Shown: one piece after another, positions 1-32,552 of the stretch
How positions within the stretch are numbered: the stretch's first letter is position 1
How the letters are laid out: the number at the start of each line of letters is the position of its first letter
From: Myxococcales bacterium
GTDB taxonomy: Bacteria; Myxococcota_A; Polyangia; Haliangiales; Haliangiaceae
DNA: 32,552 nucleotides
Direction: 5' to 3'
NCBI GenBank assembly: GCA_005779305.1
Contig: SXJR01000130.1
Location: 1 to 32,552, forward strand
The notes under the pieces: generated by a model
Told to the model about the DNA's origin: nothing
The model's input: the letters and a program-made list of their open reading frames with translations, nothing else
The model's database searches: none
Translations under genes and position numbers: made by a program

Positions 1-101
1 ACGCCGACGGCGCCAGCGGCGGCCTGGTCCGCGCCGACGCGCTGGCGGCGTGGCGGGCGACCCGATGCAAGGCGATCGCCGCGTCGCTGACGCCGCGGTA
101 G
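1..101 (+). CDS. C-terminal tail of an unidentified protein (partial)
   Basis: The frame beginning at base 3 is open to a TAG at 99-101 and encodes 32 residues ending in AASLTPR. Nearly every third codon position in it is G or C (31 of 32), as expected for a real gene in this genome, and the other two forward frames lack that bias. It would be the 3' end of a gene entering from the left and converging on the M16 peptidase gene. The fragment is too short to identify, and no domain or motif is visible. The call rests on codon bias alone. Confidence 0.4.
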   Translation, partial: ADGASGGLVRADALAAWRATRCKAIAASLTPR

Positions 102-116
102 TGAGCTCTCGATCGG

Positions 117-140
117 CCCGAGGCCCGAGGCCCGAGGCCC
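117..140. repeat. Short tandem repeat CCCGAGG x3
   Basis: Three back-to-back copies of CCCGAGG, plus a final CCC, lie between the ends of two convergent genes. The run is GC-rich and could form part of a weak transcription stop, but no clear stem with a T-run is visible. Confidence 0.6.
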
Positions 141-145
141 GGTTC

Positions 146-2911
146 CTACCGGTAGTCGGGCTCGACGATCTTGACCTGATCGAGCCCGGCCTCCTCGAAG
201 GAGCGCACCAGGGTGGCGCGATCGGCGAGGCAGACCACGATCTCGTTCTTGGGATCGAGCTCCTTGGCGATGAGCGACTTGACCTGGGCCGGAGACACCG
301 CCGCGATCTGCTTGATGAGCTGATCGTAGTAGTTGGGCGGCAGGTCGTACATCTCGATGGTGCCGAGCCGCGCCACCATCTCGCCGGAGACCGTCGACTG
401 ACCGAGCAGGTTCTCGATCAGCGCGCGACGCGCTCGCACGAAGTCGACGTCGAAGTTGACGCCCTGGCGCAGTGACTCGACGCCGTCGCGCATGGCCTTG
501 AGCGACTCGCCGGCGCGCGGTGCGTCGACGTTGCCGCCCATCTGATAGGCGGTCGGTCCGATCTGCGGGCTGCGGCCGGCGTAGACGCCGTAGGTCGAGC
601 CGAGCTTGAAGCGAAGATCGCCCATGCGCAGGGTCAGCATCTCGGCGAGCACGCGGCGCGCGGCCTCCTGGCCGTCGATGCCGTGGGGCGCCGGATAGGC
701 CATCGCCACTGTCATCTGCGGCAGCTCGTCGCCGACCACGCCGATGTACTCGGGCGCAGTGCGGGCGCGCTGCTCGGGCCCGATCGGCTCGTCGACGCGG
801 CCTCGCCCCCAGCCGCCGAAGGTGGAGCGGACCAGGCGCTCGACGTCGTCGATCGTGTACTTGCCGAAGTTGCCGGCGATGATCAGGGTCGCGTTGCCGG
901 CGGTGTAGTGGGCACGGCGGAAGTCCTCGAGCTTGTCCTTGCCGATCGCCATCACCGACTCGGGGGTGAGCAGGGCGTTCTTGGTGTACGGGTGATCGGC
1001 GCCGTAGATCGCGGTCAGGATCTGGCGCTGGAACTCCCAGTCCTGCTGGCGATCCTTGCGGGCGAAGGACTCCTTGTAGTTCTTCTGGAAGGCCTCGATG
1101 CCCTCCTGGCTGTACTCGCCGGCGGCGATGATGCGCTCGAGCGCGGTGACGATCTCCGACGTGTAGATGTCGAGACCACCGCTGACGAAGATGGTGTGGT
1201 CGCTGGTGGTGCCGCCGCGAGCGCCGATGCCGGCGCGGGCGAAGCGCTCGGCGTCCATGGGCAGGCGGCGGAACGAGGCGGAGAAGTCGGCCAGGCCGGG
1301 GATGCCGCCCGAGTGGACGTCGCCGACGTCGAAGATGAGGCGGGCCGAGACCAGCGGGAACGGCGTGTTGAGCGGCAAGAGCACCACCTTCATGCCGTTG
1401 CCCATCTCGAAGCGGCGAGTGGTCTCGAAGATCTTGAAGTCGGCAGCGACCTTGAGCGGACGCTTGGCCTCGCGCGGATCGACCTCGGGGATCTCCTTCT
1501 TGTCGTGCGACTTGGTCTCGAACTTGAGCTTCGATCGCTTGTCGCCGCGGATGCCGGTCTTGCTGGCCTTGAAGAGGATGACCTTGGCCTTGTCCCAGTC
1601 CATGTACTTCTTGATCTGGGCGGCGGCGTAGGGGCCGTCGAAGTCGACGTTGCGCTGCATCTCCTTGAGCAGGTAGACGTCCGACGAGTCGAACGAGGTC
1701 TCGTTGTCGAACTGGATCAGCTCACCCATCGTGTTGGTGCGGGCGGTGAGCGTCTCGAGGCCGCGGAGGAAGGCGGCCTTGCTGCGGGCCTTCTCCTCCT
1801 CGAGCTCGGCCCAGCTGCCACCGTCGAGGCCGCGGTGGGCTTGCTTGGCCGCCTTCTTGATGAACTCGAGGGCCTCGCCCGCCTTGTCCTGGCCCTTGAG
1901 CTCCACGATGATGCCGAACACAGGCGCCAGGTTGCCGCCGAGAATGATCGGCTCGACGCTGTAGCCGAACTCGTAGTCGTCGGCCTTGATGGCGGTGCGG
2001 AAGAAGGTCGAGCCCAGGCCGAAGTTGACGGCGCGGCCCTCGGGCGTGTTGGAGGCGGGCATCGGCCAGGCCACCACCAGGTAGGGGCGCTCGATGTCGA
2101 GATCGAACTCGGACCGGCCGCTGGTCACCGCCGTGACCGGCTGGACCTCGACCCGGGGCGCGCCCTTGATGGCCTCGAGAGGACCGAACCACTTTTTGAT
2201 CGACGCGGCCGCCTCGTTGGGATCGATGCCGCCGGCGACGATGACGGTGGCGCGATCGGGCGTGTAGAACTTCTTCATGAAGTCGCACGAGTCCTGCAGC
2301 GTGATCGTGGTGAGGTTGGCGTCGTCGCCGCCGATCATGCGTGAGTAGGCGTGGCCGTGGGGATAGACCTCGGCGAGGATCATGTCGGGGATGCGGCCCT
2401 CGGGGGTGCCGCCGCGCTGACGGATCTCGTTGCGGACGACCTCGCGCTCGCGCTGGAACTCGTCTTCGGTGATGGTCTGGCACCGGAAGTACATGCGCAT
2501 CGCCTCGATCTTGAGGAGCGCGTCGAGCTGCTCCCTGCGGCTCGCCATCATGTAGTGGGTGGTGTCCCAGTTGGTGTAGGCGTTGAAGAACGTGGTCAGC
2601 TGATTGATCGACGCCATCAGCGGCGCGGTCTCGGGACCGTCGGGGCGCTGCTGGAACATCAGGTGCTCGACCAGGTGCGCGATGCCGGCCTTGCCCGGCG
2701 GATCCTCGCGCGAGCCGACGTCGTAGCGCACGTCGACCTCGACCTGGGTCGTCGTCGCGTCGGGCATGATCACGAAGCGCAGGCCGTTGGGCAGCTTCGA
2801 GCGCAGCTCGGTGTACGTGAAACTGGTCTTCGGCGGCGGCGCGGGACAGGCGACAAGGAGCGCGATCGCCGCGAGCGCGAGGCCGAACGGGAGACGGCGG
2901 GCAACGTTCAT
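146..2911 (-). CDS. M16 family zinc peptidase, lipoprotein
   Basis: This 921-residue protein is an insulinase/pitrilysin-type metallopeptidase with two M16 halves in one chain. A signal peptide ends in a lipobox (L-V-A-C, Cys22), so it should be lipid-anchored on the periplasmic side. The first half carries the inverted zinc motif HLVEH at residues 79-83, with the third ligand probably Glu157 in EREVVRNE, so it should be active. The second half, from about residue 480, lacks HxxEH but keeps the R/Y-type signature STYGVYAGR near residue 790, as in the non-catalytic partner domain that helps hold the substrate. In myxobacteria such halves are often separate PqqL/YmxG-like genes, and here they are joined. 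The likely role is degrading short unfolded peptides in the periplasm. The ATG at 2911 is preferred because it supplies the signal peptide; no strong ribosome-binding site is visible. Confidence 0.93.
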   Translation of the reverse strand: MNVARRLPFGLALAAIALLVACPAPPPKTSFTYTELRSKLPNGLRFVIMPDATTTQVEVDVRYDVGSREDPPGKAGIAHLVEHLMFQQRPDGPETAPLMASINQLTTFFNAYTNWDTTHYMMASRREQLDALLKIEAMRMYFRCQTITEDEFQREREVVRNEIRQRGGTPEGRIPDMILAEVYPHGHAYSRMIGGDDANLTTITLQDSCDFMKKFYTPDRATVIVAGGIDPNEAAASIKKWFGPLEAIKGAPRVEVQPVTAVTSGRSEFDLDIERPYLVVAWPMPASNTPEGRAVNFGLGSTFFRTAIKADDYEFGYSVEPIILGGNLAPVFGIIVELKGQDKAGEALEFIKKAAKQAHRGLDGGSWAELEEEKARSKAAFLRGLETLTARTNTMGELIQFDNETSFDSSDVYLLKEMQRNVDFDGPYAAAQIKKYMDWDKAKVILFKASKTGIRGDKRSKLKFETKSHDKKEIPEVDPREAKRPLKVAADFKIFETTRRFEMGNGMKVVLLPLNTPFPLVSARLIFDVGDVHSGGIPGLADFSASFRRLPMDAERFARAGIGARGGTTSDHTIFVSGGLDIYTSEIVTALERIIAAGEYSQEGIEAFQKNYKESFARKDRQQDWEFQRQILTAIYGADHPYTKNALLTPESVMAIGKDKLEDFRRAHYTAGNATLIIAGNFGKYTIDDVERLVRSTFGGWGRGRVDEPIGPEQRARTAPEYIGVVGDELPQMTVAMAYPAPHGIDGQEAARRVLAEMLTLRMGDLRFKLGSTYGVYAGRSPQIGPTAYQMGGNVDAPRAGESLKAMRDGVESLRQGVNFDVDFVRARRALIENLLGQSTVSGEMVARLGTIEMYDLPPNYYDQLIKQIAAVSPAQVKSLIAKELDPKNEIVVCLADRATLVRSFEEAGLDQVKIVEPDYR

Positions 2912-3136
2912 GCGGCGGATCTTCTGCGAAGTCGCGGCGAATGCAAGGCCACCACGCCTGACTGCGTGCGAGTTGGGTGATGCGCGGGCGCCTCGGGCGG
3001 ACGACGCGTAAACATGCGAGACAATGCGGGAATGTTGGGCGGGCCCGGCTGGTTATTCATGGCCCGGGTGGGTGCAGGAAGCGGGCACGCGTCGCTGGCC
3101 AACCGGCATCGCGCGTTCGTGTCGAGGGCCACGAGC
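2912..3136. other. Gene-free leader upstream of the M16 gene
   Basis: I see no credible gene here. The short open frames have poor codon bias and run into the repeat array. The region should contain the promoter of the M16 peptidase gene on the minus strand, but no convincing -35/-10 pair was found. Confidence 0.4.
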
Positions 3137-3547
3137 GATCCGTCCGGCGATCGGACGGCGATCGGACGGGTGACACCCTTCTTCCCGGCGATCGGACGGG
3201 TGACACCCTTCATCGGGGATCCGTCCGGCGATCGGACGGGTGACACCCTTCATCGGGGATCCGTCCGGCGATCGGACCCGGCGATCGGACGGGTGACACC
3301 CTTCATCGGGGATCCGTCCGGCGATCGGACGGGTGACACCCTTCTCTGGGGTGTGGCCTGTGGCCTCCTGTGGCCTCCGGAGTGTCCGGCGATCGGACGG
3401 GTGATACCCTTCATCGGGGATACCCTTCATCGGGGGCCTCCGGAGTGTCCGGCGATCGGACGGGTGACACCCTTCATCGGGAGTGTCCGGCGATCGGACG
3501 GGTGACACCCTTCATCGGGGTGACACCCTTCATCGGGACACCCTTCT
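3137..3547 (+). repeat. REP-like repeat array 1 (8 full copies)
   Basis: Eight copies of the core GATCGGACGGGTGACACC, each followed by CTT and usually CATCGGGG, lie in the same orientation. The extended copies (from CGGC) start at 3156, 3186, 3226, 3279, 3319, 3387, 3450 and 3488; the copy at 3387 has GTGATACC instead of GTGACACC. Partial copies lie at 3266-3276, 3420-3435 and 3520-3547. Where the unit is complete it can form two small stems: GTCCG-N5-CGGAC and GGGTG-A-CACCC. Spacing is irregular (about 30-70 bp), and a TGGCCT-type mini-repeat interrupts it near 3353-3378. The array ends directly at the stop codon of the yjbQ-like gene. It belongs to the same family as the repeats at 7026-7137, 8008-8039 and 15223-15280. 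Confidence 0.93.
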
Positions 3548-3961
3548 TCACAGAATGAAGGTAACGGTCACCCGCCGACGATGCGGTGCAGTCCGGTGTT
3601 CCCAGAGATAGACGCCTTGCCAGGTCCCGAGGTCGAGGCGGCCCGCTGCGACCGGAATGAGCAATGAGCTCTGGGTCAAGACCGTACGGATGTGGGCGGG
3701 CATGTCGTCGTCACCCTCGGCGTCATGCTCGAACGTCGGATCACCATCCGGGACGAGACGCGCAAAGTATGCGTCCAGATCACGGCGCACCGATGGGTCG
3801 GCGTTTTCGCACAAGATGAGTGACGCGCTGGTGTGATGGCAGAAGACGTGTGCGAGGCCGTCGGTCGCCGGCGCGCCGTCGAGCGCAGACGCGACGCGCG
3901 CGGTGATGTCGTAGGTACCGCGTCCGCGAGTCTCGATCGGAAACGTGGTGCGCTGGGCCAT
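3548..3961 (-). CDS. yjbQ: YjbQ/UPF0047 family protein
   Basis: This is a 137-residue single-domain protein of the YjbQ (UPF0047) family. Members have a trimeric beta-fold with a cluster of conserved His/Asp/Glu residues, and some have weak thiamine-phosphate synthase activity; the physiological role is unsettled. The family signatures are all present: HHTSAS at residues 42-47, HD at 79-80, DDDMPAHI at 84-91 and GTWQGVYLWEHR at 112-123. Length is normal. The start is supported by GGGAG seven bases upstream of the ATG. It is divergent from the SulP gene with a 51-bp gap. Its stop codon abuts the last, partial unit of REP array 1, so the array occupies its 3' flank. Confidence 0.93.
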   Translation of the reverse strand: MAQRTTFPIETRGRGTYDITARVASALDGAPATDGLAHVFCHHTSASLILCENADPSVRRDLDAYFARLVPDGDPTFEHDAEGDDDMPAHIRTVLTQSSLLIPVAAGRLDLGTWQGVYLWEHRTAPHRRRVTVTFIL

Positions 3962-4012
3962 GGAGGAGCTCCCGGGACAAATTCGTGACTTGCGTGTGCC
4001 GCCGCGGTATCA
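3962..4012. promoter_or_regulatory. Divergent promoter region yjbQ / SulP
   Basis: Only 51 bp separate the start codons of two divergent genes, so both promoters, or at least their proximal parts, must lie here. A Shine-Dalgarno-like GGGAG (minus strand, 3969-3973) serves yjbQ. No sigma-70-type hexamers can be assigned with confidence. Confidence 0.4.
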
Positions 4013-5848
4013 GTGGAAGCGAGTGTGAAGCGTTACGTTGACGAGCTGACCGACGCCGTCAAGGCCCAGCTCGCGCTCGCGTACGGCGTGAAGGATCTGC
4101 TCGGTTTCGGGCTGCGCGCGCGTCTGCGCGAAGGCTACACCTTCACCGATTTCCGCGCCGATGCCATGGCCGGACTGGTGGTCGGAATCGTGGCGCTGCC
4201 GTTGTCGATGGCGCTGGCGACCGCCGTCGACGTTCCGCCGCAGCACGGACTCTACACGGCGATCATCGCCGGCATCATCGTCGCGCTTCTCGGCGGCACG
4301 CGGGCCCAGGTCACGGGGCCCACCGCCGCGTTCGTCGTGATCCTCATGCCGATCGTGCACGAGCACGGAATCGGCGGACTCCTCGTCGCCGGCTTCCTGG
4401 CCGGCGTGATCCTCGTGCTCATGGGGATGGCGCGATTCGGGCGCTTCATGAGTTTCGTACCACATCCGGTGACGACGGGATTCACCGCCGGGATCGCGCT
4501 CGTCATCGGGCTGCTCCAGCTCAAGGACGCGCTGGGCGTGACTCCAGTTGGCCGACCCGAGGGCGTCGTCGAGTACGTCCACGCGATGTGGGACGCGCGA
4601 CGCGCGGTCAACGGCTGGGACGTCGGGATCTGTGCAGTCACGCTCGGTATGCTTGTCGGCCTGCCCCGGATCGTGAAGCGGGTTCCAGCGCCACTGATGG
4701 CGTTGACGGCGGCCGCGGTGATGGCGCTGCTGCTCGATCACCTGGTGACCGAGTTCCATGTCGCCACCATTGGCTCGAAGTTCCAGGTCGAGATCGACGG
4801 GGAGACCATCCGCGGGATCCCGCCGCTACCCCCGATGCCGGTCTGGCCGTGGGAGCTGGGCGGAGCCAACGGCACCGAATTCACCCTCGATTTCGCGCTG
4901 GTCCGCGAGCTGATGCCGGCGGCGTTCGCCATCGCGATGCTGGGAGCGATCGAGTCGTTGATGGCGGCGGTGATCGCGGATGGGATGTCGGGCACCAAGC
5001 ACGATCCCAACAGCGAGCTGATCGCGCTCGGCGTGGCCAACATGATCGTCCCGTTCTTCGGGGGCATAGCCGCCACGGGCGCCCTGGCTCGCACCGCGAC
5101 CAACATCCGGGCCGGGGCACGCTCGCCGATCTCGGTGATCGTCCATTCGCTCTTCATCCTGGCGTCGACGATCGCGCTGGCTCCCCTGGTCGCCTACCTC
5201 CCGATGGCGGCGCTGGCGGCGTTGCTGCTGATCGTCGCCAAGAACATGAGCGAGGCGCGTCACTTCGTGCGCCTGATACGCATCGCGCCACGCAGTGACG
5301 TCATCGTGCTGCTCACGTGTTTCACGCTGACGGTGCTGTTCGACATGGTGATCGCCGTTTCGGTCGGCGTGATGCTGGCGGCGCTCCTGTTCATGAAGCG
5401 AATGAGCGTGCTGACCACGGTGACGCTCGACACCGGACTCGCCGAAAGAATCGAGATGCCGCCCGGCGTGCGCCTCTACGAGATCGCTGGCCCGATGTTC
5501 TTCGGCGCCGCCAACGTGGCGCTCGGTACGCTGGAGACTATCGGCAGCGAGGCGAAGGTGGTGATCCTCGACATGCGCCACGTGCCGGTCATCGACGCAA
5601 CCGGGTTGGTCGCGCTCGAGGGCATCGTCGACCGCCTCAAGCGATCGCAACGCAAGACCATCCTGTGCGGCCTGCAGCCGAGCGTCGCCGAGTCCTTCGA
5701 CAAGGCCGGCATCAAACGCGTCCCAGGACGGCTCGCTTTCGCGCCGGACGTCGACACGGCTATCAGCATGGCCATCGTGCACGAGGCCCGCGCTGTCCTG
5801 GCGACGCCCCCGACCGGCACGTCGACCCTGAACTCGTCCGGTCACTGA
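4013..5848 (+). CDS. SulP family anion/dicarboxylate transporter with STAS domain
   Basis: This 611-residue inner-membrane transporter belongs to the SLC26/SulP family. An N-terminal cytoplasmic stretch of about 45 residues leads into 12-14 hydrophobic segments (about 45-435), including the conserved TGPTAAFVVIL and PQHGLYTAIIAGI blocks. A cytoplasmic STAS domain follows (about 455-580) with VVILDMRHVPVIDATG, where a Thr occupies the position that is often a regulatory Ser. The N-terminal EGYTFTDFRAD stretch and the overall order look most like E. coli DauA (YchM), a C4-dicarboxylate transporter, but SulP proteins also carry sulfate, bicarbonate and other anions, so the substrate is open. The start is GTG 4013, with an alternative in-frame GTG at 4025. 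It converges on the RAYT gene with only 8 bp between them. Confidence 0.92.
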   Translation: MEASVKRYVDELTDAVKAQLALAYGVKDLLGFGLRARLREGYTFTDFRADAMAGLVVGIVALPLSMALATAVDVPPQHGLYTAIIAGIIVALLGGTRAQVTGPTAAFVVILMPIVHEHGIGGLLVAGFLAGVILVLMGMARFGRFMSFVPHPVTTGFTAGIALVIGLLQLKDALGVTPVGRPEGVVEYVHAMWDARRAVNGWDVGICAVTLGMLVGLPRIVKRVPAPLMALTAAAVMALLLDHLVTEFHVATIGSKFQVEIDGETIRGIPPLPPMPVWPWELGGANGTEFTLDFALVRELMPAAFAIAMLGAIESLMAAVIADGMSGTKHDPNSELIALGVANMIVPFFGGIAATGALARTATNIRAGARSPISVIVHSLFILASTIALAPLVAYLPMAALAALLLIVAKNMSEARHFVRLIRIAPRSDVIVLLTCFTLTVLFDMVIAVSVGVMLAALLFMKRMSVLTTVTLDTGLAERIEMPPGVRLYEIAGPMFFGAANVALGTLETIGSEAKVVILDMRHVPVIDATGLVALEGIVDRLKRSQRKTILCGLQPSVAESFDKAGIKRVPGRLAFAPDVDTAISMAIVHEARAVLATPPTGTSTLNSSGH

Positions 5849-5856
5849 CCCGAGGT

Positions 5857-6870
5857 CTATGTGACCAAGGCCGCCGGCGCGCGTGGGTTCACGTAGGGCT
5901 CCTGAAGCCACGGCGGTACGAACGTTCGACCGGGACGGATGTACCGCGCGGGACAGGGGAAGCTCCCGGGTGGGAAGGGCAAGACGTCGGAAGCCGGCGC
6001 GATCACGCTCATCGCGCCCGCCGCGAGCCGGGCGCGCACCGCGGTCGCGGCCGAGAAGAACGCGCTCTTGAAAGCGCGATAGGCCGTTCGAAACGCTCGG
6101 CGAGCTGTCGACGTGGCTGCATGACACAGCGGCGCGGGGCTCGACGCGGGATCCGGTGGGGACGCGTGCGGGTCCTGTGCAAGGACCCTGTCAGCGCCCA
6201 GCACGGGAGCCGTCCGATTCGCTTGGGCCTCAGCCACGATGTCTTCCACCAGCATCCGGGTACGCTCGGAAATCTGGTCGCGATCGAGGTCAGACCAGCA
6301 CGGCAGCGGCGACATCCGCAAGTCGTAGGTGGCCGTGTAGCTGGACGGATCCGTCATGTTGTTGCGGCGCCGGGTTCGTGTCTCCCGATCGCGATCGATC
6401 CAGACTCCCTGAAGCGACTCGCCGAGGAGCCAGGGTGTCGAGGTCGCACCAGGCCAATCCTCGGGGCGCTCGACCAGCCCCTCCTTCACGCCCTGGGAGA
6501 GGATGTAGCGAAGTCTCGCAACCAGGGATTCGTCATCGACGATCGGAATCGCCCGCGCTCGTCTTCCCCAGAAGGGTCCGCGCCATTTATGGATGCGCCC
6601 CATCTCACGAGCAACGTTGCTGTTCACGTATCCGATGAACGCCGACAGCTGCGCCCCATCCGTCGCTGACGCCATCATGTGGAAGTGGTTGGAGAGGAAC
6701 GCGAACGCGTACAGACTGACGTCCTGGTAGAGCAAGAGAGCGCGCGCGACAACGCCGAGAACCAGCTCACGGGCGACACCACCAGGTCGCAAGAGAAAGC
6801 GCTCCTGGATCGTTCGCGTCGTTACCTCGTATACCGTGCCGGGTGTGATCCAACGGAGAGGATGAGCCAT
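5857..6870 (-). mobile_element. RAYT / IS200-like Y1 transposase gene with C-terminal extension
   Basis: This codes for a 337-residue protein of the REP-associated tyrosine transposase group (Y1, HUH superfamily). The opening block PGTVYEVTTRT, the AFLSNHFHMM segment with the metal-binding His-x-His (residues 62-64), the WRGPFWGRR block and RYILSQGVKEGLV match the order of the family core (about residues 5-145). At the place where related proteins have RRY after the GPFW block this one reads RRA (Ala105); the next tyrosine is Tyr122 in RLRYILSQ. A further stretch of about 180 residues follows with no recognised domain, containing a basic helix (about 230-275) and a Pro-rich tail. I chose the ATG at 6870 because the family core begins there. 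The frame is open to an ATG at 6957, giving 366 residues. It is single, has no recognisable IS ends, and lies beside a hairpin and REP array 2. Confidence 0.85.
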
Positions 6871-6977
6871 GCACTCGCTCAGAGCACCGTCCGTGCCGAA
6901 CATCGCACCAGCGAATCCCACCAGGTAGCCGGCACCTGTCCGCATACCGGACGCCATGGCAACTCGAACAGTCGCGA

Positions 6978-7018
6978 GTGGGTAGTGTCCTGTCTCTTCA
7001 AACTAGGACACCACCCAC
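6978..7018. repeat. Imperfect inverted repeat upstream of the RAYT gene
   Basis: The arms GTGGGTAGTGTCCT (6978-6991) and AGGACACCACCCAC (7005-7018) are complementary at 13 of 14 positions around a 13-base loop. The right arm is the beginning of the direct repeat that carries the first REP unit of array 2. The position just outside the transposase gene resembles the subterminal hairpins recognised by Y1 transposases, but that role is an inference. Confidence 0.8.
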
Positions 7019-7177
7019 GAGTGTCCAGGAATCGGACGGGTGACACCTTGTTCGGTGGGACACCACCCACGAGTGTCCTCCAGGAATCGGACGGGTGACA
7101 CCTTGTTCGGTGTCCAGGAATCGGACGGGTGACACCTCATTCTGACACCTTGTTCGGGGGTGAGCCTTGTTCGGGGG
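7006..7177 (+). repeat. REP-like repeat array 2 (3 full copies)
   Basis: Three copies of the core ATCGGACGGGTGACACC lie at 7031-7047, 7086-7102 and 7120-7136. Here the core is preceded by CAGGA rather than CGGCG and is usually followed by TTGTTCGG. The first two sit in a 51/54-bp direct duplication (7006-7056 and 7058-7111) that begins GGACACCACCCACGAGTGTCC; the second copy has three extra bases. Each duplication can fold through GGACAC/GTGTCC. Two degenerate TTGTTCGGGGG tails follow to 7177, five bases before the stop codon of the large minus-strand gene. This is a sub-family distinct from array 1 but with the same core and orientation. Confidence 0.93.
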
Positions 7178-7182
7178 AAAGG

Positions 7183-10100
7183 TCACCGCGTTGGTGGGTC
7201 GGCCTCAAGCACCGAGGCGCCTGAAGTGTCGTGGAGGACGAGGAGAGCGAAGCGCTCGACGTTGTCGAGATCGGAGGTGGAGAGGGTTGCGTAGTCGAAG
7301 CGGCCGCGGAGGTCGGTGTAGCCGTCCTTGAAGAACTGGACGGCGCCGCCGCGCATGCGAGCGTAGGCCTTCACGTATGTGGACGGCAGAGAGGCACCGC
7401 TGGACGTCTGCCGTACCTGGAGCTGGCCGTAGGGGGCCATCACCGCCACTGCCAGGTCGTTGGCAAAATGCGTGACCGCCCCTCGAAGAGAACCGCTGAC
7501 CGCGTCGATCACCAGGTTGGACTTGGCCATCTCGTCCGGGAGCCTTACGACCGTGCGCCCGCCCCCATCCAGGACGACCTCGAGCGCTGCCCCGGGCGCG
7601 ATGAACGAGAAGCGATCGCTGGCCGCCCCCAGGAACGGCTGACGCGAGAACAGGAGTTCCACATCCATGCGATAGAAACGCACGGTCGCCCGTTCCAGGT
7701 GCACGTGGGTCAGCACAACCTGCCCCTGCTCGACGGCCACCGCCAGCGTCGGTTGCCTGGCCGCCAGCTGATCCATGGTCCGCTCGCGATGGTCGCGGGC
7801 GCCCACGTCGGCGCCGGCGCCGACCGCGCCCGCAGAACCCGCGACCTCGTCGAGCATGGCCACGAGTGCCCCGAACCGATGCCGCCACCGATCCACCGGA
7901 TGCCCGACATGCGGCACCGAAAGCGCACGCGCCGTCGCCAGGTCGCCCCGGGCGGCGGCCGCATACGCAGACAAGTACGCGAATTGCAGTGCGGCTACCC
8001 CCGGTTGTAGGGTGTCACCCGTCCGATCTTCGGACACTCCCGCGACCTTGCTCAGCGCCCGCGTCGCGTCGTCGGGCCGATCCATCGTGAACAGGTAGTG
8101 GGCCGCCGCCAGCCAATCGTCGGCGCCCAGCGCGCGGCTGGACGCCAGCCTCTCGAGGAATGACTTCCACTGCGCCGCGAGGCCGTCGTTGAGGACGGTG
8201 CGCCGCTCCCCCAGCCGATGCGCGCGCGCGTTCACCAGCGGCGCATACTCGAGATGCTGGTAGAGGCCGCGCGCCACCGGTTCGAGCGGCACCAGCCCGG
8301 CGTCGAGCTCGGGTCCGGCCTCGGCCAGGAACTCGTCTTGATGAGCCAACCACTCCGCGGCCCGCGCCCGATCGCCGTGCACCAGCGCGTACGCCCACAG
8401 GGTCTCATCGTGCACGTGACGCGCCGCCAGCGCCGCCAGGATGCGGTCGAACGCGGGCCGCTCACGCATCCGCCACGCCACCCGCGACAGATCGATGCGC
8501 CCCAGGTTGTGGGTGCCGATGAACGCCACCACCTCGTCCAGTGTGCCGCGCTGCGAGACATGTGACCACGACGCCGTGTCGACGGCCGTCGGCGCCCGCA
8601 CCACCGCGAGCTCACGCCCCGCCGCCGCGGCCACAAGCTCGTCGACCCGCGTGATCTGCGCGCCGTAGTGCGCGAACGTCCCCGCCGCCGGGAAGTAGAA
8701 TGCGTACTCGATCGACGTCGTCGCGTATGGCGCCAGCTGCACGCGATGTGTCCGCGTCGCCAGCCCGCCGTTGACCGGCAGCGCGCCTGCCGGGATCTGG
8801 AGCAACACCGCCAGGCGCTGCATGCGGCTGGTCGGGTTGGTGACGACCACCTGGCACTGGTAGATGACCGCCACCAGCATCTCGCCGGTGACGTACTTCT
8901 CGCGCTGCTCGGCGCCGTCCCACTCCCAGCGGTCGTCGGCGCGGAAGTAGCTCTGACCGATCAGCACCTGGCCGAGCGGCGGACCCGCAATCTCGTCGAG
9001 CGCCGCCACCGCGGCCAGCGCGTGCGACCCTGCCGTCACGCTGGCGCCGGCGCCACGCGCGACGATGGCGTGCGCCGCCGCCGCGAACGGCAGATCGATC
9101 ACCGCCAGCGCGCCCACGCAGGCCGCGAAGCCCTCGCCGATCCCGGCCACGTGCGGGGACAGGAACGGTCCGTCGCCATGACCAGCCAGGTCGCGCCACA
9201 ACCGCGCCACCGGCACGAGGTCCGCGCCGGCGTCATCGACGCGGGTGTGCCACCAGTTGTGCTCGGCCCACTCCTGGGTCTTGTCAGCCCCGCGGTAGAG
9301 CGGCGCCGCGCTCTCGCGCGTGGCCAGATCGGCCCGCAGACGGTCGGCGGCGAAGTCGTCGCCACCAACACCGAACCCGCCGGCCCCGGCGCCCCCCATC
9401 GGGCTCGACATCGACGGCGGCGGCGCCTGCGGCTTCATCGCGCGCTTGGCCTTCTTGGGCGCCTCGTCCTTCTTGGTCGCCTCGTCGCCTTCCTGGAGAT
9501 CGTCGTCGAGATACGCATCCGCAGACTCGCCGGCCGACATCGACAGGGACTCCGACGGCGACTCGGCCACGATCGTCGTCATGTCGGTGCCGTCGCCGGA
9601 CAGCTTGCCGCCAGCCAGGAACGCGTCGACCAGACGATCGTCGCCCTCGGGATCGGGCGCGATCAGATCGACGGCATCGGCCAGCGAGCGTGCGATCGCC
9701 GACCGCGCCTCGGGCATCCGCCGGGCCAGGAGCGCACGCTCGAGCGCGTTGAGTCGCGCGAAGCGCCACGACGCCAGGTACGCCGAGAGGTCATCGCCCA
9801 GGAGCCAGTGATCGACGAACGTCTTGTGTAGCTTGCTGGCCAGGTACGGCCGCAGCGCCTCGTCGAACAGGGGTCGGTCCTTGAAGAACACGAACAGCGC
9901 CAGCTCGTGGCAGGCGTGCTTCGAGTAGACGGTCAGCTTCTCGGCCCGCGACATCGTCGCCCACCGCGGCAGGAAGCTCCACGTCGCGAGATCGCTGTCG
10001 CCCGAGATCGCACACAGCGCGCGATAGAGCTTGTCGACGGTATCGACCAGCTCGACCCGAGTGGTGGCGCGATCGACGACCGCGAGCGTCGCGCCCGCGG

Positions 10101-13100
10101 CCAGGCCTTGCAGGCGCCGATCTTCGCGCAAATGACGCTCGGCCGGCAGCGCGGCGGCGAGGCGAAGATCGCGCACGGTCAGCTCACGCGGCGAGAGCGG
10201 CACCAGCCGCACCGACGCGCTCGACGGATCGACGCAGACCACGCGCACCAGCGTGGCCTCGCCCAGCGCCTGGCGCGGCACCCGCACGCGCCCGGCGGCG
10301 TCGGGCCGCAGGTTGGCCAGCAGCACCGGCGCAACCTCCAGAAAATCGAACGTCGCGAACGCGGGATCCATCGGCTCCGCAGCCTGCCGCTCGAAGGACG
10401 CCGCTCGTGCCGCCGGCGCCGGTGCCGGCGCACCGCGCGGCGGCGAGCCCGCCCAGGCGCCCTCGGCGCGCGCGGTCTGCACCGACGTCGACGTGGTGCG
10501 TAGCGCCCACGGGTTGAGCAGCACGCTCGGCTTGTCGAGCAAGAGCCCAGGCCGGCGCGGTGCGTGCTGGCGATCGAGCACGTAGCGGTACTCGTCCCCG
10601 ATGTCGCGCCCCGACACGTAGTGAGTCTCGGCCGGGGACTGGCGGCGCACCTGTGATCCGCGCAAGCGCCCTGCCAGGTCCGCCGACCACGCCGGAGCCG
10701 GCCACAGCGACGCGGCCAGCACGTGCACGCGCGTGTTCGCCGTCGCCCCGAGCACGGTGATATCGAGCGACTCCGGTCCGGCGACCACGGCCGCCAGCGC
10801 CGGCGCCGGCGGCCGCAACTCCACCAGCGCGCGCGGCAACGTCGCCCACCCCGCCGCCATCGGCGTCGCCGCCGGGACGACGACCACGCTCACCGGCTGC
10901 TGCCCGCGCACCACGACCGCGTGCTCGCCCGGCGGCAACCCGCCGATGCGCAGCACGCCGGCTGCGCCATCGAGCCGCGCCCGTGCCGCGTGATCGTGCG
11001 CTGGCACGCCTCCCCGCGACTCGACGACCCGCCAGTCGGGACCGTCGCCACCGCGATCGTCGACGGCCACCGGCACCACGATCTCGTCGCCTTCGCGGGT
11101 CAGCACCACGGGCGAGAACGCCGGCACGGCCGGCGCGAGATCGAAGTCGACGGCGAGTCCGGTGGTCGTGGTCGCGCTCAGGCCGAGCACGCCCGGGAGC
11201 GCTCCCAGCGCGATGCGACCCCGCTCGTCGGTGGCCAGCGTCACCTCCCACAGGTACGTGACCGCGCGCAAGCGAAGGCGCAGCGACACCGCGCGGCCGG
11301 CGCGCGGCTCGCCGCTCTTGCCGAGGATCGCGAGGGCAAAGCCGTCGGCGTCGCGGGACAGGTACAGCGCCTCGGTGGCGAGCGCTGCGTGCATCGTGCC
11401 GATCGACATCGCGACCTCGTCGCGCAGCTCCTGCGTGTCCTGGCGCGAGACCACGCGCACGCGCCCGGTCACGACCACCTGCAAGGACGCGGCGTTTTCG
11501 GGTACGGCGATCGACACCTCGCTCTCGGCGCCGTCGACGAGCGCGAGGGGTTGCCGGCGCGTCGCCGGTACGCCGGCGCGATCGGTGACGGTGATCTCGA
11601 CGTGCGGCTCCTCGAGGAGCGTCACGGTCGTCGGAGCGCCGCCCACGGTGAGATCGGCGCGGACCAACGCGACGACGTCGCGGCCGGGCACCAGCGCCTG
11701 GCGATCGAGCAGCACCGCGGTGTCGAGGTCGTACGACTCCTCGGGCAGATGGACGGTGGTCACCACCGCCAGGTCGCCGTCGACGATGAGGGCCGGCGTG
11801 GCGCCGCTGCGGGTCGAAAACGGCAGCGTGATCACGCCGTCCTCGGCGCGCGGTCGGTACTCGCGCCCGCCCATCCACACGCTGGCCCCGGGTGCGTGCC
11901 GGCCGGCCTCGTCGAGGATGGTGAGCGCGAGCCCCGCCGGGCTCGGCCGCGGCGTGTAGCGCAGGTCGCCCTTGCGCACCAGCGCGCGGCTGGCCTTGCC
12001 GCCGGCGATCACCTCCACCATGTACGTCCCCGCTCGATCGCACGCGTCGAGCTCGAGGCGCGTCCGCACCCGGTGCAACGCCGGCGCGGTCCACGGCCGC
12101 CGCTCCTCCCATCCAGCCGCGAGGCCGTCGAGATCGAGGGTGGTGTCGACGTCGAGGCTGCGAGCGTGGAAGTGCGCCGCGACGTTGACGCGGAATACGC
12201 GCACGCGCAGGGAGCCGGCGTTCTTGATGTCGAGCTCCAGCGCGACCCGCTGGTCGCGGGCGAACAGGCGCGGGTTGGTGGGCGCGAACTCGAGATCGAC
12301 GCGATCGCGCAGCGCACCGACCGCGGCCGGCCCGAGGACGCCGCTCCAACGGTCGACGTCGGCGTCGCCGGCGAGCAGGCGGGTCTCGGCGCGTAGCTGC
12401 TCGAGCCACGACGCCTCGACGTGATCGGCGAAGGCGGCGCCGTCCTCGCCGCGCAGGAAGTGGGCGAGGTACGTGCGCACCAGCGCCTCGTCGCTGGCGA
12501 CCGCGGTCAGCCCGGTCACCCGCGAGAAGTCGTGATCGAGCGCGGCGATGATCCCGTGCTCCAGCTTCTCCAGCCACGTCACCCGCACGTAGGTGCCGCG
12601 GCGAGGCAGCGCCAGGTAGGCGATCAGGCGTGCCCGATCGAAGGTGCCGGCGCGCAGATCGCACGCCAGCCGATGGTGGAGCACATGGGCCTTGAGTGAG
12701 TTGAACGACGGCGGCAGCGACGCGACGGCGGTCCAGAGCTCGTCGAGATAGGCGACGCGCGCGGCGAGATCGAGGTCCCAGTCGACGTGGATGGGCGGGC
12801 GCAGGCGAGTCAGCCTCGCCTCCACCCACGCCCCGTGCTGGCGCAGCGCCGGGCGCAGGCGGGCTAGCTCGTCGAGTTCGGCCGCGGTGAGCCGGGCGTG
12901 GATGGCGACGGTGCCGAAGCCCTTCGAGCTCTTCTCCCCGAGGTCAGCGGCGATCAACGCGACCAGGCCGGCGAGGCCGGTGCGGTCGAGCCTCTCGAGG
13001 AGCAGGCGAGTGTGGTGGGGGTCGAGCGGGCGACCGACCAGCCGCACCAGACCGGCCGGGGTCAGCTCGTCGAGGCCGCGGCCACGCGAGAGCGCCAGAT

Positions 13101-13467
13101 CGAGTAGCTTGCTCTCGTCGAGGACGGCGTTGTCGAAGCGGGACGAGTGGCGCGCCGCGGCGGCCTCGATCTCGGGCTCGTGGTGCAGCGTGGCTCCGGT
13201 CTCGTCGCGCAGCGTGTCGGCGACCGCGACGAGATCGCCGCCGGCGCGCAGGAGCAACTGTCGGCGCTCGAGCCGCGCGCGCAGCGCGGTATCGCCATGG
13301 CGCGAGCGCCAGCGCGCCAGCACCGCGTCGACCTCGGAGAGCGCGCCGACGTGCTGCAGGTGCACCGCACGCCAGTAGTCGTGTTCCTCGGTGCCGGCGA
13401 CCAGGCCGGCGAGCGCAGCCGCGCGATCGTCGCCGAGCGCCAGCCCCTCGAGCTGCTCGATGTCCAT
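7183..13467 (-). CDS. Giant protein of unknown function (2,094 aa), MG-like beta domains
   Basis: I do not recognise a characterised homologue. The chosen start is ATG 13467 (MDIEQLEGLAL). The frame is open for another 1 kb upstream, but that part is Arg/His-rich and lies opposite the extensin-like gene, so it is spurious. There is no signal peptide or membrane segment. Residues 1-450 look mainly helical. About 450-950 contains repeated beta-rich stretches such as QRVALELDIKNAGSLRVRVFRV that recall the macroglobulin (MG) domains of alpha-2-macroglobulins. A Lys/Pro/Gly-rich linker (about 1315-1370) precedes a block with TQEWAEHNWWH. The C-terminus (about 1680-2094) has helical TPR-like repeats and ends in a beta module with GRFDYATLSTSDLDNVERFALLVL. 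I think similar uncharacterised giants occur in Planctomycetes and Myxococcota. Residues 1809-1820 are encoded by a REP repeat. No thioester motif (CGEQ) is visible. It is divergent from the LAS peptidase gene with an 81-bp gap. Confidence 0.8.
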   Translation of the reverse strand: MDIEQLEGLALGDDRAAALAGLVAGTEEHDYWRAVHLQHVGALSEVDAVLARWRSRHGDTALRARLERRQLLLRAGGDLVAVADTLRDETGATLHHEPEIEAAAARHSSRFDNAVLDESKLLDLALSRGRGLDELTPAGLVRLVGRPLDPHHTRLLLERLDRTGLAGLVALIAADLGEKSSKGFGTVAIHARLTAAELDELARLRPALRQHGAWVEARLTRLRPPIHVDWDLDLAARVAYLDELWTAVASLPPSFNSLKAHVLHHRLACDLRAGTFDRARLIAYLALPRRGTYVRVTWLEKLEHGIIAALDHDFSRVTGLTAVASDEALVRTYLAHFLRGEDGAAFADHVEASWLEQLRAETRLLAGDADVDRWSGVLGPAAVGALRDRVDLEFAPTNPRLFARDQRVALELDIKNAGSLRVRVFRVNVAAHFHARSLDVDTTLDLDGLAAGWEERRPWTAPALHRVRTRLELDACDRAGTYMVEVIAGGKASRALVRKGDLRYTPRPSPAGLALTILDEAGRHAPGASVWMGGREYRPRAEDGVITLPFSTRSGATPALIVDGDLAVVTTVHLPEESYDLDTAVLLDRQALVPGRDVVALVRADLTVGGAPTTVTLLEEPHVEITVTDRAGVPATRRQPLALVDGAESEVSIAVPENAASLQVVVTGRVRVVSRQDTQELRDEVAMSIGTMHAALATEALYLSRDADGFALAILGKSGEPRAGRAVSLRLRLRAVTYLWEVTLATDERGRIALGALPGVLGLSATTTTGLAVDFDLAPAVPAFSPVVLTREGDEIVVPVAVDDRGGDGPDWRVVESRGGVPAHDHAARARLDGAAGVLRIGGLPPGEHAVVVRGQQPVSVVVVPAATPMAAGWATLPRALVELRPPAPALAAVVAGPESLDITVLGATANTRVHVLAASLWPAPAWSADLAGRLRGSQVRRQSPAETHYVSGRDIGDEYRYVLDRQHAPRRPGLLLDKPSVLLNPWALRTTSTSVQTARAEGAWAGSPPRGAPAPAPAARAASFERQAAEPMDPAFATFDFLEVAPVLLANLRPDAAGRVRVPRQALGEATLVRVVCVDPSSASVRLVPLSPRELTVRDLRLAAALPAERHLREDRRLQGLAAGATLAVVDRATTRVELVDTVDKLYRALCAISGDSDLATWSFLPRWATMSRAEKLTVYSKHACHELALFVFFKDRPLFDEALRPYLASKLHKTFVDHWLLGDDLSAYLASWRFARLNALERALLARRMPEARSAIARSLADAVDLIAPDPEGDDRLVDAFLAGGKLSGDGTDMTTIVAESPSESLSMSAGESADAYLDDDLQEGDEATKKDEAPKKAKRAMKPQAPPPSMSSPMGGAGAGGFGVGGDDFAADRLRADLATRESAAPLYRGADKTQEWAEHNWWHTRVDDAGADLVPVARLWRDLAGHGDGPFLSPHVAGIGEGFAACVGALAVIDLPFAAAAHAIVARGAGASVTAGSHALAAVAALDEIAGPPLGQVLIGQSYFRADDRWEWDGAEQREKYVTGEMLVAVIYQCQVVVTNPTSRMQRLAVLLQIPAGALPVNGGLATRTHRVQLAPYATTSIEYAFYFPAAGTFAHYGAQITRVDELVAAAAGRELAVVRAPTAVDTASWSHVSQRGTLDEVVAFIGTHNLGRIDLSRVAWRMRERPAFDRILAALAARHVHDETLWAYALVHGDRARAAEWLAHQDEFLAEAGPELDAGLVPLEPVARGLYQHLEYAPLVNARAHRLGERRTVLNDGLAAQWKSFLERLASSRALGADDWLAAAHYLFTMDRPDDATRALSKVAGVSEDRTGDTLQPGVAALQFAYLSAYAAAARGDLATARALSVPHVGHPVDRWRHRFGALVAMLDEVAGSAGAVGAGADVGARDHRERTMDQLAARQPTLAVAVEQGQVVLTHVHLERATVRFYRMDVELLFSRQPFLGAASDRFSFIAPGAALEVVLDGGGRTVVRLPDEMAKSNLVIDAVSGSLRGAVTHFANDLAVAVMAPYGQLQVRQTSSGASLPSTYVKAYARMRGGAVQFFKDGYTDLRGRFDYATLSTSDLDNVERFALLVLHDTSGASVLEADPPTR
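8008..8039 (-). repeat. REP copy inside the giant reading frame
   Basis: A complete copy (minus strand: GTGTCCG-AAGAT-CGGAC followed by GGGTGACACC; core at 8011-8027) lies inside the coding sequence. It is in frame and reads SEDRTGDTLQP, the same peptide frame (DRTGDTL) that arrays 1 and 2 would give if translated. The outer GTGTC/GACAC pairing and the inner GTCCG/CGGAC stem are intact. It lies between two predicted helices near the C-terminal helical repeats, where an insertion could be tolerated. Confidence 0.9.
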
Positions 13468-13548
13468 GGTGGCAGCGTAATCCAAGGCATCTCGGCGAGT
13501 TGCGGGAGTGGCGTCGCAACGCCGGGTCGCGGTAGTAAGGTCACCCTG

Positions 13549-14277
13549 GTGTTGACCTCGACATCGCGCGTGGCGCTGATCACGGCGGTCGCGACGCTGG
13601 CGGCGGCGCTGGTCGCGACGACAGCCGAGGCGCGCACGCGGCGCAAGAAGAAGCAGCGCGCGCCGGTCACGCAGCCGCGGCGCAACAACATGCCGGTGGG
13701 TTGGACCTGGCCGCCGTCGAAGGCGATGGTGGCGGTGGGCAAGGCCTGCACCGGCGAGCTCGATGCGCTGGGCATCGCGTGGAAGGCGGCGCCGCGAGAG
13801 CGCAAGGTCGCCACGCCGATCACGTTGCCGGTGATGGAGCTGGGCGGGGTCAAGCTGGTCTCGGTCTACCGGCGCGGTCCGCACGTGATGGACTGCCACC
13901 TCGTCCTCGTGCTGGCGCGCCACCTTCCCGCGCTGCACGCGATCGGGGTGCGCGAGCTGAACTTCTCGCGCATCCACGCGTACACCAACGTGCGCGTCAA
14001 CGGCGGCGAGAAGAGGGCGCTGTCGCGGCACGCGCTGGGGCTGGCCATCGACATCCGCAGCTTCGTCGACCAGGACGGGCGCAAGGCCATCGTGCTCGAC
14101 GACTATCCGCTCGGCGACAAGCTCCTCCTCGACGCTGAGCAGACGCTGACCGACGGCGGCGGCTTCCGGACCATCCTTACGCCGCGCAACGACCCCAAGA
14201 GCCACGACGATCACTTCCACCTCGAGGTGCGGGTCGACTACAGCAAAGCGCCGGCGCCCAGGAAGCCGGCCACGTGA
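13549..14277 (+). CDS. Exported LAS-type (extensin-like C-terminal) metallopeptidase
   Basis: This 242-residue protein has an N-terminal signal peptide ending near TTAEA|R (residue 28) and a basic stretch, then an extensin-like C-terminal domain (DUF882/VanY-like LAS fold). The zinc-site pattern is complete: His161-x6-Asp168 in HALGLAID and the His222-x-His224 pair in SHDDHFH. Two Cys (67 and 116) could form a disulfide. LAS enzymes cut peptidoglycan stem peptides, so a periplasmic cell-wall DD- or LD-peptidase is the likely role. I chose GTG 13549 (alternative TTG 13552) because it gives a standard signal peptide; the longer open frame upstream overlaps the giant gene and is not coding. Its stop overlaps the start of the M28 gene by four bases (GTGA), so the two are probably co-translated. 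Confidence 0.87.
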   Translation: MLTSTSRVALITAVATLAAALVATTAEARTRRKKKQRAPVTQPRRNNMPVGWTWPPSKAMVAVGKACTGELDALGIAWKAAPRERKVATPITLPVMELGGVKLVSVYRRGPHVMDCHLVLVLARHLPALHAIGVRELNFSRIHAYTNVRVNGGEKRALSRHALGLAIDIRSFVDQDGRKAIVLDDYPLGDKLLLDAEQTLTDGGGFRTILTPRNDPKSHDDHFHLEVRVDYSKAPAPRKPAT

Positions 14278-15218
14278 GGCGGATGGCGCAGATCGTGGCG
14301 GCGGTGGCGAGCGCTGCGCTGGCTGCGTGCGCGGGCGACGACGGCGCGGGTGACGGAGACGGTGGCGGCGACGACGGCGACGGTGGGATCGACGCCATCG
14401 ACGCCACCATGCTCGACGGCGACGGCGGCGGGGGCACGTGCGTGGCGCCGGTGGCCGAGCCGGCGTGGATGGCGGCGTATCTGTCCACAACGGTGGAGCA
14501 ACTGGCGGCGTCGCCGCGGGCCACGGTGGCGCAGCGCAACGCGGCGCGCGGATATCTGATGTCGCAACTGACGTCGCTCGGGTTCGCGTCGCGGATCGAG
14601 ACCTACGGCACAGGCGGCAACGTGGTCGCCGAGTTGCCGGCGACGATGGCGACCGCAGCCTGGCTCGTCCTCGGCGCGCACTTCGACACCGTGAGCGGCA
14701 GCCCAGGGGCCAACGACAACGCGACCGGTGTGGCCATGGTGCTGGCGGCTGCGCGCGGGCTGGCCGGCGTGTCGTGCCGGGACACGAACGTTGCCTTCGT
14801 GTTCTTCGATCAGGAGGAGATCGGGCTGGTCGGCTCGGCGGCGTACGCGGCGGCGGCGCGGGCGGCGGGCACCAACATCATCGCGGCCCACACCATCGAC
14901 CAGGCGGGCTGGGACATGGACGACGACCTGCGCTTCGAGATCGAGCGGCCGTCGGCGGGCTTGTTCGCGCAGTACCAGGCAGCAGCGACCGCGGTGGGCG
15001 CGCAAGTGGTCCAGACCCAGATCAGCACCACCGATCACCAGTCCTTCCGTTCGGAGGGATTTCCAGCCGTCGGCCTGACCGAGGAATACGTCTCCGGCGA
15101 CACCACGCCCCACTACCACCAACCCGGCGACGTCGCGTCCACCGTGGACGCCCCCTACCACCGCGTCGCCGCGCGCTTGATCACGTACTTGCTCGCGCGG
15201 GAGCTCGGCGCCCCGTAA
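14274..15218 (+). CDS. M28 family zinc aminopeptidase, lipoprotein
   Basis: This 314-residue secreted lipoprotein has lipobox L-A-A-C at Cys19, then a 35-residue Asp/Gly-rich linker typical of myxobacterial surface lipoproteins, then an M28 catalytic domain. All five metal ligands are visible: His136 and Asp138 (GAHFDT), Asp148 (GANDNATG), Glu181/Glu182 (FDQEEIG; general base and ligand), Asp209 (HTIDQAGWD) and His282 in TPHYHQPGD. It should be an exopeptidase removing N-terminal residues in the periplasm or at the surface. The GTG start overlaps the preceding stop (GTGA). The upstream wall hydrolase and this peptidase may act together on cell-wall or prey peptides; that link is inference from the operon only. 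A REP palindrome starts at its stop codon. Confidence 0.92.
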   Translation: MRRMAQIVAAVASAALAACAGDDGAGDGDGGGDDGDGGIDAIDATMLDGDGGGGTCVAPVAEPAWMAAYLSTTVEQLAASPRATVAQRNAARGYLMSQLTSLGFASRIETYGTGGNVVAELPATMATAAWLVLGAHFDTVSGSPGANDNATGVAMVLAAARGLAGVSCRDTNVAFVFFDQEEIGLVGSAAYAAAARAAGTNIIAAHTIDQAGWDMDDDLRFEIERPSAGLFAQYQAAATAVGAQVVQTQISTTDHQSFRSEGFPAVGLTEEYVSGDTTPHYHQPGDVASTVDAPYHRVAARLITYLLARELGAP

Positions 15219-15284
15219 GAAGGGGTGTCACCCGTCCGATCTCCGGCCACGCGTGGCCGGAGATCGGACGGGTGACACCCTTTC
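15219..15284. repeat. Head-to-head REP pair: 58-bp perfect palindrome
   Basis: Bases 15223-15280 form a perfect palindrome with 29-bp arms and no loop, centred on ACG|CGT between 15251 and 15252. It extends to 15219-15284 with one mismatch. Each arm contains the family core ATCGGACGGGTGACACC (one on each strand), joined through CCGGCCACG. The arrangement is that of a bacterial interspersed mosaic element. It sits directly after the M28 stop codon and about 65 bp before the methyltransferase start. In RNA it would make a very stable hairpin followed by TTTCC, so it may also stop or stabilise the upstream transcript. Confidence 0.95.
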
Positions 15285-15346
15285 CGGACACCGCTTGCGA
15301 AGGGATACTGAACGGATTGTCAGAGGTGGCTGGCAAGGTCGCTGAC

Positions 15347-16090
15347 GTGAGTGAGTCTAGAGCGCGGTTTCAGGTGGACAACATGGATGCGGTCGCGTGG
15401 CTACGAACGTTGCCGGGTGGGTCGATCGATCTGATGGTGACGGACCCGCCGTACGAGTCGCTCGAGAAGCATCGGGCGATCGGGACGACGACGAGGCTGA
15501 AGCAGAGCAAGGCGTCGAGCAATGCGTGGTTCTCGATCTTTCCCAACACGCGGTTTCCCGAGCTGTTTGCCGAGGCGTACCGGGTGCTCAAGAAGGATGC
15601 GCACTTCTACCTGTACTGCGATCCGGAGACGATGTTCGTCGCCAAGCCGCTGGCCGAGGAAGCCGGGTTCAAGTTCTGGAAGCCGCTGATCTGGGACAAG
15701 GTCCAGATCGGCATGGGCTATCACTATCGCGCTCGCTACGAGTGCATCCTCTTCTTCGAGAAGGGAAAGCGGAAGCTGAGCGATCTCGGCGTCGCCGACG
15801 TCATCACGGCCAAGCGGGTCCGCAACGGGTATCCCGCCGAGAAGCCGGTCGAGGTCAGCTCCGTGCTGATCCAGCAGAGCTCGGAACCCGGCGAGCTCGT
15901 CGTCGATCCGTTCATGGGCTCGGGCTCGGTCGGAGTGGCCGCAGTCGCCAGCGGGCGCCACTTCCGCGGCAACGATCTGTGCGCCGAGGCGGTGGAGATC
16001 ACACACAAGCGCCTGCTCGCCACGGGTGCGATCGCGGCGCCGCCGTCGCGCCCCGCGTCGGCCGCAGGACAGCTCGGACTCGCGATGTGA
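15347..16090 (+). CDS. DNA methyltransferase, beta class (probably N6-adenine)
   Basis: This 247-residue enzyme has the motif order of beta-class amino-methyltransferases: catalytic motif IV DPPY at residues 33-36 first, the presumed target-recognition region in the middle (about 40-160), then YPAEKP (162-167) and the S-adenosylmethionine motif I DPFMGSGS (187-194). DPPY favours N6-adenine over N4-cytosine, where SPPY is usual. The family uses SAM to methylate a specific duplex DNA site. GTG 15347, with AAGG nine bases upstream, gives a start just before the first beta-strand. TTG 15317 and GTG 15326 are in-frame alternatives. Its stop overlaps the next gene by four bases, and that gene is a probable nuclease, so the pair looks like a Type II restriction-modification unit. 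Confidence 0.9.
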   Translation: MSESRARFQVDNMDAVAWLRTLPGGSIDLMVTDPPYESLEKHRAIGTTTRLKQSKASSNAWFSIFPNTRFPELFAEAYRVLKKDAHFYLYCDPETMFVAKPLAEEAGFKFWKPLIWDKVQIGMGYHYRARYECILFFEKGKRKLSDLGVADVITAKRVRNGYPAEKPVEVSSVLIQQSSEPGELVVDPFMGSGSVGVAAVASGRHFRGNDLCAEAVEITHKRLLATGAIAAPPSRPASAAGQLGLAM

Positions 16091-16542
16091 AGGGCAACCA
16101 GTACCGCGATCTGATCGCCGGCTACCTCGACGCCTCGTACGGCGCGCTCGGCCTGGCCGTCTACACCGAGGTTTCGCTCGGCAAGACCATCATCGGCAAG
16201 GATCGCAAGATCGACGTCTTCATCGTGCGCTCGAGCGATCAGCGCGCCATCGCGCTCGAGTGCAAGTTCCAGGGCGAACAGGGCACGACCGACGAGAAGA
16301 TCCCGTACGCCCTCGACGATCTCGCCGCGCTGTGGATCCCCGGCTGCCTGGTCTACGCCGGCAACGGCTGGTCGACTGGCGTCCTGCACACGCTCGAGGC
16401 GTCGCGCGTCGCCGCGTACTGCCTCCCCGATGCCTCCACGCTCGCGCGCAGCAAGCACACCCGCGACCTCGACCACATCATCGCCGCCACCTTTGGCCTC
16501 TGGGAGTCGGTCATCCCCGCGAGCCGCCGCTTCCGCCGCTGA
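16087..16542 (+). CDS. PD-(D/E)XK nuclease, probable restriction endonuclease
   Basis: This 151-residue protein is coupled to the methyltransferase by a GTGA overlap. It carries the metal-dependent nuclease signature: Glu28 (TEVSLG), Asp43 (KIDVFI) and Glu58-Cys-Lys60 followed by Phe-Gln (ALECKFQ), spaced as in PD-(D/E)XK enzymes, with the QxxxY-like helix region after it. It is shorter than most Type II restriction enzymes (200-300 residues) but contains the full core. The likely role is cutting unmethylated DNA at the site protected by the neighbouring methylase. A repair- or phage-type nuclease of the same fold is the alternative. The family match is by motif only. It ends 8 bp from the convergent cytochrome gene. 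Confidence 0.82.
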   Translation: MKGNQYRDLIAGYLDASYGALGLAVYTEVSLGKTIIGKDRKIDVFIVRSSDQRAIALECKFQGEQGTTDEKIPYALDDLAALWIPGCLVYAGNGWSTGVLHTLEASRVAAYCLPDASTLARSKHTRDLDHIIAATFGLWESVIPASRRFRR

Positions 16543-16550
16543 TCACCGCG

Positions 16551-17636
16551 TCAGATCTTCTTCTCGACGTAGTGCGCCACCATGTACGCGTGGCAAAGCT
16601 CGATCTCGTCCTTGCTCAGCTCGGCCTCATTCTCGGTGATCATGCGCCGGATGAGCTCCGCCGACTCCTCGGGTGACATCGGGGGCGCTTCGTCGACGTC
16701 GGACAGCTCGTGGCACTGCGAGCAGGCGTCCTCGTAGGTCATCCTCGCCTTCTTCAGATCGATCACCGGCGCCATCGCCGGCGCCCCGCCCGCCGCCGCC
16801 GCCCCCGGCACCATCGCCGCCATCTCGGTCTCCATCTCCTTCATCGCCGCCGCCCGCGCCAGGTCCTCCTCCCGCCGCTGCCGCCGCGACTTCTGCAGGT
16901 CGGGCGTGATCGCCACCAGGTACGCCGTCACCCGCAGCAGCTCCTGTTCGCTGATGGCCGAGAACAAGGTCGGCTTCTCGCCCATCCGCTCGACCACGCT
17001 GTACCAGCCGGCCGGCGTCCGAGGTTGATCGAGGATGGTCTTGAGGTCGTGACACACCACGCACTTCTTGGTCAGCACGCCCCGCCCCGCCCGCAGCGAC
17101 GACGCCGTCGACAGCTCGTCCAGCTTCACGTCGTCCGGCATCCCCGCCGACGGCAACAACCGCGCTACCCGCTCCTGACTGGCCTCGCTGAACGCACTGC
17201 CGCCGGGCGCGTTGGCCGCAAGCGCCTCCTCATGGAGCGCGAACGGCATCGACAACCCGAGCAGGATGACTGTGCCCAGCATGATGGCCGTGCCCAGGAA
17301 CGGCATCCACTCCTCGAAGTGGCGAAAGAACCGCATGATCGAGATCTTCACCAGCAGCAGGAATCCGATCCCGAACCCCACGACCATGTGCACCACCGTC
17401 CGCGCCGGGAACTCGATCTGGTACTGCCACAGTCGCGGCACCATCTCGATCATCAGCAGCACGTACGTGATCGCGAACAGGTAGCCGAGCCCGCGGTGCA
17501 GGTACATCGCCCACCGCGGCGCCGCGCTGGTCCGGGTCGCCTTGTCGTAGGGGTACCCCCAGAGGTGGTACATGAGGAACATCGACCCGAACCCCAGGAC
17601 CACGAACGCGACGCCGAGCGTGCTGGTGCTGAACAT
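16551..17636 (-). CDS. Membrane-bound dihaem cytochrome c protein
   Basis: This 361-residue protein has four N-terminal membrane helices (about 5-25, 45-67, 80-100 and 111-133) and a periplasmic part with two c-type haem sites, CVVCH (192-196) and CSQCH (305-309). The two are separated by a charged, probably helical linker rich in Arg/Glu/Ala (about 250-290). His24, His47, His83 and His106 lie in or near the helices and could ligate a b-type haem, giving a quinol-to-cytochrome path, but no known cytochrome b family is clearly recognisable. It follows the multicopper oxidase gene on the same strand after 33 bp and is probably the last gene of the metal operon. It may supply or remove electrons for the oxidase or connect metal oxidation to respiration; that is inference. 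Confidence 0.82.
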   Translation of the reverse strand: MFSTSTLGVAFVVLGFGSMFLMYHLWGYPYDKATRTSAAPRWAMYLHRGLGYLFAITYVLLMIEMVPRLWQYQIEFPARTVVHMVVGFGIGFLLLVKISIMRFFRHFEEWMPFLGTAIMLGTVILLGLSMPFALHEEALAANAPGGSAFSEASQERVARLLPSAGMPDDVKLDELSTASSLRAGRGVLTKKCVVCHDLKTILDQPRTPAGWYSVVERMGEKPTLFSAISEQELLRVTAYLVAITPDLQKSRRQRREEDLARAAAMKEMETEMAAMVPGAAAAGGAPAMAPVIDLKKARMTYEDACSQCHELSDVDEAPPMSPEESAELIRRMITENEAELSKDEIELCHAYMVAHYVEKKI

Positions 17637-17669
17637 GCGGGCGAGTCTACGCCGCCGGGATCCACCCGG

Positions 17670-19034
17670 TTACGGCACGGCGATCCCGTCGCGCGCCAGC
17701 TCAGCCGCCGTCGCCTCCCCCGCCACCGTGCCGGGCGGGTGTACGTACCAGCCCGGGTCGCCGTCACCTGCGAGCCGCTCGCGCACCTTGAGCAGCGTGA
17801 ACATGCCGCCCATGTCGATCGGTCCGAACGGCCCCGGCGTCCCCACCATCGAGATGCTGTTCTTCGGCAGCGGCATCCCCATCGACGACATCTCGCCCAT
17901 GCCGGTCTGCCCCATCGTCATGTAGCCGGGTGCCAGCCGTCCGATCGCGTCGTCGACCCCGCGCACGTCAGCGCCGATCAGGTTGGGCGCGTCGTGGCCC
18001 ATCTGGTTCATGACGTGATGGGTCATGTGGCAGTGCAGCGGCCAGTCACCGGCTGCGTCGGCCACCAGCTCCACGACCCGCACGCTGCCCACCGGTACCA
18101 GCACCGTGGTCTCGGGCCACCGCGCCGATGGTGGCACCGTGCCGCCGTCGGTCTCGACCACCTGGAAGGCGAATCCGTGCAGGTGGATCGGGTGATGGTC
18201 CATCGGCCCCAGGTTGCCGATCCGCAACCGCACCAGGTCGCCGCGTTCGGCCACCAGCGGCGCCGTCGCCGGGTACGCCTTGCCGTTGAACGCTAGCTGG
18301 TTGAAGTCGTTCATCGCCAGCGGATCGGGGCGCCGCGCCCCGGGTTCGATCTTCCACTCGTGCAGCATGAGCGCGTAGTCACGCACGCGGCGGCCCGCCG
18401 GCGCCGGCACGGCCTTGCGCGGGTGCACGACGATCATCCCGGTCATGCCGAGCGCGATCTGCGTCATCTCGTCGAAGTGCGGGTGGTACATGAACGTGCC
18501 CGCGCGCTCGAACGCGATCTCGTACCGGTACGTCGCGCCGGCCGGGATCCCCGTCTGCGTGAGCCCGGCGACACCGTCCATGCCGTTGGGCAGGAACACC
18601 CCGTGCCAGTGGACGCTGGTCGCCTCGGGCAGCTTGTTGGTGACGTAGAAGCGCGCGCGATCGCCCTGCACCAGCTCGATCAGCGGCCCGGGCGTCGAGC
18701 CGTTGTAGCCCCAGGTCTCGATGGTGAGCCCGGGCGCGACCTCGTGGGTGATGGGCTCGGCGACCAGGTGGAACACCTTCACGCCGCCGACGACGCGATG
18801 CTCGAGCGTGCGGCCGTTGGGCATCACGACCGGGTTGTAGGAAGTGCGCCGCTCCACGGCAGGACGACCGGTTGCCGGCGGCGGTGGCGGTGGCGGCTGT
18901 GGCGGCGGTGGCGGCTGTGGCGGCGGTGGCGGCTGCGGCTGCGGCTGCGCCATCACGCTCCCTGCGGTCACCACCGCGGCGCCCACCGCCGCGCCCGTGG
19001 CCAGGGTCTTGGTCAGGAGCTCTCGCCGGTTCAT
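17670..19034 (-). CDS. Tat-exported multicopper oxidase
   Basis: This 454-residue enzyme has a twin-arginine signal (NRRELLTKTLATG) and a Pro/Gln-rich linker (residues 30-55, encoded by 18-bp GGTGGC-type repeats), then cupredoxin domains. All copper ligand blocks are present: HWH (142-144), HPH (184-186), HPIHLHG (281-287) and HCHMTHHVMNQM (334-345), giving one type 1 and a trinuclear type 2/3 centre. A Met-rich tail (about 371-396, with GMGEMSSMGM) resembles the copper-sensing segments of CueO/CopA-type oxidases. It should oxidise Cu(I), or another small substrate, in the periplasm with oxygen as acceptor. The ATG overlaps the TGA of the upstream TolC-like gene by one base. The neighbours support metal detoxification. 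Confidence 0.92.
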   Translation of the reverse strand: MNRRELLTKTLATGAAVGAAVVTAGSVMAQPQPQPPPPPQPPPPPQPPPPPPPATGRPAVERRTSYNPVVMPNGRTLEHRVVGGVKVFHLVAEPITHEVAPGLTIETWGYNGSTPGPLIELVQGDRARFYVTNKLPEATSVHWHGVFLPNGMDGVAGLTQTGIPAGATYRYEIAFERAGTFMYHPHFDEMTQIALGMTGMIVVHPRKAVPAPAGRRVRDYALMLHEWKIEPGARRPDPLAMNDFNQLAFNGKAYPATAPLVAERGDLVRLRIGNLGPMDHHPIHLHGFAFQVVETDGGTVPPSARWPETTVLVPVGSVRVVELVADAAGDWPLHCHMTHHVMNQMGHDAPNLIGADVRGVDDAIGRLAPGYMTMGQTGMGEMSSMGMPLPKNSISMVGTPGPFGPIDMGGMFTLLKVRERLAGDGDPGWYVHPPGTVAGEATAAELARDGIAVP

Positions 19035-20449
19035 CAGTGGCCTCCTCCGCCGGCGTCGCCCGGCGTCGAAATCGTATGTCCCGTCGCCGGCGCACCTCCG
19101 CCGGCGCCACCCGCCACCGCACCGCCGCGACGCAGCGTATCGACAGCGATCATCGCCGAGGCGAACCGCCGTCGCGCGTCCCCCAGCTCCAGCTCGGCCC
19201 GCGCCAGCTCGCGGCGTGCCGCCAGGAGCTCGAGCGGGCCCGCGTTCATGGCGTTGTACTGCAGGACGGTCTCGTCCAGCACGCGCCGGCGCAGCGGCAA
19301 CAGCACGTCGCGCAGGTGACGAGCCTCGTCGTACGCCGACAGCGCGCGCATACGCGCCGCGCGCGCCCGCGCCCGCACCTCGATCGCGATCGCGCCGGTC
19401 CGCGCCATCACCTCGCGCTGCCTCGCGCGCGCCGCGGCAGCCTGTCCGCGCTCGCCGCCGAACAGCGGCAACCCGACCTGCACCGTCGGCCCCGGGTACC
19501 AGCCTCCTTCGTGGTGCTCGGCGACCACACCCGCGCTCAACTCCGGCATCCAGGCCTTCACGCCGGCCACGCGCGCGCGGTTGGCCGCGGCCAGCGCGTC
19601 GGCGCGCAGCGCCGCCAGCTCGAGCGAGGTCGCCACCGCCGTGCTCTCCAGATCATCGAGCGTCGGCGCCGCCGCCGGTAGCTCGGCCACGCCGTCGCCG
19701 ACCAGCCACCGGGTCTCTGCACCGCGGAGCCCGAGCACCGCGTTCAGCTCCTCGCGCGACACCTCGACCGCGGTCTCGGCGCGGGCCAGCATCAGCCTCG
19801 CCTCCTCGCGCACCGCCTGCTCGCGGGCCAGCGCCAGGTCGGTGGTGCCGCCCGCGGTGTGGATACGCTCGATCAGATCGGCCCCGGCCGCCGCGGCGTC
19901 GAACTGCGTGCGCGCGGTCGCCGCAGCGTCGGTCGCTGCCGCCACGTTCACGTAGGCCTCGTCGGCAGCGCCGACGATGGCCACGATCTCACCCGCGGCG
20001 CGGGCCTGGGCGGCGCTGAGGTGGGCGTCGCCGGCGCGCCGCCGTGGCGCGAGCAGCATCAGATCCAGCACGTCGTGCACCACCTCGACATCGCCGCCGA
20101 CAAGTCCACCGCCGTCGTTCAGGTACAGCGCCGCCCCGATCTCGGTGCGGCCCAGCGCGCGCATCGCCGCCGCATCGCCGGCCGCGACCCCGAGCGAGGC
20201 GAGAGCCGCCTCCACCCGCGGGCTCGACAGCGCCAGAGCGCGGACCGAAGCGCGGGTGAGCGGCTGCGCCAGCGCTGCCGTCGCCGCCGCTCGATCACCG
20301 GGCTCGTCGCTCATCCGGGTGCGCAAGGTCGACCGCACCGGCGACTCGACCTCACGCACCGACGGCACGCAGGCCGCCAGCGACAACGACGCCGCGACCA
20401 TGAACGGCGCTGCGCCGAACCATCGCACCCGCATCGATCTCTCATTCAT
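19034..20449 (-). CDS. TolC-like outer membrane efflux lipoprotein
   Basis: This 471-residue protein has a lipobox at Cys27 (SLAAC) and two long Ala/Arg-rich helical stretches of the outer-membrane efflux protein family. The repeat halves are recognisable: one with AYVNVAAATDAAATARTQF (about 165-185) and one with LPLRRRVLDETVLQYNAMNAGPLELLAARRELARAELELGDARRRF-type sequence near residues 385-430, preceded by VQVGLPLFGG. It resembles CzcC/CusC-type channels of metal pumps. It should form a trimeric outer-membrane exit duct. The C-terminal tail is Gly/His-containing (ends GGGGH). No RND pump or adaptor gene is in this operon, so the partner must be encoded elsewhere. The start overlaps the preceding small lipoprotein gene by 8 bp; an in-frame ATG at 20434 is the alternative. 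Confidence 0.87.
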   Translation of the reverse strand: MNERSMRVRWFGAAPFMVAASLSLAACVPSVREVESPVRSTLRTRMSDEPGDRAAATAALAQPLTRASVRALALSSPRVEAALASLGVAAGDAAAMRALGRTEIGAALYLNDGGGLVGGDVEVVHDVLDLMLLAPRRRAGDAHLSAAQARAAGEIVAIVGAADEAYVNVAAATDAAATARTQFDAAAAGADLIERIHTAGGTTDLALAREQAVREEARLMLARAETAVEVSREELNAVLGLRGAETRWLVGDGVAELPAAAPTLDDLESTAVATSLELAALRADALAAANRARVAGVKAWMPELSAGVVAEHHEGGWYPGPTVQVGLPLFGGERGQAAAARARQREVMARTGAIAIEVRARARAARMRALSAYDEARHLRDVLLPLRRRVLDETVLQYNAMNAGPLELLAARRELARAELELGDARRRFASAMIAVDTLRRGGAVAGGAGGGAPATGHTISTPGDAGGGGH

Positions 20450-20672
20450 GGCGATGCTCCGGCGGATGCTCCGCCTCGGGCTCCGGCGGAGACTCTCCGG
20501 CCGGCGGCCGCGCGCCGCGAAGGATCGCCGGCGGCCCGGCGAGCCTGCCACTCGACGCGGCCGGATCAGCGGGGTGCTGGGCCGGCAACGACGGCGCTCG
20601 CGCTGCGCACGCCACCACGCTCACGACCAGCACCATCCCGCCCGCCACTGCGGGAAATCGCGCGGGTGTCAT
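20442..20672 (-). CDS. Small lipoprotein with acidic/His-rich tail
   Basis: This 76-residue protein has a signal sequence and lipobox V-V-A-C (about Cys22), a Pro/Ala-rich middle and a tail EHPPEHRHE that could bind metal. I do not recognise the family. The ATG at 20672 overlaps the stop of the upstream gene (TGATG), and its own stop overlaps the start of the TolC-like gene, so it is firmly embedded in the operon. It could be a periplasmic metal chaperone or an assembly factor for the channel; this is inference from position. Confidence 0.7.
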   Translation of the reverse strand: MTPARFPAVAGGMVLVVSVVACAARAPSLPAQHPADPAASSGRLAGPPAILRGARPPAGESPPEPEAEHPPEHRHE

Positions 20673-21217
20673 CAGCCACACGTGCCGGCCGAGAGATGCG
20701 CGGCATGCGCGCGCAGCTCCTCTTGCAGCGCGCCGATCGAATCCGGGAACGTCACGATCTCGAACCGCACGCCGCCGTCGATCTCGGTGACCGCGGCGCG
20801 GGAGTGCGCGTTGATCGTCATCGGCATCTCGGTCGAGCCACTTCCACCCGCAGCGCCGGCCGCCGCGCCGTCGCCGCCGTCGCTGCCGCCGCCGCCGTGA
20901 TGATGGTGGTGATGATGACCACCACCACCGGCCTCGTCGCCGGTCGGCAGCGGTCCCATCTGCGCGTGATGCGCGTTGTGGCGGTCAGCCCACGCGGTCA
21001 CGCTGGCGCGCAGCGCGGCGACGTCACCGGTGGTGACGAAGACGAGCGCGCCGCCTGCGGCAGCGTCCTCGACGGTGACCGAGGTGCCGGCGACGTCCAT
21101 GGGGCAGGTCGGCGCACCCGAGGCCACGGTCGTCGGCGGGGTGGTGGTGACCTGCGACGTGGGCGAACCGCCACAGGCGGCCAGGAACAGGGCGAACGAG
21201 AGCAGTGCGAGTCGCAT
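20672..21217 (-). CDS. His-rich lipoprotein, probable periplasmic metal-binding protein
   Basis: This 181-residue lipoprotein (lipobox L-A-A-C, Cys15) has two conserved-looking halves separated by a Gly-rich loop with seven consecutive His (encoded at 20897-20917). Further potential ligands occur in CPMDVAGT, DRHNAHHAQMG and EMPMTINAHS. The N-terminal part (GTSVTVEDAAAGGALVFVTTGDVAALRASVTAWAD) and the C-terminal EIVTFPDSIGALQEELRAHAAHL could form a small alpha/beta domain. I do not recognise the family with certainty. Its place between a TonB receptor and a TolC-like protein suggests buffering of copper, zinc or nickel in the periplasm. The start ATG 21217 gives the signal peptide. Confidence 0.78.
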   Translation of the reverse strand: MRLALLSFALFLAACGGSPTSQVTTTPPTTVASGAPTCPMDVAGTSVTVEDAAAGGALVFVTTGDVAALRASVTAWADRHNAHHAQMGPLPTGDEAGGGGHHHHHHHGGGGSDGGDGAAAGAAGGSGSTEMPMTINAHSRAAVTEIDGGVRFEIVTFPDSIGALQEELRAHAAHLSAGTCG

Positions 21218-21314
21218 AGGAACAGGGACTCCAGGCGTGAAAGGGTATGGGCGCGGGTGCGCTGGGTGTACCTCGGGTGACGGGTGGCGCGCACGGCCTG
21301 GTGCGCCGTCTCGA

Positions 21315-21719
21315 TCACAAGCGAAGTGATCGGAGCCGCAACCAAAGAGGCGGCCCGACGCTGCGGGCCTCGACCACCATCGACCCAGAAGCCACGATCG
21401 GCGGCTGCGCCGAGGTCCGCGCCTGCGCGCTCGACGGCACACCCAGCACCGGCGGCGACGCCGCCACCGCCGGAGCTGCCGACCCGACCCGCGCATGCCG
21501 CGACTCCTCCACCGCACAGCAGTCGCCCGGCGTGAACGAGGCCGCCGGCACCTCGTCCTCCTCGCAACACTTGCACGCCTCGTGCGCGGCGAAGCGCGCC
21601 TCGCCGCACACCGCCGCCCGCGCCCAGCCGACCTGCGCCATCAACACCACCAGCGCGAGCGCAAGCACCGAGGTGCGCGCGATCCAGCGGAGGTGGCGAC
21701 CGACCATCGCCTCCACCAT
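21315..21719 (-). CDS. Small Cys-rich exported protein
   Basis: This 134-residue protein has an N-terminal hydrophobic segment (about residues 12-35) and then a compact Cys cluster: C at about 38, CKCCEEDE near 49-56 and DCC near 67-69, six Cys in about 30 residues. The rest is Ala/Ser/Pro-rich and ends RLRSLRL. The cluster could bind Cu(I) or Zn(II). I know no named family. The start is ATG 21719, with ATG 21707 as an in-frame alternative. It lies 47 bp downstream of the TonB receptor gene on the same strand and is probably co-transcribed with it. The longer open frame upstream is the shadow of the receptor gene. Confidence 0.65.
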   Translation of the reverse strand: MVEAMVGRHLRWIARTSVLALALVVLMAQVGWARAAVCGEARFAAHEACKCCEEDEVPAASFTPGDCCAVEESRHARVGSAAPAVAASPPVLGVPSSAQARTSAQPPIVASGSMVVEARSVGPPLWLRLRSLRL

Positions 21720-21766
21720 GCGAGATCCACCGCGTCCGGTCAAGCCCGGCCCGACCGAGCGCGGAC

Positions 21767-23887
21767 TCAGAGCGTCATGCCGACCGTGATCAGCGCGGTC
21801 AGCGGAACACCGGGGGTGAAGTGGACGTCCTCGCGCACAGCGGCGGACGGCGACACACGGGACTCCTCGGCGAACTGGGCCTCCCGCCAGTCGGCGTCGA
21901 ACAGGTTGTCGACGGTCAGGCCGATCGTGCTGCGGCCGACGCGGTGCTCGGCGACGATGTCGAAGATGAGGTAGCCGTCCGCGGTCAGACTGCCGTCGTC
22001 GTTGGCGGGGCGGCTGCCGATGCCGCGCGTGCGCAACGCGACGAAGCTGGAACCCCGCCGCGCCGTCACGCCACCACCACCCATGAGGCGCGGGGCCAGG
22101 GCCAGCGCACCCCCGTTGCCCTGGTTGGCCACGAAGGTGGAGCGCGCGACCGCCAGGTTGGCGTCGAGCCACAGCCACGAGCTGGCCTGCCACGCCCAGT
22201 CGAGGTCGAGGCCGTAGCGGCGCGTGGGATCCGAGGGCACGGTGCCGCCGCTGTCGCCGCTCCAGAGCTGTTCGGACGCCAGATGCAGGTACCACAGCGC
22301 CACGCTGGCCTTCAGCCGGTCGTTCACGTCGAGGCGGGCACCGCTCTCGGCGCCGATGGCCCGGACCAGCGCGCCCTCGCCATCGCTCGCCACCGCGGCG
22401 CGGGCGTCGTTGGAGTGGAAGCCGAACCCGCTGTTGACGAACACGTCGAGGTCGTCGCTGGCCCGCACGATCGCCGACAGTTTGGGGCTGATGATGGCGT
22501 GTTGCGCGGTGCCCGAGGTGGTGTCCATCGTCCCGGCGGTCTCCGGATCGAGGTCGGTCACCGTCCAGAAGTACTGATCGGCGCGCACTCCGCCGAGCAG
22601 ACGCAGGCGCGAGCCGATCGACACGTCCTCCTCGACGTACGCGGCGAGGTCGACGACGCGGTTCTTCGAGCGATTGCAGGGATTGCCCACGTCGAAGCAG
22701 TCGTCGAGGCGCCGGCGCATCGTGCTGTGCCACAGGTCGGCGGTGGTGTCGTCGGCGCGCACCTGCAGGCCGGCGTGAAACAAGCCCGGGGCCACGGCCC
22801 GGTGGACCTTTCGATACGTCGCGCTGGCGCCGCCGAAGTAGCGATCGTCGTTCTGCTCGATCTGATCGCCGTTGACGGGGTCACGGGCGTAGAGCGTGAA
22901 GTCGGAGAACAGCTGGAGACGGTTGCGCACCAGGTACGCGTCGATCGCCCAGGCGCCGTCGACGGGGCTGCCATGCTCCCAGCCGCCGGCGAGGCTCCAT
23001 CGAGTCGCGTCCCCGCCCTCACTGGGATCGAGGGAACCGAAGCGATCGAGCCGGCCGGCGGCGACCTCGGCCGCCGGCACCTGTCCGGACTGGTTCCAGC
23101 TCGCGGTGTAGAGCGTGACGGCGGCGTGGACCTGGCCGCGGCCGATCGGACGACGCCAGCGGCCCAGGGCGGTGGCACGCTGGAAGTCCTGTGGATCGAT
23201 CACCGGCCCGTCGGTGGTCGAGATCTCGGCGGCGAGCAGCGCCGAGCCCTCGCGCAGGTGCGGGCTACCCATGCCGACCAGCCGCGCGGTCGGCCGCCGC
23301 ATCGACACCGGGCCGGCGAGCTCGGTCCCGCCGGTCAGCCACAGACCGGACTCGGGCGCGGTCTCGAACGTGGACAGCTCGATCGCTCCGGCGGTGTAGA
23401 AGTCGCCGAACCGCGCCGCGTAGGGGCCCTTGTGGACGTCGAGGCTGGCGATGGTCTCGGGGATGAGCCAGTGCGCGTCGGCGTAGCCCTGGCCGTGACC
23501 GTGACTGGTGAGGTTGACCGGGATCCCGTCGACGAACACGGCGACGTCGGTGCCGTGATCGGCGTCGAAGCCGCGCAGGAAGTACTGATCCGACTTTCCG
23601 CCGCCGGCATGCTGGGCGACGACGAGGCCCGGGGTCTGTCGCAACACGTCGGAAGGGTGGTGGTGAGGCCGCTCGCGCAGCTGGCGCGCACCGAAGTGGA
23701 CCGACGACGCAGCCTCCGCGGGAGCACTGCCCTCGAGCTCGATCACCTCGTCGAGCTCGGGTTCGAGCTCGGGTTCGGGTTCGGCTTCGGATTCGGCTTC
23801 GGACTCGGAATCGGGGTCGGCCAGGGCGAACGCCGGGGCCGCGAACAAGAGCGCGCTGATGGCCAGCGCGCACGTCGTCGGACACAT
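21767..23887 (-). CDS. TonB-dependent receptor, probable metal transporter
   Basis: This 706-residue outer-membrane receptor has a signal peptide ending near ALA|D (residue 24) and an acidic Ser/Glu/Pro-rich linker (25-52). The plug domain (about 62-165) has HHHPSDVLRQTPGLV, QYFLRGFDADHGTDVAVFVDGIPVN and GPYAARFGDFYTAGAIEL, and a beta-barrel runs to the C-terminus. The plug and barrel order is standard and the length is normal. His-rich patches in the plug (HHH and SHGHGQG) and the neighbouring metal proteins suggest uptake of a metal or metal-chelate rather than a siderophore of iron, but the substrate cannot be read from sequence. The start ATG 23887 is chosen for the signal peptide; the open frame continues upstream without support. 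It lies 46 bp downstream of the His-rich membrane protein gene. Confidence 0.92.
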   Translation of the reverse strand: MCPTTCALAISALLFAAPAFALADPDSESEAESEAEPEPELEPELDEVIELEGSAPAEAASSVHFGARQLRERPHHHPSDVLRQTPGLVVAQHAGGGKSDQYFLRGFDADHGTDVAVFVDGIPVNLTSHGHGQGYADAHWLIPETIASLDVHKGPYAARFGDFYTAGAIELSTFETAPESGLWLTGGTELAGPVSMRRPTARLVGMGSPHLREGSALLAAEISTTDGPVIDPQDFQRATALGRWRRPIGRGQVHAAVTLYTASWNQSGQVPAAEVAAGRLDRFGSLDPSEGGDATRWSLAGGWEHGSPVDGAWAIDAYLVRNRLQLFSDFTLYARDPVNGDQIEQNDDRYFGGASATYRKVHRAVAPGLFHAGLQVRADDTTADLWHSTMRRRLDDCFDVGNPCNRSKNRVVDLAAYVEEDVSIGSRLRLLGGVRADQYFWTVTDLDPETAGTMDTTSGTAQHAIISPKLSAIVRASDDLDVFVNSGFGFHSNDARAAVASDGEGALVRAIGAESGARLDVNDRLKASVALWYLHLASEQLWSGDSGGTVPSDPTRRYGLDLDWAWQASSWLWLDANLAVARSTFVANQGNGGALALAPRLMGGGGVTARRGSSFVALRTRGIGSRPANDDGSLTADGYLIFDIVAEHRVGRSTIGLTVDNLFDADWREAQFAEESRVSPSAAVREDVHFTPGVPLTALITVGMTL
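23753..23820 (-). repeat. Hexanucleotide microsatellite in the receptor linker
   Basis: About eleven imperfect 6-bp units of the form NNTCGG/NNCTCGG (plus strand) encode the run of SE/AE/PE/LE dipeptides after the receptor signal peptide. Because the unit is a multiple of three, gain or loss of units would only change linker length. Confidence 0.8.
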
Positions 23888-23933
23888 GAGTGCCTCCGGA
23901 AGTGCGGATGAAGCGTCAGGGTGGAGGAGACCC

Positions 23934-24428
23934 TCAGCCCGGCGGCGCGCGCGCGGCCGCCTCGGGAGGCGGCGCGATCGCGACCAGCTGCGCGACCGCG
24001 TGGGCGACGGGAACGACGACGTGATCGACCGGCAGCGGGTGCACGAGCACCGGCGGTGGCGAGGCGAAGGCGAGACTCCGGTGGGCGAGGCTGTGCTGGC
24101 CGTGACCGAGCGGCGTGCGCGGCGCGCCGCGGTCGCCGGCCACCGCGTCGTGATCGACGAAGCCGGCGGCGTCATGGACCGCGAGATCGTGACGATGAAC
24201 CGCGCCGTCGTGCACGTGCAGCGATGCCTCGGCGCTGGAGCCGCGCGCGTGGACGCGTACGGTGAGCGCGTCGCTGGCCGGCGCGTCGCCGTCGTGATGG
24301 TGCGCGCCCATGCGGTCGTGCCAGGCCAGGTGCAAGTTGGGCAGCACCTCGAAGCCGACGAGCCAAACCAGGCTCGCGATCGCCGCGAGGCGACGACGGG
24401 CGAGCTGGGAGCGGCGTGGGCGGGTCAT
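23934..24428 (-). CDS. His-rich exported or membrane-anchored protein
   Basis: This 164-residue protein has a basic N-terminus and one hydrophobic segment (about 12-30). The rest is very His-rich: HDRMGAHHHDGD, LHVHDGAVHRHDLAVHD, FVDHDAV and LGHGQHSLAHRS. The last third has hydrophobic Val-rich stretches with HPLPVDHVVVPVAHAV. It lacks a lipobox. The pattern suggests periplasmic metal binding; the N-terminus recalls small DUF2946-like proteins that precede metal-uptake receptors, but this is not certain. The start ATG 24428 has GAGGG six bases upstream. It is the first gene of the minus-strand metal operon (eight genes, to 16551). Confidence 0.68.
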   Translation of the reverse strand: MTRPRRSQLARRRLAAIASLVWLVGFEVLPNLHLAWHDRMGAHHHDGDAPASDALTVRVHARGSSAEASLHVHDGAVHRHDLAVHDAAGFVDHDAVAGDRGAPRTPLGHGQHSLAHRSLAFASPPPVLVHPLPVDHVVVPVAHAVAQLVAIAPPPEAAARAPPG

Positions 24429-24526
24429 CGGAGCCCTCGGTCGTCCGAAGGTACATGACGTACGCGCCGTCGCGCCACGCGGATCACCGCCGTTGCAACC
24501 CCGCGCCGTTACAGCCGAGCGCACCG

Positions 24527-24892
24527 CTAGCGATTGCGTTCGACGGTGTGGAGGAGTGCGGCGGCCAGCGCCACGGCCTCGTCGCGGGTGCCGACCATGC
24601 GCAACGCGCCGGGCAACACGATCGCGATGTGATCGCCGTGATCTTCGACCACTAGCTCGGTGCCGCCAAAGACGCGCGGCATCATCACAACCGACGTCTC
24701 TTCCTCCACCACCACTGCGGCGCGACGCACGCGCTGGGCGGACGGGGCCGTGCCGCTGGCGATCGCCGATGGCAACGCGGGAGCGGTGTTGCGACGCGCC
24801 CGGGCCTTGCGTTCGCCGGCCTCACCTACCCCCTCACGAGTCGGTGTGCGGCGCCGCTGGACGATCCGATAGCGGGTGTCGTCGTCGGCCAC
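24527..24892 (-). CDS. Small protein of unknown function
   Basis: This 121-residue frame has good third-position G/C bias. The basic N-terminal half (about 1-45) is probably disordered. The C-terminal half (about 57-121) reads like a small alpha/beta fold: VVVEEETSVVMMP, FGGTELVVEDHGDHIAIVLPG and then a helix EAVALAAALLHTV. No known domain was recognised. It is on the same strand as the metal operon, 98 bp before its first gene, so it could be part of the same transcript or end separately. Confidence 0.6.
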   Translation of the reverse strand: MADDDTRYRIVQRRRTPTREGVGEAGERKARARRNTAPALPSAIASGTAPSAQRVRRAAVVVEEETSVVMMPRVFGGTELVVEDHGDHIAIVLPGALRMVGTRDEAVALAAALLHTVERNR

Positions 24893-25009
24893 TCCACATC
24901 AAAGCGTACGGCATGCCGGACCCTTCGACCATCCCCGGCCAGGGGTGACGAGCCTCACGGGATCGCCGCGAAAACCTTGGTGCAGCGCGCTGTGATGTAC
25001 CATCGCACC

Positions 25010-25444
25010 ATGTGGGTTCGTCACCTCGGCCTGCTGCACCTCGGCCTGCTGATCGTTGCCCTGGCGGCCTGCGGCGACGATGGCAGCGGCACCCCCATCG
25101 ACGCGGCCAGCGGCGACAGCGGCACGATCATCAACGGATGCCTGTCGCTGAGCGCACCCCAGGCCAACCCCGGCGACCCGATCGACGGCGACACGTTCGC
25201 CACCGCGATCGCGCCCATCTTTCAGAGCCGTTGCACCCGTTGCCACTCGACCACCCTCTCGGGCGCGGCCCGCAACGGCGCGCCGCTCGGCTTCAACTGG
25301 GACGACGAGGCCTCGGTGCGCCAGCACCTGGCGGAGATTCGCAACGCCATCGGCGTCCTCAACTTCATGCCACCCAGCGATCCGCGGCCGACCTGCGACG
25401 AGCGCCGCCGCGTGGTCCGCTGGATCGACGCCGACGCGCCCTGA
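25010..25444 (+). CDS. Mono-haem cytochrome c lipoprotein
   Basis: This 144-residue lipoprotein has a lipobox L-A-A-C (Cys21), an Asp/Ser/Gly-rich linker and one c-type haem site CTRCH (75-79). Met120 in NFMPPSD is the probable distal ligand. The spacing and the FATAIAPIFQSRCTRCHS block resemble the cytochrome c-like domains of Planctomycete/Myxococcota surface proteins. It should sit at the outer membrane or periplasmic face and carry electrons. ATG 25010 is preferred over the upstream in-frame ATGs (24977, 24995) because the signal peptide begins there. It is divergent from the small unknown gene with a 117-bp gap in which I see nothing else. It converges on the DAHGN lipoprotein gene. Confidence 0.84.
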   Translation: MWVRHLGLLHLGLLIVALAACGDDGSGTPIDAASGDSGTIINGCLSLSAPQANPGDPIDGDTFATAIAPIFQSRCTRCHSTTLSGAARNGAPLGFNWDDEASVRQHLAEIRNAIGVLNFMPPSDPRPTCDERRRVVRWIDADAP

Positions 25445-25445
25445 A

Positions 25446-25478
25446 CACCCGCCGGGGGTGACCGCTCGTCAGCGGGTG
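25446..25478. terminator. Possible bidirectional hairpin between convergent genes
   Basis: CACCCGC (25446-25452) and GCGGGTG (25472-25478) are perfect inverted copies with a 19-base loop, straddling the end of the cytochrome gene and the stop codon of the minus-strand lipoprotein gene. There is no T-run, so this is a weak call. Confidence 0.25.
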
Positions 25479-25900
25479 ATGACCTGCGCGTTGCCGTGCT
25501 GATCGATCACGCCGGTCAGCGCCACGCCCTCGAGCACGACCTGGGCGTTCCCGTGGGCGTCGATGGCCTTGGCGCCCGAGACGCTGCCGCCGTTCACCAC
25601 CACCTGGGCGTTCCCGTGGGCGTCGATGGCGACCTTGGAGCCTCGGAGCTCGCAGTTGGTCAGCGTGACCTGACAGTTGCCGTGGGCGTCGACCGCCACC
25701 TCGCCCTCGATCACGCAGTCGCTGAGCACCACGAGGTCGTCGCCGCTGCAATCGATGGGCTCGTCGCGCTCGCGGGGGGCCGGCGGCGGGTCGTCGCCGG
25801 TCGGTGGCCCCTCGGCCGTGCTGGGCCCAGGGCCGGGCGGCGGCGTCGCGGTCGTGGCGACGCAGGCGGACAGCATGAGAGCGAACAGGACGCGCTTCAT
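25469..25900 (-). CDS. Lipoprotein with DAHGN beta-solenoid-like repeats
   Basis: This 143-residue lipoprotein (lipobox L-S-A-C, Cys13) has a Pro/Gly/Glu-rich linker (to about 45) followed by four repeats of the pattern D-x-HGN-(A/C)-QV: DAHGNCQVTL, DAHGNAQVVV, DAHGNAQVVL and DQHGNAQVI, each about 19-23 residues apart. The alternation of beta-prone residues and Gly/Asn turns suggests a right-handed beta-helix, as in DUF3060-type proteins. The DNA repeats are nearly identical in two copies (around 25545 and 25605), which points to recent internal duplication. Function is unknown. It follows the beta-lactamase-fold gene after 7 bp on the same strand, so they are probably co-transcribed. Confidence 0.82.
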   Translation of the reverse strand: MKRVLFALMLSACVATTATPPPGPGPSTAEGPPTGDDPPPAPRERDEPIDCSGDDLVVLSDCVIEGEVAVDAHGNCQVTLTNCELRGSKVAIDAHGNAQVVVNGGSVSGAKAIDAHGNAQVVLEGVALTGVIDQHGNAQVITR

Positions 25901-25907
25901 GGCGGGA

Positions 25908-27206
25908 CTATCGTCCCGCGGCGGCCGCGGCGCCACTCCTCGACCGCCGTGGCACCTTCGGGATGCGACGGGCGATCGTGGTCAGGAGCCACCAGGTCCG
26001 AGCCATGGCCGGCGCCAGCGCCGGCTTGCCGGTGGTGAGCAAGGCCGCCGCCAGATCGCGATCGGGGTCGGCCCACACGAAGACGTTGGTGAAGCCGAGG
26101 TGCCCGAACGCGCGCGGCGTGTCGATCCCGTACGGGCTCGCCACCTTGGCGCCGAGGATGAAGCCCATGCCGTAGCGGATGGGCGCGCCGATGGTGAGGT
26201 CGAGCTCGAGGTAGCTCTGCTCGGCGGTGGCGCGGGCGATGGTGCGCTCGTCGAACACACGCACGCCGTCGAGGGTGCCGCCGTCGAGCAGCATCTGCAT
26301 GAAGCGAGCGGCGTCGCGGGCGGTGGTGCAGATGTTGCCGGCCGGCACCACCGCCTCGAGGAAGCGGGGATCGTTGGACATGCGCACGGCGTCGGCGAAG
26401 CTGACCGACAGCGCGCGCCGGATGAAGGTGGCCAGCGGCGGCACGATCGGTGGGCCGGTGAAGGCGTTGATGGCGACGTCGTGCAGTCTCGCCGGCGCCA
26501 CTCCGAAATCGAACGTGTCCAGGCCGAGCGGCTTGCGCACCTCGTCGGCGAGCACCTGCCGCAACGACTTGCCGGTGACGCGCTCGATCACCGCACCCAG
26601 CACGAAGCCGCCGGTGAGCGCGTGGTAGCCGAGCTTGCGCCCCGGCCGCCACGACGGCGCCTGCTCGCACAGGAGCGAGAGGATCTCGTCGGGCCGGGAT
26701 AGCAGGTTGGGATCGGCAAGCACGGGCGGGATGCGGGGGATACCGGCGCGGTGGGTGAGCACGTGGCGCAGCGTGATGCCGCCTTTGCCCTTGCGACCGA
26801 AGTCCGGCACGTACGTCGCCACCGGGTCGTCGAGGTGCACGAGGTGACGCTCCTCGAGCAGATGGACGAGCATCGCGGTCACCATCTTCGAGGCCGAGAA
26901 CATGCAGTAGAGCCCGTCGTGGCGAGCCGGGCGCTTGAAGGCGTCGCGCGGATCGCCGGGGGCGTTGCCCGACGCGTGCCCGATGGCGCGATCGAGCACG
27001 GTCACGCCGCCGCGGCGCAGACACAGCGCCAGCGCCGGGTAGAGCCCGGTGTCGTAGGCGCCCACCGCGGCCTTCCAGATCGCGTCGATGGCGGCGGCCT
27101 CGACGCCACCGTCGCCGGGGTCTGCCTCGGGTCCGATCGAGGTGACCTCGGCAGCGGGGAACGGCCGCACCAGGGTCTCCAGGCCCCGGCGCACGAACGA
27201 CGGCAT
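25908..27206 (-). CDS. Serine beta-lactamase-fold hydrolase (class C / EstB type)
   Basis: This 432-residue protein has the class C beta-lactamase/DD-peptidase fold signature: SxxK at Ser104-Ala-Ser-Lys107 (MFSASKMVT), Tyr194 in GYHALTGG where penicillin-binding relatives have YxN, and His369-Leu-Gly371 (GHLGF) in place of KTG. This combination is typical of EstB-like esterases and peptidases rather than resistance enzymes. It has no signal peptide, so it is probably cytoplasmic. A basic, Ala-rich tail follows the catalytic domain (after about 410). It lies between an MFS transporter gene (12-bp gap) and a lipoprotein gene (7-bp gap), which suggests a shared transcript; a link between export and hydrolysis is only inferred. 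Confidence 0.9.
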   Translation of the reverse strand: MPSFVRRGLETLVRPFPAAEVTSIGPEADPGDGGVEAAAIDAIWKAAVGAYDTGLYPALALCLRRGGVTVLDRAIGHASGNAPGDPRDAFKRPARHDGLYCMFSASKMVTAMLVHLLEERHLVHLDDPVATYVPDFGRKGKGGITLRHVLTHRAGIPRIPPVLADPNLLSRPDEILSLLCEQAPSWRPGRKLGYHALTGGFVLGAVIERVTGKSLRQVLADEVRKPLGLDTFDFGVAPARLHDVAINAFTGPPIVPPLATFIRRALSVSFADAVRMSNDPRFLEAVVPAGNICTTARDAARFMQMLLDGGTLDGVRVFDERTIARATAEQSYLELDLTIGAPIRYGMGFILGAKVASPYGIDTPRAFGHLGFTNVFVWADPDRDLAAALLTTGKPALAPAMARTWWLLTTIARRIPKVPRRSRSGAAAAAGR

Positions 27207-27218
27207 GGCGCGATCGTA

Positions 27219-28469
27219 CTACGCGCCGCGCGCGCGGCGCCCAGCGGCGGTGGCGAGATAGCCCACCGAGATCACCGCGCCGATCCCCAGACACGCGCCC
27301 CACAGCGTCGCCGGGCCTGCGCCGGCGAGCACGGCGCCGCCGACCAGCGGCCCCAGCATCGACGACAGGCCCCAGGCCATGCCCAGCGTGCCCTGGTAGC
27401 GACCACGTGCTTGCGGCGAGGCGAGGTTGGCGACGACCGTCGAGTTGATGGGCGCGGCGATGATCTCGCCGAGGGTCCACACCGCGACCGCGGCCACGTG
27501 TACCGCGATCCACGACGACACGCCGTGCAGCGCCATCCCCCCGCCGGCGAACAACCCGGCCAGGGCCAGGAACCGTGAGCGATCGCGGCCGGCGACCCGC
27601 GCGGTGAGGAGCGGCTGGAGCAGCACGATGAGCACGCCGTTGACCGCCATCACCGCGCCGTAGGCGGCCTGGTCGTAGCCCTGGGCCGCGAGGTGCGCCG
27701 ACAGCGGCACCGCCGACTGGTAGAAGAGCATCGACATCCCGAACGAGAGCAGCCAGAACGCCATGAACGTTCGATCGACGAGGACATCGACCAGGCTCAC
27801 CGTGGCGGCCGGCGTGACCGCGCCGTCGCCAGGGGCCCGGATCGGGTGGGTCTCCGGCAACCTGATCGCGATGAGGGCGGCGAACCCGAACATGGTGGCG
27901 GCGTCGCAGACGAAGAGCGCGGTGTACGACCAGCGCGCCAGCAGCCCGCCGGCGACGGCCGCGAACGCGAACGACAGGTTGATCACCCAGTAGAGGTAGC
28001 CGAAGGCGCGCAGGCGATCGGCGGGCGGCACCACATCCCCGACGAAGGCCATCACCGCCGGCCGGTAGAGCTCGCCGGCGAAGCCGAGGGCGAACGTGTT
28101 CACTGCGATCGCGACCAGATCGCGCTGGAAGCCGAGCGACGCCATCAGCACGCCGCCGCCGATCATCGAGATGAGCATCGTCGCCTTGCGGCCGACGCGA
28201 TCGGCGAGCACCCCGCCGACCAGCGCCGCCACCACGCTGCCGCCGCCGAACATCGCGACGATGAAGCCGGCCTCCCCGACCAAGAGGTGGCGCTCTCCCG
28301 TCAGGTAGAAGGTGAGGATCGGCGCCACGAAGCCGCCCAGGCGGTTCACCAGCGTGCCAAGCCAGACGATCCAGTACGCCTCGGGGAGGCTGCCTCGGAT
28401 GTTCGAGATCCGGCCCAAGGTGCCGAGCGTAGCGTAGGCTGAGCGCCGTGGCGCTTCGGCCGCGATCAT
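27219..28469 (-). CDS. MFS transporter
   Basis: This 416-residue inner-membrane protein has about 12 hydrophobic helices and the MFS loop motif [16 protein letters not shown] (about residues 84-98) between helices 2 and 3. It is of the drug/metabolite exporter type (MdtH/YceL-like), but the substrate cannot be read from sequence. The ATG at 28469 overlaps the divergent ceramidase-like gene start (GTG 28448) by 22 bp. TTG 28418, just before [12 protein letters not shown], is a plausible shorter start and would leave about 30 bp between the two genes. It is first in a probable three-gene operon with the beta-lactamase-fold hydrolase and the DAHGN lipoprotein. Confidence 0.9.
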
Positions 28470-29230
28470 GGCAACTGCTCGCGGTGGCCGGCGTCGTCGC
28501 CGCCGCCGCGGTCGCCGCGCTGGTCTCGCCCGCCATCACCCGCGGGCCGAGCTTCCACGCCTATGCCGATCAGCGAACCTGGCTCGGCATCCCCCACGCC
28601 GGCGACGTGCTGTCCAACCTGCCCTTCGTGCTGGCCGGGGTCGCCGGCCTCGCCCGCGTCCGCACCGTCGCATCGCTGCCATCGCTGGTCTTCGTCGCGA
28701 TCATCGGCGTCGGCGTCGGCTCGGGCGCGTACCACGTCGAGCCGTCCGACGCGGCGCTCGCCTTCGACTGGGCGCCGATCGTGCTCACGCTCGCCTTCCT
28801 GGCCGCGCTGGTGATCCGCGATCGCATCGACCGCGCGGCCGGCACCGTCGCCGCCGTGCTCCTCTCCGCCATCGCCGTCTCCACGGTGGCCGCCTGGTAC
28901 CTCGGCGGCGGCACCGGCGCGCCGCCCGGCGACATGCGCTGGTACGTCGTCACCCAGGCCACGCTGGTCGCGATCGTCGCGTTCGGCTCCCTGATTCCGG
29001 CCACCACAACCGCGCCGGCCACACTGCACCGAGGCTGGATCCTGGCCGGCGTCGCCGGCTTCCTCGCCGCCCGCGGCCTCGCCGCCGCCGATCGCATCCT
29101 CCTCGATGCGGTCGGTCTCAGCGGCCACAGCCTGAAGCACGTGGCGCTGGGCGGCGCCGCCTTATGCCTGGTGCGTGGTGTACCCTCGCGGCGAGGGACG
29201 CGGCGTCCACCGCGGAAAGGTCCATCATGA
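28448..29230 (+). CDS. Ceramidase-like (CREST family) integral membrane hydrolase
   Basis: This 260-residue protein has about seven hydrophobic helices. It carries the CREST superfamily set of residues: Ser92-x3-His96 (GSGAYH), Asp107 (AFDWAP) and His227-x3-His231 (SGHSLKH), which bind zinc inside the membrane in alkaline ceramidases. The N-terminal [23 protein letters not shown] block is also typical. It should hydrolyse an amide bond in a membrane lipid; ceramide or another sphingolipid is the natural candidate in a myxobacterium, but the substrate is not proven. The start is GTG 28448. It overlaps the next gene by ATGA, so it is translated together with the two SPFH genes. Confidence 0.87.
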
Positions 29231-30323
29231 GCAACGGTGACAAGGCGCGCGACCAGGCTCGCGCCGCGTTCGAGAAACTCGGCGGTGATCGCTCCAAGCT
29301 GTGGCTGGTGGGCGCCGGCGTCGTGCTCTTGCTGATCGGTTTCCGGTCGTGCGTGACGGTGGAGCCCGGTCACGTGGCGGTGCGGGTCAACAACATCACC
29401 GGCGAGGTCGAGACCATCACCCAGCCCGGGCTCATCATGCGGCTGCCGTTCGGCATCCACAGCGTCCACATCGTCGACGCCAGCCCGCAGACCTTTCACA
29501 TGCGCGGCACCGCCAACAAGAACCCGCTCGAGGTCCGCGAGCTCACCGTCCGCGCCAGCGACGGCTCCAACTTCGAGTTCAACGACACCACCATCCTCTT
29601 CAAGGTCGTCCCCAGCTCGGGCGCCCGCGTCATCTTCGACGCCGGCACCGAGCACGCGTACCGCATGTGGATGTCGCCGTACGCCCGCTCGATCCTCCGC
29701 GACGAGTTCGGACGCGAGTCGACGATCAGCGTGTCCAACCCGACCACGTTCGGGCAGGCTACCGAGCGGGCCCGCAAGCGCATCAACGACCTCCTCACCA
29801 AGCACGGCCTCGAGGTCACCAGCATCGTGACGCCACGGCCCCGGTTCTCCGAGGACTACGAGAACCTGATCGAGGCCCGTAACCAGGCCGACAACGAGAT
29901 GAGCGTGATCGGCTCGAATCTCCAGCGCGCCGCGACCGACCGTTCCCGTCGCCTGGCCGAGGTCGATCGCGACCAGAACAAGATCATGCAGGAGAAGCGG
30001 GCCTCGCTCGAGGCCCAGCTCGCCACCGCGGTCTCGACCCAGACCCAGACCCGTCGCGAGGTCGACACCTTCAAGATCGAGAAGGTCGCAACCGGGCAGG
30101 CCGCGCTCTCGGCGTCGCGCTCGACGGCGATCGAGCTCAAGGGCCAGCTCGACGCTCAGTTCGTGTCGCGCAAGGCCGAGATCGACGCCTTCCGCTTGCA
30201 GCCGGTCGAGCGCGTGATGGAGCGCCTGGGCCAGCGCCTCGAGGGCGTGACCATCGACATCCAGCCGTGGACCAACGACAGCGCGCCGTCCCGGGTCCAG
30301 GTCGAGAAGCTCGGAGGTATCCA

Positions 30324-30327
<4 letters not shown>
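29227..30327 (+). CDS. SPFH/prohibitin-family membrane protein 1
   Basis: This 366-residue protein has a short N-terminal cytoplasmic part, one membrane helix (about 24-42) and an SPFH domain (about 45-230) starting [20 protein letters not shown] long coiled coil (about 220-330, rich in Gln/Arg/Glu) follows, as in prohibitins and flotillin-like proteins that form ring-like membrane scaffolds. The start ATG 29227 overlaps the ceramidase-like stop (ATGA) and has GGAAAGG six bases upstream. It is followed by a second SPFH gene with a GTGA overlap, so the two probably form a hetero-oligomer, as HflK/HflC do. No FtsH gene is near. Confidence 0.92.
30313..30317 (+). promoter_or_regulatory. Shine-Dalgarno GGAGG fixing the SPFH 2 start
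   Basis: GGAGG lies six bases before GTG 30324, inside the end of the upstream gene. It supports that GTG, rather than the in-frame ATG at 30267, as the start of the second SPFH gene. Confidence 0.75.
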
Positions 30328-31541
<1,214 letters not shown>

Positions 31542-31562
31542 GCGCGGCCTGACGTCCGTCCG

Positions 31563-32552
31563 TCAGTGGTGATGCGGGTGCTCACGTCCCAGCCAGGCCA
31601 TGAAGCCGGCGGTGGCGATGCGGCCCAGGGCCAGGCCGGCGAGCACGAGCGCGGCGATCACGCCGACCTCCACCGGCACCGGTGACAGGACGTCGGTGTC
31701 GCCGGCGGTGTCGTGGGCCGCGGCGGCGTAGGTCGCGGCGAGGAGCGCGAGCACGGTCCACGGTCCCGCCACCGTCGCCAGGATCGTGCCCGGCGAGCGG
31801 CGGTGGTGCGGCGCCATGAGCGCGGCCAGCGCGCCGCCGACGACCAGCACCGGCGCCAGCGCGATGATCACGCCGGAGGTGTCGTGGCGGACGGCGGCGG
31901 CGAACACGCCGTGCTCGTGCGTGCTGCCCAGGAACGGCAGCGCGGCCCCGGCCGCAGCGCCCAGGGCCTCGAGCGGGCGCGCCGCGCGCGGCACGTCTCG
32001 ATCGTCGGCGTCGTGGAGCAGCACGTGGAAGAGCAGGCCGCCGACCACGGCGTTGAGCCAGGGCCCGGCCCGCAGCATGAACGAGGTGTCGACGCGGGTC
32101 AGCGCGATGCCGGCCACGGTCGCGGCCAGGAGCGCGGCGGTCCGTACCAGCGCGGCGCGACGGCCGCCGAGCTCGGTGAAGGCGAGCGCGATCACCGCGA
32201 CCACCGGCACGGTGTGAGCGCCGATGCCGATCACCAGATCCCAGTGAACGTGCTCGGCGTCGGCGCCACCGCCAAGACCGAGCGCGACGCCGTCGGCGAT
32301 CTGGTGGACCATCACGCCCGCGAACGACAGCTCGGCCGCCAATCGCCGGTGCTGCCCGGCGGCCTGCCGCGACAGGCCGCCGATGAGGGGCGGCGCCACG
32401 AAGCCCAGCGCGAACGGCAGCAACACCCACCAGCCGGCGCCGTCGATGGCCTCGGGCAGGATGTGGACGGCGATGGCCGCGGCCACCGCCACGACCGCGA
32501 AGGCGCGCACCGGCGCCAGCACCCACAGCCGCGTGCTGGCGGCGATGGCCGC
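31563..32552 (-). CDS. ZIP-like metal transporter, N-terminus cut by window edge
   Basis: The frame is open through the right edge, so the N-terminus is missing; about 329 residues are visible. There are eight or more hydrophobic helices. Several features recall the ZIP family: AIAVHILPEAI, then MVHQIADGVALGLG (the position of the helix 4 His-N-x-x-D-G motif, here His-Gln-Ile-Ala-Asp-Gly), and GAHTVPVVAVIALAFTELGG (the position of the helix 5 His/Glu motif). The tail is GREHPHHH, and a long variable His/Asp-rich loop lies near FHVLLHDADDRDV. The likely substrate is zinc or another divalent metal. The motifs are divergent, so the family call is tentative. An internal GTG at 32522 is possible but looks like part of a longer gene. 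Confidence 0.72.
   Translation of the reverse strand, partial: AAIAASTRLWVLAPVRAFAVVAVAAAIAVHILPEAIDGAGWWVLLPFALGFVAPPLIGGLSRQAAGQHRRLAAELSFAGVMVHQIADGVALGLGGGADAEHVHWDLVIGIGAHTVPVVAVIALAFTELGGRRAALVRTAALLAATVAGIALTRVDTSFMLRAGPWLNAVVGGLLFHVLLHDADDRDVPRAARPLEALGAAAGAALPFLGSTHEHGVFAAAVRHDTSGVIIALAPVLVVGGALAALMAPHHRRSPGTILATVAGPWTVLALLAATYAAAAHDTAGDTDVLSPVPVEVGVIAALVLAGLALGRIATAGFMAWLGREHPHHH

Follow-up and report, generated by a model that had tools for sequence, protein, structure and literature searches.

A short repeat family around a RAYT-like gene in a Myxococcales bacterium: a probable mobile element spreading mainly in cis

Fourteen copies of a short repeat lie around a RAYT-type gene on a Myxococcales contig (SXJR01000130.1), an arrangement that raises the question of whether the gene serves the repeat or is simply its neighbour. 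The answer bears on how RAYTs spread REPs, and on why RAYTs persist without behaving like transposons. We refer to the whole 32,552-nt stretch analysed as the window, and to the repeats carrying the ATCGGACGGGTGACACC core as the window family. Thirteen exact copies of the core and one with a single change (3392) occupy four loci, just as the initial annotation had counted and placed them (Table 1); two truncated copies were missing from that count. Shuffling of the window gives 0.18 expected matches even with three mismatches permitted, and a fifteenth match, at 17929 with two mismatches, is at chance level. Positions 2800-16000 gave no match to Rfam at gathering scores.

Table 1. Positions of the repeat copies and the RAYT-like gene in the window
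Feature	Position	Strand	Evidence
First array, eight full core copies (seven exact, one with a single change)	3156..3512 (core matches 3161-3509)	+	sequence match
Two 5'-truncated units after the first array (gtgacacc, acacc), both carrying 10 nt of flank, which is altered in the second	3520..3552	+	
RAYT-like Y1/HUH transposase gene, 366 aa	5857..6957	-	NF047646, Pfam Y1_Tnp, 4er8 match, alignment
Block of RAYT gene and second array	5857..7185, right edge approximate	.	absent in five congeners
Second array, on the upstream side of the RAYT gene, with three full copies	7031..7136	+	
Single copy, in frame, inside P0005 (long gene, minus strand)	8010..8039 (17-mer 8011-8027)	-	
Inverted pair forming a 58-bp palindrome	15223..15280 (15224-15240 -, 15263-15279 +)	.	

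The family is dispersed, as had been proposed, rather than confined to the window. Genome-wide the 17-mer has 24 exact matches, 11 of them outside the window, on seven contigs; the 15-base core has 28 in the source genome (nine contigs), one in the congener G026 and none in 28 other family genomes. The copies thus constitute a family of their own, nearly private to the source genome. Inverted pairs account for 2 of the 12 sites, the remainder being monomers and direct tandem arrays, and the single copies found at six sites do not share flanks. The palindrome comes directly after the stop codon of a gene for an M28 peptidase and marks the left end of a block that G023 and G024 lack; a 62-nt segment here has a folding energy of -39.5 kcal/mol (z -12.7). 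The fold previously assigned to each unit, GTCCG-N5-CGGAC followed by a short GGGT/ACCC hairpin, was recovered in part: the GTCCG/CGGAC arms are present and of five folded monomers (z -0.97 to -2.96) four form the two hairpins and the fifth folds otherwise. Among sister units, one folded per genome, that of G024 is stable (z -3.2), and those of G025 (z 0.79) and G016 (z 0.53) form no stable hairpin.

Comparison with congeners allows insertions to be placed. The SulP gene ends at 5848, 8 bp from the end of the RAYT-like gene, and in five congeners it adjoins P0005 without the RAYT block; by this gene order, the RAYT gene and its upstream array are an insertion between SulP and P0005 in the source lineage. 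Inside P0005, the copy in the reading frame corresponds to 10 amino acids missing from four congener orthologues, an alignment showing that the window element inserts, here as a monomer by itself, as an in-frame unit of about 30 bp. At the locus of the first array, the matching intergenic stretch of the congener G028 is shorter and holds no core.

The gene beside the second array is indeed of RAYT type. The best solved-structure match of its product is 4er8 (TnpA-REP with its hairpin; E 2.2e-5), past whose core the protein extends with a C-terminal part. NF047646, an NCBI equivalog, is matched at 3.3e-15 and 56.2 bits, below its cut-off of 80, and by 19 of 19 homologues at E<=0.01; the Pfam Y1_Tnp match (0.0012) falls under the Pfam cut-off. 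The conserved start is probably at 6870. The HUH motif reads SNHFH, and the catalytic tyrosine presumably lies in RYILSQG. A loss of this tyrosine was considered and rejected, since the published Y---NP signature and the alignment place it there. Across 19 aligned homologues the tyrosine and the second histidine are invariant and the first histidine is kept in 18; read by eye, all 19 carry Y---[QH]G and not Y---NP. The paralogue on contig C30 has lost the first HUH histidine (NQLH), yet has a similar local repeat cloud. A scan of the genome_contigs collection found two loci only, and a search of plasmids with the window protein found no relative.

The units of the arrays carry a signature of their own. 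Most units of the first array have the locus-specific 3' flank CTTCATCGGG in common, and two of three in the second share TTGTTCGGTG; beyond the second array, truncated pieces run to about 7180. In the source genome, in G016 and in the right array of G029, array units have 10 nt of array-specific flank in common, past which they differ: over 39 pairs, flank identity is 66-100% at offsets 1-10, 46% at 11 and 17-48% beyond, the left array of G029, with no sharp end, being kept out. The units stop about 10 nt beyond the core on its 3' side, and their 5' starts are ragged. Outside arrays, eight copies from seven sites show 75% identity at offset 1 and 17-57% after. In other families, whose anchors differ, agreement reaches about +14 in G025 units and about +13-15 in G024 units, and those of G027 and G023 show no sharp end.

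We consider it probable that the repeat, GTGTCCG-NN-GATCGGACGGGTGACACC, is a mobile element of roughly 26-30 bp and that the RAYT-like transposase serves it, in a variation on RAYT/TIRYT systems in which the repeat spreads chiefly in cis through nicking of single-stranded DNA. The insertions and the proximity are seen directly in the genomes compared; that the RAYT-like protein moves the repeat, as its catalyst, we infer. The protein would bind the repeat hairpin on single-stranded DNA, nick about 10 nt 3' of the core and become attached to the 5' end. Re-extension of the free 3' end from variable upstream points might then yield tandem units that agree at their 3' ends but are ragged at their 5' ends; alternatively, the freed strand might be joined to another single-stranded site nearby.

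The window element is concentrated near its gene, as an enrichment, and several homologues in related genomes have their own clustered repeats, with different words. In an 8.9-Mb genome, 41 of 42 copies of a word picked near the gene lie within 10 kb of it. Locality was assessed for the window family, the C30 family and G023-G026, leaving out G016, G027, G028 and G029. Sites within 10 kb of a homologue number 4 of 12 for the window family, a partly circular figure because the window was picked for holding the copies; 6 of 26 for the C30 family in the source genome; 10 of 35 in G023; 3 of 12 in G024 and 23 of 24 in G025, both with words found near the gene and the latter with non-independent sites in duplicated blocks; and, in G026, 2 of 4 with the C30 word and 6 of 9 with a degenerate word made after seeing G027. 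Of these tests, the one in G023 and the one using the C30 word in G026 are the cleaner. Counts of 13-mers in at least three clusters failed to set RAYT windows (45; 23 nonzero, median 1) apart from controls (20; 13 nonzero, median 3.5), because GC-rich words swamp the count; for the top two words listed for each window, the highest copy number is 40 with RAYT windows and 6 with controls. By eye, a 12-mer recurs at a distance of up to about 800 bp from the gene in 9 of 20 windows taken from other families, and the other 11 have no repeated 12-mer listed, or only farther away.

The initial annotation, which also covered dispersal, the RAYT-type neighbour, the foot and a separate family, fared less well on copy number. 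With homologues defined at E<=1e-20, 19 family genomes lack one and 11 have one. The core is not equally common without a RAYT, as none of the 19 contains an exact match; the expectation that copy number follows RAYT presence was not borne out, because 10 of the 11 homologue-bearing genomes hold none or one. A simple rule that the core follows RAYT presence was likewise rejected for GTGGGTGRCACC, whose counts overlap between genomes with and without the gene: 0-10 copies in the 19 homologue-free genomes (10 in G001, 2 in its reversed control); 10-242 in G000, G023, G026, G027, G028 and G029; 2, 2 and 6 in G007, G008 and G016; and, where the genes go with other words, 0 in G024 and 2 in G025. 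The highest count without the gene type is thus the same as the lowest with it (G026, 10). By eye, a supported clade of C30, G023, G026, G027 and G028 pairs with GTGGGTG[AG]CACC-type words, yet G029_C59, outside that clade, has the same word.

Might the repeats instead be short binding sites for the RAYT-like protein or some other factor, kept near the gene by selection for regulation or replication, rather than mobile DNA? We regard this as rather unlikely, while recognizing what speaks for it. Around the C30-type gene, syntenic in five species, isolated 12-nt sites are conserved above their flanks in every reference (0.84-0.96 versus 0.75-0.79; from 168 ungapped comparisons, with 35 gapped comparisons excluded). 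The five species all have 4 of 33 site groups in common, and of the 23 groups alignable in at least two species 14 are shared; coding constraint may, however, hold some of these. Among 13 copies of the window family, two loop bases vary freely and adjacent bases agree in 11-12, a comparison in which invariance of the 15-base core is uninformative, the core having been fixed by the search. Against selection of sites stand the near privacy of the window family, with 0-1 copies in congeners, the 30-bp insertion relative to four orthologues, and arrays that resemble amplification rather than site evolution.

Less likely still is that hairpin DNA was passively copied by replication slippage and recombination beside a RAYT gene that is a mere neighbour. 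That the arrays could stem from plain slippage counts against the mobile-element reading: many copies are direct tandems with common flanks, and G025 blocks of 1.2-3.7 kb are duplicated with 95-98% identity between the closest copies. The unit end, moreover, varies by family and is unsharp in two; since the +10 end is not common to all, we rate the mobile element somewhat lower, and passive duplication higher, than we otherwise would. Passive copying accords poorly, however, with single copies at six sites without common flanks, the insertion at 8010, clouds with different words around homologues in several genomes, and a +10 end common to arrays of three genomes.

The mobile-element reading finds its closest parallels among several known systems. 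As in TIRYT/TIRtron systems (Di Nocera and colleagues 2013, PMC3733652), a RAYT-like gene without GTAG REPs is tied to a moderately abundant repeat family with short inverted ends (here GTGTC/GACAC), dimers and clusters, and the TIR motif GGGGWSAS resembles GGGTGAC of the window repeat; published TIRs flank the gene, whereas the window array is on its 5' side only and copies crowd over about 10 kb. Pseudomonas RAYTs likewise each have their own repeat group and an adjacent tandem cluster whose units carry flanks, but REPINs are paired palindromes with hundreds of dispersed copies (Bertels and Rainey 2011, PMC3116915), while the window family is mostly monomers and direct tandems, few, crowded near the gene and with a 10-nt 3' flank; the lone monomer at 8010 and the scarcity of inverted pairs do not fit a REPIN-type pair as replicative unit. 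The HUH/Y1 core with C-terminal extension recalls TnpA-Y1 subclasses, among them, by description only, the long subclass 2.1, which has a C-terminal domain and is prevalent in epsilon-, beta- and delta-proteobacteria; class 2 has Y---NP, unlike the window clade (Quentin and colleagues 2018, PMC6006769). IS200/IS605 elements (IS608, ISDra2) share the fold (2xm3, 2vhg and others matched) and, in class 1, the Gln at Tyr+4, but the window protein is longer and the repeats far outnumber the gene in the source genome. That this is a REP/REPIN family of the classical kind, with a RAYT of group 2 or 3, is very improbable: the 4er8 fold and the NF047646 matches favour it, but GT[AG]G directly precedes the left arm in just 3 of 28 copies (reading GTGGCC, the other 25 bearing out the reported lack of a consistent GTAG foot), inverted pairs are few, the tyrosine motif is changed in every homologue, the window protein is below the NF047646 cut-off, and two sister units lack a stable hairpin.

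A broader possibility, offered tentatively and with considerable doubt, is that the Y---[QH]G clade of HUH/Y1 proteins works in cis. Every member would nick the repeat belonging to it at a fixed distance past the core on the 3' side, about 10 nt for the window family, and would build and keep a site neighbourhood of roughly 10-20 kb; in the vertically inherited version, the sites would be under selection. The repeat cloud would then be a functional regional mark, not junk, and the clade, if this is true, a self-limited, locally confined mobile system. What makes the locus informative is a RAYT-like gene present in one species and missing from the same site in five congeners, a repeat nearly confined to that species, insertions that can be placed by comparison, and arrays whose end point may correspond to a cut. 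Repeats are now tied to a clade of RAYTs extended at the C terminus; for the published subclass with a C-terminal domain, automatic and manual search reportedly found no REPs (PMC6006769). Short-range spread would help to account for the low numbers of such elements.

The dispersed repeats of this contig form a real family that is nearly private to this genome and linked to a RAYT-like gene that was inserted recently (see the table of coordinates). The initial annotation was correct in copy count, position, and orientation: the window holds 13 exact copies plus a fourteenth that carries one change, where shuffled sequence yields an expectation of 0.18 matches with up to three mismatches. Both arrays also hold 5′-truncated copies outside that count, as read from the array sequence. 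The two-hairpin fold proposed for each unit was recovered, as adjoining hairpins, in four of five monomers folded and failed in the fifth; the inverted pair folds into a long palindrome. Genome-wide (8.08 Mb, 611 contigs, 75% complete), the family's 17-mer occurs 24 times on eight contigs and its 15-mer core 28 times exactly over nine, plus once with one mismatch; two mismatches admit 38 further matches, versus 15 in a reversed control. Across 30 family genomes, the exact core is found 28 times here, once in G026, and in none of the remaining 28, and its reversed control has zero exact matches. In the genomes sampled, the repeat is all but confined to this species. Two loop bases are almost random and the adjacent bases agree in 11–12 of 13 copies (12 sites, including the copy in the long gene P0005), a comparison in which the 15-base core, being the search query, is constant by construction. 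This loop variation is at odds with a recent burst, which would carry one loop.

Coordinates of the repeats, genes, and associated features
Feature	Sequence	Position	Strand
M16–UPF0047 intergenic stretch	window	2998-3554	
First array	window	3156-3512	
RAYT-like gene	window	5857..6957	-
Second array	window	7031-7136	
In-frame copy in P0005	window	8010-8039	
Methylase–nuclease block	window	15219-16550	
Inverted pair	window	15223-15280	
Paralogue with altered HUH motif	L058 (contig C30, same genome)	10055-11035	
Tandem repeat of 15-bp units	L112 (G025)	6353-6745	
Conserved C30-type site	C30	16135	

Comparison with related genomes points to insertion at several of these places. Matches to the SulP gene and P0005, the neighbors of the RAYT-like gene, lie only 24–89 bp apart in G028, G023, G027, and G024, and 75 bp apart in G025, where SulP is inverted; the RAYT query has no match in these five stretches (G026, whose P0005 match falls at a contig end, was left out). 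In the window, about 1.3 kb separates them, occupied by the RAYT gene and the array upstream of it. Judged by gene order, the RAYT-like gene is an insertion between the two. The repeat copy within P0005 is an insertion as well: ten residues are missing at this site in the orthologues of G028, G027, G025, and G024, and that of G023 is diverged and two residues longer than those four. The stretch holding the first array measures 557 bp versus 106 bp in G028, where no core was seen. This stretch, perhaps a hot spot, ranges from 0.6 to 2.4 kb among the window genome, G023, and G027. The inverted pair stands at the left edge of a block encoding an N6/N4 DNA methylase and a PD-(D/E)XK nuclease, likely a restriction-modification pair; G023 has the same neighbors without the block between them, G024 lacks it at that place, and neither gene has a match in five fetched congener stretches.

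The window protein, of 366 aa, matches the REP-associated tyrosine transposase model NF047646 (E 3.3e-15) and Pfam Y1_Tnp, each under the cut-off; the latter reaches 0.01 in 9 of the 19 homologues aligned. With these 19 homologues as input, AlphaFold gave a model (pLDDT 87) whose best Foldseek match among solved structures is 4er8, the complex of TnpA-REP with a REP hairpin. The protein's HUH motif reads SNHFH, and the presumed catalytic Tyr lies in RYILSQG; the alignment keeps this Tyr in 19/19 homologues and the first His in 18/19. All 19 read Y---[QH]G, whereas TnpA-Y1 class 2 reads Y---NP in the accessible part of its description (PMC6006769). Of the 36 sequences placed in a tree, 21 form a supported group (100/98) that includes the window protein; outside it lie five paralogues from G000, G007, and G024, reading by eye Y---NP in four and Y---NA in that of G007. 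Among 317 genomes of the class, at least 34 carry the clade and its nearest relatives (E<=1e-40), with seven candidates scored per genome. The C30 paralogue carries NQLH in place of HUH, the first His being kept in syntenic orthologues of four species; three further paralogues of this genome (L055, L056, L057) have SNHHHT at HUH and, by eye, Y---NP.

Several homologues elsewhere are surrounded by local words of their own. The commonest is GTGGGTGACACC near those of C30, G023, and G029, GTGGGTGGCACC near that of G027 (68 copies in 19 kb, <=1 mismatch), GATCGGATGGGG in G024, GGGTAGCAACCTC in G025, and GGACGGCTGCGACCC in G016; no clear related family was seen in the windows of G008, G028, G007, several G029 genes, and G025_C27. 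Genome-wide, with copies <500 bp apart merged into one site, the sites within 10 kb of a homologue number 10/35 in G023 (P 1.2e-18) and 2/4 in G026 (P 1.3e-5), both with the word from this genome's C30. The other tests are partly circular because their words were found near the gene: the window family (4/12, P 9.5e-9), the C30 family (6/26, P 6.8e-11), G024 (3/12, P 2.1e-6), a degenerate word in G026 (6/9), and G025 (23/24, P 8e-41), whose sites inside duplicated blocks are not independent. The G025 gene is itself amplified (L113–L116, L123, L124), with 10 matches, some truncated and several lying in pairs within 16 kb, in blocks of 1.2–3.7 kb at 95–98% identity between closest copies; the L112 tandem repeat lies ~4 kb from a RAYT-like gene of this genome, G025.

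The C30-type gene is syntenic in five species, and its isolated 12-nt sites are better conserved than their 40-nt flanks in 5/5 references (0.919/0.755, 0.964/0.752, 0.875/0.782, 0.836/0.774, 0.920/0.785; 168 ungapped comparisons, 35 gapped left out), with random 12-mers of similar GC at 0.778. Comparisons were made both ways, so that computed P values are too small. Four of 33 orthologous site groups are common to all five species, and two congeners whose genes have other words hold 0 and 2 C30-type words genome-wide. These results favor upkeep of gene-tied sites; coding constraint may lie behind some conserved sites, such as that tabulated on C30.

Successive array units carry a common flank that differs between arrays. 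Over 39 pairs, drawn from five arrays here, three in G016, and the right-hand one in G029, identity after the final ACC is 66–100% at offsets 1–10, 46% at 11, and 17–48% beyond; eight copies outside arrays (seven sites) show 75% at offset 1 and 17–57% after. Unit 5′ starts vary, as far as the last few core bases. The left G029 array (5 pairs, period 54), outside the 39, has no sharp end. Agreement reaches about +14 in G025 (22 pairs) and +13–15 in G024 (43 pairs), with no sharp end in G027 (45 pairs) or G023 (7 pairs), although anchors differ between families and offsets are only roughly comparable. The position of the unit end is specific to the family. A common 3′ end with varying starts probably reflects repeated restarts from a nick; a rival explanation is that polymerase slippage past the hairpin makes the arrays. 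Since REPIN tandem clusters, in the published portion consulted (PMC3116915), likewise carry flanks, the array architecture is related to theirs. The available text of PMC8266576 places TnpA-REP cleavage at CT, or at CT and CA, on the 5′ or 3′ side of REPs; by eye, the +10 ends follow no such rule.

A literature search on myxobacteria found no report of REP-associated tyrosine transposases, and one on repetitive extragenic palindromic sequences in these bacteria met only a paper whose title points to a different topic. The accessible part of PMC12306157 lists predicted REPs for the myxobacterium Pyxidicoccus fallax and describes REPs as not clustered in the genome analyzed, and excerpts of Bertels and Rainey (PMC3116915) describe one Pseudomonas in which a tandem REPIN cluster adjoins each RAYT; no earlier report of kilobase-scale repeat crowding around RAYTs was found in literature outside most subscription journals, as far as its accessible text extends. 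The family appears to work like a RAYT/TIRYT system and misses several membership features of each. Together with its gene, it is best called a new RAYT/TIRYT variant.
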